From the NCBI RefSeq assembly GCF_012971745.1, contig NZ_CP048834.1, positions 4,216,001-4,280,000 of the forward strand: 64,000 nucleotides of DNA, read 5' to 3'. This DNA is from Starkeya sp. ORNL1. GTDB taxonomy: Bacteria; Pseudomonadota; Alphaproteobacteria; Rhizobiales; Xanthobacteraceae. Shown one piece after another: positions 1-64,000 of the stretch. The notes below the pieces were generated by a model that did no database searches, was not told where the DNA came from, and worked only from the letters and a program-made list of their open reading frames with translations. The position numbers were made by a program, and so were the translations under genes. The number at the start of each line of letters is the position of its first letter. Within the stretch, counting starts at the first letter, position 1.

Positions 1-672
1 GTCCTTGAAGGCGTCGAGCATGCGGTTAGAGGGCAGCTTGCCGGTGGCGTCCATCCACAGGCCAATGCCCAGCAGCAGCGAATGCGGGCGGCCCTGCATC
101 TTGCCCTTGAACGGCTCGCTCCACAGCGTGCCGTAGCTGAGGTCCTTGTAGTCCAGCTTGGTGAGGTCGGTGCGCCAGGAGATCGCCTCCGAGCCCCAGC
201 AATGCGGCACGTGATAGAGCTTGCCGTCCCAGGTCCAGATGCTGGTCGAGCCTTCCAGCATGGCGGGCAGCAGATTGTCGAGCTTCAGCTTCGAGGTGTC
301 GTACGGGGCGAGGACGTCGAGGTCCTTGAATTGCGGGGCGCGGTCGCGCGTCGGCTCGCACAGGTCGAAGCCCTCGCCGCCGGTGGCCTGCAGCTTGTTG
401 ATCTGCTCCTCATTCTGCGAGAACGGCGTGGTCTTCACCTTGATGCCGGTCTTCTTCTCGAAGTTCGGGATCACCGGGTTCGGCAGTTCGTCGTCCCAGT
501 TCAGGAGACTCAGCTCGCCGGAGGAGGAGAAGGCGTCCTTCACGATGAAGGGGCCGGTGGCGGCGACGGTGCCGGCGGCCAGCGCGCCCTTGAACAGCAC
601 GCGGCGGGTGAAGGACCGCGCCGCCAGCAGGGTTTCGATCGATGAATTGGTGGTGTCAGGCTTCTTCGACAC
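1..672 (-). CDS. Spermidine/putrescine-type ABC transporter substrate-binding protein (partial, 3' end missing)
   Basis: The first 224 codons of a periplasmic solute-binding protein that runs off the left edge. The GTG start at 672 has an AAAGGAG ribosome site 7 bases upstream. The N-terminus carries a twin-arginine-like signal (RSFTRRVLFKGALAAG), so Tat export is possible. The mature part begins with a PotD-style strand (GELSLLNWDDELPNP) and continues with the usual PotD-family lobe, in which polyamines, opines or similar cations bind. It is the first of three PotD-type binding proteins in this window, but its permease and ATPase genes are not visible, so its substrate cannot be guessed. It is divergent from the DUF1579 gene. 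Confidence 0.85.
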   Translation of the reverse strand, partial: MSKKPDTTNSSIETLLAARSFTRRVLFKGALAAGTVAATGPFIVKDAFSSSGELSLLNWDDELPNPVIPNFEKKTGIKVKTTPFSQNEEQINKLQATGGEGFDLCEPTRDRAPQFKDLDVLAPYDTSKLKLDNLLPAMLEGSTSIWTWDGKLYHVPHCWGSEAISWRTDLTKLDYKDLSYGTLWSEPFKGKMQGRPHSLLLGIGLWMDATGKLPSNRMLDAFKD

Positions 673-1013
673 GACACGGCTCCTTTGGCTTTGCACCCGA
701 TCGGGCAGCGCAGGTTCGGGAGACGGGTCAGCAGGAAGCGTGCCAGCAGCCGGTATTTCGGGAATGTCGGCATCTTGATCGAAAAAACCGCGCAGCGTGG
801 CCGCATCTGACGCCGTTTTCATCATGCCTGCCCGAGCGGCAGGCATGCGCATTACGCGCGATTACGACTTTAGTGAAAGACGCCGGCTTTCGTTTCGCCC
901 GCAGCCGCAAGCGCGATCGCGCCTGAATCGCTGCCCGGATCATGGCCGGACATTGACCTGATACATGCCTGCCCTAAGGTCATGTGACGAACAACAGCAA
1001 GGGAGCAGACGCG
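673..1013. other. Divergent intergenic region with a perfect inverted repeat
   Basis: No credible gene lies here. The only clear structure is a perfect 10-base inverted repeat (CATGCCTGCC / GGCAGGCATG) at 823-832 and 838-847 with a 5-base loop. It has no T-tract, so an operator or a folded leader is as likely as a terminator. The region must hold the promoters of the binding-protein gene (leftward) and the DUF1579 gene (rightward). Confidence 0.5.
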
Positions 1014-1487
1014 ATGTTTGGCGAGCCGGCCAAGGAACATGAATGGCTGAAGCAGTTCGTGGGCGAGTGGACTTTCTCCTCCGAATGCGACATGGGGCCA
1101 GACAAGCCGCGCGAGACCTTCACCGGTCGTGAGCGCGTCAGCATGCTCGGCCCGTTCTGGACGCTGTTCGAGGGCGAGGGCGAAATGATCGGCGGCGGCA
1201 CCGGCCACACCCGCACGACGCTCGGCTACGACCCGGCGAAGGGCTATATCGGCACCTGGGTCGGCTCGATGATGCCGTTCATGTGGGTCTATGCCGGCGA
1301 GCTTTCGGAGGACGAGAGCGTGCTGACATTGGTGACGGAGGGACCGAACTTCTCCGGCGAGGGCCTGTCGACCTATCACGACGTCATCACCGTGGTGAGC
1401 GCGGACGAGCGCATCCTCACCTCGCGGGTGAAGAATGATGACGGCTCCTGGAAGGAGTTCGTCTGGGTGCGCTACCGGCGGGTTTGA
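1014..1487 (+). CDS. DUF1579 domain protein
   Basis: A 157-residue protein of the DUF1579 family, which are small soluble beta-rich proteins of unknown function. The family pattern is visible: an N-terminal EHEWLKQFVGEWTF segment, a central GGGTGHTRTTLGYDPAKGYI segment and a C-terminal DDGSWKEFVWVRYRR strand. The ATG at 1014 is preferred because AAGGGAG sits 8 bases upstream; the longer in-frame GTG at 984 lacks a ribosome site. No signal peptide is present, so it is probably cytoplasmic. It stands alone, convergent with the ABC exporter genes to its right. Confidence 0.8.
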   Translation: MFGEPAKEHEWLKQFVGEWTFSSECDMGPDKPRETFTGRERVSMLGPFWTLFEGEGEMIGGGTGHTRTTLGYDPAKGYIGTWVGSMMPFMWVYAGELSEDESVLTLVTEGPNFSGEGLSTYHDVITVVSADERILTSRVKNDDGSWKEFVWVRYRRV

Positions 1488-1505
1488 GAGCCTGACCCGT
1501 AATTT

Positions 1506-1615
1506 CCTCTCCCCATTGGGGAGAGGTGGCCCGCGAAGCGGGTCGGTGAGGGGGAGCGTCATTGCGGAGCGAAAGAAGGCCCCTCACCCCAACCCTCTCC
1601 CCGATGGGGAGAGGG
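1506..1615. repeat. Composite palindromic intergenic repeat between convergent genes
   Basis: Four nested inverted repeats are visible: CCTCTCCCC/GGGGAGAGG (1506-1514, 1518-1526), CCCGC/GCGGG (1530-1534, 1538-1542), GGTGAGGGG/CCCCTCACC (1545-1553, 1580-1588) and CCCTCTCCCC/GGGGAGAGGG (1593-1602, 1606-1615). The whole block can fold into one branched structure on either strand. Blocks of this kind are common between genes in Rhizobiales genomes and probably act as bidirectional transcript ends or as non-autonomous mobile palindromes. Confidence 0.75.
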
Positions 1616-1631
1616 AGAAAGCCGTGATGGC

Positions 1632-2413
1632 TCACGCCTTCAGGCGGTAGCCGGTGCGCAGCATCCAGGCGGCGAGGGCGATGCACAAAGCCAGGAACAG
1701 TACGGTCATGCCCAGCGCGAGGCGCACATCGACGTCCGCTATGCCGTAGAAGGTCCAGCGGAAGCCGTTCACCAGATAGACCACCGGGTTGAACAGCGTG
1801 ACGACCTGCCAGGCCGGCGGCAGCATGGCGATGGAATAGAACGTGCCGCCGAGAAAGGTCAGCGGCGTCACCACCAGGATCGGCACGATCTGCAGCTTCT
1901 CGAAGCCATTGGCCCAGATGCCGAGGATGAAGCCGAACATGCAGAAGGTGACCGAGATCAGCACCAGAAAGGCCAGCATCCACAAGGGATGCAGGATGGA
2001 GAACGGCACGAACAGCCGCGCGGTGGCGAGGATGATGAGGCCGAGGATCATCGATTTGGTCGCCGCCGCGCCGACATAGCCGAGCAGCACCTCGAAGGTC
2101 GAGACCGGCGCCGAGAGCAGCTCATAGATGGTGCCGGTGAAGCGCGGCAGATAGATGCCGAACGAGGCGTTGGAGATGCTCTCGGTCAGCACCGCCAGTA
2201 ATATCAGCCCCGGCACGATGAAGGCGCCATAGGGGATGCCGTCGATCTCCTGCATCCGTGAGCCGATGGCCGAGCCGAACACCACGAAATACAGCGAGGT
2301 GGAGATCACCGGCGAGGCGATGGACTGGAACAGCGTGCGCCAGGTGCGGTGCAGCTCGAAGAAATAGATGGCGCGGACGGCGTGGAGATTCATGCCGGGA
2401 TAAGTACTGGTGC

Positions 2414-2417
<4 letters not shown>
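1632..2417 (-). CDS. ABC-2 type exporter permease (YadH-like)
   Basis: A 261-residue integral membrane protein of the ABC-2 permease family. About six hydrophobic segments are seen, and the C-terminal half has the conserved [19 protein letters not shown] stretch followed by [12 protein letters not shown], as in YadH/NodJ-type exporters. Its ATG overlaps the TGA of the upstream ATPase gene by four bases (ATGA), so the two are translationally coupled. Together they form a two-gene exporter in the inner membrane. The substrate is unknown; relatives export polysaccharides, lipids or drugs. Confidence 0.88.
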
Positions 2418-3361
<944 letters not shown>

Positions 3362-3534
3362 AGAGCGACGCTCCCGGTGAGGGATGGGCCGGGAGGTTTA
3401 GCGGATTTGGGGCAGGAGGGGGAGGGCAAAGCCATCCGCCAGATGCCATCCCCGATCTTGTGAAAGCCGAGGCTGCTGCCTCGGCATCTCCCTAACAGAC
3501 GACGACCGTAGGTCGCCTTTGCACGGTCGCTTCT

Positions 3535-4692
3535 TTAACCTCCACCAACCACCAGATCATCCCGGTGCACCATGGCCGCGCGGCCCTCGAACCCCGTAAT
3601 CGTCGCGATCTCATCCGATGAGCGGCCTCTGATCCGCTCGGCATAGTCCGCGTCATACGCCACCAGCCCGCGCCCGATCTCGGCGCCGTCAGGCCCGCGC
3701 AGCACCACGGCGTCGCCGCGCTGGAAGGTGCCCTCGACCCGGGTCACGCCGGCCGGCAGCAGCGAGGTGCCGCGGCGCAGCGCGGCGACGGCGCCGGCGT
3801 CGAGGTGCAGCGTGCCGCGCGGCTCCAGCGCGCCGGCGATCCAGCGCTTGCGCGAGGCGACGGGATTGGCGGGGGCGAGGAACCATGTGCAGCGCGCCCC
3901 GCTCTCCACCGCCCGCAGCGGGTTCTTCACCTTGCCGGAGGCGATCAGCATGTGGGCGCCGGCGGTGGTGGCGATCTTGCCGGCCTCGATCTTGGTCTTC
4001 ATGCCGCCGCGCGACAGCTCCGAACCGGCCGAGCCGGCCATCGCCTCGATCTCCGCGGTGATGCGCGGCACCACCGGGATCAACTCGGCCAGGGGATCGT
4101 CATTGGGCGGGGCGGTGTAGAGACCGTCAATGTCGGAGAGCAGTACCAGCAGGTCCGCGCTCGCCATGCCGGCAACGCGGGCGGCGAGGCGGTCATTGTC
4201 GCCATAGCGGATCTCGCTGGTCGCCACCGTGTCATTCTCATTGATGACGGGAACGCATTTCAGCTCCAAGAGCTTGGCGATGGTGGAGCGGGCATTGAGG
4301 TAGCGCCGGCGCTCCTCGGTATCGCCCAGCGTGACCAGGATCTGCCCGGCGGCGACGCCTTCATGGTTGAGCGCCTCCGACCAGTTGCGGGCCAGCGCGA
4401 TCTGGCCGACCGCGGCCGCCGCCTGGCTTTCCTCCAGCTTCAAGGGCCGCTTCGGCAGCTTCAATATGTTGCGGCCAAGCGCGATGGCGCCGGAGGACAC
4501 CACCAGCACATCCTTACCCTCGCGGTGCAGCGCCGCGATGTCCTCGGCGAGCGCGGCGAGCCAGGCATGGCGCAGCCGGCCGCGGGCGGAATCGACCAGC
4601 AGCGCCGAGCCGACCTTCACCACGATGCGGCGGAAGGAGGCCAGCTGGGGCAGGGACGCTGGGAAAGGGAGCAGGGGTGCGGTCGTGGTCAT
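3535..4692 (-). CDS. proB: Glutamate 5-kinase
   Basis: Phosphorylates L-glutamate to gamma-glutamyl phosphate, the first and feedback-controlled step of proline synthesis. The 385-residue product has the amino acid kinase domain ([52 protein letters not shown]) followed by a C-terminal PUA domain from about residue 285. The ATG at 4692 is chosen over an in-frame TTG three codons upstream. It follows obgE on the same strand, the usual order in Rhizobiales; proA, commonly next, is not in this place. Confidence 0.95.
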
Positions 4693-4818
4693 GGGTCTCA
4701 AGCCGGGGCGCAGGCGATGTCGGTGACGGCGAAATCGGTGCCCTTATAGAGCAGCGGGAGACGTTTCGTCTTGGTTCTTGCACCACCTCAGGATGAGGTC
4801 GCTATTCTAGGCGCGCCG

Positions 4819-5859
<1,041 letters not shown>

Positions 5860-5892
5860 TCACGCGGCAGTTCGGAATGACTGAGTTTCTCA

Positions 5893-5984
5893 CGTCATGG
5901 CCTGGCTTGTCCCGGCCATCCACGTCTTCGTGTCCACCTCGCGGCGGGTGCCCGTGGATGCCCGGGACAAGCCCGGGCATGACG
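5893..5984. repeat. RPE-like palindromic repeat
   Basis: The ends CGTCATG (5893-5899) and CATGACG (5978-5984) are inverted, and inside them GCCTGGCTTGTCCCGGCCAT pairs imperfectly with the GCCCGGGACAAGCCCGGGCA arm, with CCACG/CGTGG further in. This matches the dispersed palindromic elements that are abundant between genes in Rhizobiales. It separates the obgE start from the end of the acetyltransferase gene and codes for nothing credible. Confidence 0.75.
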
Positions 5985-6010
5985 GACGATGGGCAATTAC
6001 GTCCGGTTGT

Positions 6011-6676
6011 TCAATGTCGCCGATCCAAGCTCCGGTCGACCTGCCGGCCCCGCGTCGGATGGGCGGTTGCGCCCCAGGCGCGCAACGAGGCCCACAGGCT
6101 TCGCTCCAGCCGGAAGCGATCGACCGGAACCGAGGCGCCGATGGAGCGCACGCGGGTGAGGCCCGCGCCGGTCCACTGGAAGCCGCACTTCTCGATCACC
6201 CGCCGCGAGCTCGGATTGATGACGCGGGCGGCGGCGAGCAGCGCCTCGTGGCGCAGATCACCAAAGGCGTGGTCGATCAGCGCCCGCACCGCCTCGGTGG
6301 CGATGCCGCGGCCCCAATAGGGCTCGCCGAGCCAGTAGCCGATCTCCGGATGCTCGCCATTGCGCGAGACGAAGCCGCACATGCCCACGGGAATCGGCGG
6401 GCCGATGGGGTTGAAGCCATCGGTACGCAGGAAGATGGCGAAGGTCGCCGCGCCGGCGCCGGTGGGCAGATTGGCGACGAAGGCGGCGGCGTCCGCCATG
6501 CCATAGGGGTGAGGTATGTTCGCCGTCATCTCGGCGACGTTCCGGTTGTCCGCCAGCTCGGCGATCCAGGCCATGTCCTCGATGCGCGGCGCGCGGAGCA
6601 CGAGCCGTTCAGTTTCGAGGACGGCGGTACTGCTCTCGGCGAGTGTGGACCCGGGGGTCGCTTCAACGAGTGTCAT
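6011..6676 (-). CDS. GNAT family N-acetyltransferase (RimJ/RimL-like)
   Basis: A 221-residue acetyl-CoA-dependent acetyltransferase. TERLVLRAPRIEDMAWIAEL is the usual N-terminal entry of the RimJ/RimL group, and GYWLGEPYWGRGIATEAVRAL is the acetyl-CoA binding motif A; the C-terminal segment NPSSRRVIEKCGF is also typical. The ATG at 6676 has an AGGAG site six bases upstream. Its place between rpmA and obgE is conserved in this order of bacteria, which suggests a role in modifying a ribosomal or translation protein, but the target cannot be seen. Confidence 0.88.
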   Translation of the reverse strand: MTLVEATPGSTLAESSTAVLETERLVLRAPRIEDMAWIAELADNRNVAEMTANIPHPYGMADAAAFVANLPTGAGAATFAIFLRTDGFNPIGPPIPVGMCGFVSRNGEHPEIGYWLGEPYWGRGIATEAVRALIDHAFGDLRHEALLAAARVINPSSRRVIEKCGFQWTGAGLTRVRSIGASVPVDRFRLERSLWASLRAWGATAHPTRGRQVDRSLDRRH

Positions 6677-6781
6677 GACGGTCTCCTGGTGCCTGGATCG
6701 AAGTGCCTGGAACGACGAAGGGGAGGCGTTGGTCTCGCCTCCCCCGGCATTCGGGCACCTGGATTTACGGGCTCCAGGATT

Positions 6782-6805
6782 CCACCGGTTTGACGAGACC
6801 GGTGG
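6782..6805 (-). terminator. Stem-loop downstream of rpmA
   Basis: An 8-base inverted repeat (CCACCGGT/ACCGGTGG, loop of 8) lies about 20 bases past the rpmA stop. A second one (GGGAGGCG/CGCCTCCC, loop of 7) follows at 6721-6743. Neither has a T-tract, so they may be weak terminators or processing sites that reduce read-through from the ribosomal genes into the acetyltransferase gene. Confidence 0.4.
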
Positions 6806-6825
6806 GACCCTTGGATCTCACCGCC

Positions 6826-7095
6826 TTATTCGGCGGCCTCGGCGGCCGGAATTACGTAGACGTAGGTTCGGTCGTTGGCTTTGTTTCGGTATTCGACTTT
6901 GCCGGCTTCGAGCGCAAAAAGGGTATGGTCCTTGCCCATGCCCACATTGGTACCGGCATGCCAGCGCGTGCCGCGCTGACGAATAATGATGTTGCCGGCA
7001 AGAACGGCTTCGCCGCCGAACTTCTTCACGCCGAGACGGCGGCCAGCCGAATCGCGACCGTTGCGGGAGGAACCGCCTGCTTTCTTATGAGCCAT
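6826..7095 (-). CDS. rpmA: 50S ribosomal protein L27
   Basis: An 89-residue L27. [20 protein letters not shown] is the invariant N-terminus that reaches toward the peptidyl-transferase centre, and [20 protein letters not shown] and [13 protein letters not shown] are family motifs. Because it starts directly with MAHKKAGG it needs no N-terminal cleavage of the kind seen in Firmicutes. It is 28 bases downstream of rplU in a two-gene operon. Confidence 0.98.
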
Positions 7096-7123
7096 ATTGC
7101 TCTCCTATCTTCGCTTGGCGGTC

Positions 7124-7432
7124 TCAGGCGCCGGTGATCGAGGTGATGCGGACGACCGTGAAGTCCTGGCGGTGCCCGATCTTGCGGCGCGAATTCTGAC
7201 GGCGACGCTTCTTGAAGGCGATGATCTTGTCGCCACGCTTGTGGCTGACGATCTCGGCGGCGACTTCGGCGCCCTCGACCAGCGGAGCGCCGATCTTGGG
7301 GGAATCCCCGCCGAGCATGAGCACCGGGAAGGTCACGGTCGCGCCGGCTTCGGCTTCGATCTTGCCGAGCGTCACGACTTCGTCGGCGGCGACCCGATAC
7401 TGCTTGCCGCCTGTCTTGATGACCGCGAACAT
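7124..7432 (-). CDS. rplU: 50S ribosomal protein L21
   Basis: A 102-residue L21 starting [20 protein letters not shown], with the C-terminal [20 protein letters not shown] signature of the family. It binds 23S rRNA in the large subunit. It is the first gene of the rplU-rpmA operon, and a good sigma-70-type promoter lies about 100 bases upstream. Confidence 0.98.
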
Positions 7433-7535
7433 ATTATGTCCTTTCGTTCGAGCCCGATCTCCGCACCTTGTCAGTGCTGGACCGGCTTCTTTCGGTCGGT
7501 TGATGGACTGCGCGGCTCATGCCACGCGGTGGCGC

Positions 7536-7563
7536 TCTTAAAGCGACGAGCCGTTTCTGTCAA
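7536..7563 (-). promoter_or_regulatory. Promoter of rplU-rpmA
   Basis: Read leftward, TTGACA (7563-7558) and TTAAGA (7541-7536) are separated by 16 bases. This matches the alphaproteobacterial housekeeping pattern and leaves a leader of about 95-100 bases before the rplU ATG. That leader could carry an autoregulatory structure, but none is obvious. Confidence 0.6.
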
Positions 7564-7661
7564 GGATTCGCGGCCACTTCACGGCGTCTTCGCAGCTTGC
7601 GGCGAACCATTCCGTTGCGCCCGCGTTGACGGGCACCACCCGGTTCGACAGGAGCATATCG

Positions 7662-7994
7662 ATGGACAAGCACCGTATCACGGGCGCCGCGCGGGAAATG
7701 AGCGGCCGGCTGAAGGAAGTCGCCGGCAGCGCGAGCGAGGAAGCCGCCCGCCGCGCCGAGGGCGCCTATGACGAGGCGCTCGGCTATGGCGCCCGCGCGC
7801 TGGGCCAGGCGAGAGACCAGGCGCGCTATCTCGCCGACGACGCCTATGAGGCCGGCCAGCGCCTCTATGGCCAGGGCATGACGAGCCTCTCGCGCCAGGC
7901 CGGCGCGCATCCCCTCGCCATGGTGGTGGCCGCCGGCCTCGCCGGCGCGGCGATCGCGTGGCTGATGATGGGCAGCAACAGCAACCGGCGCTGA
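7662..7994 (+). CDS. CsbD/ElaB-like membrane-anchored stress protein
   Basis: A 110-residue protein. The N-terminal third (MDKHRITGAAREMSGRLKEV) resembles CsbD-type stress proteins. The middle is a charged alanine-rich helix with repeated AYDEALGYGARALGQAR-like segments. The C-terminus is a single hydrophobic segment (HPLAMVVAAGLAGAAIAWLM) as in ElaB/YqjD proteins that tether ribosomes to the inner membrane. The ATG at 7662 has AGGAG 7 bases upstream. A strong stem-loop terminator follows, so it is monocistronic. The function is inferred only from general resemblance. Confidence 0.75.
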   Translation: MDKHRITGAAREMSGRLKEVAGSASEEAARRAEGAYDEALGYGARALGQARDQARYLADDAYEAGQRLYGQGMTSLSRQAGAHPLAMVVAAGLAGAAIAWLMMGSNSNRR

Positions 7995-8013
7995 CGCTGT
8001 CTGGCAGAGACGA

Positions 8014-8040
8014 GGCCGCCGTCGCAGGACGGCGGCCTTT
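8014..8040 (+). terminator. Rho-independent-like terminator of the CsbD/ElaB-like gene
   Basis: A perfect 10-base stem (GGCCGCCGTC/GACGGCGGCC, loop GCAG) is followed by TTTAT, 20 bases after the stop codon. Confidence 0.75.
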
Positions 8041-8206
8041 ATGCGTGGCTCGCCGATGTCGCGGCTTTCGCTTCGCCAGGCTGGGGCATGTTCGAAACGC
8101 AAAAGCCTGCCAAGTCTTGCGGAACCTGTTCTGGCCCTTGTGCGATCCGCCGGCCTCGGTTATTCAGCCCCGGCTCCAAGGCCCGGCTTTGCCGTGGCCT
8201 CCCTGC

Positions 8207-8296
8207 GGAGGGGTGCCGGAGTGGTCGATCGGGACGGTCTCGAAAACCGTTGTGCGTGCAAGCGTACCGTGGGTTCGAATCCCACCCCCTCCGCCA
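8207..8296 (+). tRNA. tRNA-Ser (anticodon CGA)
   Basis: A 90-base serine tRNA. The acceptor stem GGAGGGG (8207-8213) pairs with CCCCTCC, followed by G and an encoded CCA ending at 8296. The anticodon stem is ACGGT/ACCGT with loop CTCGAAA, placing CGA at 8241-8243. It has a long variable arm (class II) and the T-loop GGTTCGAATCC. It reads UCG serine codons. tRNA-Ser genes are frequent integration sites, and the catabolic island begins right after it, but no integrase or attachment repeat is seen. Confidence 0.97.
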
Positions 8297-8460
8297 AATA
8301 GCTATCTTTCAGCCTCTCACGTCATCTGACGCCCATCTGGCTCACGAAGCCGGAAACCGCGTCCGCCTCCGCGGCCGAAGCAATTCATCTGCAGGTAGCG
8401 TTTCCAAACGCCATTGACGGCGCAATTGCGCGCCGATTGCCGCAAGCCTCAGCTTTTCTA

Positions 8461-8492
8461 ATGCAAAGTCTCGGAAGCTATTATTATGCAAA
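8461..8492 (+). promoter_or_regulatory. Direct ATGCAAA repeats upstream of the monooxygenase operon
   Basis: ATGCAAA occurs at 8461-8467 and again at 8486-8492, 25 bases apart (two and a half helical turns), in a locally AT-rich stretch 70-100 bases before the flavin reductase ATG. Related GATGC/GCATC elements lie between the aspartase and importer genes, so these may be sites for the LysR protein encoded at 11885. The link is inferred from spacing and similarity only. Confidence 0.35.
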
Positions 8493-8559
8493 TCCTGAGG
8501 TGCGCCTACTCTTGCAGCGTCAGTTTTGGCCACTCGGCCAACGTCTGGAGGAGGGCGCC

Positions 8560-9123
8560 ATGTCTGCTTCCGCACAATTACAACCGACAGCCCATCACCA
8601 GGAAGGCGAACGAGCCTCGCTGGCTTCCGCTGACCGCGAGGCATTTATAGCTGCCATGAGCGGGGCGGTGACTGGGGTCCACGTGGTGGCTACTGAAGGC
8701 CCGGCCGGCCAGTTCGGCGTCACCGTCAGCGCTGTGGCCTCGGTCTCGGCAGATCCCCCGATAGTCCTCGCCTGCGTTAATCGCCGCAGCCCGGCGGCGG
8801 ACGCCATCCGCCGCAACGGTGTGTTCTCGATCAATCTCCTTGCCGATCATCAGACGCAAGTGTCCGACGTGTTCGCTGGACGCGCCCCCGATCGGGCGGC
8901 GTTCGATTTCGGCTGCGCGGAGTGGCGTGAAGGGCCGACCGGCTGCAAGCTTCTGAAGGACGCAGTCGCTAGCTTCGACTGCGTGGTGGAAAACGTCTGC
9001 GACGCCGGCACGCATGTCGTGCTCTTCGGTCGTGTGGTCCACGCACTCGGCGCCGGGCACACCCCGCTGGCCCATCATCGCCGCACCTACTGCACCGCAT
9101 CGCCGATAGCCGCGCAAACCTGA
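8560..9123 (+). CDS. Flavin reductase (HpaC/DIM6-NTAB family)
   Basis: A 187-residue short-chain flavin reductase that would use NAD(P)H to reduce free FAD or FMN for the adjacent oxygenase. Family features are SGAVTGVHVVAT, FGVTVSAVASVSADPPIVLAC, NGVFSINLLADHQ, the core of the flavin-binding split barrel, and a late histidine-rich HHRRTYC end. The ATG at 8560 follows GGAGGAGGG. It is the first gene of an operon with the HpaB-type oxygenase (43 bases downstream), RidA and DUF1028, which makes it the small component of a two-component monooxygenase. Confidence 0.88.
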   Translation: MSASAQLQPTAHHQEGERASLASADREAFIAAMSGAVTGVHVVATEGPAGQFGVTVSAVASVSADPPIVLACVNRRSPAADAIRRNGVFSINLLADHQTQVSDVFAGRAPDRAAFDFGCAEWREGPTGCKLLKDAVASFDCVVENVCDAGTHVVLFGRVVHALGAGHTPLAHHRRTYCTASPIAAQT

Positions 9124-9165
9124 GCGCGCACGGCAAATAATGTCTCTTTTGAAGGTTGGTCCCAC

Positions 9166-10632
9166 ATGATCAGGACAGGCAATCAGTATCGCGACTCGCT
9201 TCGCGACGGACGTCGCATCTGGATCAATGGCGAGCGCGTCACCGACGTGACGACGCATCCGATGTTCAAGCCCCTGGTCGACATTCGCGCCCGCATATAC
9301 GACATGGCGCACGAGCCGCGGCTCAGGGACGTGATGACCTACGAGGAGGGCGGCGAGCGCTTCGCCATCGGCCTCAAGCTGCCCTACACGCAGGATGATT
9401 GGCACGCTAAGAGGCGCGCAACCGACACAATCCTGGAAGACGTAAAAGGCATCGTTACCCGCGTGGGAGACGAGACCGTCGGCGAAATGTGGTCGCTATT
9501 CGACGGCCAGGACGTCCTCAATGAGGTCGATCCCCGCTTCTCCGAGAACATCAAGCGGCACATCGGGCTCGTCATTCAGAACGATCCGTTCCACGTCTCG
9601 GCCAACACCGATCCGAAGGGCGACCGGTCAAAGCGTCCGCAGGAACAGGATCCCGACATGCTGTTGCATGTCGTGAAGGAGACGGATGCCGGCATTATCG
9701 TGCGCGGCGCAAAGTACGAGACGGCGGCGGCCTACGCGAACCAGGCCTTTACCAAACCAACCATCGCCAACTGGGGCGACGAGAAGCTCTCCGAGTATGC
9801 GGTCGGGTTCGTCTGCGATTTCTCGTCGCCGAACCTTCGCTTCATCGCCCGCACGGGTTTCGCCGGCCGGGCGCCGATCGAGGACTACCCGCTTTCCAAT
9901 CGGTTCGATGAGGTCGACACGCTCGTCGTCTATGACGACGTGCTGATTCCCTGGGAGAACGTGCTGTTCTATCAGCACACCCGCGCTGCCAGCTTCATCC
10001 GGGCAACGCTGCACCGTTACTCCGCGTTCGCCTTCGTTCAGCGCAATCTCAAGCTGGCTGACATGATGATCGGCGCTGCGCTCTGGAACGTGCGTCAGAC
10101 CGGCCTCGAAAAACAGCAGGCGGTGCAGGAAAAGCTGGCCGAGCTCGCCTGCTATCGCGAGGGGATCAATGCGCACCTCACCGCGGCCATCGCGACCGCC
10201 GAGAAGAGCCCGGCCGGTCTAATGATGCCGAACCAGTCACTGCTGATGACCGGCCGCGTTCTCGCCTGCTCCCAGCTGCACAATATGATGCATCTCGCGC
10301 GCGAGCTTTGCGGCGGCCAGATCTGCGTGACCCCGGACGCGGCCTCATTCCGCGATCCGGAAGCCGGAAAATGGCTCAGCAAGTATTACACGTTGAACGA
10401 CAACTGGCAGGCGGAGGATCGCCGCCGGCTCCTGGCATTCGCCCGCGACCTGCTGAATTCCGACTATGCCGGCCATCGGCTGACCTTTCAGCTTTTCGCA
10501 CAGTCGCCTCCGTTCGCCCATCTCGGCGCCGTCTACCGCAATTTCGACTGGGACGATTCGCTGCGCTTCACCAAGGAAGCCGCCGGCTTGTCGGACCGCG
10601 TCTATGGCCGCCCGGCCGCTGCGGCTGAGTGA
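9166..10632 (+). CDS. FADH2-dependent monooxygenase, large component (HpaB/4-hydroxyphenylacetate 3-hydroxylase family)
   Basis: A 488-residue oxygenase of the HpaB/PvcC family, which has an acyl-CoA dehydrogenase fold and uses reduced FAD delivered by a reductase to hydroxylate a phenol or heteroaromatic ring. Recognisable segments are the N-terminal RTGNQYRDSLRDGRRIWINGERV, the central SNRFDEVDTLVVYDDVLIPWENV and HTRAASFIRATLHRYSAFAFVQRNLK, and the C-terminal ARELCGGQICVTPD. Its partner reductase is encoded just upstream and RidA just downstream. The substrate is unknown; the RidA and aspartase neighbours suggest a nitrogen-containing compound rather than hydroxyphenylacetate. Confidence 0.88.
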   Translation: MIRTGNQYRDSLRDGRRIWINGERVTDVTTHPMFKPLVDIRARIYDMAHEPRLRDVMTYEEGGERFAIGLKLPYTQDDWHAKRRATDTILEDVKGIVTRVGDETVGEMWSLFDGQDVLNEVDPRFSENIKRHIGLVIQNDPFHVSANTDPKGDRSKRPQEQDPDMLLHVVKETDAGIIVRGAKYETAAAYANQAFTKPTIANWGDEKLSEYAVGFVCDFSSPNLRFIARTGFAGRAPIEDYPLSNRFDEVDTLVVYDDVLIPWENVLFYQHTRAASFIRATLHRYSAFAFVQRNLKLADMMIGAALWNVRQTGLEKQQAVQEKLAELACYREGINAHLTAAIATAEKSPAGLMMPNQSLLMTGRVLACSQLHNMMHLARELCGGQICVTPDAASFRDPEAGKWLSKYYTLNDNWQAEDRRRLLAFARDLLNSDYAGHRLTFQLFAQSPPFAHLGAVYRNFDWDDSLRFTKEAAGLSDRVYGRPAAAAE

Positions 10633-10653
10633 TCTCAACAGGAAACGCCTTCA

Positions 10654-11073
10654 ATGATCCACAAGCGCCTTCGCCCGTTCAACACCAAGGAAACCTATCC
10701 CGAGCAGAAGCTCGACAACGACCTGTCGCAGGGCGTGGTGGCGCGGGGCACCATGGTGTTCCTGCGTGGCCAGGTGGCGCAGGATCTCGACACCCGCGAA
10801 AGCCTTCATGTCGGTGATGCCGGCGCGCAGACCGCCAAGGCGATGGCCAATATCAAGCTGCTGCTCGAAGAGGCCGGCAGCGAGATGGCGCACATCTGCC
10901 GGATCGTCGTCTACCTCACCGACATCCGCTACCGCGAGGCGGTCTACCAGGAAATGGGCAAGTGGCTGAAGGGGGTGTTCCCCTGCTCCACCGGCCTCGT
11001 CGTGCCCGCGCTCGCCCGCCCGGAATGGGTGGTCGAGATCGAGGTGACCGCCGTCATCCCCGATCCCTCGTGA
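10654..11073 (+). CDS. RidA family protein (reactive imine/enamine deaminase)
   Basis: A 139-residue YjgF/YER057c/UK114 protein. Relatives hydrolyse enamines or imines, or act as 2-aminomuconate-type deaminases in aromatic catabolism. Visible motifs are FLRGQVAQDLDT, KAMANIKLLLEEAGSEMAHICRIVVYLTDIRYR and the C-terminal PEWVVEIEVTAVIPDPS. The arginine before the final segment (ALARPEW) corresponds to the catalytic site of the family. It is 21 bases downstream of the monooxygenase gene, so it probably removes or deaminates an unstable nitrogenous product of that enzyme. Confidence 0.88.
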   Translation: MIHKRLRPFNTKETYPEQKLDNDLSQGVVARGTMVFLRGQVAQDLDTRESLHVGDAGAQTAKAMANIKLLLEEAGSEMAHICRIVVYLTDIRYREAVYQEMGKWLKGVFPCSTGLVVPALARPEWVVEIEVTAVIPDPS

Positions 11074-11089
11074 AGCGCGGGAAGCCGGA

Positions 11090-11767
11090 ATGACCTTCTC
11101 CATCTCCGCCCGCTGCTCCCGGACCGGCATGTTCGGCATCGCCGTCTCCTCGTCGAGCCCGTGTGTCGCCGCCCGCTGCGCCCATGCGCGCGCCGGCGTC
11201 GGCGTGGTGGCGACGCAGAACATCACCGATCCGATGCTGGGACCGCGCGGCCTTGCCCTGCTCACTGAGGGATTGTCGGCGGATGAGGTGATGGCGCGGT
11301 TCGCAACCGAGGCGCCGCATTTCGACTACCGGCAAGTGGTGGTGCTGGACCGGCAGGGCCGTGCCGCCGGCCATTCCGGCGCCCACACGCTCGGCACGCA
11401 CCGCATCGCGCTGGCGCCCGATGCCGCCGCGGCCGGCAATCTGCTCGCCAATCCGGACGTGCCGGCGCGCATGGTCGAAGCCTTCCTCGCCGGTCCGGAC
11501 CAGCACATCGGCAATCGCATCATCGCCGCCATGCTGGCGGCGTTGGAGGCGGGCGGCGAGGAGGGTCCGGTGCATTCGGCCGGCATGCTGCTGGTCGACA
11601 CCGTCGGCTGGCCGGTCGCGGACCTGCGCATCGACTGGTCGCAGGCCGACCCGATCGGTGAGCTCGCCGCGCTGTGGCGGCTGTGGCAGCCGCAAATGGA
11701 CGCCTATGTCACCCGCGCGCTCGATCCCCGGGCCGCGCCTTCCTATGGAGTGCCCGGCAACCTTTGA
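11090..11767 (+). CDS. DUF1028 family protein (putative Ntn-hydrolase fold)
   Basis: A 225-residue DUF1028 protein. The family start TFSISARCSRTGMFGIAVSS, the GVVATQNITDPMLGPRGLALL stretch and the GRAAGHSGAHT motif are all present. DUF1028 proteins have an Ntn-hydrolase-like fold and often sit beside RidA genes in catabolic operons, but no reaction is established that I can cite. It begins 16 bases after the ridA stop and ends the operon. An amide or ring-opening hydrolase for the product of the monooxygenase would fit, as inference. Confidence 0.82.
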   Translation: MTFSISARCSRTGMFGIAVSSSSPCVAARCAHARAGVGVVATQNITDPMLGPRGLALLTEGLSADEVMARFATEAPHFDYRQVVVLDRQGRAAGHSGAHTLGTHRIALAPDAAAAGNLLANPDVPARMVEAFLAGPDQHIGNRIIAAMLAALEAGGEEGPVHSAGMLLVDTVGWPVADLRIDWSQADPIGELAALWRLWQPQMDAYVTRALDPRAAPSYGVPGNL

Positions 11768-11884
11768 GATCCGGTTCGCGCGAAGCTGGCGACTTGACCG
11801 CGGGAGTGGCCGAGTGATCAATCGCGTACCGCGGTCAAGCGCCCGGTTCCCTGTTCCGCCGGCGGATGACCCCCAACCGTGATC

Positions 11885-12838
11885 ATGACAGGTTCACAAT
11901 CCTACTCGATGCGCTTCACGCTGAGGCAGCTCGCCTATTTCGTTGCCGCCGGTGAAACAGGAAGCGTCACGCAGGCCTCGGAACGCGTGAATATCTCTCA
12001 GCCCTCGGTATCGGCGGCCATTTCGCAGCTTGAGACCGAATTCGGACTTCAGCTGTTCGTGCGTCATCATGCACAAGGGCTGTCGCTGACATCGGCCGGC
12101 GAGCGCTTCTTGCAGGCGGCAAAGGCACTGCTGTTGCAGGCCGAGGAACTGCACGAGGTCGCGGACGAGGTGGCCAACGCGGTCGCCGGCCCGCTGCAGG
12201 TCGGATCGTTCCGGACACAATCGCCACTACTGGTGCCGGGACTCTGCCGCGGGTTCCTCGACCTCTTCCCACGCGTCAAGCTTTCGGTGCTGGAGGGCGA
12301 TGAAGAATCGCTGCTGGCCAATCTCCGACGCGCCGAGACGAGCCTTGCCCTGACCTACCGGCTCAATGTCACGGCCGATCTCGACTTCGAGCCGCTCGCG
12401 CTGCTGCCGACCTACATCGTCCTGCCGGCCGATCACAGGTTCGCGCAGCGCCGTTCGCTTGCGCTTGCCGAGATCGTGGAGGAGCCTTTCATCCTGCTCG
12501 ACATGCCGCTGAGCCGCGAGTACTTCGTTTCGCTATTCCTGCGTAACGGCCTTACGCCGAACATCGTGGCACGCTCGGATTATCCGGAAACGGTGCGGTC
12601 CTACGTCGCTAGTGGCTTCGGCTTTTCCCTGCTGACGGCGCGCCCCGTGAACAAGGCAGCGCTGAACGGCCTCCCGCTCGCCTATGTGCGGCTCGAGGGC
12701 GAATACGAGCCCATGGTCCTCGGAATCGCCACGCTGAGAGGCCTGCGTAAGCCGCGCACGGCTCAGGCCTTCATCGACTACTGCCGAGCGACGATTTCCA
12801 CCGAGCGTCTGCCCGGCACGGCCTCCTGGCCAGACTGA
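11885..12838 (+). CDS. LysR-type transcriptional regulator
   Basis: A regulator of about 317 residues. The N-terminal winged helix-turn-helix is MRFTLRQLAYFVAAGETGSV then QASERVNISQPSVSAAISQLE; the rest is the two-lobed effector domain. Starts at 11879 (GTG), 11885 (ATG) and 11909 (ATG) are all in frame; the last would begin exactly at the domain. It is paralogous in appearance to the LysR at 24106 (shared RHHA-GL-LT segment after the recognition helix). It follows the monooxygenase operon on the same strand by about 120 bases and probably controls it and the divergent aspartase/importer promoters. Confidence 0.9.
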   Translation: MTGSQSYSMRFTLRQLAYFVAAGETGSVTQASERVNISQPSVSAAISQLETEFGLQLFVRHHAQGLSLTSAGERFLQAAKALLLQAEELHEVADEVANAVAGPLQVGSFRTQSPLLVPGLCRGFLDLFPRVKLSVLEGDEESLLANLRRAETSLALTYRLNVTADLDFEPLALLPTYIVLPADHRFAQRRSLALAEIVEEPFILLDMPLSREYFVSLFLRNGLTPNIVARSDYPETVRSYVASGFGFSLLTARPVNKAALNGLPLAYVRLEGEYEPMVLGIATLRGLRKPRTAQAFIDYCRATISTERLPGTASWPD

Positions 12839-12950
12839 GTCGTCCGCACGCGGCGCGTCCGCCGCGAGCACGCCCACGTCACGCGCTTATTGCAGTGCGC
12901 CCTCGCAAGGCCGAGGCCCGACGTAGGCGTAACCTCGACAACTTGCGTCG

Positions 12951-13916
12951 TCAGGAGGCGATGAACTCGATCATGAGCCGGTCGCGACGGGGAATTGCGG
13001 CGGTGCCGGGGCCTGGTCGGAGATGCATGCCGCGCCGACCATGAATCAATGTTCCGCTGCCCTGCGAAGCGCGGTCATCCGAACCGCGGATCAGGACCCG
13101 GTAATCACCGGCGGCCGGCAGGATGACGTCCGCCGGCCATGCCACTTCGATGCCATAGCCGTCGCTGCGAAGCGCTTCCACCTCCACGCACCACGCAGCG
13201 CCGAGAAGCACCGTCGCCGCCGCGATGTCCCCGACCTTCAGCATCTGGCGCACGAGCGAGGATGAACAGACCGCATCCTGCTGATGGAACGTCGCCACCT
13301 CGGTGACGCCGAAGCCGCGTTCACCACCGATGCGGCGCAGGACGGCAACGTCACCGGCGCGGCGATGGCCGAACCGGAAGTCCGCTCCCGCCACCACATG
13401 CGACACCCGCAGGCCGCGCGCCAGCGTGCCCTCGACGAAGTCCGCAGCGGACTGGGCGGCGAAGGCATGGGTGAAGCGCGGCACGAAAGCGAAGGAGAAG
13501 CCAAGTTTTGCGAAAGCCTCGAGCTTCGTGCCGACGGAGGTGATGCGGAATGCTTCCGCATTGGGGGCGAAGAACTGACGCGGATGCGGCTCGACCGACA
13601 TGATGCCGATCGGCGCGCCGCGCGCCACCTGCCGGGCGGCATCGAGCAGCGCCGCATGGCCGCGATGAAAGCCATCGAAATTGCCGAGCAGCAGCACGCT
13701 GCCGGCGAGGCGATCAGGCGTCGTATCCGCGGATTCCAGCACCTCGAAAGGCCGCTGGATCGGCGCGGCGGCCGACAGCGTATCTCTGAAGGGGAAAAGG
13801 GCGGTGTCGCCAGCGCATTCCATGGCATGAGTATGGGCGCCGGAACGGTTCAGCGAAAATATGAATACATGACCGCTCGCCTCAGCAAAACCGTTCCAGT
13901 CAGGGCGAGCGCTCAC
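12951..13916 (-). CDS. Stand-alone FMN adenylyltransferase (RibF N-domain) lacking a recognisable riboflavin kinase domain
   Basis: A protein of up to 321 residues resembling RibF. The nucleotidyltransferase domain is intact: LLLGNFDGFHRGHAALL, MSVEPHPRQFF, VAGADFRFGHRRAGD and the SSSLVRQMLKVGDIAAATVLLG segment. The C-terminal half does not show the flavokinase signature (the G-x-V-x-H-G and G-F-P-T-A-N motifs are absent), so it should make FAD from FMN but not FMN from riboflavin. The GTG at 13916 overlaps the aspartase stop by four bases; an ATG at 13823 is an alternative start. Its neighbours include an FADH2-dependent monooxygenase and a flavoprotein ferredoxin reductase, both needing FAD, which suggests a dedicated cofactor supply. 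Confidence 0.75.
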   Translation of the reverse strand: MSARPDWNGFAEASGHVFIFSLNRSGAHTHAMECAGDTALFPFRDTLSAAAPIQRPFEVLESADTTPDRLAGSVLLLGNFDGFHRGHAALLDAARQVARGAPIGIMSVEPHPRQFFAPNAEAFRITSVGTKLEAFAKLGFSFAFVPRFTHAFAAQSAADFVEGTLARGLRVSHVVAGADFRFGHRRAGDVAVLRRIGGERGFGVTEVATFHQQDAVCSSSLVRQMLKVGDIAAATVLLGAAWCVEVEALRSDGYGIEVAWPADVILPAAGDYRVLIRGSDDRASQGSGTLIHGRRGMHLRPGPGTAAIPRRDRLMIEFIAS

Positions 13917-15310
13917 GCGGCCGGGAACGCAAGCGCCAGCGGATCGAGCAGGCGGCGACTGTCTTCCGCGTTGAACAGTCCACGCTCCACTGCGAGCTCG
14001 GCAATCGGCCGCCCGAGGCGCAGCGCTTCCAGTGCCAGCGCGGCAGCGTTGGAATAGCCGATCAGCGGGACCAGGGCGGTGACCACGCTAACCCCGGCAT
14101 CGAGATGAGCGCGGCAGCGCGCAGAGTCCGCTTCAATCCCGGCAATGCAATGGACATTCAGGGATCTTACGGCGCGCGTGAGGAGGTGGAGCGAGGCGTG
14201 AAGATTGAAGGCGATCAGCGGCTCCATGGCATTGAGCTGCAACTGCCCCGCCTCGGCGGCGAGGGTCACTGCCAGGTCGTTGCCGATCACCTGGAAGGCG
14301 ACCTGGTTGACCATCTCCGGAATGACCGGATTGACCTTTCCTGGCATGATGGAGGAACCCGGCTGCATCTGCGGAAGCAGGATCTCGCCAAGGCCGCCGC
14401 GCGGTCCGCTGGCGAGGAGACGCAGATCATTGGCGATCTTCGAGAGCTTGGTCGCCAGCCTTTTCAGCATTGCGGAGAACAGCACGAAGGCGCCCATGTC
14501 CCAGCTCGCCTCCACGAGATTGCGGGCGCGTAGCAGGGGTACGCCGCTGATCGCGCGCAGCTCGGCGATGGCGTGGTTCGCGTAACCTGGCGCCGCGTTG
14601 ACGCCCGTGCCAATGGCGGTGCCGCCGAGATTGACCTCGCACAGGAGGGTCTCCATCTCGCCAATGCGACCGATGTCTTCCTGCAGCACGGTGGCGAAGG
14701 CAGAGAATTCCTGGCCGAGAGTCATCGGCACCGCGTCCTGCAATTGCGTCCGCCCCAGCTTCACGATCGCGGTGAAGGCCGCGCTCTTTTCCTCCAGCAC
14801 CGCGACCAGGTCCGCCAGTGCCGCCTTGAGCGGCGCGGCGGCAAGGATGACGGAAAGGCGGACCGCGGTCGGGTAGACGTCGTTGGTGGACTGCGAGCGA
14901 TTGACGTCGTCATTGGGATGGACCGGCTCGTACCGTCCCGGCGCGCCGCCAAGGCTCACATTGGCGAGGTTCGCGATGACCTCGTTCATGTTCATGTTGG
15001 TCGAGGTGCCGGCGCCACCCTGAATGACATCCACAGGAAAGGCCGCCGCGTGCTTGCCGGAGGCGATCTCGTTGCATGCCTGCTCGATGGCCTGCAGCTT
15101 CTCGGGCGACAATTGCCCAATGCGGAAATTGGCTCGCGCGGCCGCGCGCTTCACCATGGCGAGCGCGCCGACGAGCTCACGCAAGCTCCCGATCGGCAGG
15201 CCCGTCACGTCGAAGTTGCGACGTGCGCGCTCGGTCTGCGCGCCCCACAGTGCCTCGGAAGGAACCTCGACCATACCGAGAGTGTCGTGTTCTGTGCGGA
15301 CTGATGGCAT
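13913..15310 (-). CDS. aspA: Aspartate ammonia-lyase (aspartase/fumarase superfamily)
   Basis: A 465-residue lyase that would convert L-aspartate to fumarate and ammonia, or act on an N-substituted aspartate. Superfamily signatures include GGAGTSTNMNMNEVIANLA, HPNDDVNRSQSTNDVYPTA, KLGRTQLQDAVPMTLGQEF and GSSIMPGKVNPVIPEMVNQV. The last, with the QVIGND and AEAGQLQLNAMEP continuation, is closer to aspartases than to class II fumarases. It is coupled to the FAD synthetase gene by a four-base overlap and divergent from the PotABCD importer, so its amine substrate may be a breakdown product of the imported compound. Confidence 0.85.
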   Translation of the reverse strand: MPSVRTEHDTLGMVEVPSEALWGAQTERARRNFDVTGLPIGSLRELVGALAMVKRAAARANFRIGQLSPEKLQAIEQACNEIASGKHAAAFPVDVIQGGAGTSTNMNMNEVIANLANVSLGGAPGRYEPVHPNDDVNRSQSTNDVYPTAVRLSVILAAAPLKAALADLVAVLEEKSAAFTAIVKLGRTQLQDAVPMTLGQEFSAFATVLQEDIGRIGEMETLLCEVNLGGTAIGTGVNAAPGYANHAIAELRAISGVPLLRARNLVEASWDMGAFVLFSAMLKRLATKLSKIANDLRLLASGPRGGLGEILLPQMQPGSSIMPGKVNPVIPEMVNQVAFQVIGNDLAVTLAAEAGQLQLNAMEPLIAFNLHASLHLLTRAVRSLNVHCIAGIEADSARCRAHLDAGVSVVTALVPLIGYSNAAALALEALRLGRPIAELAVERGLFNAEDSRRLLDPLALAFPAA

Positions 15311-15374
15311 AGCGTCACCCTGTTTCCTGGATGACCCTAGGTTCGTCGGAGGAGCGCCGAAATTGGGAAAAACC

Positions 15375-15548
15375 GATGCTGTGCATCAGTTTGGCCGGGC
15401 CACGCTTCCACTCGAACGGAGCCGGTATCGGCTTTTTATCAGCAACACCTCAGAAAATTTAATTTTTCAGATGCAAGGCGGCGCTGCACATTTTCGCATC
15501 GCGCGCATTTCGCAGGCGCTGCGACGCAACATCGTATTTTGCGATGCG
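15375..15548. promoter_or_regulatory. Divergent control region with LysR-like dyads
   Basis: The 273-base gap between the aspartase and importer starts holds GATGC-TGT-GCATC (15375-15387) and a pair of CGCATCGC (15495-15502) and GCGATGCG (15541-15548) elements, 38 bases apart, in AT-rich surroundings. Both are built on the same GATGC/GCATC half-site, so one regulator could control both directions; the LysR at 11885 is the obvious candidate. Confidence 0.45.
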
Positions 15549-15583
15549 CTTCGCTGCTTGGGTCCATAACGGATAGGTCTTCC

Positions 15584-16687
15584 ATGCTTGCGTCCGTCTC
15601 GAAGCCGCTGGTGACCTTCTCGAGCATCGACAAGACGTACGATGGCGAGACCTTCGTGACGCGCAACCTCAACTTCATGATCGAGGAGGGCGAGTTCCTG
15701 TCGCTGCTCGGACCCTCGGGCTCGGGCAAGACGACGACGCTGATGATGCTCGCCGGCTTCGAGGCGCCGAGCAACGGCACTATCCTGCTCGGCAAGAGCC
15801 GCCTCAACGAGACGCCCCCGCATCGCCGCAACATCGGCATGGTGTTCCAGAACTACGCGCTGTTCCCGAACATGACGGTGGCGCAGAACATCGCCTTCCC
15901 GCTGTCGGTTCGCCACGTGCCGAAGGCGGAACAGCAACAACGGGTCGAGCGCGCGCTTGCCATGGTCGAGCTCGCGCATCTGGCCGAACGCCGCCCAGCG
16001 CAGCTATCTGGCGGCCAGCAGCAGCGCGTGGCGCTGGCGCGCGCCCTGGTGTTCGAGCCGAAGCTCGTGCTGATGGACGAGCCGCTCGGCGCGCTCGACA
16101 AGAATCTGCGCGAGTCGATGCAGTACGAGATCAAGCGCCTGCATGAGCGGCTCGGCGTCACCATCGTCTATGTGACGCACGACCAGTCCGAAGCGCTGAC
16201 CATGTCCGACCGGGTCGCGGTGTTCCACCACGGCCGGATCCAGCAGATCGCCACGCCAAAGGAACTCTACGAGGACCCGGCCAATGCCTTCGTCGCGAAT
16301 TTCATCGGCGAGAACAATGGCTTGCAGGGCCGGGTCACCGCCCATGACGGCTATTACGCGACGCTGGCGCTGACGCCCGAGATATCGGTGCGCGGCCGTG
16401 CCGGCGAGGGGATCGCAACCGATGGTCCGGCGGTCCTGGCGCTCCGGCCGGAGAACGTGTCGTTCGATGGCGAGGCGTCCGGCGAGGGCAACCGGCTTAC
16501 CGGCACGATCGACGAAGTCATATATTGCGGCGACCACTGGCGCCTGCACCTCACCGCCGCGGGTCGGGACGGCTTCATCATGAAGGTCCCGAACAAGACG
16601 GCGATGGCGCCCCCGGTGCCGGGGCAAGCCGCAACGATTTCCTGGGGCCAGGACGATTGCAAGATCGTCGCGAACGAAGGCGCCTGA
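15584..16687 (+). CDS. Spermidine/putrescine-type ABC importer ATPase (PotA-like)
   Basis: A 367-residue ATPase with Walker A GPSGSGKTT, Q-loop NYALFPNMTVAQNIAFPL, signature [15 protein letters not shown], Walker B LVLMDEPLGALD and switch THDQSEAL, then a C-terminal TOBE regulatory domain from about residue 280. The start ATG at 15584 follows GGATAGG. It is the first of four genes, ordered ATPase, binding protein, two permeases, that make a complete PotABCD-type importer. The substrate is not polyamine by necessity; this family also imports opines, 2-aminoethylphosphonate and amino-aromatic compounds. Confidence 0.92.
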   Translation: MLASVSKPLVTFSSIDKTYDGETFVTRNLNFMIEEGEFLSLLGPSGSGKTTTLMMLAGFEAPSNGTILLGKSRLNETPPHRRNIGMVFQNYALFPNMTVAQNIAFPLSVRHVPKAEQQQRVERALAMVELAHLAERRPAQLSGGQQQRVALARALVFEPKLVLMDEPLGALDKNLRESMQYEIKRLHERLGVTIVYVTHDQSEALTMSDRVAVFHHGRIQQIATPKELYEDPANAFVANFIGENNGLQGRVTAHDGYYATLALTPEISVRGRAGEGIATDGPAVLALRPENVSFDGEASGEGNRLTGTIDEVIYCGDHWRLHLTAAGRDGFIMKVPNKTAMAPPVPGQAATISWGQDDCKIVANEGA

Positions 16688-16727
16688 GAAGACCAACCAC
16701 CAATAAAAACCTACAGAGGACAATAAA

Positions 16728-17783
16728 ATGCGTGATCTCGTGAATTCAGGAAGGCGAGTTCTGCTCGTCGCGACCAGTTTTCTGGCGCTCTCTCTGCCGG
16801 CGTCCGCCGCCGACAGCCTGACGGTCGTCACCTTCGGCGGCGCGTTCGAGAACGCCGTGACCAAGGCGTATTTCGAACCCTTCACCGCCAAGACCGGCAT
16901 CAGCATCGTCAAGGAGCAATATGATGGCGGCCTCGCCAAGCTGCGCGGCATGGTCGAGGCAGGCAACACCACCTGGGACGTCATCGATCTTGAATCGAAC
17001 GACGCCATAGCTGGCTGCGACGAAGGGCTTCTGCAGAAGCTCGATCCGAAGCTGCTAGGCGACCTGTCCGACTACATCCCGGGCGCCGTGCTGCCGTGCG
17101 CCGTCGCCTCCATGGTGTGGTCGACGGTCTATGCGTACGACACCTCGCGCATGAAGACCGCGCCGACGACGATGGCGGATTTCTTCGACCTGACGAAGTT
17201 CCCGGGCAAGCGCGGCCTGCGCAAGAGCCCGAAGGGCGCGCTGGAATGGGCGCTGATCGCCGATGGCGTCCCGGTTGCCGAGGTCTACAAGGTGTTGGGC
17301 ACGCCGGCAGGCCTCGACCGGGCCTTCAAGAAGCTCTCGACCATCAAGAGCCAGATCGTGTGGTGGGAAGCCGGCTCGCAGCCGCCGCAACTGCTGGCCG
17401 ACGGCGCGGTGGCGATGACGATGGCCTATAATGGCCGCATCCGTGTCGCCCAGCTCGAGGACAAGCGTCCCTTCGCGATCGTCTGGGACGGCCAGGTCTA
17501 TGACTATGAATGGTGGGGCATTCCCAAGGGCGCCAAGAACGAAGCCGGCTCCAAGAAGCTGATCGAGTACGCTTCCAACCCCGAGAATATCTGGAAGCTG
17601 TCGAACTACATTCCCTATGCGCCGCCGCGCAAATCGGCAATTCCGCAGGTCGACAAGGCCGTGCTCCCGCATCTGCCGACCGCACCGGATAACTTCAAGA
17701 ACGGGCTCCAGATCGACTCGGAGTTCTGGGCGGACAATTTCGACAGCATCAATAGCCGTTTCATGAGCTGGCTTGCCCAGTGA
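16728..17783 (+). CDS. PotD-type substrate-binding protein
   Basis: A 351-residue periplasmic protein. A Sec signal peptide ends at ASA-ADS (about residue 27), followed by LTVVTFGGAFENAVTKAYFEPFTAKTG. The family lobes show NTTWDVIDLESNDAIAGCDEGLLQKL and the late NPENIWKLSNYIPYAP. It lies 40 bases after the ATPase gene and supplies the importer with its ligand. Aromatic residues are frequent in the expected pocket (VWWEAGSQPPQ, YDYEWWGIPKG), consistent with a cationic or aromatic ligand, but this is only suggestive. Confidence 0.9.
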   Translation: MRDLVNSGRRVLLVATSFLALSLPASAADSLTVVTFGGAFENAVTKAYFEPFTAKTGISIVKEQYDGGLAKLRGMVEAGNTTWDVIDLESNDAIAGCDEGLLQKLDPKLLGDLSDYIPGAVLPCAVASMVWSTVYAYDTSRMKTAPTTMADFFDLTKFPGKRGLRKSPKGALEWALIADGVPVAEVYKVLGTPAGLDRAFKKLSTIKSQIVWWEAGSQPPQLLADGAVAMTMAYNGRIRVAQLEDKRPFAIVWDGQVYDYEWWGIPKGAKNEAGSKKLIEYASNPENIWKLSNYIPYAPPRKSAIPQVDKAVLPHLPTAPDNFKNGLQIDSEFWADNFDSINSRFMSWLAQ

Positions 17784-17901
17784 TCCCATCCGGGTGGCGG
17801 GTTCGACCCACCGCCCGGCCTTTCCAGACACAAGCCGGCCACGCGCCACGACAGGCGCGCGTGGCATGGCGCGTGCTTCATTGACTAGGGGGATCGCTGA
17901 C

Positions 17902-19167
17902 GTGAGCATGAGCGCCATGGAGCTGACATCGCCGGGGCGTGCGCGAAGCCGGACCGTCGATCCGCGCGCCGGATATCGCGCCGCGCGGCGGCGCGAGGCG
18001 TTGCGCGCATTCCTGCTGGCCGTGCCGCTGCTGGTCTTCCTCTCGGCCACTTTCATCTATCCGATCGGCAAGCTCCTGCTGATGAGCGTGCAGAGCGAGG
18101 AGGTGGTGAACGCCGTACCCGGCACCGCAGCGCTGCTCGCCGGATGGCCGGGCCCGCCCGAATTGCCGTCACCCCAGACCTTCGAGACGCTGGCCGCCGA
18201 CCTGCAGAAGGCGCAGCAGGAAGGTTCGCTCGCCGCCGCCGCGCGCCGGCTGAACAATTACGAGCCTGGCTTCCGCACCCTGTTGCTGAAGACGGTCCGG
18301 CAGCTCCCCTCGACCAGCGGGCGCCCCTACAGCGAGGAACTCCCGAAGATCGACAAGCGCTGGGGCGAGGCGGAGACCTGGCGGCTGCTGAAGCGCGCGG
18401 CGACCCGCTACACGCCCGATTTCCTGCTCACCGCGATGGACCGCAAGGTCGGTCCCAGCCAGACGATCGTGCCGGTCGAGCCGTCGCAGGCGATCTATGT
18501 CGATGCCTTCATACGAACCTTCTCGATCAGCGCCTCGGTGACGCTGATCTGCCTGATCCTCGGCTATCCTGTCGCCTGGCTGCTCGCGAACCTGCCGGCG
18601 CGGCAGAGCAATCTCCTGATGATCTTCGTCATCGTGCCGTTCTGGACCTCACTGCTGGTCCGCACGACCGCCTGGTACGTGCTGCTGCAGCCCAACGGCG
18701 TCGTTAATTCGCTGCTCGTCGGCAGCGGCCTGACGAGCGGTCCGATCGCGCTGATGTTCAACCGCACCGGCGTGCTGATCGGCATGACGCATGTGCTGCT
18801 GCCCTTCATGATCCTTGCCAATTACGCGGTGATGCGCGGCATCCCGCCGGTCTATCAGCGCGCCGCGGTCTCGCTGGGGGCGCATCCTGCCCTAGCGTTC
18901 CTGCGGGTCTATGTCCCGCAGACCATGCCGGGCATCGGCACCGGCACTTTCCTCGTCTTCGTGCTGGCGCTCGGCTACTACATCACACCGGCGCTGCTCG
19001 GCGGGGCGGGCGACGAGATGATCAGCCAGATCGTCGCGCTGCAGATGGACCGCCAGCTCAATTGGGGATTGGCCGGCGCGCTCTCCGTCTACCTCGTGAT
19101 CTTCACGCTTGCGGTCTACGTCGTGTTCAACAAGCTGGTCGGCGTCGACCGGCTTCGGCTCGGCTAG
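17902..19167 (+). CDS. PotB-type permease with a large periplasmic insertion
   Basis: A 421-residue inner-membrane permease. The GTG at 17902 is preferred because AGGGGG lies 9 bases upstream; the frame is open from 17773. After the first membrane segment (FLLAVPLLVFLSATFIYPIG) there is an unusually long soluble insertion of about 140 residues before the next helix at IYVDAFIRTFSISASVTLICLI. PotB proteins normally have about 280-310 residues, so the insertion accounts for the extra length. The EAA-type cytoplasmic loop (AAVSLGAHPALAFLRVYVPQ) is intact. The insertion could contact the binding protein. Confidence 0.88.
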   Translation: MSMSAMELTSPGRARSRTVDPRAGYRAARRREALRAFLLAVPLLVFLSATFIYPIGKLLLMSVQSEEVVNAVPGTAALLAGWPGPPELPSPQTFETLAADLQKAQQEGSLAAAARRLNNYEPGFRTLLLKTVRQLPSTSGRPYSEELPKIDKRWGEAETWRLLKRAATRYTPDFLLTAMDRKVGPSQTIVPVEPSQAIYVDAFIRTFSISASVTLICLILGYPVAWLLANLPARQSNLLMIFVIVPFWTSLLVRTTAWYVLLQPNGVVNSLLVGSGLTSGPIALMFNRTGVLIGMTHVLLPFMILANYAVMRGIPPVYQRAAVSLGAHPALAFLRVYVPQTMPGIGTGTFLVFVLALGYYITPALLGGAGDEMISQIVALQMDRQLNWGLAGALSVYLVIFTLAVYVVFNKLVGVDRLRLG

Positions 19168-19188
19168 GAAAAGAGGCGGAGACTGTCC

Positions 19189-20007
19189 ATGAGCGTCGAC
19201 ACGACAACCGTCCTCACCGAACGCCTCGCGAGGCGCGGCGTGCGCATCTTCTCGGCGGCGGTGCTGATCTTCCTGGTCGCGCCGGTGCTCATCGTCATTC
19301 CGCTCTCGTTCAACCAGAGCACCTATTTCTCCTATCCGATGACCGGCGCGACGCTGGGCTGGTACGAGACCATCTTCTCCTCCGCGGAATGGCGGGCAGC
19401 CATCGTCAACAGCTTCGTCATCGGACTGAGCGCGACGGCGATCGCGACGGTGCTCGGCACGCTGGCGGCGATCGGCATCAGCCGACCCAGCTTTCCGTTC
19501 CGCGGGCTGATCGTGCCGATCCTCATCGCTCCAATGATCATCCCGATCGTTATCGTCGCTGTCAGCCTCTATCTGGTGTTTGCGCCCCTCCAGCTGATCA
19601 ACACACATCTCGGCGTGGTCCTTGCCCATGCCGCGCTCGGTACGCCTTTCGTGGTCATAACCGTCACTGCGCGGCTGATGGCGTTCGACAACAATCTCTC
19701 GCGCGCGGCGGCAGGGCTTGGTGCTTCGCCCTGGACCTCGTTCCGGCGGGTGATGCTGCCGCAGATCCTCCCGGGCGTCGCAACCGGGAGCATCTTCGCC
19801 TTCGCGACCTCGTTCGACGAGGTGGTGGTGATCCTCTTCATCGGCGGCACCGAGCAGCGCACCATTCCGCGCCAGATGTGGGCGGGCATACGCGACCAGA
19901 TCAACCCGACCATACTGGCGATGGCCGGGCTGCTGACGATATTCGCTATTGTACTGTTCCTGGCGATCGGCTGGCTGCAGGGGCGCAACAGCGCCCCGAG
20001 CCGCTGA
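19189..20007 (+). CDS. PotC-type permease
   Basis: A 272-residue permease with about six membrane helices, SFNQSTYFSYPMTGATLGWY near the N-terminus (typical of PotC) and an EAA loop (RAAAGLGASPWTSFRRVMLPQ). It begins 21 bases after the PotB-type gene and closes the importer operon. It converges on the ferredoxin reductase gene with only 7 bases between stop codons, leaving no room for separate terminators. Confidence 0.92.
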   Translation: MSVDTTTVLTERLARRGVRIFSAAVLIFLVAPVLIVIPLSFNQSTYFSYPMTGATLGWYETIFSSAEWRAAIVNSFVIGLSATAIATVLGTLAAIGISRPSFPFRGLIVPILIAPMIIPIVIVAVSLYLVFAPLQLINTHLGVVLAHAALGTPFVVITVTARLMAFDNNLSRAAAGLGASPWTSFRRVMLPQILPGVATGSIFAFATSFDEVVVILFIGGTEQRTIPRQMWAGIRDQINPTILAMAGLLTIFAIVLFLAIGWLQGRNSAPSR

Positions 20008-20014
20008 GGCGCAT

Positions 20015-21235
20015 TCAGCCGCGCGGTGGCAGCATCGCCGAAAGCGGAAGGTCGGCGTTGGCGACGTCCCGCCGGGCCGGGCTGACGCCGGCAGCGAGCA
20101 GGCGACGTCCGATCATGTAGCTCGAAGGATCGTTGATGGCGTCGACCGCGAGCAATTCCTCGCCACGGAAGTACCAGATCGACTTCGCGTCGCCACGCTG
20201 GCCCGGCCGCACCACAATGGAATCGTGGTCGTGGCCGATGCCCACGATCTGCAGCTTGGTATCGTACTGATCAGACCAGAACCAGGGCACCGGCGCATAG
20301 GCGCGCTGCCCGCCGGACAGGTTGGACGCGGCGATCTCGCCCTGGTCGCTGGCGTTCTGCACGGATTCGAGCCGCACAGTCCGCCCGCCGAGCGGAAAGC
20401 TCGCGCAATCGCCCGCCGCGAGGATATTCGGGTCGGCGGTACGGCAGCCGGCGTCGACGACGATACCGTTCGCCGTCTCAAGGCTCGCATGCGCGGCCAG
20501 CTCCGCATTGGCGAGGCCGCCGATGCCGATGACGACGAGGTCGACCTCGTGCTCCGAGCCATCGGAGAGGATCGCGCGCTGCACCCGCTCCGCGCCGCTC
20601 AGCGCATCGAGGCCCGTCGCTTCGCGTATCTCGACGCCGCGCGCCGCGTGCATGGTGCGGAAGTGTTCGGCAGTGGTCGCGGAGGCGACACGACCGAGAA
20701 TGCGCGCGCCCGCCTCGAGGAGCAGCACGGAAAGTCCGCGGCTGCGCGCTGCTGCGGCGACCTCAAGGCCGAGATAGCCGCCGCCGACGACCAGCAGGCG
20801 CCGACCCGGCCGGAATTCGGCCTGCAGGCGCGCCGCGTCCGTCAGCGAACGCAGTGTATGGACGCCCGCGAGATCGCCCCCGGCTTCGCGGCCGAGCGGC
20901 CGGGCGCGGCTTCCCAGGCAGAGCACCAGCTGGTCGTAGGCGAGCTGCTCGCCGTTGCGGAGCACGAGGCGGCCCTCGCGTCGCGAGATTTCCTCGACGC
21001 CGGCCCCGAGGCGCAGGTCGACACCGTCGTACCAGGATGCCGGGCGGATCAGAAGGTTCTCGATCGAGATTTCCTCCGCCAGGCAGCTCTTGGAGAGTGG
21101 CGGACGCCGGTAGGGCAGGTGCTCCTCGTCGCCGACGAGCACGATCGGCCGGGTGGCGTCCGCGGAGCGCAACGCGGCAATACATGAAACGGCGGCCTGC
21201 CCGGCGCCGATGATGACCACGCGACCGTCCATCAT
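20015..21235 (-). CDS. FAD-dependent ferredoxin reductase (rubredoxin/putidaredoxin reductase type)
   Basis: A 406-residue flavoprotein that passes electrons from NAD(P)H to the adjacent ferredoxin. The N-terminal FAD-binding motif is VVIIGAGQAAVSCIAALR, the NAD(P)H-binding motif is LLVVGGGYLGLEVAAAARSRG, and the second FAD motif is NILAAGDCASFP; the C-terminal domain carries VPWFWSDQYDTKLQIVG, typical of the BenC-independent, Rieske class with adrenodoxin-like partners. The ATG at 21235 overlaps the ferredoxin stop (ATGA). It is the electron-entry protein for the two Rieske oxygenases upstream. Confidence 0.93.
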   Translation of the reverse strand: MMDGRVVIIGAGQAAVSCIAALRSADATRPIVLVGDEEHLPYRRPPLSKSCLAEEISIENLLIRPASWYDGVDLRLGAGVEEISRREGRLVLRNGEQLAYDQLVLCLGSRARPLGREAGGDLAGVHTLRSLTDAARLQAEFRPGRRLLVVGGGYLGLEVAAAARSRGLSVLLLEAGARILGRVASATTAEHFRTMHAARGVEIREATGLDALSGAERVQRAILSDGSEHEVDLVVIGIGGLANAELAAHASLETANGIVVDAGCRTADPNILAAGDCASFPLGGRTVRLESVQNASDQGEIAASNLSGGQRAYAPVPWFWSDQYDTKLQIVGIGHDHDSIVVRPGQRGDAKSIWYFRGEELLAVDAINDPSSYMIGRRLLAAGVSPARRDVANADLPLSAMLPPRG

Positions 21236-21552
21236 GCCGGCCCCGGAACGTCGAGGACGAGCCCATCGAGCTCGGCCCGCGCAAGGATCTGGCAGCTCAG
21301 CCGGCTGGTAGGCGTGCGCTCGCCATCGATCATGTCGAGCATCTCGTCCTCCATGATGCCGGGCGAGCCGAGCCGCTCCGCCCATGCAAGATCGGTCGCG
21401 ACGTGGCAAGTGGCGCAGGCGAGCGCGCCGCCGCAATCGCCGTGGATGCCGCGAACGCCCGCGGCCACCGCGGCCTCCATCAGGTTCGTGCCGGTGGCGA
21501 CATCCGCGCTGGTCTCGGTGCCATCGGCGCTAAGCCAGGTTATTTGGGGCAT
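21232..21552 (-). CDS. [2Fe-2S] ferredoxin, adrenodoxin type
   Basis: A 106-residue ferredoxin. Cysteines 40, 46, 49 and 87 give the C-x5-C-x2-C-x37-C ligand set of the adrenodoxin/putidaredoxin family (GDCGGALACATC then LSCQ). The ATG at 21552 has GGGAG 8 bases upstream. It shuttles electrons from the overlapping reductase gene product to the Rieske oxygenases encoded upstream. A frame extends 24 codons further upstream, but without a ribosome site. Confidence 0.93.
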   Translation of the reverse strand: MPQITWLSADGTETSADVATGTNLMEAAVAAGVRGIHGDCGGALACATCHVATDLAWAERLGSPGIMEDEMLDMIDGERTPTSRLSCQILARAELDGLVLDVPGPA

Positions 21553-21642
21553 CAGGATACTCCCTGGGTCGTGTCGCAAGGCATGCGCCATCGCCTCCGT
21601 CGGTGACGGCCGAGATTTCAGCAATGGGCTGACAGGCGGTCT

Positions 21643-22815
21643 CTAGGTCGCAACAAAGGCCACGACGTTCCGCTCGCTTGCGGGCGCTGCGTCCGGCAGC
21701 TGCCGGCCGAGATAGCGGTAGAAGTCCCAGATCGTGCCTTCATAGTCGCGGGGCGCCAGCGGTCCCGATGGGGCAAAGCGGGAGGAGAGGGCGCGCTGCA
21801 TCTTCTCCAGCTTCTCGCGATCCTCGCGATTGACCTCGTGCCACAGCGCGATCCGGCTTTCGAGCTCGTCCTGGGTGAGTTCGTCACTATGGGTCGACAT
21901 CGTCCAACGCACCCGGATGCGGTCGACAGCCAGCGGCTGGATCGAGAGCGAGACCAGCAGTGTCGCTGCCTGGCTGGCGATCTGGGTGGGGAACAGGCAG
22001 AACAGCGTGGAGCGCCGGCGCTCCTCTTCGCTGAGGCCGGGCGCGCCCAAGCCCCGCGCCGCCGCCGTTTCGGGATAGTTGGCGCAATAGGAGGTGAAGG
22101 CGTCATCCGACATCGACTTCCGGCTGAGGCCGGTCGGCGTATACGGATGCAGCGTCTCCGGATGCACCACCGAGAGATGGTAAGCCTCCATGAAGTTCTC
22201 CACGAGGCACTTCCAGTTGGTCTGCCACTCCTCCTCGAAGGTGCGCACGATCCGCATCCCGGCGGTTTCGTAATTGGCGAGCAATTGTCCGAGCTGTCCG
22301 AGCCGCGGGCTCAGCGGGCGGGCCTCCGGATCGAGATTGGCATAGATGAAGCCGTTCCAGATCTCGCTTCGAAACGAGGGCAGGCTGCAGGTTTCCTCGG
22401 TCACGCCCTTGTCGCGCATGCGCGGTGCGTTGATCAGCTCGCCGGCGCGGCCATAGCTCCAGGCGTGGTAGGAACAGACGAAACGCCGCGTCGAGCCGGA
22501 GTTCTCGGCGAGCGGCATGCCGCGATGGCGGCAGAGGTTGGTCAGCACCCGCACGACGCCATCGTCGCCGCGCACCACCAGCAGCGGCTCGTTGAACAAT
22601 CGTGTGGTGAAGTAGTCGCCGGGCTTCGGGATCTCGTCGGCCCGGCCGAGGCAGTGCCATTCCCTAGCGAGGAAGGTTTCCACCTCATACCTGAAATAGT
22701 CGGGATCGGTGTAGAAGCGGCCCGGCAGGCATTGCGCCCCGTGCTCGGGGAGCGCGGCGACCGCCCGCAACGTCTCGTTCATCGTGGCGATATCGGAGAG
22801 CGCACCGATTGCCAT
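21643..22815 (-). CDS. Rieske non-heme iron oxygenase, alpha subunit (second of pair)
   Basis: A 390-residue oxygenase. The Rieske cluster ligands are C95-R-H97 and C114-S-Y-H117; the catalytic iron motif is ENFMEAYHLSVVH. No beta subunit gene is present, so it belongs to the alpha-only type such as glycine-betaine, stachydrine or carnitine oxygenases, which demethylate quaternary amines. The ATG at 22815 lies 4 bases after the stop of the other oxygenase and has GGAG upstream, so they are coupled. It shares the general layout of its neighbour but differs in length and many residues, so they probably act on different intermediates or as a hetero-oligomer. Confidence 0.9.
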   Translation of the reverse strand: MAIGALSDIATMNETLRAVAALPEHGAQCLPGRFYTDPDYFRYEVETFLAREWHCLGRADEIPKPGDYFTTRLFNEPLLVVRGDDGVVRVLTNLCRHRGMPLAENSGSTRRFVCSYHAWSYGRAGELINAPRMRDKGVTEETCSLPSFRSEIWNGFIYANLDPEARPLSPRLGQLGQLLANYETAGMRIVRTFEEEWQTNWKCLVENFMEAYHLSVVHPETLHPYTPTGLSRKSMSDDAFTSYCANYPETAAARGLGAPGLSEEERRRSTLFCLFPTQIASQAATLLVSLSIQPLAVDRIRVRWTMSTHSDELTQDELESRIALWHEVNREDREKLEKMQRALSSRFAPSGPLAPRDYEGTIWDFYRYLGRQLPDAAPASERNVVAFVAT

Positions 22816-22819
22816 TGCC

Positions 22820-23974
22820 TCACTCCGCCGCAAGAGCGAAGGAGCGATCGAAGCCGGTGGCCCGGTCGGCGATGTAGTGCATGAAGTCGTAGATCGGGCG
22901 CTCCAGATAGGACAGATGGCCGGCCCGCGCCGCGCCAGCGTTCATGCCCCGGAACACCTTCTCGGTGCAGCCGCGGTCTTCGACATTCACCTCGTCCAGC
23001 AGGTTCTTGAGCGTCGCCACATATTCGCCGGCGCGCGGATCGGCCATGAATTCCGGCGACAGCCCGCCCCCGAACACCATCGCCACCTGGCCGGTGCCCT
23101 TCGGGTGGAGGGACAGGTACCAGAAATAGCCGGGGGTCAGCGTGATGAGGTGGCTGGGATAGAGGGCGAGCAGGGCAGTGGTCTTGCGCCAGCGTCCTTC
23201 GAGGCGGGTATTGTCCGGGTGCGCATTGCCGATCGGCAGCGACGCCTCCTTGGTGATCCAGTGATAGTTGAAGGCGGCCAGACCCGGGGGACACTCCATC
23301 TCTTCGAGCTTTGAGTGGCCGCCCACGGTGCCCGCATGGCAAACCGGCAGGTGGTAGCTCTCCATGAAATTCTCGGCGAGTACCTTCCAGTTCGTGTCCC
23401 ACACATGGGTCTCGCGGAAGCACTCCACGTAGTCTTCCATCTGGTACTGGGCGATCATCTCTTCCAGCGGGCGCAGCGCAGAGGCGACGCTCGGACGATC
23501 CTTGTCGAGGGTGATGTAGATCCAGCCGAGCCATTCCTCGCAGCGGATCGACGGCAGGACGTAGTCGTCCTTGCAGAAGCCGGTGGTCTCAGTCATGAAC
23601 GGCGCCCCTCGCAGGTGGCCGTCGAGGCCATAGGTCCAGGCGTGATAGGGGCAGACGATCGCACGCTTGTTGCCGGAGCCTTCCAGCAGAGTAGACATGC
23701 GATGCAGGCAGACATTGGAGAAGGCGCGCAACTGGCCGTCCTTGTCGCGCAGCACCATGACCGGCTGGCCGGCAAGCTCGTAGGTAAGATAGTCGCCAGC
23801 ATTGGCGAGCCCATTCGAGCGGCCGACGCAAATCCATTCCTTCGAGAAGATCGTCTCGATCTCGCGGGCAAGGAATTCCGGGCTCGTATACACGCTCGGC
23901 GGCATCGCGCGCGCATCCTCGAACGGCCGGCCGGCGGTCTCGATCAACTCGGCGACGGGCTGGGCTAGCGACAT
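22820..23974 (-). CDS. Rieske non-heme iron oxygenase, alpha subunit (first of pair)
   Basis: A 384-residue oxygenase with Rieske ligands C89-L-H91 and C108-P-Y-H111 and iron-binding motif ENFMESYHLPVCH. As with its neighbour, no beta subunit exists nearby. The closest kind I recognise is the GbcA/Stc2 group acting on N-methylated compounds. Starts at 23974 and 23983 are both in frame; GAGG sits 9 bases before the former. It heads a four-gene operon (two oxygenases, ferredoxin, ferredoxin reductase) and is divergent from a LysR gene, which probably regulates it. Confidence 0.9.
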   Translation of the reverse strand: MSLAQPVAELIETAGRPFEDARAMPPSVYTSPEFLAREIETIFSKEWICVGRSNGLANAGDYLTYELAGQPVMVLRDKDGQLRAFSNVCLHRMSTLLEGSGNKRAIVCPYHAWTYGLDGHLRGAPFMTETTGFCKDDYVLPSIRCEEWLGWIYITLDKDRPSVASALRPLEEMIAQYQMEDYVECFRETHVWDTNWKVLAENFMESYHLPVCHAGTVGGHSKLEEMECPPGLAAFNYHWITKEASLPIGNAHPDNTRLEGRWRKTTALLALYPSHLITLTPGYFWYLSLHPKGTGQVAMVFGGGLSPEFMADPRAGEYVATLKNLLDEVNVEDRGCTEKVFRGMNAGAARAGHLSYLERPIYDFMHYIADRATGFDRSFALAAE

Positions 23975-24083
23975 GGCGGACATCCTCGTCTTCGCAATAG
24001 AGCCGAGCCTTGTTCCGGTCGAACTGGCGTGTGCTCGAGAACCAGATTGAACTTTTTTTAAGATAGGTGAAAACTCAAATATC

Positions 24084-24098
24084 CTTGGTTTAGACAAG
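24084..24098. promoter_or_regulatory. LysR-type box (T-N11-A) before the second LysR gene
   Basis: CTTG-GTTTAGA-CAAG at 24084-24098 is a dyad containing T-N11-A, located 7 bases before the LysR ATG in an AT-rich divergent promoter region. It fits the usual autoregulatory and divergent-activation site. Confidence 0.5.
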
Positions 24099-24105
24099 CT
24101 CGAAT

Positions 24106-25026
24106 ATGGTTCGTTATACGCTGCGCCAATGCACTTATTTCCGCGCCGTCGCCGAGCATGGCGGCATCGCGCAGGCAGCGCGTGCCCTCAATATCTCGCA
24201 GCCTTCAGTGGCGCAGGCGCTGGACAAGCTTGAGGGCGTGACCGGCCTCGTGCTGTTCGACCGCCACCACGCGCGAGGGCTGACGTTGACCCTTCAGGGG
24301 CGCATCTTCCTTCAGCACGTGACCAGCCTTGAACAGCAGGCGCAGCAGGTCGAGCGCGAGGCTTCGGCCCTGGCGGCAGAGGCCGCGGGCGAGATCCGGC
24401 TCGGCGTTTTCTGGACGCTGTCGCCCTTCTATGCCGCCGGCCTCATTCGCGCCTTCGCCGACGAGGCGCCAGGCGTTATCGTCCGCCAGCGAGAGATGTC
24501 GCTGGCCGATCTCGCGCACTCCCTCAGGGAGGGCTCGATCGATCTGGCGCTCACCTATGATCGCGGAGGGGAGCCCGATGGGCTGGCGTTCGTCGAACTC
24601 GCCGCGCTCCGGCCGATGGTCGTGCTCGCCGCCGGCCATCGGCTCGCTGGCCGCTGCTCGGTCGATCTCGCGGAGTTGGCCGATGAGCCTTATGTGATGC
24701 TCGATGGCCCGGGGAGCCGCAGCTATTTCGAGGGACTGCTGGACGAAATCGGTATCAGCCCGCGCATCTCGTACATCTCCACCTCGCTGGAATCGGTACG
24801 CAGCGCGGTCGCGGCGGGCTTCGGCTTCACGCTGCTGGTGATGCGCCCGCCGTCCCCGATCACCTATGACGGAGGGAGGGTGGAGACCCTCCAGATCGAC
24901 AATAATGTGCGTCCGCTGCGCATTGTGCTCGCCTCGCGCGATGGCGCTCACCGCGGGCTCATACTTCGGCGGTTCACTGACCATGCGGTCGCGTATTTCG
25001 CGTCCCGCCAGGGAACGCGAGCATAG
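24106..25026 (+). CDS. LysR-type transcriptional regulator
   Basis: A 306-residue LysR protein: helix-turn-helix RYTLRQCTYFRAVAEHGGI then ARALNISQPSVAQALDKLEG, followed by the effector-binding domain (AGEIRLGVFWTLSPFYAAGL). It is transcribed away from the two Rieske oxygenases and most likely activates them in response to substrate. It resembles the LysR at 11885 in its DNA-binding part, suggesting a duplication within the island and possible cross-talk between the two operons. Confidence 0.92.
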   Translation: MVRYTLRQCTYFRAVAEHGGIAQAARALNISQPSVAQALDKLEGVTGLVLFDRHHARGLTLTLQGRIFLQHVTSLEQQAQQVEREASALAAEAAGEIRLGVFWTLSPFYAAGLIRAFADEAPGVIVRQREMSLADLAHSLREGSIDLALTYDRGGEPDGLAFVELAALRPMVVLAAGHRLAGRCSVDLAELADEPYVMLDGPGSRSYFEGLLDEIGISPRISYISTSLESVRSAVAAGFGFTLLVMRPPSPITYDGGRVETLQIDNNVRPLRIVLASRDGAHRGLILRRFTDHAVAYFASRQGTRA

Positions 25027-25327
25027 TGCGCAGGGCATTGTCGCTCGCGCCAGCGCGCCTGTGGTGACGAGTTGTCCCCGTTCGCCGGGGGCCGCCTATG
25101 GCCCGAGCCTGCGATGGTTCTTGAAAGCACGCGAGTCGAAATGCGGTCCAAATGCCGGAGCGACCGCAGCCGATGCTCGCCGCCAAAACGGGGACGTCCA
25201 GCCCGCCTAAGGAGTGGAGTGAGCAGTTCTTTTCAGAACGAAGGCGCCAGATGGCGGGTAATGTCGGTGGCTGCGGTCCATTGCAGCCGGTCCATCATTC
25301 CTGGGTACATGCGTCGGTTGGCCGGCC
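25027..25327. other. Intergenic stretch without a gene
   Basis: Nothing coding is supported. The short overlapping frames here lack ribosome sites and family resemblance. It marks the boundary between the catabolic island and a gene-poor stretch. Confidence 0.5.
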
Positions 25328-25585
25328 GCGCAAGAACAGCTTGGTTCGGCCTACGGCGCCGGAGCTCAGGGTTTAACGCCGGACAACGAGATCGCGAAGT
25401 ATTGGCTGTTCAAAGCGGCCGAGCAGGGAAATGCTGCTGCGCAGGGCGCCATGGGAAGGATCTATCTCGATGGCCAAGGCGGAACACCCGACCGCCAAAA
25501 AGCAAACGAATGGTTCCGAAAAGCTGCCGCTCAGGGAAACGCGCGCGCGATCGAAAGCCTCAAAATGCTCGGTGTAGCTTTATGA
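25328..25585 (+). pseudogene. Sel1-repeat protein remnant
   Basis: Read from GCG at 25328 to TGA at 25585, the 85 codons encode at least two Sel1 (SLR, TPR-like) repeats: AQEQLGSAYGAGAQGLTPDN, then AKYWLFKAAEQGNAAAQGAM, GRIYLDGQG and ANEWFRKAAAQGNARAIESL. The frame is closed upstream by TAA at 25259-25261 and contains no ATG or GTG start with a ribosome site before the repeats, so this is the C-terminal remnant of a longer gene whose front has been lost or frameshifted. Sel1 proteins are scaffold proteins, often exported or membrane-linked. Confidence 0.7.
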
Positions 25586-25688
25586 GGCCGAGCATCCACT
25601 GGCGCGGACGAAAGGGATTGCAGGTGAGCCCCCTCGCGGCCCGAGCCGCGCCTTGCCCATGCTATGGGGGCGGCTCGGAGGTCGCGGC

Positions 25689-25883
25689 TCATTTGTCGGC
25701 TTCGAGCATGGACTCTACGGCGCCAATAGCGACTTCGAGGTCAGCAATCTTCCGCAGCGCGTTGTCGGACGGGATGGTGCCTGCGTCAGCCGCGGACACG
25801 ATGAGTTCGTGCTGGGCCCGGAGCAGGCGGGCTCGAAGGGCAGTCAGTTTTTCTTGCATGATTTCGTCTGGAGAGGTTGCCAC
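25689..25883 (-). CDS. Small coiled-coil hypothetical protein
   Basis: A 64-residue, mostly helical protein (EIMQEKLTALRARLLRAQHE, then NALRKIADLEVAIGAVESML) with heptad-like spacing, no signal peptide and no membrane segment. The frame starts with GTG at 25883; ATG at 25859 is an alternative. No clear ribosome site is seen. I do not recognise the family; it may be a dimerising small regulatory protein. It converges on the Sel1 remnant. Confidence 0.45.
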   Translation of the reverse strand: MATSPDEIMQEKLTALRARLLRAQHELIVSAADAGTIPSDNALRKIADLEVAIGAVESMLEADK

Positions 25884-26009
25884 GGCTAGCCAGCCTATCG
25901 CGATGCGCTGCTGCGTCGATATGCAACTGCTTAAAAATTAGAAATATCCCCATCATTCCAGAGGAAAGTTCAAGCACCGAACTGTCACCGTTCCATGCGA
26001 TACTGCTGC

Positions 26010-26107
26010 AATGCGGGGCGCGATTGGCGTCGCGCCCGCTGCCCTCCTTGGGCGTTTCCTCCCTAGACTTGGGCCGCTCCGCTTGCGTGAGCGGCCCCTT
26101 TCTTTTT
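26010..26107 (+). ncRNA. Candidate trans-acting small RNA with two anti-Shine-Dalgarno CCTCC boxes
   Basis: The stretch has the layout of an Hfq-type small RNA. A perfect 8-base 5' hairpin (GGGCGCGA/TCGCGCCC, 26016-26037) is followed by an unstructured segment with CCTCC at 26043-26047 and 26058-26062 (within TTTCCTCCCTAGACTT), then a strong terminator. The CCTCC loops are complementary to ribosome binding sites, as in the MmgR/suhB (alpha-r8) and similar alphaproteobacterial RNAs, which it resembles from memory. A GATACT at 25999-26004 could be the -10 box; no good -35 was found. No coding frame explains the structure. Confidence 0.55.
26071..26107 (+). terminator. Rho-independent terminator of the candidate small RNA
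   Basis: A 9-base stem GGGCCGCTC/GAGCGGCCC (26071-26079, 26089-26097) with a 9-base loop is followed by CTTTCTTTTT. It is the clearest intrinsic terminator in the window, yet no protein gene ends just before it. Confidence 0.85.
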
Positions 26108-26213
26108 GGGCGCGTCGCCTGGAGCGAGGAGCGTCACGTGTCCTGGAGCGAAGAGAGCCTCATGCAGGCATCGGCTAAGCGTGCCCGCCGATGCCCTTTG
26201 ACACGCCCACTCT

Positions 26214-26630
26214 TCAATCCACAAAGGATCGACCAATGGCCGCCTCAGGCGCCGACTTCTCCACACGCGAATCCGCAGGCAGCTGCAGTACGTGCGCAAT
26301 CTGCCCTTGGGTCAAACGCGTGAGCAGGACAATTCTCCCGTCGGCAAACTCCAGCGCATCATGATGCGCGCGTGGTGTGTTCTAATTGATATGGCGGAAC
26401 CGAGCGACGCTCTGGTTGACTTTACGGGTCGAAAAGAAGGCAATCCGCCCTTCGAATTCGACCGGCTTATCGAAGGCCAGTTCCGTTCCAGGGAGCAGGC
26501 ACACCGCAACTTCCGGCTCACCGGCAGCGGCGAAGCCGCGCGTTCCCGAGTTCGGAAAGAGGCTCGAAACCAGTTTGTCTCCGACCTTGGCTGGTCGAGA
26601 GGCGACAGACTCAAGGCTGTAATCGCACAT
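26214..26630 (-). pseudogene. Conserved hypothetical gene (MCDYSL family) interrupted by an in-frame amber codon
   Basis: The ATG at 26630 has a perfect GAGGAGG site 6 bases upstream and opens an 82-residue frame (MCDYSLESVASRPAKVGDKL ... VARFRHIN) that stops at TAG, 26382-26384. The same frame then continues for 55 more codons (NTPRAHHDALEFADGRIVLL, VLQLPADSRV) to TGA at 26214-26216. From memory, Bradyrhizobium homologues of about 130-140 residues read through this point with a leucine (RFRQVNL then HHDALEF), so the TAG looks like a single-base change from TTG. Either the protein is truncated to 82 residues or the amber is read through. The function of the family is unknown. Confidence 0.7.
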
Positions 26631-26993
26631 GGAAGGCCTCCTCTGGCTGGGTAGCCAGGGCTGGCTACCCTTCCGGGAACCACAATTCCACATGAGGTGG
26701 GCAAACCTGTGTCGCAGCGGGCAGCGTGCGGTCGGGCTCGCTGCGGCTGCTGCGTCCCAAGCGTTCGGGCCGCGCCTTGCTGTGGCGCGCTGGAAAAGCG
26801 CCGCCGGCCGATGAAGGCATGGGAGGATTATGCGACCGGCGCCGCCTTGGACAACGTCGTGCCGATACTCGAGGGATGACCGGCAGGAAATCTGGCTTAC
26901 GGGTGCATCCCTGCTGCATTTGCCAATGTTGCTACGGTTCTCGATGGTCTCAAGAACCGTAGCAAATGTAGCGGCTATGCTGCCGCATAGGCG

Positions 26994-27251
26994 TTACCGA
27001 CAGACGCGAACACCATTGACGTAGCGGCAGCGTGGCGTCACCGGGACAACGACGACGGGGCGAGGCGCCACCACTACCGGCGCAACCACCACCGGCGCGG
27101 CCACGACCGGGCGGCGGACGACTACGGCGCCGTTTGGCCCCGCGCAGCCCGCCCTTACTACGCCGCGCGCGCACGTGACGGCACTCGCCTCAGTGGAGGC
27201 GACTGCCGTGATGGCAAGAAGTGTACAAACCAGCGCAATCGAATAATTCAT
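26994..27251 (-). CDS. Small secreted valine/proline-rich protein
   Basis: An 85-residue precursor. The signal peptide (MNYSIALVCTLLAITAVAST) should be cleaved near EASA-VTC. The mature part has CARGVVRAGCAGPNGAVVV, then repeated VVVAP/RPVVV units and a C-terminal CRYVNGVRVC, giving two probable disulfides. Similar small exported proteins are common in Bradyrhizobium and relatives, with no established function. Its ATG shares one base with the stop of the preceding small gene (TGATG), pointing to translational coupling. Confidence 0.7.
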   Translation of the reverse strand: MNYSIALVCTLLAITAVASTEASAVTCARGVVRAGCAGPNGAVVVRRPVVAAPVVVAPVVVAPRPVVVVPVTPRCRYVNGVRVCR

Positions 27252-27550
27252 CAGGAAGACCCCCAGTCGCGAAATAGCGACCTCTCCTTAGAACACGCAG
27301 ACATAGCAAAATGAAGGCTTGCGTTCATTCCCGGCGTGCCGGAGACGCGGCCGCGGCGATGGGCACCGGGCGGAAGGCCGACGGCGAGGTCGTACGATGC
27401 GGCCGAACTCCGGACTTTCGGGCTTTTGCGAGCGATAGCAACGCTTTGTGGGGCGTAAATTTCGTGGATGGCGCGACCGCGCGCTCCTCGCGTCGGGTCC
27501 GCCATGCCGGCCATGGAACCAGTATGGGTAAAGGCGAGCAAACCGTTCAT
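27251..27550 (-). CDS. Small hypothetical protein coupled to the secreted protein gene
   Basis: A 99-residue frame whose ATG at 27550 has GGAGG exactly 6 bases upstream and whose TGA overlaps the start of the next gene (TGATG). The product (MNGLLAFTHTGSMAGMADPT ... SASYDLAVGLPPGAHRRGRV) is basic, has no membrane segment and matches no family I know. The ribosome site and the coupling are the only evidence that it is expressed; it could be a leader peptide that controls the secreted protein. Confidence 0.45.
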   Translation of the reverse strand: MNGLLAFTHTGSMAGMADPTRGARGRAIHEIYAPQSVAIARKSPKVRSSAASYDLAVGLPPGAHRRGRVSGTPGMNASLHFAMSACSKERSLFRDWGSS

Positions 27551-27624
27551 GCGGGTCCTCCAATTTTGGGGACACCCACGGCGGTGAGAACCGTGGCCGG
27601 CATTTTCATCAGCGTCGGCGCGGG

Positions 27625-27933
27625 CTAGGGAATAAGGGTCAGGAAGCATTTGAACGGAATGCCACCTGGGCCTTGCCCCTCAAGCGCGGCGGAATTCCAG
27701 GTAACGGGCCCTTTGAGCGTGATAGTTGCTGCCTCAACGCCGAGAACTGACCAGCCCGGCAGATAGCGTCCTACCGTGATAGTCGCGGTTGCTTGTCTAT
27801 TTTCAATCGTATAGGAGCCCCGGTAGAACGTGCCTGTGTCACCGCCGCCGATTGACCCGTCGCGCACGACGACCACGCCAGATCCTTGCCCTAATGCCGT
27901 TTCGAAACGCACAACGTACAGACCATTCTGCAT
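27625..27933 (-). CDS. GrlR-like small regulatory-fold protein
   Basis: A 102-residue protein starting MQNGLYVVRFETALGQGSGV. The alternating beta-strand pattern, the GGDTGTFYRGSY turn, the ITVGRYLPGWSVLGVEAATI centre and the GIPFKCFLTLIP end match the GrlR-like orphan proteins of rhizobia. GrlR itself is a repressor partner in enteropathogens, but the rhizobial proteins have no known partner. Upstream in-frame starts at 27969 and 27993 are possible. It is a single gene in a gene-poor stretch. Confidence 0.65.
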   Translation of the reverse strand: MQNGLYVVRFETALGQGSGVVVVRDGSIGGGDTGTFYRGSYTIENRQATATITVGRYLPGWSVLGVEAATITLKGPVTWNSAALEGQGPGGIPFKCFLTLIP

Positions 27934-28479
27934 TGTATTTGTCACTAACTCGCCTAATGCGAGCACCATAGATGGGCTCTCGCGCTGCCACAAGGCGCCA
28001 GTGGCCGCGCTATTCGACTAGGAGAATTGATGCGCCGCCGAGCGGATGGTGTTGAGCCTCGAAGCCTCAGACGGCGCGCCGGCAATAGTTACTTTTTGCA
28101 TTCCTAAGACGTTACGCCGTGAATTAGGTATTCTAATCTCACCGTCTCGGCTCCCTAAGCACGGTCGAGCCTCTAAGCTTCACCGCCACTCCCTTGCTGC
28201 GGATTTCGGTACAGATTCGGCTCTGGGGGCTACACCAAAATCCGGCGGATATGGCTGTATTTACTTATTCATGGACGACCATCTCGAGTTTGTAGGAGTT
28301 GTGGAACCCCAGGTCATTTAAAACGACCGCCCATATTTCAATGTAATTTCAAAGCACGACGAGCCATGCACGTCGCACCGCTGGCGCTCCTTGCTCCGGG
28401 GCCCGTTGGCTTTGCCCTGAGGGCCCGCACCCCTTCGCCAAGGGCACGCGGATCGCCTTCGACGGGCCGGGCCATACCG
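27934..28479. other. Gene-poor stretch with an AT-rich core
   Basis: No supported gene. A 91-codon frame at 28046-28321 on the plus strand has no family resemblance and no convincing ribosome site. Base composition drops in AT-rich patches around 28080-28140 and 28250-28350, unlike the flanks, which may indicate remnants of transferred DNA. Confidence 0.4.
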
Positions 28480-29154
28480 TCATTGGCTGGGGTCATTCTG
28501 CGCGGCCTTGGCCAACGAGGGCGCGAGTTTGTCGTCCGGCCATATCCGCGGGGCGATCGGATCGCAGAACGGCAGGGTGCTGGCCTTGCGGATGGCCTGG
28601 GCGAGGTGCTCATTCACCTCCGTGAGGGTCGTCTTCAATCCATACTTCATGGCGGCAAGGCTGACGGTCTCGTCGACGACGCGAATCGCCGCCATCACGG
28701 TCGCGGCGCACAGGCGAACTTCGAAGTCACCGCGTGGTCGATCGAGGCGCTCCGCGATGACCTCGATCAGGTGCTCTTCGCCGAGATGACAGGACATCAG
28801 CCATGCGGTTCGCAACTCAGGTTCCTCCGGCAGCCGGGCGAGGAGCCTTACCAGGAGAATGTCGTCGGCGATGTCCTGCGGCGACTGGTTGCCCGGCCCG
28901 AAGCTCGCATGGAACAGGTCTTCAATCGAAACGTCCCTGGGCCATCGGTGCAGCATGGCGGCAAACCTCAGCGAGGAATGCGCAAACAGCGGCTCAACGG
29001 CGCTCTCTTTCGATCGAAAGTGGCGCCAGACCGTGCGCGTGGAGACGCCGGCGGCCGCGGCGATGTCATCGCCGCTGGTATCGGCGACGCCCCGCTCCAG
29101 GAACAACCGGGCTGCATGTCTGGAAAGTTCCAGGCGGGTGTTTTCTCGGGCCAA
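28480..29154 (-). CDS. TetR-family transcriptional regulator
   Basis: A repressor of about 224 residues. The N-terminal helix-turn-helix is ARLFLERGVADTSGDDIAAAAGVSTRTVWRHFRSKESAVEPL, with the usual TetR sequence pattern; the C-terminal ligand domain is unassigned. TTG at 29154 is preferred because AGGAG lies 7 bases upstream; TTG at 29187 is an alternative. It is divergent from the prolyl oligopeptidase gene, and a palindrome between them is a likely operator for both genes. Confidence 0.88.
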   Translation of the reverse strand: MARENTRLELSRHAARLFLERGVADTSGDDIAAAAGVSTRTVWRHFRSKESAVEPLFAHSSLRFAAMLHRWPRDVSIEDLFHASFGPGNQSPQDIADDILLVRLLARLPEEPELRTAWLMSCHLGEEHLIEVIAERLDRPRGDFEVRLCAATVMAAIRVVDETVSLAAMKYGLKTTLTEVNEHLAQAIRKASTLPFCDPIAPRIWPDDKLAPSLAKAAQNDPSQ

Positions 29155-29237
29155 GCTCCTGCTCCTGCACCCTTCATTTGCTCCCAAGCGCTGCGTCGTT
29201 CAAGTCGTCACAATGTTGACATTTAGGGACATGCTTA

Positions 29238-29254
29238 ATGTCACTAAGTGACAT
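29238..29254. promoter_or_regulatory. Palindromic operator ATGTCAC-TAA-GTGACAT
   Basis: A perfect 7-base dyad with a 3-base centre. Related TGACAT-like half-sites (TTGACAT, GGGACAT) lie just to the left, giving several tandem half-sites in about 40 bases. It sits between the divergent TetR and peptidase genes and is the expected size for a TetR dimer site. Confidence 0.7.
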
Positions 29255-29324
29255 ATTCTGGTGTCGCTGCCCCCGGCATAGGCGACGTCGGACGAGTGAT
29301 CGCGAAACGAGGGCCAGCCAGAGA

Positions 29325-31394
29325 ATGACCTCCATCATGTATCCGCAAACGCGCCGCGCCGACGTGACCGAAACCCATTTTGGGCACAGGATCGCCGACC
29401 CGTATCGCTGGCTGGAAAACGACGCCCGCCATGACCCGGAGGTCGCCGGATGGGCACGCCAGCAAAACGACCTGGCGCGCGCCTATCTCGACGGCCTGCC
29501 CGGTCGGGACGTTTTTCGGAAGCAATTGTCGGAGCTGTTCGACTTCGAGCAGGCCGGCGTGCCCCTGAAGCGCGGCGACCGGTACTTCCACATCAAGAGG
29601 CAAGGCCTGAAGAACCAGGGCGCGCTCCATGTAAGGATGGGCGTGGACGGGCCGGACAGGGTGTTGATCGACCCCAACGACTGGTCCGACGACGGCGCCG
29701 ACGCGATCGCGGAATGGGATGCATCACACGACGGCGCGTACGTCGCCTACGGCGTGCAGCGCGGCGGCACCGATTGGCGTGAGATCAAGGTGCTTGACGT
29801 CGATATGGGCGAGCTTTTGGGTGATGAGATCAAGTGGGCGCGCTTCGGTAACATCGCCTGGGCGAAGGACGGATCCGGCTTCTTCTACTCCCGCTACCCG
29901 GAGCCCGAATTGGGCACTGCCTCGCATGCCGGTGTGGCCAATCACGCGGTGTACCTCCACCGGTTGGGAACGCCCCAAGCCGACGACAGGCTCGTCCATG
30001 CCACGCCGGATCGCCCGCACCTGCTGCACCTCGCGGGGGCGACCGAGGACGGGCGTTACCTCGTGATCCATTCAACGCCCGGATCGTCGATGACGATGCT
30101 GAGCGTGGTGGATCTGTCGGATGGCGATTGGACGGTCCGAACCGTGGTTGGCGAGGATTTCGCAGCCGAATGGTCGGCCGTCGGCAACGACGGCACCACC
30201 CTTTTCGTCATCACCACCCAGGACGCGCCGCGCCGCAAGATCGTGACGATCGATCTCGCCGAGGCCGCTCCGAAGCCGCTCGACCTCGTCAGAGAGGACG
30301 AGGCTGTCCTCCAACACGCCTGGCTCGTCGGCCGCCGGCTCATGGCCGCCTATCTGGTCGATGCCAAGACCGCGATCCGGCGCCACGCGCTCGACGGGAC
30401 GCCGGATGGCGAGGTCGAACTTCCGGGAATCGGCAGCGCCGGCATCCGCGGCACGCTGGACGACGACGAGGCGTTCCTGGTCTTCACCAGCTTCAACGCT
30501 CCGATGACGATCTATCGCTACGACGTGGCAACGAAGGCGCGCACCGTGTGGGCGCAGCCGAAGGTCAAATTCGACCTGACGGCCATCGAGGTCGAGCAGC
30601 ACTTCTACGCTTCGAAGGACGGCACGACGATTCCGATGTTCGTGGTCCGGCGCAGGGACACGCAGGCGCCGGCACCGACGCTGCTCTACGGCTATGGCGG
30701 TTACGGCATCAGCATGACGCCGTATTACGCGCCGACGCAACTGTCCTGGGTCGCGCAGGGCGGGGTCCTGGCGATCGCCAACATCCGTGGCGGAGGCGAG
30801 TACGGCAAGGCCTGGCACGATGCCGGCCGCCTGGCGAACAAGCAGAACTCCTTCGACGACTTCATCGCTGCCGCCGAACATCTGCGGGACACGGGGATTG
30901 CCGGCACGGACGGTATCGCGATCCAGGGGGAATCGAACGGCGGACTGCTGGTAGCGGCCGTGGTGAACCAGCGCCCGGACCTGTTCGCCGCGGCCTTGCC
31001 GGGCGTCGGCGTGCTGGACCTGCTGCGCTTCCACCATTTCACCGGCGGGAGCTTTTGGACGTTCGACTTCGGGGATCCGCGGGATGAGGCGGCGTTCAAC
31101 AATCTGCTGGCGCTTTCGCCCTATCACAATGTCACATCGGGCAATGCCTATCCCGCGATCCTCGTCACGACGGCCGATGCCGATGATCGCGTCGTACCGG
31201 GGCACAGCTTCAAATACATCGCCGCCATCCAGGCTGCCGACATCGGGCCCAGGCCGCGCCTGCTTCGCGTCGAGACCCGCGCCGGTCACGGCGCCGGCAA
31301 GCCGTTGGACAAGGTCATCGCGGAGACGGCCGACATGTGGGCCTTTGCTGCCCATTGGACCGGGCTCGAGATCGGGCGGCCCGACCGGCGCTGA
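29325..31394 (+). CDS. Prolyl oligopeptidase family serine peptidase (S9A)
   Basis: A 689-residue peptidase that would cleave short proline-containing peptides. The N-terminal catalytic-domain segment (TETHFGHRIADPYRWLEND) and a central beta-propeller precede the alpha/beta-hydrolase domain with LLYGYGGYGISMTPYY, the nucleophile motif GESNGGLL (Ser537; GGSNGG is more usual), the acid TTADADDRVVPGHSF and the histidine RAGHGAGKP. No signal peptide is seen, so it is probably cytoplasmic. The ATG at 29325 is chosen because the longer frame begins inside the palindromic operator. Confidence 0.92.
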   Translation: MTSIMYPQTRRADVTETHFGHRIADPYRWLENDARHDPEVAGWARQQNDLARAYLDGLPGRDVFRKQLSELFDFEQAGVPLKRGDRYFHIKRQGLKNQGALHVRMGVDGPDRVLIDPNDWSDDGADAIAEWDASHDGAYVAYGVQRGGTDWREIKVLDVDMGELLGDEIKWARFGNIAWAKDGSGFFYSRYPEPELGTASHAGVANHAVYLHRLGTPQADDRLVHATPDRPHLLHLAGATEDGRYLVIHSTPGSSMTMLSVVDLSDGDWTVRTVVGEDFAAEWSAVGNDGTTLFVITTQDAPRRKIVTIDLAEAAPKPLDLVREDEAVLQHAWLVGRRLMAAYLVDAKTAIRRHALDGTPDGEVELPGIGSAGIRGTLDDDEAFLVFTSFNAPMTIYRYDVATKARTVWAQPKVKFDLTAIEVEQHFYASKDGTTIPMFVVRRRDTQAPAPTLLYGYGGYGISMTPYYAPTQLSWVAQGGVLAIANIRGGGEYGKAWHDAGRLANKQNSFDDFIAAAEHLRDTGIAGTDGIAIQGESNGGLLVAAVVNQRPDLFAAALPGVGVLDLLRFHHFTGGSFWTFDFGDPRDEAAFNNLLALSPYHNVTSGNAYPAILVTTADADDRVVPGHSFKYIAAIQAADIGPRPRLLRVETRAGHGAGKPLDKVIAETADMWAFAAHWTGLEIGRPDRR

Positions 31395-31411
31395 CAACAG
31401 TCGCACGCCGG

Positions 31412-32422
31412 TCAAAGAGACCAGGCGCCGTTGCGGTGCTTTGCCATTTTCTTGAGGGTTGTTTGTTCGCGGAACCACTCGCGTAAAGGTTTCGCCGGCA
31501 TTCCGCCCCAGCGTTCGCCGGCCGGCACATTCCGCATGAGCCGAGAGGCCGCGGCCAGCTGAGCGCCCCGGCCAATGTGCAGATGGCCCGCAATGGCGCT
31601 CTGGCCTCCCACCGCAACGCCGTCCTCCAGCACTGTCGAGCCTGCGATCCCGACCTGGGCAACAATCACGCAGTGGCGTCCGATCCGCACATTGTGGGCA
31701 ATCTGAACGAGGTTATCGACCTTCGTCCCCTCACCGATGATGGTGTCCCGGCCGCTACCGCGATCGACCGTGGTGTTCGCGCCGATCTCCACGTCGTTTC
31801 CGATCGCGACACGGCCAAGCTGCGGCACCTTCACATGGCCTGACGCGCTCAGCGCGAACCCGAAACCGTCCTGGCCGATGCGAACGCCGGGATGGATGAT
31901 GACCCGATCCCCCATTCCGGAGTGCACGATGGTGGCGCCGGCGCCGATGGAGCAATCCTGGCCGATCACCACGTCCGGTCCCAGCACCACATGGGCGCCA
32001 AGCGTCGTGCCGGCTCCGACGATGACCCGCTCTCCGATGACGACGCCGGGATCGAGCACCACGCCCGCTCCAATCTGAGCTGTGGGATGGACGAAACATC
32101 CGGTCGTGACGTCGGCCTGGCCCAGGACAGGCTTGGGCCGCAACGTCTCGGGGTGCAGCCGAGTGAGCAGCTTGGCGTAAGCCAAGTGAGGATCCCGGAC
32201 AACGATGGCGACAGTGCCGGACGGAACCATGTGGGCGAAGCGATCGGCGACGATGCATGCGCCGGCCGAGGTGGTGCGCAAGGATTCCGCGTGGCCCGCA
32301 TGATCCATGTAAGCCACATGCCAGGACTCGGCCGTCTCCAGGCTTGCTCCACCACGCAGTCGCGCGCCGGGATCGGCGGACGCCGGAAGCGAAGATCCCA
32401 CCTCTTCCGCGAGCTCGGCCAA
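31412..32422 (-). CDS. LpxD-type UDP-3-O-acylglucosamine N-acyltransferase paralogue
   Basis: A 336-residue left-handed beta-helix acyltransferase. An N-terminal uridine-binding-like domain (about residues 1-100) is followed by many hexapeptide repeats ([40 protein letters not shown]) and the LpxD-like catalytic histidine region ([37 protein letters not shown]). The canonical lpxD sits with bamA, fabZ and lpxA, none of which is here, so this is a second copy with its own role. The frame opens with TTG at 32422 after an upstream TGA. It may N-acylate a sugar in the biosynthetic locus that follows. Confidence 0.8.
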
Positions 32423-33258
32423 AGCTATTCCGCTCGGTTCAGGCGCTTGGATCGCAGCGAGGTTCCCTTCATGCAGGACTGGGGCTTGATATCGTGTTCA
32501 AGATGGTCGGCGGGCCTGCGGGGGGCGGAATTGCAGGCCGGCCGATTCACCGCGCGCCCGCATGCGGACGACGCGGTTAGGAAAGTTGTTTTTTCATCTG
32601 GTGGGGTGGAGCGAGCCTACGAGCCCCTCATCAGCGCATCGCCTGCAAGTCTTCTAGCAACGGACTGTCTCAGGTCTCACGCGCGAACTCGGCGACGCTG
32701 ACAGGCGCTTTGTATCGAAACGCGATCTGATCTCGAAAGGTGGGTTTGCAGTGTTCCCGGGGTCGCTAAAACTCGTCACGCAGACTAGATCAGCAACCGC
32801 TCCACCAAATTTCGCCTGAAGGTCGATTTTTCAACCGAACCTCACCTTCACGATTGGCCGTCTTGTCTGCCGCGAATCCATCGTGCTCTCCGCAATTTTG
32901 TCCCCTGCAGCAACTACTAGGTAGACTTGACATTGCGACGCATGATCGGCTCAAGCGTGTTCGACTAAAGGCCTTGTATGTCGAAATATTATTGCGTGCA
33001 TCTGCGTCCTTCACCGAAAGCGGATGACGCAATTCCGCGCAAAATCCCGTAGGGCAGGGATACCGGGACGGAGAGCAGTTCGCCGTAGACTGGCCCCACC
33101 GCCAAATCTCCGTTCTTGTTTGTCCGCCGCCGTTCGCAGGCAACAAGCTTTCAGCGCGGGCGGTGGCGATCATCCGTGATGCTGGTCGGCATCGGATGGT
33201 GCGGCTGTATCTTCAGGCGAGTCACACGGGTGCCTGCGTTCGCTTCCGGATCGAGGCG
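32423..33258. other. Long intergenic stretch without a supported gene
   Basis: 836 bases between the LpxD paralogue start and the end of the phosphopantetheinyl transferase gene. All frames are short, without ribosome sites or family resemblance. Parts are less GC-rich than the flanks (around 32780-33010). It should contain the promoter of the LpxD paralogue. Confidence 0.5.
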
Positions 33259-33963
33259 TCAGCGCTCGCCAAATACGGGGAACGACTTCCACTTGATCTC
33301 GGCATACGCGCTGGAACTTGCCAGAGCGGCGATGTGCTCGGGACCCGACATCAGGTCCCGCACATGCCATGTGCGCGCTGCCCCCCTCAATCCGCGAATG
33401 GTCACTGCGGAGCTTTCGGCGCCGACGAGCTTCGCGACGGTAAAGCTGCTCAAGGGCAGATCGAGGCCGAGCCCGGTCGCCTTGGCGACCGCTTCCTTTC
33501 GCGTCCAGAAAGCGAGGAACGTGCTCACAGTCCGATCGGAGCGAAGCAGTGCCTCACGTTCCGTTTCCGCGAAGAACTCGCGCACGATCTCGGTCCACCG
33601 AGGCACGTCCCGGACCATCTCGATGTCGATCCCGAGTTCGCTGCGTGTGCTGAGGGCAAGCAGTCCCAGCGCTCCGGAATGCGAGACATTGAAGAACAGG
33701 CCGGGCCGATCGACGAGACGCGGCTTGCCTTGGGCGCTCAGCTCAAGCGCGACGCGCGCGGGCGCGATGCCGAGCCGACAAGCGAGTATCTGCCGCAAGG
33801 CCATCCGACGCGACAGGAAGCGCCGGCGCAGCAGCGGCGTGGCGAAACTGTCCGCTCGGCTGATCTCGCCGAGGTCGAGAACCTCGGTTGCCGTCGCGAG
33901 GTCGATCTCGTCCAACGCGATGCGCCAGATCTCGATTGCCTCGCCCCGGTCGCGCGCATCCAC
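33259..33963 (-). CDS. 4'-phosphopantetheinyl transferase, Sfp type
   Basis: A 234-residue enzyme that moves phosphopantetheine from CoA onto a serine of carrier proteins. Motifs of the Sfp/Gsp group are GKPRLVDRPGLFFNVSHSG, LGIDIEMVRDVP (the magnesium-binding D-I-E) and FLAFWTRKEAVAKATGLGLD (W-x-x-K-E-A). The GTG start at 33963 is four bases past the stop of the giant condensation protein gene, so the two are co-transcribed. It would activate Ser1095 of that protein and Ser39 of the free carrier protein upstream. Confidence 0.92.
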   Translation of the reverse strand: MDARDRGEAIEIWRIALDEIDLATATEVLDLGEISRADSFATPLLRRRFLSRRMALRQILACRLGIAPARVALELSAQGKPRLVDRPGLFFNVSHSGALGLLALSTRSELGIDIEMVRDVPRWTEIVREFFAETEREALLRSDRTVSTFLAFWTRKEAVAKATGLGLDLPLSSFTVAKLVGAESSAVTIRGLRGAARTWHVRDLMSGPEHIAALASSSAYAEIKWKSFPVFGER

Positions 33964-33967
33964 CTCG

Positions 33968-36900
33968 TCAGGCCGCCCGCAGGAAGCGTGCCCCGCTTGC
34001 GAGCACGTTCGACACGCGGCGCGCCACGGCGCGCCAGCGCTTCATCTCGAGTTGCTCGCCCTGCAGGACCGCGAGGAGGTCTCTGGCCAGTGTCAGCGTA
34101 TAGGGCTCGAAGCCCATCTGGACGTGATTGCAGCGGACGTTGCGGATGCTGATCGCGCCGCTGGTATAGGCGCGCCAGCGATACTCCATCCCCTTCTGGC
34201 GCGTGGCCCGGAACAGGAGGATCGGCACGTCGCTCGCGGGCGGATTGTAACGCCGGAACAAATGCACGCAATTGGCGTAGACCGCGATCTTCCGCTTCGC
34301 CTCGGGCACCGAATATTCCGGTGGCGCGACGCCCATGCGCTGCGCCGTGGCGATGACCTGCTCGATGGTGACGGTGCGGTCGCTGACCCGCCGCTTGCCC
34401 GGAAGCTCGAACTTGCGCTCGATCGTCTCAAGGTCGGCGGCGAGGATGCGCATCACCTCGTCGAAGCTGAGATCGGGCTCGTCGCGCCCATAAGGGGTCG
34501 GCGTGTCCATGAAGGCGAGCAGGCCGATCTCCTCGCCGGCCTGCCGCAGCCGATGCGCGATATCATAGGCGATGACACCGCCGAACGACCAGCCGATGAG
34601 GTGATATGGCCCCTTGGGCTGGACCCGGCGCATCTCGTCGAGATAGGCGGCCGCCATCTCTTCGACATTCGCCGCCATCGGTTCGTTGGGCGCGAGCCCC
34701 ATGGCCTCGAAGGCGTAGACCGGCTGGCCGGGGCCGAGCGCCTTGGCGAGCCGCATGAAGGACACCGCGTCGCCATTGGCCGGATGCACGCAGAACAGCG
34801 GCGGGCCGCCGTCGCCGGTCTGCAGCGGCACCACTGCGGCATAGCCGCCGCCGGCGCCGCTTTGCTGGGCCACCAGTTCAACCAGTTCGGCGAGCTGCGG
34901 GCGTTCGAACAGTGCGCGTATCGGCAAGGCAATGCCGTATTGCGAGCGGATCCGCGCGACGAACTGCACGGCGAGGAGCGAGTGGACACCGATCTCGAAG
35001 AAATTGTCGTCTATGCCGACGCGCTCGACGCCGAGTATCTCGGCGAGGGTGGTCGCGAGTTCCGCCTCCAGCTTGGTCCGCGGCGCGCGATAGGCCGTGG
35101 CGCTGGTGCGCTCGACCGTACTGGCGGCGCGCGCGGCCTGCTCCACGGCATCGACGCGATTGAGCTGGCGCGCGATCAGTTCCCAGGTCTCGGGGGCGAG
35201 CGCGCCGGGCTTGGAACTGGCGGCAGGCACTTCGGTGAGGTCGACCTCTTCAGCCGGCGCCTCTTCCGGCCGGAAGCGGGCGTCCGCCGCCTGCTGCGCG
35301 GGCGCAGCGAACGTCACCGCTCCATCCGGCGCGACGATCGCGCCCGGGAGCGCGGCGAGGAACTGGCGCACCGGCTGGTTGCGCGGCAGGTTCAGCGCGT
35401 CGACGCGAACCGTGTCGAGGCCATGGGCCAGTGCGAAGCGTCCCAGCTCGACGATCATGGCATGCTCGACGCCGCGGCCAAGCACGCGGCAGCTCATGAG
35501 GAAGGCGTCGGTGACCAGGGTGGTCCCGTCGCGGTGCGCCAGCATCAGCCCGACGAGGCCGTAGTCGCCGAAGCGATCGGCCACCGATATCGCCCGCACC
35601 AGCGCATCGCCGCGCGCGGCGGCGAATTCCGCGGCGGTGCGCCAGATGCCATTGATGTTGAACTGGTTGGTGCGCTCGGTCAGCTGCTGAAGCCGCTTCA
35701 GCTCGTCCTCGCGGGGCTCCGCCGTGCGGATCTCAAGCTGCAATTCCTCGATGAAGCGCGCATAGTCCCCCGCCCCGCGCTTGAGTTCGGAACGACGCGC
35801 ATTCTCCTTGTAGAACGTGGTCCGCTTGCGGTCCTCCGCGGTCGCCACTGCGACGTCGAGCGGCCAGAGATGGTGCGGATCGCTGCCCTCGGGCGACAGG
35901 AAATCGACGCCGACAGCGATGATCGACGGGCAGTTGGCGCGGACTTCGGCGATCTCGACCGGGTTGTCGTCGAGGAAGACGAAGCTGTCCTCGCCAAGCG
36001 AAAGCTCGGCGGCCATCGAGCGCAGATTGGCCGATTTCGGCTGCCAGTTGATGCGATGCACGACGACATGTTCCGGCTTGAGCAGCATGTCGTCTCGCTG
36101 CTGCAGCACGGCGAGCACGTCGGCCTCGATGTTCTTGCTGCACAGACCGATTAGGACGCCGGCATTGGCGGCCTCGACCAGCCGTGCCTGCAAGGCGAGG
36201 TGCCGCGCCTCCAGGCTGATGCCCTCGACACCGTCCTCGCCGACGACCCCGCCCCACAGCGTGTTGTCGCAATCGACGACGATGACCTTGATCGGGGAAC
36301 GCAGCATGAGGTGCAGGCGGCGCGCCACGCAGGTGGCCAGCGCGGAGTAGCCTGCCGCGCTGTAGGGAACATGGCCGAGCCGATCGCTTTCCGGATCCTG
36401 CTCGGCGGCGGTTGGATAGAGCCGGCGCACCTCGGCATGATCGATGAAGCCGACATTGGCGAGCGTGGCGAGCCCCTGGCGCAGCACGGTCTCGATCTCG
36501 GTCTGCAATTGCGCCTGGACGCCGCCGCGATCCCACGCCTGCGATGGCGGGCAGATGACGACGACACAGGGAACTCGCGAGGCCGCGGCGGCGGCCTTCA
36601 GCGCGGAGACAAAAGAGCTGGCGATTTCGCGCAGGAAGGGAGCGGCATCCGATCCCGGATCGTCGCCGCTGCGGAAGCGCAGCCAGTCTTCGATGCGGAG
36701 CAGGACGACGTTCCCCTTCGCCGCCCCCGAACGGGTCGCGCTCGCCGGATCGATCAGCTCCTGGAAGACCTGGTTATAGCCGGCAAATGACAGGCTCGCG
36801 CCGAAGCCGAGCCGTGCCGTCCAATAGGCGAGGGTGGTGCCGATCGGCTCGGCGGTGAAACTCGAGACAATATGCACGGCAGGAGTCTCCGCCGTGGGCA

Positions 36901-38263
36901 TGCCGCGAACCTGCCGACGCTCTGTCGCCGTGAAGAGATCGAGGTCGGCGGTCCTGCTCGCGGGGTCGTCGCAGAAGCGCGCGAACAATCGCTTAAAGCG
37001 ATCCAGCAGCGTCTCCGCGCGTGCCCGATCGAGATAGGCCGGATTGAAGGCGAACTCGACCAGCACCGGGCGATGCCGGTTGTTCTCGGACACATAGATG
37101 GCGAGAGGATTGGCTTCGGGGCCGCGCAGGATGGCGGGCTCGATGCTCACCCCTGCCATGCTGAAATCGAAGTTCGTCAGTTCGGCCGGGATGTAGGAGA
37201 GGAAGATATCGAACACGCCGCGACGGCCTTCCCGGCCGACCCCGAGCGCGCGGCAGATCTCGTCGACCGGCGCGCGCTGGAACGGATAGTCGCGGCCGAG
37301 CTGTTCGCCCACATGCGTGGCGATGGCTCCGAGGTCCATCTGCGGCTCGATCCGGATCGGCACCGGCATCGCGCCGTTGTACATTCCGACCTTGCTGCGC
37401 GCAGAGCGCCCGCGACCCGGCACGGCGACGCCGAGAACGACGCTTTCCGACTGCGTCAGGTCTCCGGCCAGCGCGGCCGTGAGCCCGAGCAGCGCCGGCA
37501 GCGGACGTACGTTCACGGCGTCGCAAGCCGCAAGAAACCGGGCATAATCCTCCCGCGGCAATTCCCATGGCAACAGCACCGCGGGCGCTCGGGTAACGGC
37601 GTCGGCGCTGACGGCGTGCGGCGGGCGCGAGGCGAAGACCGGTTCGGGAAGCGGAGACAGCCGCTCCTTCCAATGCTCGAGATCGCGGGGGGCGCGAGCC
37701 GAGCCGCGATACTGGGTGTCCTCGTCGGCGAAGTCGAAATAGGCGGAGCCGCTCGGCAACGCCTCCTCATTGTCGTCGACGAGCGCGTCATAGGCCTGCG
37801 CGATCATCCGCGTGAGGATGGGAATGGACAGCCCGTCGACGATGAGATGATGGCTGCGCAGCAGGCTGTACCAGATGTCCTCGTCGATCTTGGCGAGCGT
37901 CATGCTGAACAGCGGGTTGTCGCCGAGCGGCAGCGGCGTCGCGAACAGGCTCTCGGCCATGGCGAGGAACGCCGTCTCGCCATCGGGCTCATTCGAGAAA
38001 TCGATATAATGGACGGGCGGGGAAAATCCTCGCTCCAGCCGCTGCCGCGGTTCGAACGGGTCGACGTGAAGCATCAGCGCTTCGTTGCGCGCCATGACGA
38101 TGCCGACAGCCTGGCGGAACAGTTCGGGAGATATGCTGCGATCGATACGTGTGTAGCCGCCTATCTGATAGCTCGCGGCATTGCCGAAGGACTGCAGCTC
38201 CAGCCAAATCGACCGCTGACGCGATGTGAGTTCCACCCACCCGTCTCGCGACAAGGCATCCAT
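33968..38263 (-). CDS. Multidomain condensation / FkbH-type HAD / carrier / thioesterase protein (NRPS-like, no adenylation domain)
   Basis: A 1431-residue assembly-line enzyme. Order: condensation domain (about 10-440) with active site H138-H-x3-D143-G; an SGNH-like linker (about 470-650, FAGYNQVFQELIDPAS); FkbH-type HAD domain (about 655-800) with D664-C-D666-N-T668 and FLDDNPVE; a GNAT-like domain (about 810-960, TERTNQFNINGIW); carrier domain with phosphopantetheine site Ser1095 (FFEIGVHSLLA); and a type I thioesterase with GWSFGG (Ser1226) and His1380. FkbH proteins load glyceryl units from 1,3-bisphosphoglycerate onto carriers, so this protein may make and release a glyceryl-derived or similar amide or ester. 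No adenylation or ketosynthase domain exists nearby. The ATG at 38263 has AGGGG 7 bases upstream. Confidence 0.9.
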   Translation of the reverse strand: MDALSRDGWVELTSRQRSIWLELQSFGNAASYQIGGYTRIDRSISPELFRQAVGIVMARNEALMLHVDPFEPRQRLERGFSPPVHYIDFSNEPDGETAFLAMAESLFATPLPLGDNPLFSMTLAKIDEDIWYSLLRSHHLIVDGLSIPILTRMIAQAYDALVDDNEEALPSGSAYFDFADEDTQYRGSARAPRDLEHWKERLSPLPEPVFASRPPHAVSADAVTRAPAVLLPWELPREDYARFLAACDAVNVRPLPALLGLTAALAGDLTQSESVVLGVAVPGRGRSARSKVGMYNGAMPVPIRIEPQMDLGAIATHVGEQLGRDYPFQRAPVDEICRALGVGREGRRGVFDIFLSYIPAELTNFDFSMAGVSIEPAILRGPEANPLAIYVSENNRHRPVLVEFAFNPAYLDRARAETLLDRFKRLFARFCDDPASRTADLDLFTATERRQVRGMPTAETPAVHIVSSFTAEPIGTTLAYWTARLGFGASLSFAGYNQVFQELIDPASATRSGAAKGNVVLLRIEDWLRFRSGDDPGSDAAPFLREIASSFVSALKAAAAASRVPCVVVICPPSQAWDRGGVQAQLQTEIETVLRQGLATLANVGFIDHAEVRRLYPTAAEQDPESDRLGHVPYSAAGYSALATCVARRLHLMLRSPIKVIVVDCDNTLWGGVVGEDGVEGISLEARHLALQARLVEAANAGVLIGLCSKNIEADVLAVLQQRDDMLLKPEHVVVHRINWQPKSANLRSMAAELSLGEDSFVFLDDNPVEIAEVRANCPSIIAVGVDFLSPEGSDPHHLWPLDVAVATAEDRKRTTFYKENARRSELKRGAGDYARFIEELQLEIRTAEPREDELKRLQQLTERTNQFNINGIWRTAAEFAAARGDALVRAISVADRFGDYGLVGLMLAHRDGTTLVTDAFLMSCRVLGRGVEHAMIVELGRFALAHGLDTVRVDALNLPRNQPVRQFLAALPGAIVAPDGAVTFAAPAQQAADARFRPEEAPAEEVDLTEVPAASSKPGALAPETWELIARQLNRVDAVEQAARAASTVERTSATAYRAPRTKLEAELATTLAEILGVERVGIDDNFFEIGVHSLLAVQFVARIRSQYGIALPIRALFERPQLAELVELVAQQSGAGGGYAAVVPLQTGDGGPPLFCVHPANGDAVSFMRLAKALGPGQPVYAFEAMGLAPNEPMAANVEEMAAAYLDEMRRVQPKGPYHLIGWSFGGVIAYDIAHRLRQAGEEIGLLAFMDTPTPYGRDEPDLSFDEVMRILAADLETIERKFELPGKRRVSDRTVTIEQVIATAQRMGVAPPEYSVPEAKRKIAVYANCVHLFRRYNPPASDVPILLFRATRQKGMEYRWRAYTSGAISIRNVRCNHVQMGFEPYTLTLARDLLAVLQGEQLEMKRWRAVARRVSNVLASGARFLRAA

Positions 38264-38431
38264 TGATTCGCCCCTGACTCAAGCCGCGGTCCGCGCCCGC
38301 AAAAACACGGCGCCGCCGGCTGCCTTCTAGTTTTAATGCACCGTCCGAATCCTTGGCTTCGATCGAGCAGCGGCCAGGCCTTCAGCAAGGACACGCGTCG
38401 AAACGACAGGGTCGGAACCCATTCGGCACTG

Positions 38432-38719
38432 CTAGGCTGCGGGCTTCGCCAAGGCTCCGCCCCTGGCGACTCCATCAAGGAGCGCCAGTACTTCATTGAT
38501 CAATGCTCCGACGGTCACGCCGGTGTTGTTCAGGGGGCCATCATTCGGGATTTCGATGCCGAATCGGCTCTCGAGCTTGAAGATCGTCTCAATAAGATCG
38601 AGCGAGGATATGCCGAGATCCGCGATCGGTGTCTCGGCATCGATCGACTTCGGATCCAGGCCAGTCTCCCCGGCAACGACGGCAATGATCTCATCAATAC
38701 GAGGATCATCTTTCCGCAT
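38432..38719 (-). CDS. Free-standing acyl carrier protein
   Basis: A 95-residue carrier protein with the phosphopantetheine site in LGISSLDLIETIFKLESRFG (Ser39), preceded by the first helix and followed by acidic helices as in ACPs. The ATG at 38719 has AGGGA 7 bases upstream. It is the first gene of an operon with the condensation/FkbH protein and the phosphopantetheinyl transferase. It probably carries the acyl partner that the condensation domain joins to the unit held on the large protein, or receives the FkbH-derived glyceryl group. Confidence 0.9.
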   Translation of the reverse strand: MRKDDPRIDEIIAVVAGETGLDPKSIDAETPIADLGISSLDLIETIFKLESRFGIEIPNDGPLNNTGVTVGALINEVLALLDGVARGGALAKPAA

Positions 38720-38993
38720 AACTGTTCCCTAACGTCAGATCAACGTTTTTAGAGAATAATTTTTGCGGAAATACCAAGTGGGAATCTCACCACTTGTTTA
38801 TCCCGCCCCCACAACATAATGCAATGCACAATCGCCGTTGTCTACACTGTCAGGCCGCTGTAACCCGCACTGGCTAACGATCCTTGCGAAAAAGGTGCCA
38901 TGGTGCCGCAAATGAACTGTTGCGTTGCAAACCGAACTCGGTCGATGCACTATGCCGCATGATTACTTGCCGAGGGGGCAGGCAGGCACTGTG

Positions 38994-40217
38994 ATGAGGC
39001 CCTACACAAAGAAATTCCTGGTGCTGATGCTGCTTGGCGGCGTCGGCTGGAGCATCGTGTCCAGTACTCAGATTGGATGGAGTGCTATTGCTCCGAAGAG
39101 TCCAGGTATTGTCGATGACCTGCGCAGCGCCAGCGGGGCGGGCGCAACCCCTGTAATCGCCGCTTTCGCCGAGAAGCGGACCGTGCCGGTCTTCCGCACC
39201 GGGCTCGGTTCGGTCCAGGCGTTCAATTCGGTCACCGTCACCTCGCGCGTGGATGGACAGCTCGATCAGCTGCTGTTCGTCGAAGGGCAGGAGGTCAAGG
39301 CCGGCGAGGTGCTCGCCGTCATAGATCCGCGCCCCTATCAGGCAGCGGTACGACAGGCCGAGGCGCAGGTCCGTGTCAGCGAGGCGAAGATCGTCGCCGC
39401 CAAGGCCGACCTCGGACGGCTCGAGGAATTGCAGAAGTCCGGTGTCGGCTCGCGGCAGGCGCTCGACGGCAAGCGCGCGGATGTCGGCCAGCTCCAGGCG
39501 ACCATCGAGGCCGCGCAGGCCGAGGCGGAGCGCGCGCGGCTCGACCTCGAATATACGAGCATCACATCGCCGATCGACGGTCGCGCCGGGCTGCGGCAGG
39601 TCGATACCGGAAACATGATCATGGCGATCGACCGCAAGGTGATCGTCGTGGTCACCCAGCTCCAGCCGATCTCGGTGGTGTTCTCGCTTCCCCAGGAAGA
39701 TCGGGTGCAGGTGTCCGAGCAGCTCGCGAAAAGCCGGGGACTGCCGGTCTATGCCTTTGCCCGCGACAGCCGGACCCAGCTCGCCGAGGGCACGCTCACT
39801 ATGGTCGACAACCAGATCGACCCGAAGACCGGCACGTTCAAGCTGAAGGCGACATTCGCCAATACGAACAATGCTTTGTGGCCCGGTCAGTTCGTCACCG
39901 TGCGCCTTCTCCTGATGCAGCAGCCGGACGCCATCGTGGTGCCGGCGCCGGCGGTGCAGCGCGGGCCGCAGGGCACCTATGTCTATGTCATCGGCGCCGA
40001 CGACAGGGTCGCCATGCGCGCAGTCGATGTCGGGCAGGTGCAGGACGGGGTGGCGACGCTGGAGCAGGGCCTGTCGCGCGGCGAGCGCATCGTCGTCGAT
40101 GGCCAGTACAAGCTGCAGCCCGGCGACCGCGTCTCGATCAGCGGCGCGGAGCGGCCGGGCGGCGACGGCCAGCCCTTCTATCCGGGGTCGGAGCGTAGCG
40201 CGGCGCCGCCTTCATGA
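38994..40217 (+). CDS. mdtA: RND efflux periplasmic adaptor (MdtA-like)
   Basis: A 407-residue membrane fusion protein. The N-terminal hydrophobic segment (KKFLVLMLLGGVGWSIVSS) anchors or exports it. Then come the lipoyl half-motif TSRVDGQLDQLLFVEGQEVKAGEVLAVIDPRPYQ, a coiled coil rich in AEAQVRVSEAKIVAAKADL, the second half SPIDGRAGLRQVDTGNM and the barrel domains. It links the inner-membrane pump to an outer-membrane channel, whose gene is not in this window. Starts at 38925 and 38952 are possible. The four-base overlap with the first pump gene shows coupling. Confidence 0.9.
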   Translation: MRPYTKKFLVLMLLGGVGWSIVSSTQIGWSAIAPKSPGIVDDLRSASGAGATPVIAAFAEKRTVPVFRTGLGSVQAFNSVTVTSRVDGQLDQLLFVEGQEVKAGEVLAVIDPRPYQAAVRQAEAQVRVSEAKIVAAKADLGRLEELQKSGVGSRQALDGKRADVGQLQATIEAAQAEAERARLDLEYTSITSPIDGRAGLRQVDTGNMIMAIDRKVIVVVTQLQPISVVFSLPQEDRVQVSEQLAKSRGLPVYAFARDSRTQLAEGTLTMVDNQIDPKTGTFKLKATFANTNNALWPGQFVTVRLLLMQQPDAIVVPAPAVQRGPQGTYVYVIGADDRVAMRAVDVGQVQDGVATLEQGLSRGERIVVDGQYKLQPGDRVSISGAERPGGDGQPFYPGSERSAAPPS

Positions 40218-43200
40218 GCCTCTCCGAGCCCTTCATCCATCGACCGATCGCCACATCGCTCCTCACCATCGGCATCGTGTTGCTGGGATTGCTCGGATAC
40301 AGGGCGCTGCCGATCTCGGCGCTCCCCACCGTCGATTTCCCCACGATCGAGGTGACGACCCTTCTCACCGGTGCCAGCCCCGATGTCGTCGCCTCCTCGG
40401 TGACGACGCCGCTCGAGGCGCAGCTCGGCCAGATACCCGGGCTCGCCGCGATCAGTTCGGTAAGCTCGTTCGGCCGCAGCGCCATCACGCTGCGCTTCAC
40501 CCTCGGCCGCAACATCGATTCGGCCGCGCAGGACGTCCAGGCGGCGATCAGCGCATCGGCGGGAACGCTGCCGGCCGAGCTGCCCAATCCACCGGTCTTC
40601 AACAAGGTGAACCCCGCCGATGCACCGATCATGGTGCTGGCGCTCACCTCCCAATCGCTGCCGCTCTCGCGCGTCAACGATTTCGCCGAGACCGTGCTGG
40701 CGCAGAAGCTGTCGCAGGTCGAGGGCGTCGGGCTGGTCTCGATCCAGGGCGGGCAGAAGCGCGCCGTGCGCATCCAGGTCGTGCCCGGCGCGCTCGCAGC
40801 GCTCAATCTCGGGCTGGAGGATCTCCGCGCGATCGTGGCGCAGTTCAACGTCAATGCGCCGAAGGGCAATCTCGACGGGCGACGCCAGTCCTACACCATC
40901 GCCGCCAACGACCAGCTGCTCTCCGCCGAGACCTATGGCGATATCATCATCGCCTATCGCGCCGGGGCGCCGGTGCGGCTGAAGGACGTCGCGACCGTCA
41001 CCGACAGTGTCGAGAATGTGCGCCTCGCCGGCTGGCAGAACGAGCGACCCGCGATCCTGGTGGATGTGAAGCGCCAGCCTTCCGCCAACATCATCGAGAC
41101 GGTGGAGCGCATCGAGGCGATCCTGCCCCAGCTGCGCGGCGCCGTGCCGGCCAGCGTCAAGATCGACATATTGAGCGACCGTACCGAGACCATCCGCGCA
41201 TCGGTGGCCGAAGTCGAGTTCACGCTGGTGCTGTCCGTGGCGCTCGTGGTGCTGGTGATCTTCCTTTATCTGCGCAAGGCGTGGGCGACGATCATCCCGA
41301 GCATCGTGCTGCCGGTGTCGCTGATCGGCACCTTCGGCGTGATGTACGCGGCCGGTTTCAGCATCAACAATCTTTCGCTGATGGCGCTGACCATCGCCGC
41401 CGGCTTTGTCGTCGACGACGCCATCGTCATGATCGAGAACATCGTCCGCCACATCGAGAACGGCGCCTCGCCGACGCAAGCCGCGGTGAAGGGCGCGCGC
41501 GAGATCACCTTCACCATCATCTCGCTCACCTTCTCGCTGGTCGCCGTGTTCATTCCGCTGCTGCTGATGAGCGGCGTGGTCGGCCGGCTGTTCCGCGAGT
41601 TCGCGGTCACGCTCACCGTCGCCGTCATCGTCTCCGGCATCGTGTCGCTGACGCTGACGCCGATGATGTGCGCGCAGTTCCTGAAGCGCGAGCCGGAGAA
41701 GCCGCGCGAGCCGTCCTGGTACGACTGGCTGTTCGACCGGCAGATCGCGCTCTACGAGAAGAGCCTCGAATGGGTGCTGGCGCGCCGGCGGCTGATGCTG
41801 GGCATCACCATCGGGGCGATGGTGGCGACCGGGGTGCTCTACCTCATCGTGCCGAAAGGGTTCCTGCCGCAGCAGGACACCGGCATGATCATCGGGGTAA
41901 CCGATGCGCCGCCCGACATCTCGTTCGGTGCCATGGTCGCGGCCCAGCAGCGCATGGCAAGCGCGATTCTCGCCGACAAGGATGTGGCGAGCCTCGTGAG
42001 CTTCGTCGGTTCGGGCTCCGTCAATCTGACGGCGAACAGCGGCCAGTTATATATCAACCTCAAGCCGCGGGACGAGCGTGACGCCAGTGCCGAAGAGGTC
42101 ATGGCGCGTATCCGCGACACTGTTGCCCCCATTGCCGGCATCTCGCTCTTCATGCAGGCGGCGCAGGACATCCAGATCGACAACCGCGTCAGCCGTACCC
42201 AATACCAATATGTGCTGCAGGATCCCGACACGGCAGAGCTGGCGGACTGGTCGACGAAGCTCGCGGACGCGCTGAGGCAGCGTCCGGAACTGGCCGATCT
42301 CGCCACCGACAATAATAGCGGCGGCCTGCAGACGCGGATGACGATCTTCCGCGACAAGGCGGCCCAGCTGGGGGTGTCGATCCACTCCATCGTCAATACG
42401 CTGTACGACGCCTTCGGGCAGCGGCAGATCTCGACGATCTACACCCAGCTCAACCAGTACCATGTGATTCTGGAGCTCGATCCGCGGTTCCAGACCGATC
42501 CCTCCGCCTTGCGCTCGCTCTATGTGCAGTCGGACGGCGGGACACCGGTGCTGCTGAGCACCGTCGCCGATTTCCACACCGAGACCGCACCACTGACGAT
42601 CAGCCATCTCGGGCGCTTCCCGGTCGTCACACTGTCCTTCAACGTGCCGCCCGACTACTCGCTGGGCGCCGCCATCGACGCCATTTCCGAGACCGAACGC
42701 GCCATCGGCCTGCCGCCGGCGATCGCCACCGCCTTCACGGGCAGCGCCGCGGAGTTCCGCAGCTCGCTCGCAGGCCAGCCCTTGTTGATCCTGGCAGCGA
42801 TCGTCGTGGTCTATATCGTGCTCGGGGTGCTCTATGAGAGCTTCATCCACCCGATCACCATCCTCTCCACCTTGCCATCGGCGGGCCTCGGCTCGCTCGC
42901 CGCGCTCTATCTGCTCGGCCGCGAGCTCGACCTGATCTCGCTGATCGGCATCATCCTGCTGATCGGCATCGTGAAGAAGAACGCGATCATCATGATCGAC
43001 TTCGCGCGCGAGGCCGAGCGCTCGTCCGGCATGTCGCCGGAACAGTCGATCCGGCAGGCCTGCCTGCTGCGCTTCCGGCCGATCATGATGACAACCATGG
43101 CGGCGCTGCTTGGCGCCTTGCCCCTCGCCGTGGCGCACGGCGCCGGCGCCGAGCTGCGCCAGCCGCTCGGCATCGCCATCGTTGGTGGCCTGATCATCTC

Positions 43201-43384
43201 GCAGTTTCTGACGCTCTACACCACGCCGGTCATCTACCTGCTGTTCAGCCGCTTCACGTTCGAAGGCAAGGCCGCAAGCGTGCCCTCGACGGTCGCGCCC
43301 TCGAGCCCACCCGCGCAAGCGCCTATGCCCCGACTGCCGCGCATCTCCGACACCGAGCTGCCGCGCTTTACCGGGGAGGGATAG
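40214..43384 (+). CDS. mdtB: RND multidrug efflux permease, first subunit (MdtB-like)
   Basis: A 1056-residue proton-driven pump with 12 membrane helices and two large periplasmic loops. MdtB-like features are YRALPISALPTVDFPTIEVTTLLTGASPDV near the N-terminus, FVVDDAIVMIENIVRHIENG in helix 4 (the proton-relay aspartates) and GIVKKNAIIMIDFAREAERS in helix 10. It should form a heterotrimer with the next gene product, as in MdtBC. It overlaps mdtA by four bases. Confidence 0.92.
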   Translation: MSLSEPFIHRPIATSLLTIGIVLLGLLGYRALPISALPTVDFPTIEVTTLLTGASPDVVASSVTTPLEAQLGQIPGLAAISSVSSFGRSAITLRFTLGRNIDSAAQDVQAAISASAGTLPAELPNPPVFNKVNPADAPIMVLALTSQSLPLSRVNDFAETVLAQKLSQVEGVGLVSIQGGQKRAVRIQVVPGALAALNLGLEDLRAIVAQFNVNAPKGNLDGRRQSYTIAANDQLLSAETYGDIIIAYRAGAPVRLKDVATVTDSVENVRLAGWQNERPAILVDVKRQPSANIIETVERIEAILPQLRGAVPASVKIDILSDRTETIRASVAEVEFTLVLSVALVVLVIFLYLRKAWATIIPSIVLPVSLIGTFGVMYAAGFSINNLSLMALTIAAGFVVDDAIVMIENIVRHIENGASPTQAAVKGAREITFTIISLTFSLVAVFIPLLLMSGVVGRLFREFAVTLTVAVIVSGIVSLTLTPMMCAQFLKREPEKPREPSWYDWLFDRQIALYEKSLEWVLARRRLMLGITIGAMVATGVLYLIVPKGFLPQQDTGMIIGVTDAPPDISFGAMVAAQQRMASAILADKDVASLVSFVGSGSVNLTANSGQLYINLKPRDERDASAEEVMARIRDTVAPIAGISLFMQAAQDIQIDNRVSRTQYQYVLQDPDTAELADWSTKLADALRQRPELADLATDNNSGGLQTRMTIFRDKAAQLGVSIHSIVNTLYDAFGQRQISTIYTQLNQYHVILELDPRFQTDPSALRSLYVQSDGGTPVLLSTVADFHTETAPLTISHLGRFPVVTLSFNVPPDYSLGAAIDAISETERAIGLPPAIATAFTGSAAEFRSSLAGQPLLILAAIVVVYIVLGVLYESFIHPITILSTLPSAGLGSLAALYLLGRELDLISLIGIILLIGIVKKNAIIMIDFAREAERSSGMSPEQSIRQACLLRFRPIMMTTMAALLGALPLAVAHGAGAELRQPLGIAIVGGLIISQFLTLYTTPVIYLLFSRFTFEGKAASVPSTVAPSSPPAQAPMPRLPRISDTELPRFTGEG

Positions 43385-43388
43385 CCAG

Positions 43389-46300
43389 GTGACCGGCCTC
43401 GCGCGCCTCTTCGCCGGCAGACCGGTCGGAAGCATGCTGATCGCCATCGGCATCATGCTGATCGGCGCTGCCGCCTACCGGCAACTCGCCATTGCCACTC
43501 TGCCGGCGATCGACGTGCCGACCATCGTCGTCTCCGCGCAGCTGCCCGGCGCGAGCCCGGAGACCATGGCGAGTGCCGTCGCGACGCCCCTGGAGCGTCG
43601 GCTCGGCCGCATCGCCTCGATCACCGAACTGACCTCGATCAACACGCTCGGCAACACCCAGATCACCCTGCAGTTCGCGCCGGAGCGCAACGTCGACGGG
43701 GCGGCGGTCGACGTGCAGGCCGCCATCAGCGCGGCGGGCGACGAACTGCCGAAGGACATGCCGAGCCGGCCGGTGTTCAAGAAGATCAATCCGATCCTGA
43801 TTCCAGCCGTCTTCCTCTCCATCCGCTGCGATACGCTGCCGCCGGATGAGGTGATCAAGTATGTGAATGGCGTCATCGTCGACAAGCTCGCGCAGCTCGA
43901 AGGCGTCGGCAATGTCGTCGTCCAGGGCGCAGCCAAGGCGGCGGTCCGGGTGCGCATGAACCCGGCGGCGATGGCCTCGGTCGGCATCGGCCTCGACGAT
44001 GTCCGCGCCGCGATCGTGGCTGGCAGCGTCACGCTGCCGACCGGCAGCCTCGACAATGACTATCGGTCGGAGGCCATCGTCACCGACAGCCAGCTTACCA
44101 ATGCCGCCGCCTTCTCGCGGCTCATCGTCGCCCAGCATGATGGCGCCAACGTGCGGCTCGGCGATATCGGAACCGTGGCCGACAGCGTGGTCGATACCCG
44201 CGTCGGCGGCTGGCTGAACACCGACCCGGCGATCTTCGTGTACATCCAGCGCAAGGCCGGCGCCAATATCGTCGCCACGGTGGACCGCGTGCGCGAGGCG
44301 CTGCCGCAGATCCGTCGCTGGCTGCCACCCTCGATCCATGTCGATATCATTGCCGACCGCACCGTCACCATACGCGGCACGCTGCACGATGCGCAGCTCA
44401 CCTTCCTGGCGACGACCTTGCTGGTGATCGGAACCATCCTGCTGTTCCTGCGCGATACGCGGGCGACGCTGATTGCCGGCATGTCGATCCCGGTGGCGCT
44501 CGCCGGCACCTTCATCGTGATGTACTTCCTCGACTACAGCCTCGATCTCATTTCCCTGACCGCGCTCACCGTCGCCATCGCCTTCGTGATCGACGATTCC
44601 ATCGTGATGGTGGAGAACATTGCGCGCTTCCGCGAGCAGGGGTTTGGCCGGCTGGAGGCGACGGTGAAGGGCGCCGCCCAGATCGGCTTCACCATCGTCG
44701 CCATCACGCTGTCGCTGGTCGCGGCCTTCATCCCGTTCCTGATGTTTCCCGGGGTGATCGGGGTGATCATGCGGGAATTCTCGGTGACGCTCTGCGTTTC
44801 CATCCTCATTTCGGCCGTGGTCTCGCTGACTCTTACCCCTGCGCTCGCCGCACGGTTCCTGAAGGTGCGCCACGCCGACGACAGCGAGCCCCGGGAGGGC
44901 AGGCTGGGCCGCTGGATCCAGTGGGGCTTCGACCGCATCCTCGATGGCTATGCCCGCAGCCTGCGCCACGCGCTCGACCATCGGCGCTTCATGCTGTTCC
45001 TGACCGCACTGTGCGCGGTCGGCACCATCGCACTCTACGCCATCATGCCCAGCGGCTTCATGCCGACGCAGGACACCGGCGTCATCATCGGCATCACCGA
45101 GGCGCCGCCCGACACCTCCTTCGCCGCCATGCGCCTGCGCCAGATCGCCGTCGCCAAGGCGATCCGCGAGCATCCCGCGGTGGAGAACGTCACCTCTTCG
45201 ATCGGCACAACGTCTGTCGATACCGGCGGCGGCGCGGCAAGCGTCAGCACCGGCCGCTTCTACATCATGCTGAAGCCACGCTCCGAGCGTGGTGCCGTCA
45301 CCGAGATCATCGACGAATTGCGCGAGGCGCTCTCCGCGCTGCCGAGCACCCGCACCTATCTGCAGCCGGTCGAGGATCTCAATGTCGGAGCCCGCGAGGG
45401 CAAGGGCCAGTACCAGTTCACCTTGCAGGACGAGAACTGGGAGGAACTCGATCACTGGTTCGACATATTGTTCACCCGGTTCCGCACATTGCCGGAGCTG
45501 CGCGATGTCGGCGCCGACCTGCAGAATGGCGGGCTCCAGGTCATTCTCGACATTGACCGCGACCGCGCCGCCCAGCTCGGCATCTCGCCGCAGGTGATCG
45601 ACGACACGCTTTACAGCGCATTCGGCCAGCGCCGCGTCTCGACCATCTACGCGACGACCGACCAGTATTATGTCGTGCTGGAAGTGGACGCCAATCTGCA
45701 GGCCGAGATCGACACGCTGCAGAGCGTGTATGTAAAGGCGCCGGACGGCAGCCAGATTCCGCTGCGGGCGGTGACCAAGACCAGCGAAGGCGAGACCGCT
45801 TTGGTGATCCCCCACCAGGGCGAGTTCCCCTCCATCACCATCAGCTTCAACCTCGCGCCCGGCGTCGCCCTCAATCAGGCCATTGCGAAGATCGAGGACA
45901 CGGTGGCGGAGCTGCGCCCGCCGGGCACGCTGCGTACCAGCTTCGAGGGCAAGGCCGGCGCCTTCAACTCGTCATCGGGCTCCGAGCCCTATCTGCTGCT
46001 CGCCGCGATCTTCACCATCTATATCGTGCTGGGCGTGCTCTATGAGAGCTATGTCCACCCCTTCACCATTCTCTCGACCATTCCATCCGCCGGCCTTGGC
46101 GCCCTGCTGGCGCTGTTGCTGAGCGGACAGCAATTGTCGCTGATCGCCTTCATCGGCATCATCCTCCTGGTCGGCATCGTGAAGAAGAACGCGATCCTGA
46201 TGATCGACTTCGCGCTGTCAGCGGAACGCAGCGAAGGGCTTTCCAGTGCGGACGCCATCTACAAGGCGTGCGTGCTGCGCTTCCGTCCGATCGTCATGAC

Positions 46301-46526
46301 CAATCTCGCGGCCATTGTCGGCGCGCTGCCGCTGGCGCTCGGCACCGGCCCCGGCTACGAGATCAGGCAACCGCTCGGCTATGCGATCATCGGCGGGCTG
46401 ATGGTGTCAGGCGTCCTCAACCTCTACACCACGCCGGTAATCTATCTCTATATGGACTGGTTCCGTCGGCGCCGGGCGCGCAAGACCGAGCCGGCTCAGG
46501 ACACGCTCGCGACCGAGGCCGGCTGA
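43389..46526 (+). CDS. mdtC: RND multidrug efflux permease, second subunit (MdtC-like)
   Basis: A 1045-residue second RND pump subunit starting 4 bases after mdtB. It has the family N-terminus (AYRQLAIATLPAIDVPTIVV), FVIDDSIVMVENIARFREQG in helix 4 and GIVKKNAILMIDFALSAERS in helix 10. The tandem arrangement of two complete permeases after one adaptor is diagnostic of MdtABC-type pumps. The last 31 bases overlap the end of the convergent glycosyltransferase gene. Its placement beside the biosynthetic genes suggests it exports their product. Confidence 0.92.
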   Translation: MTGLARLFAGRPVGSMLIAIGIMLIGAAAYRQLAIATLPAIDVPTIVVSAQLPGASPETMASAVATPLERRLGRIASITELTSINTLGNTQITLQFAPERNVDGAAVDVQAAISAAGDELPKDMPSRPVFKKINPILIPAVFLSIRCDTLPPDEVIKYVNGVIVDKLAQLEGVGNVVVQGAAKAAVRVRMNPAAMASVGIGLDDVRAAIVAGSVTLPTGSLDNDYRSEAIVTDSQLTNAAAFSRLIVAQHDGANVRLGDIGTVADSVVDTRVGGWLNTDPAIFVYIQRKAGANIVATVDRVREALPQIRRWLPPSIHVDIIADRTVTIRGTLHDAQLTFLATTLLVIGTILLFLRDTRATLIAGMSIPVALAGTFIVMYFLDYSLDLISLTALTVAIAFVIDDSIVMVENIARFREQGFGRLEATVKGAAQIGFTIVAITLSLVAAFIPFLMFPGVIGVIMREFSVTLCVSILISAVVSLTLTPALAARFLKVRHADDSEPREGRLGRWIQWGFDRILDGYARSLRHALDHRRFMLFLTALCAVGTIALYAIMPSGFMPTQDTGVIIGITEAPPDTSFAAMRLRQIAVAKAIREHPAVENVTSSIGTTSVDTGGGAASVSTGRFYIMLKPRSERGAVTEIIDELREALSALPSTRTYLQPVEDLNVGAREGKGQYQFTLQDENWEELDHWFDILFTRFRTLPELRDVGADLQNGGLQVILDIDRDRAAQLGISPQVIDDTLYSAFGQRRVSTIYATTDQYYVVLEVDANLQAEIDTLQSVYVKAPDGSQIPLRAVTKTSEGETALVIPHQGEFPSITISFNLAPGVALNQAIAKIEDTVAELRPPGTLRTSFEGKAGAFNSSSGSEPYLLLAAIFTIYIVLGVLYESYVHPFTILSTIPSAGLGALLALLLSGQQLSLIAFIGIILLVGIVKKNAILMIDFALSAERSEGLSSADAIYKACVLRFRPIVMTNLAAIVGALPLALGTGPGYEIRQPLGYAIIGGLMVSGVLNLYTTPVIYLYMDWFRRRRARKTEPAQDTLATEAG

Positions 46527-47809
46527 GCTGCGCTCGGCCGAATTGTGCTCGGCACGACGCGCTCGATGCGCTCTGCGGCGAGTGCCACGCCGCCTTCAGA
46601 ACGCACCTGTTGCCCAAGGCGTTTCGCATTCTCGCGAAGCTTGGAATCGCCCATTACCTGTTTGAGGGCGGCGGCAAGCCGCCGCTCGCCCAGCCTGTCG
46701 AAGGGCAGCGCCGGGGGAGCTACGTGCAGCGCATGCAGGCGTTCGGCCCAGAAGAACTGGTCGAGAATGAACGGCACCATTACCGATGGCCGCCCGGCTC
46801 GCAGCGCCGCCGCCGTGGTTCCCGCGCCGCCATGGTGGACGACAGCGGCGACATGTTCGAACAGCCAGTCGTGCGGCACGTTCTTTATGACGATGGCGTC
46901 GTCGCGCAGGTCGGACGGCTCCATCGTGCTCCAGCCCGCGTCGAGAATGGCCCGCGCTCCAAGCGAGCGCACAGCCGCCAGGATGGCATGCGCAACCTGT
47001 CTTGGCTGACGTATCGGCATGCTGCCGAAGCCGACATAAATCGGGGGCGGGCCCGCGCCTAGAAAGCGCGCGAGGTCGGGCGTCGGCTTCCAGGCGGGCG
47101 AACGATCAAGCTGCCAGAAACCGGTGTTGAGAACGTTTGGTGGCTGCCCGGACTGTGGGACCAGGTGACGGCTATAGGCAAGCAAGATAGTTTGCCTTGC
47201 ATGCAGCATGCTCTTGAAGGGGACGAGCAGGGGTACCGAAGCGTTTCCCGAAAGCTCCGCTTCGCTTCGAGCGATAGCTGGCCGTAGAACTTGCCATAAA
47301 AGCTGGGCGGCAATTGCATATTGAGCGGAATTCATAAAGCCCGGCAGCCGGAACGGAAGCTGCGGAAGCAGTGGGCTTCCAGCTTGTGCAGAGGGCAATA
47401 CCGGCTGCAGATAAACTTGCACCAAAGGTATTTGAAATGCGCGGGCCAAACCAAGACTGAAGAAAACCGCCGTTCCAGCTGCAACAATGACATCACATTG
47501 GGCGGCAGCGGCGCGGATTGTTCGGGTCCAGTCGACTATATTTTGTTCTATGATATTCTTAAATGCAGCTGTCGCTGAAAATGGATTGCGGCCTGCCGAG
47601 CCAAGCTCGGCGCCCGCTGCATTCTTCATTTCGCTTTCCAGATCACCCCTTAATGGGATGAAGTTTACACCGTTGCTTTCACACAAAGAGGCAAACGTTG
47701 ACAAGCTTGCAAGCTGGACCGAATGACCTTTGACCAGTAGCGTTCTTGCTAGGGCTACAAGAGGCTGCACGTCCCCGCGTGTACCCACCGCTATGATCAA
47801 AATGCGCAA
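46496..47809 (-). CDS. GT1-family glycosyltransferase (sterol/rhamnosyl/macrolide type)
   Basis: A 437-residue UDP- or dTDP-sugar-dependent glycosyltransferase. The N-terminus MRILIIAVGTRGDVQPLVALA is the standard acceptor-domain start, reached only if translation begins at TTG 47809 (GGAAGA just upstream). The donor domain has PPIYVGFGSMP, LFEHVAAVVHHGGAGTTAAAL and VPFILDQFFWAERL. The first half is distinctly lower in GC than its neighbours, which suggests recent transfer. Homologues glycosylate lipids, sterols, polyketides or hydroxyalkanoyl chains, so it may decorate the product of the carrier-protein locus. It converges on mdtC. Confidence 0.88.
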   Translation of the reverse strand: MRILIIAVGTRGDVQPLVALARTLLVKGHSVQLASLSTFASLCESNGVNFIPLRGDLESEMKNAAGAELGSAGRNPFSATAAFKNIIEQNIVDWTRTIRAAAAQCDVIVAAGTAVFFSLGLARAFQIPLVQVYLQPVLPSAQAGSPLLPQLPFRLPGFMNSAQYAIAAQLLWQVLRPAIARSEAELSGNASVPLLVPFKSMLHARQTILLAYSRHLVPQSGQPPNVLNTGFWQLDRSPAWKPTPDLARFLGAGPPPIYVGFGSMPIRQPRQVAHAILAAVRSLGARAILDAGWSTMEPSDLRDDAIVIKNVPHDWLFEHVAAVVHHGGAGTTAAALRAGRPSVMVPFILDQFFWAERLHALHVAPPALPFDRLGERRLAAALKQVMGDSKLRENAKRLGQQVRSEGGVALAAERIERVVPSTIRPSAAQPASVASVS

Positions 47810-48149
47810 ATATTTCTTCCATTTTTGAGAAGATCGGCGACCTCTTATCTTCAATCGATAATGTGCCGTTGTCTCCTCTACGTATACCCTGCCGTGCCGA
47901 CATTATCCGCGCAGGCAAAAAAACTGGATGTAATTTAATACCGTCTATGCAAGTGCGCGTTTAATCGACCTTGCGGGGCGCAAGAAATTCCCGCCAGCCG
48001 TCGCGTGGTGGATCGGCTCGACCTGATCCTAATAATAATCGGGCAATATCTGGCAGTGGCGTCCAAGCAATTCGCCAGGAGCCAGTGTTTCGGGCAGTCG
48101 CCGCGCTCCCTCAGCCGGAGACGTTCGCAGGCGACTTGGGACTACGCGA
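47810..48149. other. AT-rich intergenic stretch
   Basis: 340 bases with no gene and a lower GC content than the surroundings. It holds the promoter of the glycosyltransferase (leftward) and the end of the alpha/beta hydrolase gene. No terminator or repeat is evident. Confidence 0.5.
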
Positions 48150-49097
48150 TCACGCCGAGGCGGGCGTCATGGCGAGCGGCGTGAGAAAGCCGCTGACCCC
48201 CGCACGCATCTGCTCGATGTGGGTGAACAGGCACGAATGCTCCCCACCCTCGATAGTGATGAGCCGGGCGCCCGGAATAGCCACGGCAATGTGCGTGGCA
48301 TGATCGAACGGCACCATGGTGTCGGCGGTGCCGTGAATGACGAGAACCGGAACTCTCACGGCGTTCTCCGGCAGTTCGGGCAGGGTGGTGAGCTGGACCA
48401 GCTCGTTGAACGTGCCCGGCAGGCGCTCGGCGAGCCGCTTGAAGAGGATCGCAAGCTGCGAGCGCATCAGTGGGCCGGCCTCCGGGTGCGCTAGGGCGCG
48501 CGCGCGAAGCTCCGGATCGGAGATGAGGCCGCGGGCACACCATCCGGCCCGATTCACGGTCAGCCATTGCAGGCCCGCGGCGACGCCCGGCAGGCGGGCG
48601 AGTGCCTGCATGAACGGCAGGCGGGCGCGCACATGCCACGGCACGTGGAGCCGCTTCGTGCAGGGCGACATCATGATCAGCGCGGCGCAGCGCTCCGGAT
48701 GGCGCGCGGCGAAGGCGAGCCCGACCGGCGCGCTGGCCGAGGGAGCGAGCACGATGGCCTGCTGCCTGCCGAGGCGCGTCAGCAGAGCCGCGAAGAGATC
48801 GGCCTGGGCCTGCGCGCTTTCGAGGTTGCCCATCGGCGTTCCGAGAAAGCCGGGGCGGGATGGCGCGATGATCTCATAGCCGGTGGGAAAGGCGCCCAGG
48901 GCCAGGATCAGGGCCATATCGTAGCCGCCCATCCCGCCATGCAGCGCGAGCACGGCGGGTCCATGCCCGGTCAGCGCCACTTCGACGGGGCCGAACTGCG
49001 TCTCGACCATGCCGAGCTGGTGGGGGCAGGGAATGGTGCCGGCAGGAACCGGCAGGAATCCGGAGAGCTGGTGGCCTTCGACGGCATGGCCGGGCAT
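48150..49097 (-). CDS. Alpha/beta hydrolase with an atypical nucleophile elbow
   Basis: A 315-residue alpha/beta-hydrolase. The oxyanion-hole segment LALHGGMGGYD, the acid loop VLVIHGTADTMVPFDHA and the histidine EGGEHSCLF are clear. Where G-x-S-x-G is expected the sequence is VLAPSASAPVGLAFAARHPE, so both glycines of the elbow are replaced; the serine remains. The ATG at 49097 has GAGGAG 5 bases upstream. No signal peptide is seen. It may be an esterase or thioesterase-like enzyme of the neighbouring biosynthetic locus, or have altered chemistry. Confidence 0.82.
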   Translation of the reverse strand: MPGHAVEGHQLSGFLPVPAGTIPCPHQLGMVETQFGPVEVALTGHGPAVLALHGGMGGYDMALILALGAFPTGYEIIAPSRPGFLGTPMGNLESAQAQADLFAALLTRLGRQQAIVLAPSASAPVGLAFAARHPERCAALIMMSPCTKRLHVPWHVRARLPFMQALARLPGVAAGLQWLTVNRAGWCARGLISDPELRARALAHPEAGPLMRSQLAILFKRLAERLPGTFNELVQLTTLPELPENAVRVPVLVIHGTADTMVPFDHATHIAVAIPGARLITIEGGEHSCLFTHIEQMRAGVSGFLTPLAMTPASA

Positions 49098-49525
49098 GAA
49101 TTCTCCTCGGTACAGCCCAGCGGCCGGTATGGTGGATGAGCGCAGGTGCCTTGCGCGGCAGGCGCCGCTTGATGCGTGAGGGCGCCGCTCGGGCACTCCG
49201 GAGGTCATCGACTGGACCAGGCGCAGCAGATCCGGGTCGTCGAGGGCGTTCCAAGCCCTGAGGTTTGCATGGATTTCTCCCAGGAATGCAAGCTGCCTGT
49301 CTTCCGGAGCGGATGCAACGGCACCGCCGTTTCGACGAGCCGCCGTTCCGCTGACCTAGCACGCTGGGCGAGGAGCCCGCTCCGCGACTGGGGAATTTGC
49401 GAAACGGCGTGGAAAGCTATTCTTCCAAGCCGGCGATCGTGCGAGGAGTGGCAGGAGCCTGCTGCCCGTGCGCGCCGGCTCGCGAGAGTTCTGTCATTCG
49501 CTGACCAGCCGCCGAGGAAGCCAAT
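49098..49525. other. Divergent intergenic stretch
   Basis: 428 bases between the alpha/beta hydrolase start and the monooxygenase-like gene. No convincing gene, repeat or RNA is seen. It must contain the promoters of both flanking genes. Confidence 0.5.
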
Positions 49526-49825
49526 ATGATCCTGGAGATTGCCATCATCGAAGTCGTGCCCGGCAAGGAAGCCGAGTTCGAGAAGGCGTTTGCCGAAGCA
49601 GGACCGCTGTTCCAGCGTGCCAAGGGATGCCGGAGCATGGAAATCCAGCGCTCGATCGAGTTTCCGAGCCGCTACCGGCTCGTCGTCGGCTGGGAGACGA
49701 TCGAAGATCATATGGTCGGCTTCCGGGAATCGGAGGACTTCCAGGCGTGGCGTGCATTGGTCGGCCCCTATTTCGCCCAGCCGCCGCAGGTCGAGCACGC
49801 AAAGGTCGCGGTGAAGAATTTCTGA
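49526..49825 (+). CDS. Antibiotic biosynthesis monooxygenase (ABM) family protein
   Basis: A 99-residue dimeric ferredoxin-like-fold protein. ILEIAIIEVVPGKEAEFEKA, the GCRSMEIQRSIEFPSRYRLVVGWETIEDH centre and SEDFQAWRALVGPYF are the expected strand-helix elements. Members oxidise quinols without cofactors, degrade haem, or protect against reactive compounds. It is 30 bases upstream of an amidase gene and may be co-transcribed with it. Confidence 0.85.
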   Translation: MILEIAIIEVVPGKEAEFEKAFAEAGPLFQRAKGCRSMEIQRSIEFPSRYRLVVGWETIEDHMVGFRESEDFQAWRALVGPYFAQPPQVEHAKVAVKNF

Positions 49826-49855
49826 TCTTCGCGGTCAATTGGCAGGGGTTCCGGC

Positions 49856-51316
49856 GTGCGTATCAGTGATCTCTACGAAACATGCGATGCCGTCGCCTTG
49901 GCGGAACTCGTACGCCGGAAAGAAGTCACTCCCGGCGAGTTGCTGGATGAGGCGCTCCGCCGCGTCGAGGCGCTCAATCCCCGTCTGAACGCCGTGACCA
50001 TGATCCAGGAGGACGTGGCGCGGCGCCTTATCGCGGACGGCCTGCCGGACGGCCCGCTCACGGGCGTGCCGTTCCTGCTCAAGGACCTCGGTTGCGAGGC
50101 CATCGACTTCCCGTCCAATAACGGCTCGCGGCTGTTCGCTGGCACGCGCTATGCGAAGGATTCGGCGATCTACGCCCGCATCAAGGCCGCCGGGGTGGTC
50201 ACGTTCGGCCGGACCGCCTCGCCCGAAGGCGGGATCGGGCCGGTGACGGAGGCGGCCGTCTATGGCGGCCCGACACGCAACCCATGGAACCTCGACCATA
50301 CGCCGGGCGGCTCGTCCGGCGGTTCGGGGGCGGCGGTGTCGGCCGGCATCGTGCCCGCCGCGCACGGCTCGGACGGCGGCGGATCGGTGCGCATCCCCGC
50401 CTCCAGCTGCGGGCTGTTCGGGTTCAAGCCGACTCGCGCCCGCCTGCCCGACGGCCCCTATGTCGGCGAGGGCTGGGCGGGCATGGCCATTGACGGCTTC
50501 CTGACCCGCTCGGTGCGCGATACCGCGGTCCTGCTCGACGCGACGCAAGGCTCCGACCTTGGCGCGCCCTATGTCGCCCCGCCTCTGCAGGGAACGTTCC
50601 GCGACGCCCTCGACCGGCGCGATGGACGCCTCAGGATCGCCTATACGACGACGACGCTGACCGGCGAGGCCATCGATCCGGCGTGCCGCGCCGCCGTCGA
50701 GCAGGCGGCCCGGCTGCTTGCCGATCTCGGCCACGTCATCGAGGAGGAGCTGCCCGATGCCGATACGTCCGGCATGATGGCGGCATGGACCAAGATCGTT
50801 GCCTGCGGCTCTGCACTTTCGGTCGACAGCGCGGTGCGCAGGCGCGGGCGGCCGCTTGCTGCGGACGAGATTGAGGGTATTGCGCGCGGCGCCATCGCCT
50901 ATGCCCGCACCGTCAGCGGCAGCGACTATCTCGAAGCGATCAACAAGGTGCACGCCTATGGCCGCGAGATGGCCGCGTTCCTCGAGCGCTACGATGTGCT
51001 GCTGACTGCCACCCTCGCCGAGCCCCCCGCGGTCATCGGCCGTTTCAATCACAAGCCCGAGGACTATGTCGACTACCGCATGGGGCCGGGGCGGGTGTTC
51101 GCCTATTCGCCCTTTACCGCCGCCTTCAATGCATCGGGCCAACCGGCTGCGTCGCTGCCTCTGCATTGGACCGCGGAGGGGCTGCCGGTCGGGGTCCATC
51201 TCGCCTCAGCCTTTGGCCGCGACGAGATGCTGATGGGCCTGTGCGCGCGCATCGAGGAGGCGCAGCCCTGGTTCGATCGGCGCCCGCCGCTGCGTTACGA
51301 GGTGCCGCGCTCGTAG
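49856..51316 (+). CDS. Amidase (amidase signature family)
   Basis: A 486-residue amidase with the Ser-cisSer-Lys triad: Lys76 in PFLLKDLG, cis-Ser about 153 in [12 protein letters not shown] and nucleophile Ser177 in [17 protein letters not shown]. It hydrolyses a carboxamide to acid and ammonia; the substrate is unknown. The GTG start at 49856 is preceded by AGGGG. Its last 22 bases overlap the end of the convergent amidohydrolase gene. A second amidase and a PotABCD-type importer lie nearby, which suggests uptake and hydrolysis of an amide. Confidence 0.92.
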
Positions 51317-52965
51317 GTCAGCTGCCCGTCGCAGATGGTGGCTGCCACCTTCAGCGCGTCGATCTCCTCCGGCGGGACGGCTTCGATGTCGCCGGAGAGG
51401 ATGACGAGGTCCGCCATTGCGCCGGGTTTCAGCTGCCCCTTGCGGCCCTCCGCGAACTCGGCAAAGGCGCCGTCGGTGGTGAAACCCGCGATCGAGTCGG
51501 CAAGGCTCTGCCGCTCGTCCGGAGCGCCGTCGAACGGCGGCACCCGGGTCATTGCGGTCTTGATGCCGAACAGCGGATCGAGCGAGGCAATCGGCCAGTC
51601 GCTGGCGAATACCAGCCGCGCTCCGGTCTTGCGGATGGTCTCCCAGGCATAGGCGGTGCGCATCCGTTCGCGGCCGACCATGGAGAGGATCGGCTCCACC
51701 GGATAGGCACCGCCCGGTGCGTGCGTCGGCTGCATCGATGCCAGGACGCCCAGCGCCGCAAAGCGGGGCAGGTCTGACGGCGCCAGCATTTCGATGTGCT
51801 CGATGCGATGGCGGCTGTCGCGGCGGCCATTGGCGCGCTGCGCTGCCTCGTAGCCGTTGAGGGTGCGGTTGACTGCGGCATCGCCGATGGCGTGGACGGT
51901 GATCTGGAATCCGAGCCGGTCAGCCTCGATGCACACCGCGTCGAACTCGTCCGGCTCGAAGAAGGATGAGCCGCGCATGCCGGGCGAGCCGCAATAGTCG
52001 TCGAACACGTGCGCGGTCTTGGATTCGACGACGCCGTCCATGAAGATCTTGACGAAGTCGGCCTTGAGCCGGTCGGAGTTCCAGCGCCGGCGCATCTCGA
52101 CGGCCTGCTGCAGGTCTGACAATGGCTGGCCGGGTAACAGCCGGAACGGCACCCGGCCGCGCGCTATGAGCTCGCCTGCCTGCTCGATCTCGCCGAGCAG
52201 TTCGAGCTGGTAGAGATTGCCGTCCATGTTGTGGAAGCCGGTGATGCCGAGCGAGGCGCAATGCGCCAGGCCGCGCCGGAGGATGTCGCGGTCGACCGCG
52301 CGCTCGGCGGCGGTGGGCGGCGTGCTCGGCTCGCGGCCCATCAGGCCGAGCATCTCGCGCCCGCCGGTAGGCGTCAGCGCGGTGATCGGCGCGAACCCCT
52401 CGAACTCGAGCAACTCACCCGTCGCCAGCCCGTCCGCGCCCATCACCACTTCGCTGCCGGGCGGCGTCTCCAGCCCATGCAGGATGCCGGCAGCCCGGAG
52501 CGCTGCGGTGTTCGCCCACATGGTGTGATGGTCGCTGGCGAACAGCGCCAGCGGGCGATCTGGCAGGATGCGGTCGAGCAATTGCCGTGTCATCGGCTCG
52601 CTGGCACCGAACATGAAGTAGGCGGCCTGCTCGGCGATCAGGAGGTTGCTGCCCGACTCCGCTGTCGCCCGCTTGCGGATCGCCGTCGCGATGGCATCGA
52701 AGCCGGTGAGGCCCGCGAGCGACAGGCTGCTGAGCTGCGCGCCACCGGCGAACAAATGAATGTGGCTGTCGATGAAGCCGGGCAGCACGGAGGCGCCGCC
52801 GGCGTCGATGCGCCGTGTCGCTGCGGCGGCAATGTCGGCCACCTCGGCGCGACTGCCGACAGCGAGGATTCCGCCGTCCCTGAGTGCGACCGCTTCGGCA
52901 TGAGGTCGCGCCGGATCCATCGTGATGACCCGGGCATTTTCGATGATGATATCGGCAATTGGCAT
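51295..52965 (-). CDS. Metal-dependent amidohydrolase (YtcJ/Amidohydro_3 family)
   Basis: A 556-residue TIM-barrel hydrolase. The first metal site is GFIDSHIHLF, the later histidines lie in GFQITVHAIGDAAVNRTL and SRHRIEHIEML, and the aspartate in LVFASDWPIASLDPLFGI; the N- and C-terminal beta-sandwich (ADIIIENARVITMDPARPHA) completes the family. It probably cleaves an amide or related C-N bond. It is divergent from the importer operon and overlaps the end of the convergent amidase gene by 22 bases. A plausible partner to the amidases in one degradation route. Confidence 0.9.
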   Translation of the reverse strand: MPIADIIIENARVITMDPARPHAEAVALRDGGILAVGSRAEVADIAAAATRRIDAGGASVLPGFIDSHIHLFAGGAQLSSLSLAGLTGFDAIATAIRKRATAESGSNLLIAEQAAYFMFGASEPMTRQLLDRILPDRPLALFASDHHTMWANTAALRAAGILHGLETPPGSEVVMGADGLATGELLEFEGFAPITALTPTGGREMLGLMGREPSTPPTAAERAVDRDILRRGLAHCASLGITGFHNMDGNLYQLELLGEIEQAGELIARGRVPFRLLPGQPLSDLQQAVEMRRRWNSDRLKADFVKIFMDGVVESKTAHVFDDYCGSPGMRGSSFFEPDEFDAVCIEADRLGFQITVHAIGDAAVNRTLNGYEAAQRANGRRDSRHRIEHIEMLAPSDLPRFAALGVLASMQPTHAPGGAYPVEPILSMVGRERMRTAYAWETIRKTGARLVFASDWPIASLDPLFGIKTAMTRVPPFDGAPDERQSLADSIAGFTTDGAFAEFAEGRKGQLKPGAMADLVILSGDIEAVPPEEIDALKVAATICDGQLTYERGTS

Positions 52966-53105
52966 GGCAGAATCCCTTCCTCACATATTCATAGCGAGCT
53001 GCCTTGCCGGAAACCAAGCCGTCACCTACGCTACCTCCAGCTCACGGCGCAGACGCGTGGGATGCCCCCCGTCCCACGGACGGCATAGACGATAACGGGT
53101 GTGTA

Positions 53106-54212
53106 ATGCCGGAGCCTGCCGACGGACGGGATCAGCGCGTCGCGATCGAGGCTAGGGGCATCGTCAAGGAATTCGGTCAGGGACCGGATGCGCTCCGCGC
53201 TCTCGACAACGTATCCATCGCCATCCGCGAGAATGAATTCTTCACCCTGCTTGGCCCCTCGGGCTGCGGCAAGACCACGCTGCTCAGGATGATCGCCGGG
53301 TTCGAATACCCGACCGAAGGCGCGATCCTGCTGCACGGCGAGGATATTGCCGGACTGCCGCCCTTCAAGCGGCCGATCAACACCGTCTTCCAGAGCTACG
53401 CGCTGTTCCCGCATCTGACGGTGCGAGACAACATCGCGTTCGGCCTGCAGATGCTCGGGCGGCCGAAGGCCGAAATCGACGCCCGCGTCGCCGTCATGCT
53501 GAAGCTGGTGCGGATGGAGGAACTCGCCCAGCGCCGCACCGACCAGATCTCCGGCGGCCAGGCGCAGCGCGTGGCGCTTGCCCGCGCTTTGGCGCCGAGC
53601 CCCAAGGTGCTGCTGCTCGACGAGCCGCTCTCGGCGCTGGACTACAAGCTGCGCAAGGAAATGCAGATCGAGCTGAAGCGCATGCAGCACGAGACCGGCA
53701 TCACTTTCGTCTTCGTCACGCACGACCAGGAAGAGGCGCTGACGATGTCCGACCGCATCGCGGTGATGTCCAAAGGCAAGGTGCTGCAGGTCGGTTCGCC
53801 GTGGGACATCTACGACAAGCCGGCGGATCGCTTCGTTGCTGATTTCATCGGCGAGACCAACTTCCTGATCGCGCAGGTTGCGCGGGTGGAGAATGGCGCG
53901 GCGCGGGTGCGCCTGGCATCGGGCGCCGAGATCGCCGCGACCATCGCGGAAGGGCTGCAACCGAACGGCACGGCCACCATCGTCGTCAGGCCGGAGCATG
54001 CACGCGCCGTCAAGGAGGGCGGCCAGATCTCCGGCATCGTGGAGAACGTGGTCTATTTCGGCACCGACACGCACATCCACATCAAGCTCGATGACGGCGA
54101 CACCTTCACGGTGCGCCAGCAGAACTCCCGCACCCAGTCCTGCGGCTTCCAGGTCGGCGACCGTGCCGGTATCGAGATCGCCGCGGACGCCGCGCAAGTG
54201 CTGCGGGACTGA
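53106..54212 (+). CDS. PotA-like ABC importer ATPase
   Basis: A 368-residue ATPase with Walker [11 protein letters not shown]-loop [16 protein letters not shown], signature [15 protein letters not shown], Walker [13 protein letters not shown], switch [11 protein letters not shown] and a C-terminal TOBE domain. ATG at 53106 is chosen as start; the frame is open from 53004. It begins a four-gene importer operon ordered ATPase, two permeases, binding protein, which differs from the first importer (ATPase, binding protein, two permeases), so the two systems are not a recent duplication. Confidence 0.93.
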
Positions 54213-54214
54213 GC

Positions 54215-55138
54215 ATGGCGAGCGCGCAGGAGATCGCACGGAAGGGCGAGGGCGACAGGATCCGCGGGCGCTGGCTGCTCTCCGCGCCGGCGCTGATCAT
54301 CATCTTCGTCGCCGCGGTTGGCCCGCTGTTCGTGATGCTCGCCTATTCCTTCATGGCGAAGGGCGACTATGGCGATGTGAAGTTCGGTCAGTTTTCGCTC
54401 GACGGCTGGTTCTCGGTGTTCTTCCAGCGCGACATCTTCGACGATACGTTTTCTCTGGCGGATGCGCACCTCTCGATTTTCTGGCGCTCGCTGCGGCTGT
54501 CCATCATCACCACGGTGCTGACGCTGCTGCTCGGCTTTCCCACCGCCTACTTCATCGCCACCCGGCCGCGGCACACCCGCGAGGTCTGGGTGTTCCTGGT
54601 GACCATCCCGTTCTGGACCAACCTGCTCATCCGCACCTTCGCGATCCAGCAGATCATCCGCAACGAGGGCATCGTCAACACGCTGCTGCGCGCCGCCGGC
54701 ATCATCGATCAGCCCTTGCAGATCATGTACACCGACTGGGCCATCCTGTTCGGAATGGTCTATGTGTACCTGCCGCTGATGGTGCTGCCGCTCTATGCCA
54801 GCATGGAAAAGCTGGACTTCCGGCTTATCGAGGCGGCGTACGATCTCTATGCCGGCCGGTTCAGCGTGCTGTGGCGCATCATCATCCCGCTGGTGAAGCC
54901 GGGCATCATCGCCGGCTCGATCCTGGTCTTCATCCCCTCGCTCGGCGCCTATGTCACGCCGCGCGTGCTGGGCGGCGGCAAGAACATGATGCTCGGCAAC
55001 CTGATCGAACTGCAGTTCGGCGCCGGGCGCAACTGGCCGCTGGGTGCGGCGATCTCCATCACCCTGATGGCGGTGGTGATGGTCGCCTTGCTGGTCTATG
55101 TGCGCAACGCCTCACGTTCCGGGGCGCAGCATGGCTAG
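54215..55138 (+). CDS. PotB-type permease
   Basis: A 307-residue permease of normal PotB length. Helices are clear (LLSAPALIIIFVAAVGPLFVM, then FWTNLLIRTFAIQQIIRNEG) and the EAA loop is EAAYDLYAGRFSVLWRIIIP. Its ATG follows the ATPase stop by 2 bases, and its end overlaps the next permease gene by 8 bases, so the operon is tightly coupled. Confidence 0.93.
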   Translation: MASAQEIARKGEGDRIRGRWLLSAPALIIIFVAAVGPLFVMLAYSFMAKGDYGDVKFGQFSLDGWFSVFFQRDIFDDTFSLADAHLSIFWRSLRLSIITTVLTLLLGFPTAYFIATRPRHTREVWVFLVTIPFWTNLLIRTFAIQQIIRNEGIVNTLLRAAGIIDQPLQIMYTDWAILFGMVYVYLPLMVLPLYASMEKLDFRLIEAAYDLYAGRFSVLWRIIIPLVKPGIIAGSILVFIPSLGAYVTPRVLGGGKNMMLGNLIELQFGAGRNWPLGAAISITLMAVVMVALLVYVRNASRSGAQHG

Positions 55139-55934
55139 AGGGCGGTTCGACGTTCGCACGCAGCCGGGTTTCGCCGCGGTCGCGCTCTTCACCTTCGCCG
55201 TCCTCTATCTGCCGATGGCGACGCTTGTCGCCTACGCCTTCAACGCTAGCGACTCGGTCACGTCGTGGGGTGGCGTGTCGCTGCGCTGGTTCGTCGAGGT
55301 TTCGAGGAACGAGGCGGTGCGGGACGCCGCCGGGCGCTCGCTCATCATCGCGATGGTTGCCGCCACCACTGCCACGGTCGTCGCGACCATGGCGGCGATC
55401 GCGACGACGCGCACTGCCCCCTATCGCGGTCTCGCCTTCAAATATGCCTTCATCAACCAGCCGCTGATGGTGCCGGAGATCGTGACGGCGGTGGCGCTGC
55501 TGATCGTGTTCTCGCGCTTCAAGGTGCTGACCGGCTATTCCGGGCTCGGCTATCTGATGCTGGCGCATACGGCGTTCTGCATCCCGTTCGCCTATCTGCC
55601 GATACGTGCGCGGCTCGAGGGCATGGATGGCACGCTCGAGCGTGCCGCCGCCGATCTCTATGCCACGCCCTGGATGGTGTTCCGACGGGTGACGCTGCCG
55701 CTGCTCAGGCCGGGCATCATCGCCGGGTTCATGCTGGCTTTCGTCATTTCGCTGGATGACGTCGTCATCACCGAATTCGTCAAGTCGGGCGGGCAGGACA
55801 CCTTGCCGACCTACATGCTCGGACAGATCCGTCGCGCGGTGAGCCCCGAGGTCAACGCGATCGCGACGGCATTCCTGGCGATTTCGGTCCTGCTCGTCAC
55901 CGCATTCTTCTTCATAAATCGCCGGAAGACCTAA
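55131..55934 (+). CDS. PotC-type permease
   Basis: A 267-residue permease. YLPMATLVAYAFNASDSVTS is the PotC N-terminus, and the EAA loop is RAAADLYATPWMVFRRVTLP, followed by the SLDDVVITEFV end motif shared by PotC proteins. The ATG at 55131 overlaps the PotB-type gene by 8 bases. It completes the membrane part of the second importer. Confidence 0.93.
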   Translation: MARGRFDVRTQPGFAAVALFTFAVLYLPMATLVAYAFNASDSVTSWGGVSLRWFVEVSRNEAVRDAAGRSLIIAMVAATTATVVATMAAIATTRTAPYRGLAFKYAFINQPLMVPEIVTAVALLIVFSRFKVLTGYSGLGYLMLAHTAFCIPFAYLPIRARLEGMDGTLERAAADLYATPWMVFRRVTLPLLRPGIIAGFMLAFVISLDDVVITEFVKSGGQDTLPTYMLGQIRRAVSPEVNAIATAFLAISVLLVTAFFFINRRKT

Positions 55935-55960
55935 CGACAACAAACCTACGGAGATGGAAC

Positions 55961-56995
55961 ATGAACTGGAAGATGACGGTCGCATCCGCGGCATTCGCGA
56001 TCCTGGGGTTCGCCGGCAGCGCGGCGGCCGAAGGCGCGCTCAACATCTACAATTGGGGTGACTACACCAGCCCCGAGCTGATCAAGAAGTTCGAGGCGAA
56101 GTACAACGTCAAGGTCACGGTGACCGACTACGATTCCAACGATACCGCGCTCGCCAAGGTGCGCGCCGGCGGCCACGGCTTCGACATCGTCGTGCCGTCC
56201 GCCAACTACGTGCCGATCTGGGTGAAGGAAGGCCTGCTGCTCGAGGCCCGGCCCGACCAGATGGAGAATTTCAAGAATGTCGACCCGCGCTGGGTCGACG
56301 TGGCCTGGGACAAGGGGCGCCACTACACGATCCCGTGGCAGTGGGGCCTGTCCGGCGTCGGCGTCAACAAGAAGGTCTATGGCGGCGACATCAACACTTC
56401 GGCGATCTTCCTCGACCCGCCGAAGGAGTTGGTCGGCAAGATCAATGTCGAGCCGGAGATGAACGACGTGCTGTTCGCCGCCATCAAGTACTTCGGCGGC
56501 GACTGGTGTACGGCGGATAAGGACCTTTTGAAGAAGGTTCGGGACAAGCTGGTCGAGGCGAAGCCGAAATGGCTCGCCATGGACTATAGCGTCACCGAGA
56601 AGCTGCCGTCCGGCGACTATGCGGCGGTCTATTACTGGAACGGCGCAGTGATGCGCGCGCGGCTGAAGAACTCGGACATCGCTTTCGGCTATCCGAAGGA
56701 AGGCTTCCCGTTCTTCATGGACAGCGTTGCCATCCTCAAGGACGCCAAGAACGTCGAGAACGCGAAGCTGTTCATGAACTTCATCATGGAGCCGGAGAAT
56801 GCGGCGCTGATTTCGGCGTTCGCCAAATATGCCAACGGCATCAAGGGCTCCGAGAAATTCATGCCGGAGAACATGAAGGACGCGCCTGAACTCGTCGTCC
56901 CGGCGCAGTTCGAGAAGGCCGGCGAGTTCCTGACTGCCTGCCCGCCCGAGGTCAGCCAGCTCTATGCCCGCATCTGGACCGAGGTGAACAGGTGA
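55961..56995 (+). CDS. PotD-type substrate-binding protein
   Basis: A 344-residue periplasmic protein. A Sec signal peptide ends at SAAA-EGA (about residue 23), then LNIYNWGDYTSPELIKKFE is the hallmark start of PotD/PotF proteins. The polyamine-binding acidic residues are partly recognisable (DYDSNDTALAKVRAGGHGFDIVVPS), so a polyamine or other dicationic amine is a reasonable ligand. It ends the second importer operon, and the following gene is a convergent amidase. Confidence 0.93.
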   Translation: MNWKMTVASAAFAILGFAGSAAAEGALNIYNWGDYTSPELIKKFEAKYNVKVTVTDYDSNDTALAKVRAGGHGFDIVVPSANYVPIWVKEGLLLEARPDQMENFKNVDPRWVDVAWDKGRHYTIPWQWGLSGVGVNKKVYGGDINTSAIFLDPPKELVGKINVEPEMNDVLFAAIKYFGGDWCTADKDLLKKVRDKLVEAKPKWLAMDYSVTEKLPSGDYAAVYYWNGAVMRARLKNSDIAFGYPKEGFPFFMDSVAILKDAKNVENAKLFMNFIMEPENAALISAFAKYANGIKGSEKFMPENMKDAPELVVPAQFEKAGEFLTACPPEVSQLYARIWTEVNR

Positions 56996-57034
56996 TGTGT
57001 CGCGGGGCTGGAGGTCACTCTCGCCCCGCGCACT

Positions 57035-58453
57035 TTATGGCGTGCGCGGATCGATCGGCGTGGCGGGACGCAGGTTCAATACGGACTCGAGCGCACGTGC
57101 GCCCGCAAGCACGAATGCGTCGCCGCGCGGCCGGGCGACGATCTGCAGGCCGACCGGGCGCCCGTCGGCAGTGAAGCCGCAGGGCAGGCTGAGTGCCGGT
57201 GCCGTCGTGAGCGTGATCGCATAGGCGATCGCCAGCCATTCGACATAGTTCGAGAAAGTGTGGCCCGCGCACTCTTTCACGTAACGCTCTTCCACCGGAT
57301 AGGCGGCGACGATCGTGGCCGGGCACACCAGCAGATCATAGGTTTCGAAGAAGGCATTCATTCTGCGGAACATCGCGGCGCGGTTGTTCTCGGCGCGGAC
57401 AATGTCCGACATGGAAAAACCGAGGCCCTTCTCGATGTTCCAGACAACCTCCGGCTTCATCTTGTCCCGATGCTCCTTCAGCAGCCCTGCATAGCCGGCC
57501 GCGAAGCCCAGGCCGCGCAGCACCTGGAAGCTGTCGTGGGCCTCGGAGAGGTCGGGATGCGCTTCCTCCACGATGGCGCCGACCTCGGCAAATCGAGCCG
57601 CTGCGGCGCGGCAGATCGCGGCCACTTCGGGATCGACCGGGGTGATGCCGAGATCGGCCGAGAAGGCCACGCGCTTCGGCCGCCAGCCGGAGCGCGCCGC
57701 GGTGAGGAAGCTCTCGGTCCTCGGCAGCGAGACCGGATCCAGCGGACTTTCGCCGGTCATGGCGTCGAGCAGCAGGGCGGTATCCTCGACCGAGCGCGCC
57801 ATTGGCCCCTCGACCGCCAGATGCTGATCGATGCGGGCTCCGGGCAGGTTGGCGACGCGGCCGGGGCTTGGCCGCATCCCCACAATGCCGCAGAAGCTCG
57901 CGGGATTGCGCAGGCTGCCGCCGAGGTCCGAGCCTTGCGCCACCCAGGCGGTGCCGCTCGCCAGCGCCGCTGCCGCCCCGCCGGATGAGCCCGCGGCGGA
58001 CAAGTGCGTGTTCCACGGGTTTCGCGTGGTGCCCAGCACCTCATTGAAGGTGTTGCCGCCCGCACCAAATTCGGGGGTGTTCGACTTGGCATAGACGAGC
58101 CCGCCTTCCGCCTCCAGCGTCCGCACGAACAGGTCGGACACCTCGGGAACGTTGTCGGCGAAGATGGGCGAGCCATAGGTGGTGCGCACGCCCGCCACCT
58201 CCGTCAGGTCCTTGATCGGCACCGGCAGGCCGGCCAGCAATCCGCGGCTGCCAAGCGGGCGTTCCATCAATCGCCGGGCATGGTCGCGGGCACGATCGAA
58301 GCAGAGGGTGGGCAGCGCGTTGACCGTGCCGTCGACGCTCGCAACGCGAGCCTCAAGCGCATCGAGGCAATCGAGCGGCGTGACCTCGCCCCGCTGGAGC
58401 AGATCGACGATTTCGCAGGCCGACCGCTTCGTCAGGCTGGCATCACTGGGCAT
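57035..58453 (-). CDS. Amidase (amidase signature family), second copy
   Basis: A 472-residue amidase with Lys81 in LPVPIKDLTEV, cis-Ser156 in SAAGSSGGAAAAL and nucleophile Ser180 in GSDLGGSLRNPASFCG. It differs considerably from the amidase at 49856. The ATG at 58453 has AGAGGA 7 bases upstream. It lies on the same strand as, and about 150 bases downstream of, the TPR gene that ends the Ssu-type operon, so it could belong to that operon or be a separate unit facing the importer operon. Confidence 0.92.
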   Translation of the reverse strand: MPSDASLTKRSACEIVDLLQRGEVTPLDCLDALEARVASVDGTVNALPTLCFDRARDHARRLMERPLGSRGLLAGLPVPIKDLTEVAGVRTTYGSPIFADNVPEVSDLFVRTLEAEGGLVYAKSNTPEFGAGGNTFNEVLGTTRNPWNTHLSAAGSSGGAAAALASGTAWVAQGSDLGGSLRNPASFCGIVGMRPSPGRVANLPGARIDQHLAVEGPMARSVEDTALLLDAMTGESPLDPVSLPRTESFLTAARSGWRPKRVAFSADLGITPVDPEVAAICRAAAARFAEVGAIVEEAHPDLSEAHDSFQVLRGLGFAAGYAGLLKEHRDKMKPEVVWNIEKGLGFSMSDIVRAENNRAAMFRRMNAFFETYDLLVCPATIVAAYPVEERYVKECAGHTFSNYVEWLAIAYAITLTTAPALSLPCGFTADGRPVGLQIVARPRGDAFVLAGARALESVLNLRPATPIDPRTP

Positions 58454-58599
58454 CACCGAATCCTCTGCATGGCGCGTCTCGAGACGGGCATGCAGCAGCG
58501 TTACCCATCTGCCGGGCTGCTTCAATCATCCAGCCGGCGATGTCCACGAGCAGGCACTCGGATCGCCTCGCGCCGTGTCGTGACGCGCCAGGAAAGGCG

Positions 58600-59091
58600 C
58601 TATTTTATCGTGGTGCTTGAAGCGCCCGATGCCTTGGCGTGCGCGGCGGCACGATAGGCCGCTTCCAGCTTGGTGAGCTCGGGGCAGCCGGCCGGCAGGC
58701 AGAATATCTTGAGCGCCTCGATATTCTCCTGCGCTTTGTCGAGCCGGCCCGTCGTCAGATACAGCTCGCCCTGATACTCGATGGCCTGGCGGTGCGCCGG
58801 ATCGTAATAGAGCGCTTCGCGGTACCATTTGTCGGCCTCGTCATAGCGCCCGATATTGCGCAGGCTGAAGCCGAGCAAATTGAACACGTCGGCATGGCGG
58901 ACCTTCGTTGCCAACTGCTCCAGTTCCGCTGCCGCCTTGGCATAGTCGCCGGAATAGATCAGCGCGCGTATCGGCGAGAGGTCCGGCAGTTCATCGGAAG
59001 GCGGGGTGTCGACGGCGTATGCCGTTGAGGCCACCGCGAGCAGGCCAGCGACACCCATCGCCCCTGTGAGGCGGCGCAGCCCCCGCATCAC
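58600..59091 (-). CDS. Exported TPR-repeat protein
   Basis: A 163-residue protein. A signal peptide ends near TAYA-VDT (about residue 26). Then about three tetratricopeptide units follow (IYSGDYAKAAAELEQLATKV, VFNLLGFSLRNIGRYDEADKWYREAL, AIEYQGELYLTTGRLDKAQE), ending with two cysteines in IFCLPAGCPEL that may form a disulfide. It is a periplasmic protein-interaction module. Its ATG overlaps the upstream ATPase stop by four bases, so it belongs to the Ssu-type transporter operon, an unusual companion. Confidence 0.85.
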   Translation of the reverse strand: MMRGLRRLTGAMGVAGLLAVASTAYAVDTPPSDELPDLSPIRALIYSGDYAKAAAELEQLATKVRHADVFNLLGFSLRNIGRYDEADKWYREALYYDPAHRQAIEYQGELYLTTGRLDKAQENIEALKIFCLPAGCPELTKLEAAYRAAAHAKASGASSTTIK

Positions 59092-59876
59092 GCCGCCTCG
59101 GCGCGGGGCGCGTACTCGCCCATGCGCTCCAGTATCTGCCGCTTGATGCGCGCGAACTCCGGGCCGGCGCGGTCGCGCGGCAAGGGCAGGTCGACCGCGA
59201 TCTCCTCGACGATGCGCCCCGGATTGGCGTTCATGACGAGGATGCGGTCGCTCAGATAAATGGCCTCGTCCACGTCATGGGTGACGAGGATCATCGTGGT
59301 CTTCTCGACCCGCCATATGCGCAGCAGTTCTTCCTGCAGGCGCAGGCGGGTCAGCGCGTCCAGCGCCCCGAGCGGCTCGTCGAGCAGCAATATCTCGGGA
59401 CGGTTGACGAGGCCGCGCGCGATGGCGGCGCGCTGCGCCATGCCGCCGGACAATTGATACGGATAGACCTTCTCGAAGCCGCGCAGGCCGACCAGCTCGA
59501 TATGGTCGCGAATGGTCTTCCTCTTCTCGGCGCTGCTCCAGCCTGAATTCTCCAGGCTGAGGCCAATGTTCTCCTCGAGCGTCAGCCAGGGCAGCAGCCG
59601 ATGATCCTGGAACACGATGCCGCGGTCGAGGCTGGTGCCATGGATGGGGCGACCGTCGAGGCTGATCTGGCCGGAATAGTCGCCGTCCAGCCCGACGACG
59701 AGACGCAGTATGGTCGACTTGCCGCAGCCGCTCGGACCTACGATGGTGACGAACTCGCCGGCGCCGACCCGCAGGTTGATGTGTTCGAGCACCTTCAGCC
59801 GTTGCCCGTCGACATCGTAATACTTGCCGACATCGGTGATCTCCAGGGTGCCGCGCGTTGTCATGCCTGTGTCCAT
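59088..59876 (-). CDS. Nitrate/sulfonate/taurine-type ABC importer ATPase (SsuB/TauB-like)
   Basis: A 262-residue ATPase: Walker A GPSGCGKST, Q-loop DHRLLPWLTLEENIGLSL (the R-L-L-P-W form is typical of SsuB/TauB/NrtD), signature LSGGMAQRAAIARGL, Walker B ILLLDEPLGALD and switch LVTHDVDEAIYL. ATG at 59876 and 59864 are both possible; the latter is better placed relative to AGGA. It energises the permease at 61061, and its gene follows the DszB-like gene after a short stem-loop. Confidence 0.92.
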   Translation of the reverse strand: MDTGMTTRGTLEITDVGKYYDVDGQRLKVLEHINLRVGAGEFVTIVGPSGCGKSTILRLVVGLDGDYSGQISLDGRPIHGTSLDRGIVFQDHRLLPWLTLEENIGLSLENSGWSSAEKRKTIRDHIELVGLRGFEKVYPYQLSGGMAQRAAIARGLVNRPEILLLDEPLGALDALTRLRLQEELLRIWRVEKTTMILVTHDVDEAIYLSDRILVMNANPGRIVEEIAVDLPLPRDRAGPEFARIKRQILERMGEYAPRAEAA

Positions 59877-59904
59877 TCCTGTCTTAATATTTTGCCGGCA
59901 AATC

Positions 59905-59928
59905 GGCGCCGACCAAAAGGCCGGCGCC
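59905..59928 (-). other. Intercistronic stem-loop between the DszB-like and ATPase genes
   Basis: Read leftward, GGCGCCGGCC-TTTT-GGTCGGCGCC folds into a 10-base stem with one G-U pair that is paired only in the minus-strand transcript. There is no T-tract behind it, so mRNA stabilisation or partial attenuation is more likely than termination. Confidence 0.6.
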
Positions 59929-59936
59929 GTGCCATG

Positions 59937-61022
59937 TCAGGCGCCCGCCAGGGCTTCTTCCAGATAGGAGGCGTCCGCCCATTCGCTGACGTCGAAGTCA
60001 TTGGCGATGTACTTGTGGTCGAGCAGGAACTTCTTCTCGATGGCGAGGCCGGCGAGGTTCTGTGCCGAGAGGTTCGGCACGAGATCGTAGCCGCGCAGCG
60101 CCCTGGCGATCTCGTCGCGGTCGGCATAGATTGTGGTGCGGTAGAAGATATCCGCCGCCGCGTCCGGATTGGCGTTGATCCAGCGTCCGGCGCGGATCGC
60201 GGCGCGCAGAAACGCGACGATCACGTCGCGGTTCGCTTCCGCGAATTCCTTGCTGACCGAGATGGTGCGCGGCGCATTGGCGATGCGGAGCGTCCAGTCG
60301 GGATAGCGGTCGAGATCCTCGATCACCTTGAAACGGCCGGTGGCCTCCAGATGCTTGGCGACGCCGATCGAATAGTCGTACAGCGCGTCGATCCGGCCAT
60401 CGGCAAGCGCGCGGGCCTCGGCGCTGCGCACGCCCTCGGTCGAGGTCGCGGACGCGCGGCGCTGTGCCCAGATGCCCGCCGGCGTCTCGGCCGGGACTTC
60501 CGCATGCGAATCGGCGTCCTCGACATCCACGATCTGGACGTCGGACCGCGTGAGCCCGTGCACCGCGAGCGCGGCGAGGATGCCGTGCTCGGAGGTGGCG
60601 CGGCGGTGGTCGATCTTCTCGTTGCGCTGGCTCTTGTAGAGCCCGATGTGGCGGCCCTTCAGGTCCGCCACCCGATAGATATCGTCGTCGGCGCGCACGA
60701 TGATCTTGCCGGCCGGCTGCGCCTGGGTGAGACCGATCAGTACGGTCGGCCTGAGATCAGCCTTCGACCAGATCGCGGGGCTGTTGCCGCCGTCGCGGAT
60801 CAGCCTGTCCGAGGCGTGGTTGTAGTGCGCCGGCCACGGCACATCGGAAGCCTGCGAGCGCAGATAGAGCGGCCTGGCGGCGACCTTGGCCAGTTCGTCA
60901 TGGATCCAGCCGAGTTCGAGCGCGACGTTCGAGGCCACCAGGACCGGGCAGATGGTGTAGAGCAATTCGCGGACCAGGGGACGTGCACCGGTCTCGATGG
61001 TGGGGGCGACGGCAATCGTCAT
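59937..61022 (-). CDS. DszB-like cytoplasmic sulfinate desulfinase (would be annotated as an ABC binding protein)
   Basis: A 361-residue protein with the SsuA/THI5 periplasmic-binding fold but no signal peptide: it begins MTIAVAPTIETGARPLVREL. It aligns with DszB, the 2'-hydroxybiphenyl-2-sulfinate desulfinase of Rhodococcus, around the catalytic residues. Cys25 in YTICPVLVASN matches DszB Cys27 in the S-N-C-P-V motif, His66 and Arg76 (H-x9-R-x-G-G) match His60 and Arg70, and the segment GKIIVRADDDIYRVADLKGR also corresponds. It may therefore release sulfite from an imported or intracellular sulfinate. A separate true binding protein exists in the operon. Substrate unknown. Confidence 0.75.
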   Translation of the reverse strand: MTIAVAPTIETGARPLVRELLYTICPVLVASNVALELGWIHDELAKVAARPLYLRSQASDVPWPAHYNHASDRLIRDGGNSPAIWSKADLRPTVLIGLTQAQPAGKIIVRADDDIYRVADLKGRHIGLYKSQRNEKIDHRRATSEHGILAALAVHGLTRSDVQIVDVEDADSHAEVPAETPAGIWAQRRASATSTEGVRSAEARALADGRIDALYDYSIGVAKHLEATGRFKVIEDLDRYPDWTLRIANAPRTISVSKEFAEANRDVIVAFLRAAIRAGRWINANPDAAADIFYRTTIYADRDEIARALRGYDLVPNLSAQNLAGLAIEKKFLLDHKYIANDFDVSEWADASYLEEALAGA

Positions 61023-61060
61023 TTCAGCATTCCTTCAAGCGTTGATTTGAGGACGACCGC

Positions 61061-61906
61061 TCAGCCCTCATAGCCCTGCTTCCAGCGCAGGACGTAGCGC
61101 TGCAGCAGGAACATCAGGCGGTCGATGGCGAAGCCGACCAGGCCGATGATGACCATGCAGACGATCAGCTGATCGGTGATGAGCAGGCTCTGGGCGCGGA
61201 AGATGAGGTAGCCGAGGCCTTCCTGGCCGCTCAGGCCCTCGGCGGTGACCACCAGCGCCCAGGCGACGCCGGCGGCATAGCGCAGGCTGACCATGATGCT
61301 GGGCACGGCGCTCGGCAGGATGACCCGCCGCACCAATTGCACGCGGTTCAGGGTCAGCACATTGGCGAGCTCGACATGGCTCTTCTCGACATTGCGGATG
61401 CCCTGCAAGGTGTTGAGGAACACCGGGAAGAACACCGACTTGCCGATGACGAGGATCTGCGCCGGCGCGCCGAGGCCGAGCCACAGCACGATCAGCGGCA
61501 GCCAGGCGACGCCCGGAATATGGCGGATGCTGTCGAAGGTCGGGCTGAAGAAACGCTCGACATTGTTCGACAGTCCCGCCGCGATCCCGAGCACCACCGC
61601 AGCAATGGAACCATACATGAAAGCCTGGCTGACGATGGAGATGCTGCGCAGGAAATCGACATGCAGTTGCTGGCGCGTCACCATGGCGTAGAAAGCTTTT
61701 GCCGTGGCGATCGGCGACGGCAGGAAGATCGCGGGAACCCATTGGAGATAAGAGGCGAGGGACCACAGCGCCAGTAAGGAAAGCGGCAGGATCGCCCCGA
61801 TATAGATCCGGGAGGAACCGCGCCTGGCCGGTCGCCGCCGCGCGGCGGCGGCTCGCCCCGCATAAGAAGCGCCGGCAACTATATTGACATTGATGACGTC
61901 GGTCAT
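61061..61906 (-). CDS. SsuC/TauC-type ABC importer permease
   Basis: A 281-residue permease with about six helices. The EAA loop is ANVLTLNRVQLVRRVILPSAVP, and the C-terminal QGYEG is short. The early segment GAILPLSLLALWSLASYLQW and the SAPTFDSIRHIPGVAWLPL-like region (FDSIRHIPGVAWLPLIVLWL) are typical of sulfonate, taurine and nitrate importers. It lies between the binding-protein and DszB-like genes in the same operon. Confidence 0.92.
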   Translation of the reverse strand: MTDVINVNIVAGASYAGRAAAARRRPARRGSSRIYIGAILPLSLLALWSLASYLQWVPAIFLPSPIATAKAFYAMVTRQQLHVDFLRSISIVSQAFMYGSIAAVVLGIAAGLSNNVERFFSPTFDSIRHIPGVAWLPLIVLWLGLGAPAQILVIGKSVFFPVFLNTLQGIRNVEKSHVELANVLTLNRVQLVRRVILPSAVPSIMVSLRYAAGVAWALVVTAEGLSGQEGLGYLIFRAQSLLITDQLIVCMVIIGLVGFAIDRLMFLLQRYVLRWKQGYEG

Positions 61907-61928
61907 ATCCGGCTCGCTCTATGTACAG

Positions 61929-61960
61929 CCGGGATCACGGATCGTCAGCCGTGATCCCGG
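61929..61960 (-). other. Perfect 12-base stem-loop between binding protein and permease genes
   Basis: CCGGGATCACGG / CCGTGATCCCGG with an 8-base loop, without a T-tract, in the 84-base gap after the binding-protein gene. Such structures protect the upstream message from decay and so raise the binding protein above the membrane components. Confidence 0.75.
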
Positions 61961-61990
61961 TATTCCAGGCCGTGTCAGTGGATCGAATAC

Positions 61991-63082
61991 TTATTGGTAG
62001 ATCGAATATTTGCCGCCGCGGAAGAACTTGCCGTCGACGAACTCGGCGATCTGCCGGTCGTCGAGCTTGCGGTCGGTGAAGACGTCGTCGCCGTGGGCGA
62101 TGTACCAGTCCTGGAAATCGTGGATCGCCTTGCGGACGGAGTCCGCGTTCTCGTCGCCGGCGATGAACTCGTAGCCCGAGGGATCGACGATCTGGAATCG
62201 GGCGATCTCGATCGGCACGCGCGTGCCCTTCGAGATGATCTCGGAGGCTTCATCGACATTCGCCTGGATCCACGCGGTGGCGCGGCGATAGGAGATCAGG
62301 AAGGCCTTGACCGCATCCGGATAGCTCTCGGCGAAGTCGCGCATGGCGAAGAACGAGACACGGCCGGCGCCATTCTCGTAGACGCCGTTCTCCACGGTGC
62401 GGCCGACGATCTTGACCTTGCCGGAGAGATAGAGCGCGGCACCGGAATTATTGCCGATATGGGTGGCGAGGCCGTCGACCGCGCCACTCAGCAGCGCGGC
62501 GTTGCGCGCGCCATTGTTCTCGACGCCCTTGTAGCGGATCTTGCCGGTGCGTTGCTTGGTGTCCAGCGGCAGGCCAGCGGCGTCGAAGGCCTCGTACACC
62601 GAGGTGTAGGAGCAGCCGACCCGGTTGCTGCCATAGATCTTGCCCTCCATGTCGGCAATGGAGTTGATCTCGGTATTCTCGGCGCGCGCCAGCAGCGGCG
62701 TGCGATACTTGTTCGACGCCTCGGAAACCCAGACCACTACGGCATCGAGCCCATTGGCGCGGTGCGCCGTCGCCGGATAGAGCATGCGCTGCGCGATGGC
62801 GATCGAGCCGCGATTTAGGCCGGCGGATTCTGCGCCCGAAAGTTCGGCGGCGCCGCTGGCGATCAAATTGACTTCCTTGATGCCGACCTTGTCGAACTCT
62901 TCCTTGAAGATCCCCTTTTCCTTGGCGACGACGGTCCAGGGATTGTGCTGGAGATTGATGAAGGTCAGCGGCTCCGCGGCGATAGCCGACGAAGCGGTGC
63001 CCGCCACCAGCGCGAGCGCTGCCGCGCCCAATGCGATCTTGCGAACGTCGAGCCGAGCGCTCGACCACAGCCAGCTCTTCAC
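61991..63082 (-). CDS. SsuA-type ABC substrate-binding protein
   Basis: A 363-residue periplasmic protein, start GTG at 63082 with AAGGAGG just upstream. The signal peptide (KIALGAAALALVAGTASSAIA) is cleaved before EPLTFIN. The family segments are NPWTVVAKEKGIFKEEFDKV, SGAAELSGAESAGLNRGSIA and SYPDAVKAFLISYRRATAWI. It supplies the permease at 61061. It is the first gene of the operon and lies below an AT-rich inverted repeat likely recognised by the upstream Lrp/AsnC regulator. Confidence 0.9.
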   Translation of the reverse strand: MKSWLWSSARLDVRKIALGAAALALVAGTASSAIAAEPLTFINLQHNPWTVVAKEKGIFKEEFDKVGIKEVNLIASGAAELSGAESAGLNRGSIAIAQRMLYPATAHRANGLDAVVVWVSEASNKYRTPLLARAENTEINSIADMEGKIYGSNRVGCSYTSVYEAFDAAGLPLDTKQRTGKIRYKGVENNGARNAALLSGAVDGLATHIGNNSGAALYLSGKVKIVGRTVENGVYENGAGRVSFFAMRDFAESYPDAVKAFLISYRRATAWIQANVDEASEIISKGTRVPIEIARFQIVDPSGYEFIAGDENADSVRKAIHDFQDWYIAHGDDVFTDRKLDDRQIAEFVDGKFFRGGKYSIYQ

Positions 63083-63169
63083 TTCTGCCTCCTTATATAT
63101 AGCGATGACGCGTAAGTTCTGATTGCGATTACGTAACGCTATAGAAGCTGACCTGGCGACGAAACGATC

Positions 63170-63206
63170 AATAATCTTTAGTAAATACTATATTCGGAAG
63201 ATTATT
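63170..63206. promoter_or_regulatory. AT-rich inverted repeat, candidate Lrp/AsnC operator
   Basis: A perfect 9-base inverted repeat AATAATCTT/AAGATTATT (63170-63178, 63198-63206) encloses a second dyad TAGTA-AA-TACTA (63179-63190). It lies 88 bases upstream of the binding-protein GTG and immediately downstream of the Lrp/AsnC gene. The AT-rich nested form is typical of Lrp-family sites. Confidence 0.6.
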
Positions 63207-63279
63207 CTCTACTGGCGCGGCAGGTTTGGATGAACACTCCGCTGACTCGTGCAATAATGTGCTCAGGATCGGAGCGGAT

Positions 63280-63729
63280 TCAGAACGGCAGCACGGTGCG
63301 CGCGGACAGCACTTCCATGGAGAAGCGCGAGGTCACGTTCTTCGGCGCGGCGCCTTCGATGAGCCGGTTGTAGAAATTGTCGTAGGCCTCCATGTCGGGG
63401 ACGACGACGCGAAGCAGATAGTCGATGTCGCCGGCCATGCGGTAGGATTCCATCACCTCCGGCATGGACTGGATGAGCCTGCGGAAGCTCACAGTCCATT
63501 CCCGGCTGTGGCTGACGGCCTCGACGGCGACGAAGGCGGTGAGGCCGAGGCCGACCTTTCGCGGATCGACCAGCGCCACCCGCCCCTTGATGATGCCCTC
63601 ATTCTCCATGCGCCGGATCCGGTTCCAGCACGGCGTCTGCGACAGGTTCACCAGCCGCGCGATCTCGGCGATCGGCTTGGAGGCGTCGGCCTGCAGGATG
63701 CGCAGGATTTTCTGATCCGTCTTGTCCAT
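63280..63729 (-). CDS. Lrp/AsnC-family transcriptional regulator
   Basis: A 149-residue regulator. The N-terminal helix-turn-helix is DKTDQKILRILQADASKPIA then LVNLSQTPCWNRIRRMENEG; the RAM (ligand) domain begins about residue 64 and includes MPEVMESYRMAGDIDYLLRVVVPDM. ATG at 63729 is chosen. The C-terminal TVLPF ending is common in the family. It is read in the same direction as, and just upstream of, the Ssu/DszB-type operon and probably controls it in response to an amino acid or the transported compound. Confidence 0.92.
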   Translation of the reverse strand: MDKTDQKILRILQADASKPIAEIARLVNLSQTPCWNRIRRMENEGIIKGRVALVDPRKVGLGLTAFVAVEAVSHSREWTVSFRRLIQSMPEVMESYRMAGDIDYLLRVVVPDMEAYDNFYNRLIEGAAPKNVTSRFSMEVLSARTVLPF

Positions 63730-63775
63730 GGGTGATCCCGACGACGACAGCGCCGGCTCCGCCGATCCGCCGTCC

Positions 63776-64000
63776 CTATCTGAATGAGAAGCCCAGCCTT
63801 TCGAGCTGTTCACGCAGCAAATGCCGTCCTTTCAGCGAAGCCACGGAATGCAGCCGCTGGAGCGCCAGGTGGGTCCATGGCGTGGCGTCGAGTTGCTGTT
63901 CGCGCCGGAACATCAGCGTGTGCCGGTCGCAGCGCGCGAAGGCATCTTCCTCGCGTGCCGTGGAATAGACGTCGCGATGCAGGACCGCGTCCTGCGGCAA
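63776..64000 (-). CDS. Unidentified protein, C-terminal part only
   Basis: The last 74 codons of a gene that enters from the right edge and stops at 63776, 46 bases before the Lrp start. The visible end (QDAVLHRDVYSTAREEDAFA ... LLREQLERLGFSFR) is charged and helical and matches no family I recognise. The gene may be co-transcribed with the regulator. Confidence 0.5.
   Translation of the reverse strand: MPQDAVLHRDVYSTAREEDAFARCDRHTLMFRREQQLDATPWTHLALQRLHSVASLKGRHLLREQLERLGFSFR

What the first reader, a model, noticed from the sequence alone, without database searches (positions are those of the whole stretch)
33259..38719. Condensation-FkbH-carrier-thioesterase protein with its own carrier protein and phosphopantetheinyl transferase, but no adenylation domain
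One 1431-residue protein joins a condensation domain (HHLIVDG), a complete FkbH/HAD-IIIC module (DCDNT), a carrier (Ser1095) and a thioesterase (Ser1226, His1380). A free carrier protein and a Sfp-type activating enzyme are in the same operon. Known condensation domains use an amino acid loaded by an adenylation domain, and FkbH enzymes normally load glyceryl units for polyketide pathways. Joining the two in one chain with release suggests an amide or ester made from an acyl carrier and a glyceryl-type unit. I do not know of a described system with this order.
Basis: partly seen in the sequence, partly recalled or inferred. Interest (0 to 1): 0.85.

Follow-up and report, generated by a model that had tools for sequence, protein, structure and literature searches.

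The report
EntF-like synthetase loading glycerate, not serine
A bacterium carries a small gene set whose central enzyme resembles the one that finishes the iron-scavenger enterobactin, except that the part that would activate an amino acid is replaced by one expected to load glycerate from sugar breakdown, so it probably makes and exports a fatty, perhaps sugar-bearing, ester of glyceric acid.

Summary
In detail: window 33968-38263 (-) encodes 1431 aa, condensation (C) - FkbH - carrier (T) - thioesterase (TE), with a free ACP and a PPTase. Key residues are intact here and in 16 of 16 close homologues (one lacks only the first His of the C motif). It is the genome's only condensation domain; none of 12 AMP-binding matches lies in the window.

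"No described system" is only partly right. C-FkbH-T modules are known from vioprolide and corramycin (FAAL-ACP-C-FkbH-T); vioprolide's makes a glycerate ester. I did not find the one-module form with TE described. Its C domain belongs to the EntF/starter branch; 12 of 18 other C-FkbH C domains, put in the same tree, do not (joint origin rejected, p-AU 7e-8). Its TE does not group with FkbH-T-TE proteins (p-AU 0.0019). It looks like an EntF-type synthetase whose adenylation domain was exchanged for FkbH.

The interval is too short: an MdtABC-like pump and a glycosyltransferase belong to the block (33259-47854), shared by 2 of 30 same-genus genomes.

Best reading: acyl-ACP plus glyceryl-T gives an O-acylglycerate ester, released, probably glycosylated, exported. 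Product chemistry is inferred.

The parts
33259..33963 (-). Sfp/HetI-type 4'-phosphopantetheinyl transferase, 234 aa, start 4 bases after the synthetase stop
   Evidence: Pfam ACPS 58.2 bits; NCBIfam HetI model 115.8 bits, below its cut-off of 370; 72% identical orthologue at the same place in L003
33968..38263 (-). C-FkbH-T-TE synthetase, 1431 aa: C 9-450, FkbH about 465-975 (N-terminal extension, HAD, GNAT-like), T 1067-1130, TE 1153-1382
   Evidence: Pfam and NCBIfam; AlphaFold models of C (pLDDT 90.0) and FkbH (86.4) with Foldseek matches; 83% orthologue in L003
38432..38719 (-). free acyl carrier protein, 95 aa, carrier Ser39 by motif, probable donor carrier
   Evidence: Pfam PP-binding 44.6 bits; all 10 NCBIfam hits are acyl carrier protein models, best 36.5 bits, each under its cut-off; Ser39; 79% orthologue in L003
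38925..40217 (+). MdtA/MuxA-like RND periplasmic adaptor, divergent from the ACP (TTG start uncertain)
   Evidence: NCBIfam RND_mfp 270.3 bits over cut-off 94.9; MdtA/MuxA model 334.5, below 391; 91% orthologue in L003
40214..43384 (+). MdtB/MuxB-like RND permease 1
   Evidence: NCBIfam RND_permease_2 1272.7 bits over cut-off 1250; 94% orthologue only in G021 of 30 genus genomes; next best 55%
43389..46526 (+). MdtB/MdtC-like RND permease 2
   Evidence: Pfam ACR_tran 931 bits; NCBIfam RND_permease_2 1088.2, below 1250; 91% orthologue in L003
46496..47854 (-). UDP-glycosyltransferase-type (family 1-like) glycosyltransferase, up to 452 aa, convergent with RND permease 2 (start codon uncertain)
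   Evidence: Pfam EryCIII-like_C 60.3, UDPGT 44.0, Glyco_transf_28 43.9 bits; nearest solved: sterol 3-beta-glucosyltransferase, GtfA, GtfB; 68-69% orthologue in G021, next best in genus 39%

Best explanation
An EntF-type terminal synthetase whose adenylation domain has been exchanged for an FkbH unit, in a seven-gene block that makes and exports an acyl-glycerate lipid. Steps: (1) the PPTase charges the free ACP (Ser39) and T (Ser1095); (2) FkbH takes a phosphoglycerate, by family knowledge D-1,3-bisphosphoglycerate, removes the phosphate (D664/D666) and places glyceryl on T, probably through Cys708; (3) the ACP brings an acyl chain, most likely from fatty acid synthesis; (4) the starter/EntF-type C domain (His139) joins the acyl group to a glyceryl hydroxyl as an ester; (5) the TE (Ser1226-Asp1253-His1380) releases it; (6) the glycosyltransferase probably adds a sugar and the MdtABC-like pump exports the product. 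Shown by computation: gene content, domain order, intact motifs, single C domain in the genome, conserved block, branch of the C domain, and that the TE does not group with those of FkbH-T-TE proteins. Inferred from characterised relatives: 1, 2, 4. Inferred only from gene company: 3, the mode of 5, and 6.
For: Domains and motifs. Characterised C-FkbH-T modules: glycerate ester with a fatty acyl donor in vioprolide (passages). C domain nearest in sequence to starter C of RzmA, then EntF and CDA C1 (7C1 entries as RzmA starter C, passages); the 21 best Foldseek rows are RzmA, CDA C1 or EntF; it lies on that branch with SH-aLRT 98 (FastTree). TE on the EntF side (0.934; weak 62/91), and held with FkbH-T-TE TEs rejected (p-AU 0.0019). 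Same-genus C-A-T-TE proteins sit in ent clusters (five loci read for ORFs; Pfam of five genes of one of them, L138, and of the carrier of L140). Seven genes kept together in G000 and G021 at 68-94% identity while the flanks differ; full synthetase in 2 of 30 genus genomes, close RND1 and glycosyltransferase orthologues in the same two. The ACP matches acyl carrier protein models.
Against: No acyl-loading enzyme was seen in the block, so the donor is unknown; the ent clusters of the genus also use a free carrier (L140), so an aryl donor is not excluded, though the two carriers align over 36 residues only. Context is known for two genomes of one genus. PMC12304814 (passage) says most tested ester-forming C domains, VioA's among them, group with the elongation (LCL) type, so a starter-type C making an ester lacks precedent in what I saw. 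Foldseek TM-scores do not separate the types (starter about 0.70-0.82, elongation and others about 0.68-0.81), and a profile of mixed lineages ranked elongation C chains (PvdL) first. The glycosyltransferase is convergent, not co-transcribed, and could act elsewhere; pumps of the MdtABC type can be general (recalled). EntF kinship of the TE is weak in the careful tree, where P0024 and P0040, whose C domains are of the other lineage, lie on the same side.
Confidence: 0.55

Rival explanations
1. The TE works iteratively like that of EntF: acyl-glyceryl units are stored on Ser1226 and cyclised through the free glyceryl hydroxyl into a macrolactone, an oxygen counterpart of the enterobactin core.
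For: C-X-T-TE plan, free carrier, PPTase and exporter parallel EntF/EntB/EntD (parallel recalled); C on the EntF/starter branch, TE on the EntF side (weak); EntF is the third solved TE protein by score. Amphi-enterobactin shows that an enterobactin-type lactone core can carry a fatty acyl group (abstract start in the listing).
Against: TE sequence does not separate hydrolysis from cyclisation; the best solved TE matches are 7crn and 4zxh, ahead of EntF; D-glycerate has the opposite configuration to L-serine (recalled).
Confidence: 0.12
2. FkbH also loads the free ACP with glyceryl in trans, and C joins two glyceryl units; no fatty acid is involved.
For: FkbH enzymes of polyketide clusters are proposed to load free ACPs (passages in PMC7489565); no acyl-loading enzyme seen in the block.
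Against: An integrated T follows FkbH directly; C groups with starter and EntF domains; the ACP resembles acyl carrier proteins, which does not by itself exclude glyceryl.
Confidence: 0.1
3. FkbH loads another small acid (such as lactyl), or the product is an amide with a soluble amine.
For: FkbH specificity was not tested; OaaC-type C domains, kin of starter C, use ACP donors and free amines (PMC13142362 abstract and one section).
Against: OaaC stands alone, whereas here FkbH, T and TE follow in the chain; FkbH motifs are standard.
Confidence: 0.13
4. The block is a decaying or silent remnant with no present product.
For: Patchy presence: 2 of 30 genus genomes.
Against: Key motifs kept in 16 of 16 close homologues; seven genes kept at 68-94% identity between two genomes.
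Confidence: 0.05

Closest known systems
Vioprolide (and corramycin) start: FAAL-ACP-C-FkbH-T
   Same: C-FkbH-T order; glycerate on FkbH's carrier and, in vioprolide, joined to a fatty acyl group by an ester-forming C domain (passages; Auerbach 2018 not read, seen only as a citation)
   Different: There it starts a longer assembly line and has a FAAL; VioA's C is said to group with LCL types (passage). Here one module with TE, no FAAL seen, and a starter/EntF-branch C
Enterobactin synthase EntF with its free carrier and PPTase
   Same: C-X-T-TE plan with free donor carrier and PPTase (recalled); C on the same branch; the same genus carries ent clusters
   Different: X is FkbH, not an adenylation domain; no chorismate-derived aryl genes found in the window proteins scanned; carrier is ACP-like
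FkbH-T-TE proteins of about 990 aa (75 of the 120 listed homologues)
   Same: FkbH, carrier and TE in one chain
   Different: No C domain; holding their TEs with the family's is rejected (p-AU 0.0019)
C-FkbH-T-NAD-binding (reductase-like) proteins P0018-P0022
   Same: Same C lineage (support 1.0), FkbH and T, 40% identity over 79% of the query
   Different: End in a reductase-like NAD-binding domain instead of TE; the CSKN cysteine is replaced in P0018 and P0020, the two aligned
Oaa fatty-acid-amide pathway (OaaC, OaaACP)
   Same: Starter-related C using an acyl chain on a dedicated ACP (abstract, one section)
   Different: OaaC is stand-alone and uses free amines

Membership tests
FkbH glyceryl transferase/phosphatase | TIGR01686 match over cut-off with DxDxT and CSKN motifs | tested here: met
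   280.9 bits over 146.65; DCDNT 664-668, Cys708
FkbH glyceryl transferase/phosphatase | loads glyceryl from a phosphoglycerate | not testable with these tools
   needs enzyme assay
Vioprolide-type ester-forming C-FkbH-T module | order C-FkbH-T | tested here: met
Vioprolide-type ester-forming C-FkbH-T module | C domain of the elongation-type lineage seen in the other C-FkbH modules | tested here: not met
   family C and 12 of the 18 other C-FkbH C domains on opposite sides of a branch with SH-aLRT 98; joint clade p-AU 7.5e-8. VioA itself was not in the tree
Starter/EntF-type condensation domain | nearest to starter C in sequence and tree; intact HHxxxDG | tested here: met
   (by E-value, not by TM-score)
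EntF | C-A-T-TE with adenylation domain | tested here: not met
   no AMP-binding match in the protein; FkbH instead
EntF | TE of EntF lineage that cyclises | tested here: inconclusive
   TE on EntF side 62/91, 0.934; activity not testable
MdtABC/MuxABC tripartite exporter | adaptor plus two tandem RND permeases | tested here: met
   equivalog cut-offs for MdtA, MdtB and MdtC not reached, so kind only, not the same protein

The most novel reading that the evidence does not exclude
An enterobactin-like machine rewired to central metabolism: an EntF-type synthetase that swapped adenylation for glyceryl loading and whose TE still iterates, giving a macrocyclic oligo(acyl-glycerate) lactone that is glycosylated and pumped out, i.e. 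a new class of exported glycolipid built from a glycolytic phosphoglycerate and acyl-ACP without an adenylation step for the monomer.
Probability: 0.1. Interest if true: 0.88.

Novelty: new variant of a known kind. Interest (0 to 1): 0.6.

Why it matters
If right, C-FkbH synthetases arose more than once, and one line did so by exchanging the adenylation domain in an EntF-type frame: a natural example of replacing amino-acid activation with glyceryl loading, useful as a template for engineering. The compact block (carrier, synthetase, PPTase, pump, glycosyltransferase) predicts an exported acyl-glycerate lipid that I did not find described, and it could be tested in one heterologous construct. 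It also gives a foothold on the many FkbH-T-TE and the C-FkbH-T-reductase proteins seen.

Tried and rejected
LpxD-like gene (31412-32422) and the S9 peptidase (29238-31394) as pathway members: rejected, no match in L003, L143 or L144. ORF 46545-47009 (+) looked conserved (75%) but is antisense to the glycosyltransferase. A trans adenylation enzyme in the locus: none in the window. Plasmid origin: of 13 plasmid records with a match none covers 80% of the query. Wider sampling found stand-alone full-length copies only in G000 and G021, own genome counted: 2 of 101 relatives, 1 of 397 of the order, 1 of 398 of the phylum (7 others have C-FkbH stretches), 2 of 391 of the family, 1 of 385 of the class; the samples overlap. 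Genome-contig scan: 85 confirmed, 80 kept, one stand-alone full-length locus (L003). Reading HHxxxDA as inactivation: rejected, the second His and the Asp stay in all 16; P0016 has Gln for the first His. My first TE profile contained reductase proteins and mislabelled P0018-P0022 as TE-bearing; rebuilt without them.

Rows dropped before counts: the trees used 11 and 8 family members and hand-picked others. Asked for but without a row of sufficient length: L133, L136, P0099 and L011; L009 and L043. Of 18 other C-FkbH C domains (L007 and L116 are one contig) 12 went into. One search scored 7991 candidates and lists 120 of 532 hits.
Full report
Observation. The minus strand at 33968-38263 encodes 1431 aa with Condensation, FkbH, PP-binding and Thioesterase domains, all over curated cut-offs. 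A 95-aa ACP (38432-38719) lies upstream and a 234-aa PPTase (33259-33963) starts 4 bases downstream. Residues expected for activity are present: H138-H139-D143, D664/D666, C708, S1095, S1226-D1253-H1380, and Ser39 of the ACP; that these are the catalytic ones is recalled family knowledge. AlphaFold models of the C part (pLDDT 90.0, pTM 0.89) and of the FkbH part (86.4, 0.69) are usable; the FkbH model matches 3slr, a HAD-type phosphatase protein, and GNAT acyltransferases.

Only one in the genome. The genome is one contig of 6.29 Mb. A Condensation search finds this domain only; PP-binding matches number 7; 12 AMP-binding matches all lie outside the window. So no amino-acid adenylation partner is in the locus; one elsewhere in the genome is not excluded.

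In a second genome of the genus (G021; its contig has the length and place of the Xanthobacteraceae MAG contig of L003) the order glycosyltransferase - RND2 - RND1 - adaptor - ACP - synthetase - PPTase is the same with 68, 91, 94, 91, 79, 83 and 72% identity, whereas the other window genes tested beyond the PPTase and beyond the glycosyltransferase have no orthologue at the matching place. Of 30 genus genomes, the full synthetase, the close RND1 (94%, next best 55%) and the close glycosyltransferase (69%, next best 39%) occur in the same two. I take 33259-47854 as the unit. The pump is MdtABC/MuxABC-like; the glycosyltransferase is nearest among solved proteins to sterol 3-beta-glucosyltransferase, GtfA and GtfB.

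Relatives. Among 120 listed homologues (of 532), 16 share the whole order at 42-93% identity over 93-100% of the query (P0002-P0017), with the key residues kept. P0024, P0025 and P0028 have the order with a C domain of the other lineage; P0040 has two carriers; P0018-P0022 end in a reductase-like domain; 75 score as FkbH-T-TE without C. C-FkbH-T also occurs inside larger synthetases, for example twice in tandem in Paenibacillus methanolicus (L006), and near the end of one of Clostridium zeae (L011), where the TE match is partial.

Ancestry. The C domain's best solved relatives are RzmA starter C (97 bits), EntF (76.9), CDA C1 (74.3) and ObiF1 (59.1); the others of the 33 score 54.5 or less. 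That the 7C1 entries are RzmA starter C is confirmed by PMC7804268 passages. The 21 best Foldseek rows by E-value are RzmA, CDA C1 or EntF, but TM-scores do not separate them from other C domains, and a profile built from mixed lineages put PvdL chains first. In a FastTree of 251 C domains the family (P0001-P0022 and L003) is one clade (1.0) within 46 C domains of which 45 start within the first 119 residues of their frame and none is from the 18 other C-FkbH modules (the N-terminal share outside was not counted). In an IQ-TREE quick tree of 41 rows, 8 family rows, 3 ent rows and 7 N-terminal rows are one side of a branch with SH-aLRT 98; 12 other C-FkbH C domains, 7 internal and 4 N-terminal rows are on the other; forcing the family and these 12 together is rejected (p-AU 7.5e-8). 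The TE forms one clade (100/99), lies on the ent side only weakly (62/91), together with P0024 and P0040, and forcing it with FkbH-T-TE TEs is rejected (p-AU 0.0019). The groups were named before these two runs but after the FastTree result, which weakens the p-values somewhat. Same-genus C-A-T-TE proteins are in enterobactin-type clusters: locus L138 has isochorismatase, AMP-ligase, C-A-T-TE, SDR and chorismate-binding genes, and L140 a free carrier (only these six proteins were scanned with Pfam). The simplest reading is an EntF-type frame with FkbH in the adenylation place.

Mechanism. FkbH enzymes are described as loading glyceryl from 1,3-bisphosphoglycerate on carriers (passages); the corramycin paper says the vioprolide FkbH was shown to activate D-3-phosphoglycerate (passage), so the exact substrate is open. 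The C-FkbH-T of vioprolide makes an ester of a fatty acyl group and glycerate. The free ACP matches acyl carrier protein models and the C lies with starters, so an acyl-ACP donor is likely. Release, glycosylation and export follow from gene content only.

Known and new. C-FkbH-T is known. A self-contained C-FkbH-T-TE with free ACP and PPTase, and its separate origin on the EntF/starter branch, did not turn up in ten searches of open-access papers, of which I opened only part of what was listed; subscription papers are mostly not held, so this is no proof of absence. I class it as a new variant of a known kind.

Noticed in passing
window 31412-32422 (-): LpxD-type acyltransferase (TIGR01853 332.6 bits, over cut-off 242.5) next to the block but absent at that place in G021; whether it is a second lpxD copy was not tested.
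   Followed up: partly
G000:C1:4743181-4744767 and 4744820-4745011 (L002): A second FkbH (613 aa frame) with a 79-aa carrier frame beside it, outside the window: looks like a classical FkbH plus ACP pair.
   Followed up: no
P0018-P0022: C-FkbH-T-reductase-like proteins in which the CSKN cysteine is replaced (seen in P0018 and P0020) while another Cys sits two residues earlier; a reductive release would give an acyl-glyceraldehyde (inference).
   Followed up: no
L006: Paenibacillus methanolicus synthetase frame of 6413 aa with two C-FkbH-T modules in tandem.
   Followed up: no
H1, plasmid NZ_CP042998.1 20188-23160: Aquisphaera giovannonii plasmid encodes a protein matching residues 445-1400 (FkbH-T-TE) annotated only as HAD-IIIC family phosphatase.
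   Followed up: no
L137-L141: Enterobactin-type clusters in the window's genus; the window's own genome has no second condensation domain, hence no EntF.
   Followed up: partly
window 20015-25026: Two Rieske oxygenase alpha subunits, a reductase-type flavoprotein and a LysR regulator, like an aromatic-degradation locus.
   Followed up: no
window 33971-34054 (-), residues 1404-1431 of the synthetase: Basic tail after the TE that might bind membrane; similar in P0002-P0006.
   Followed up: no
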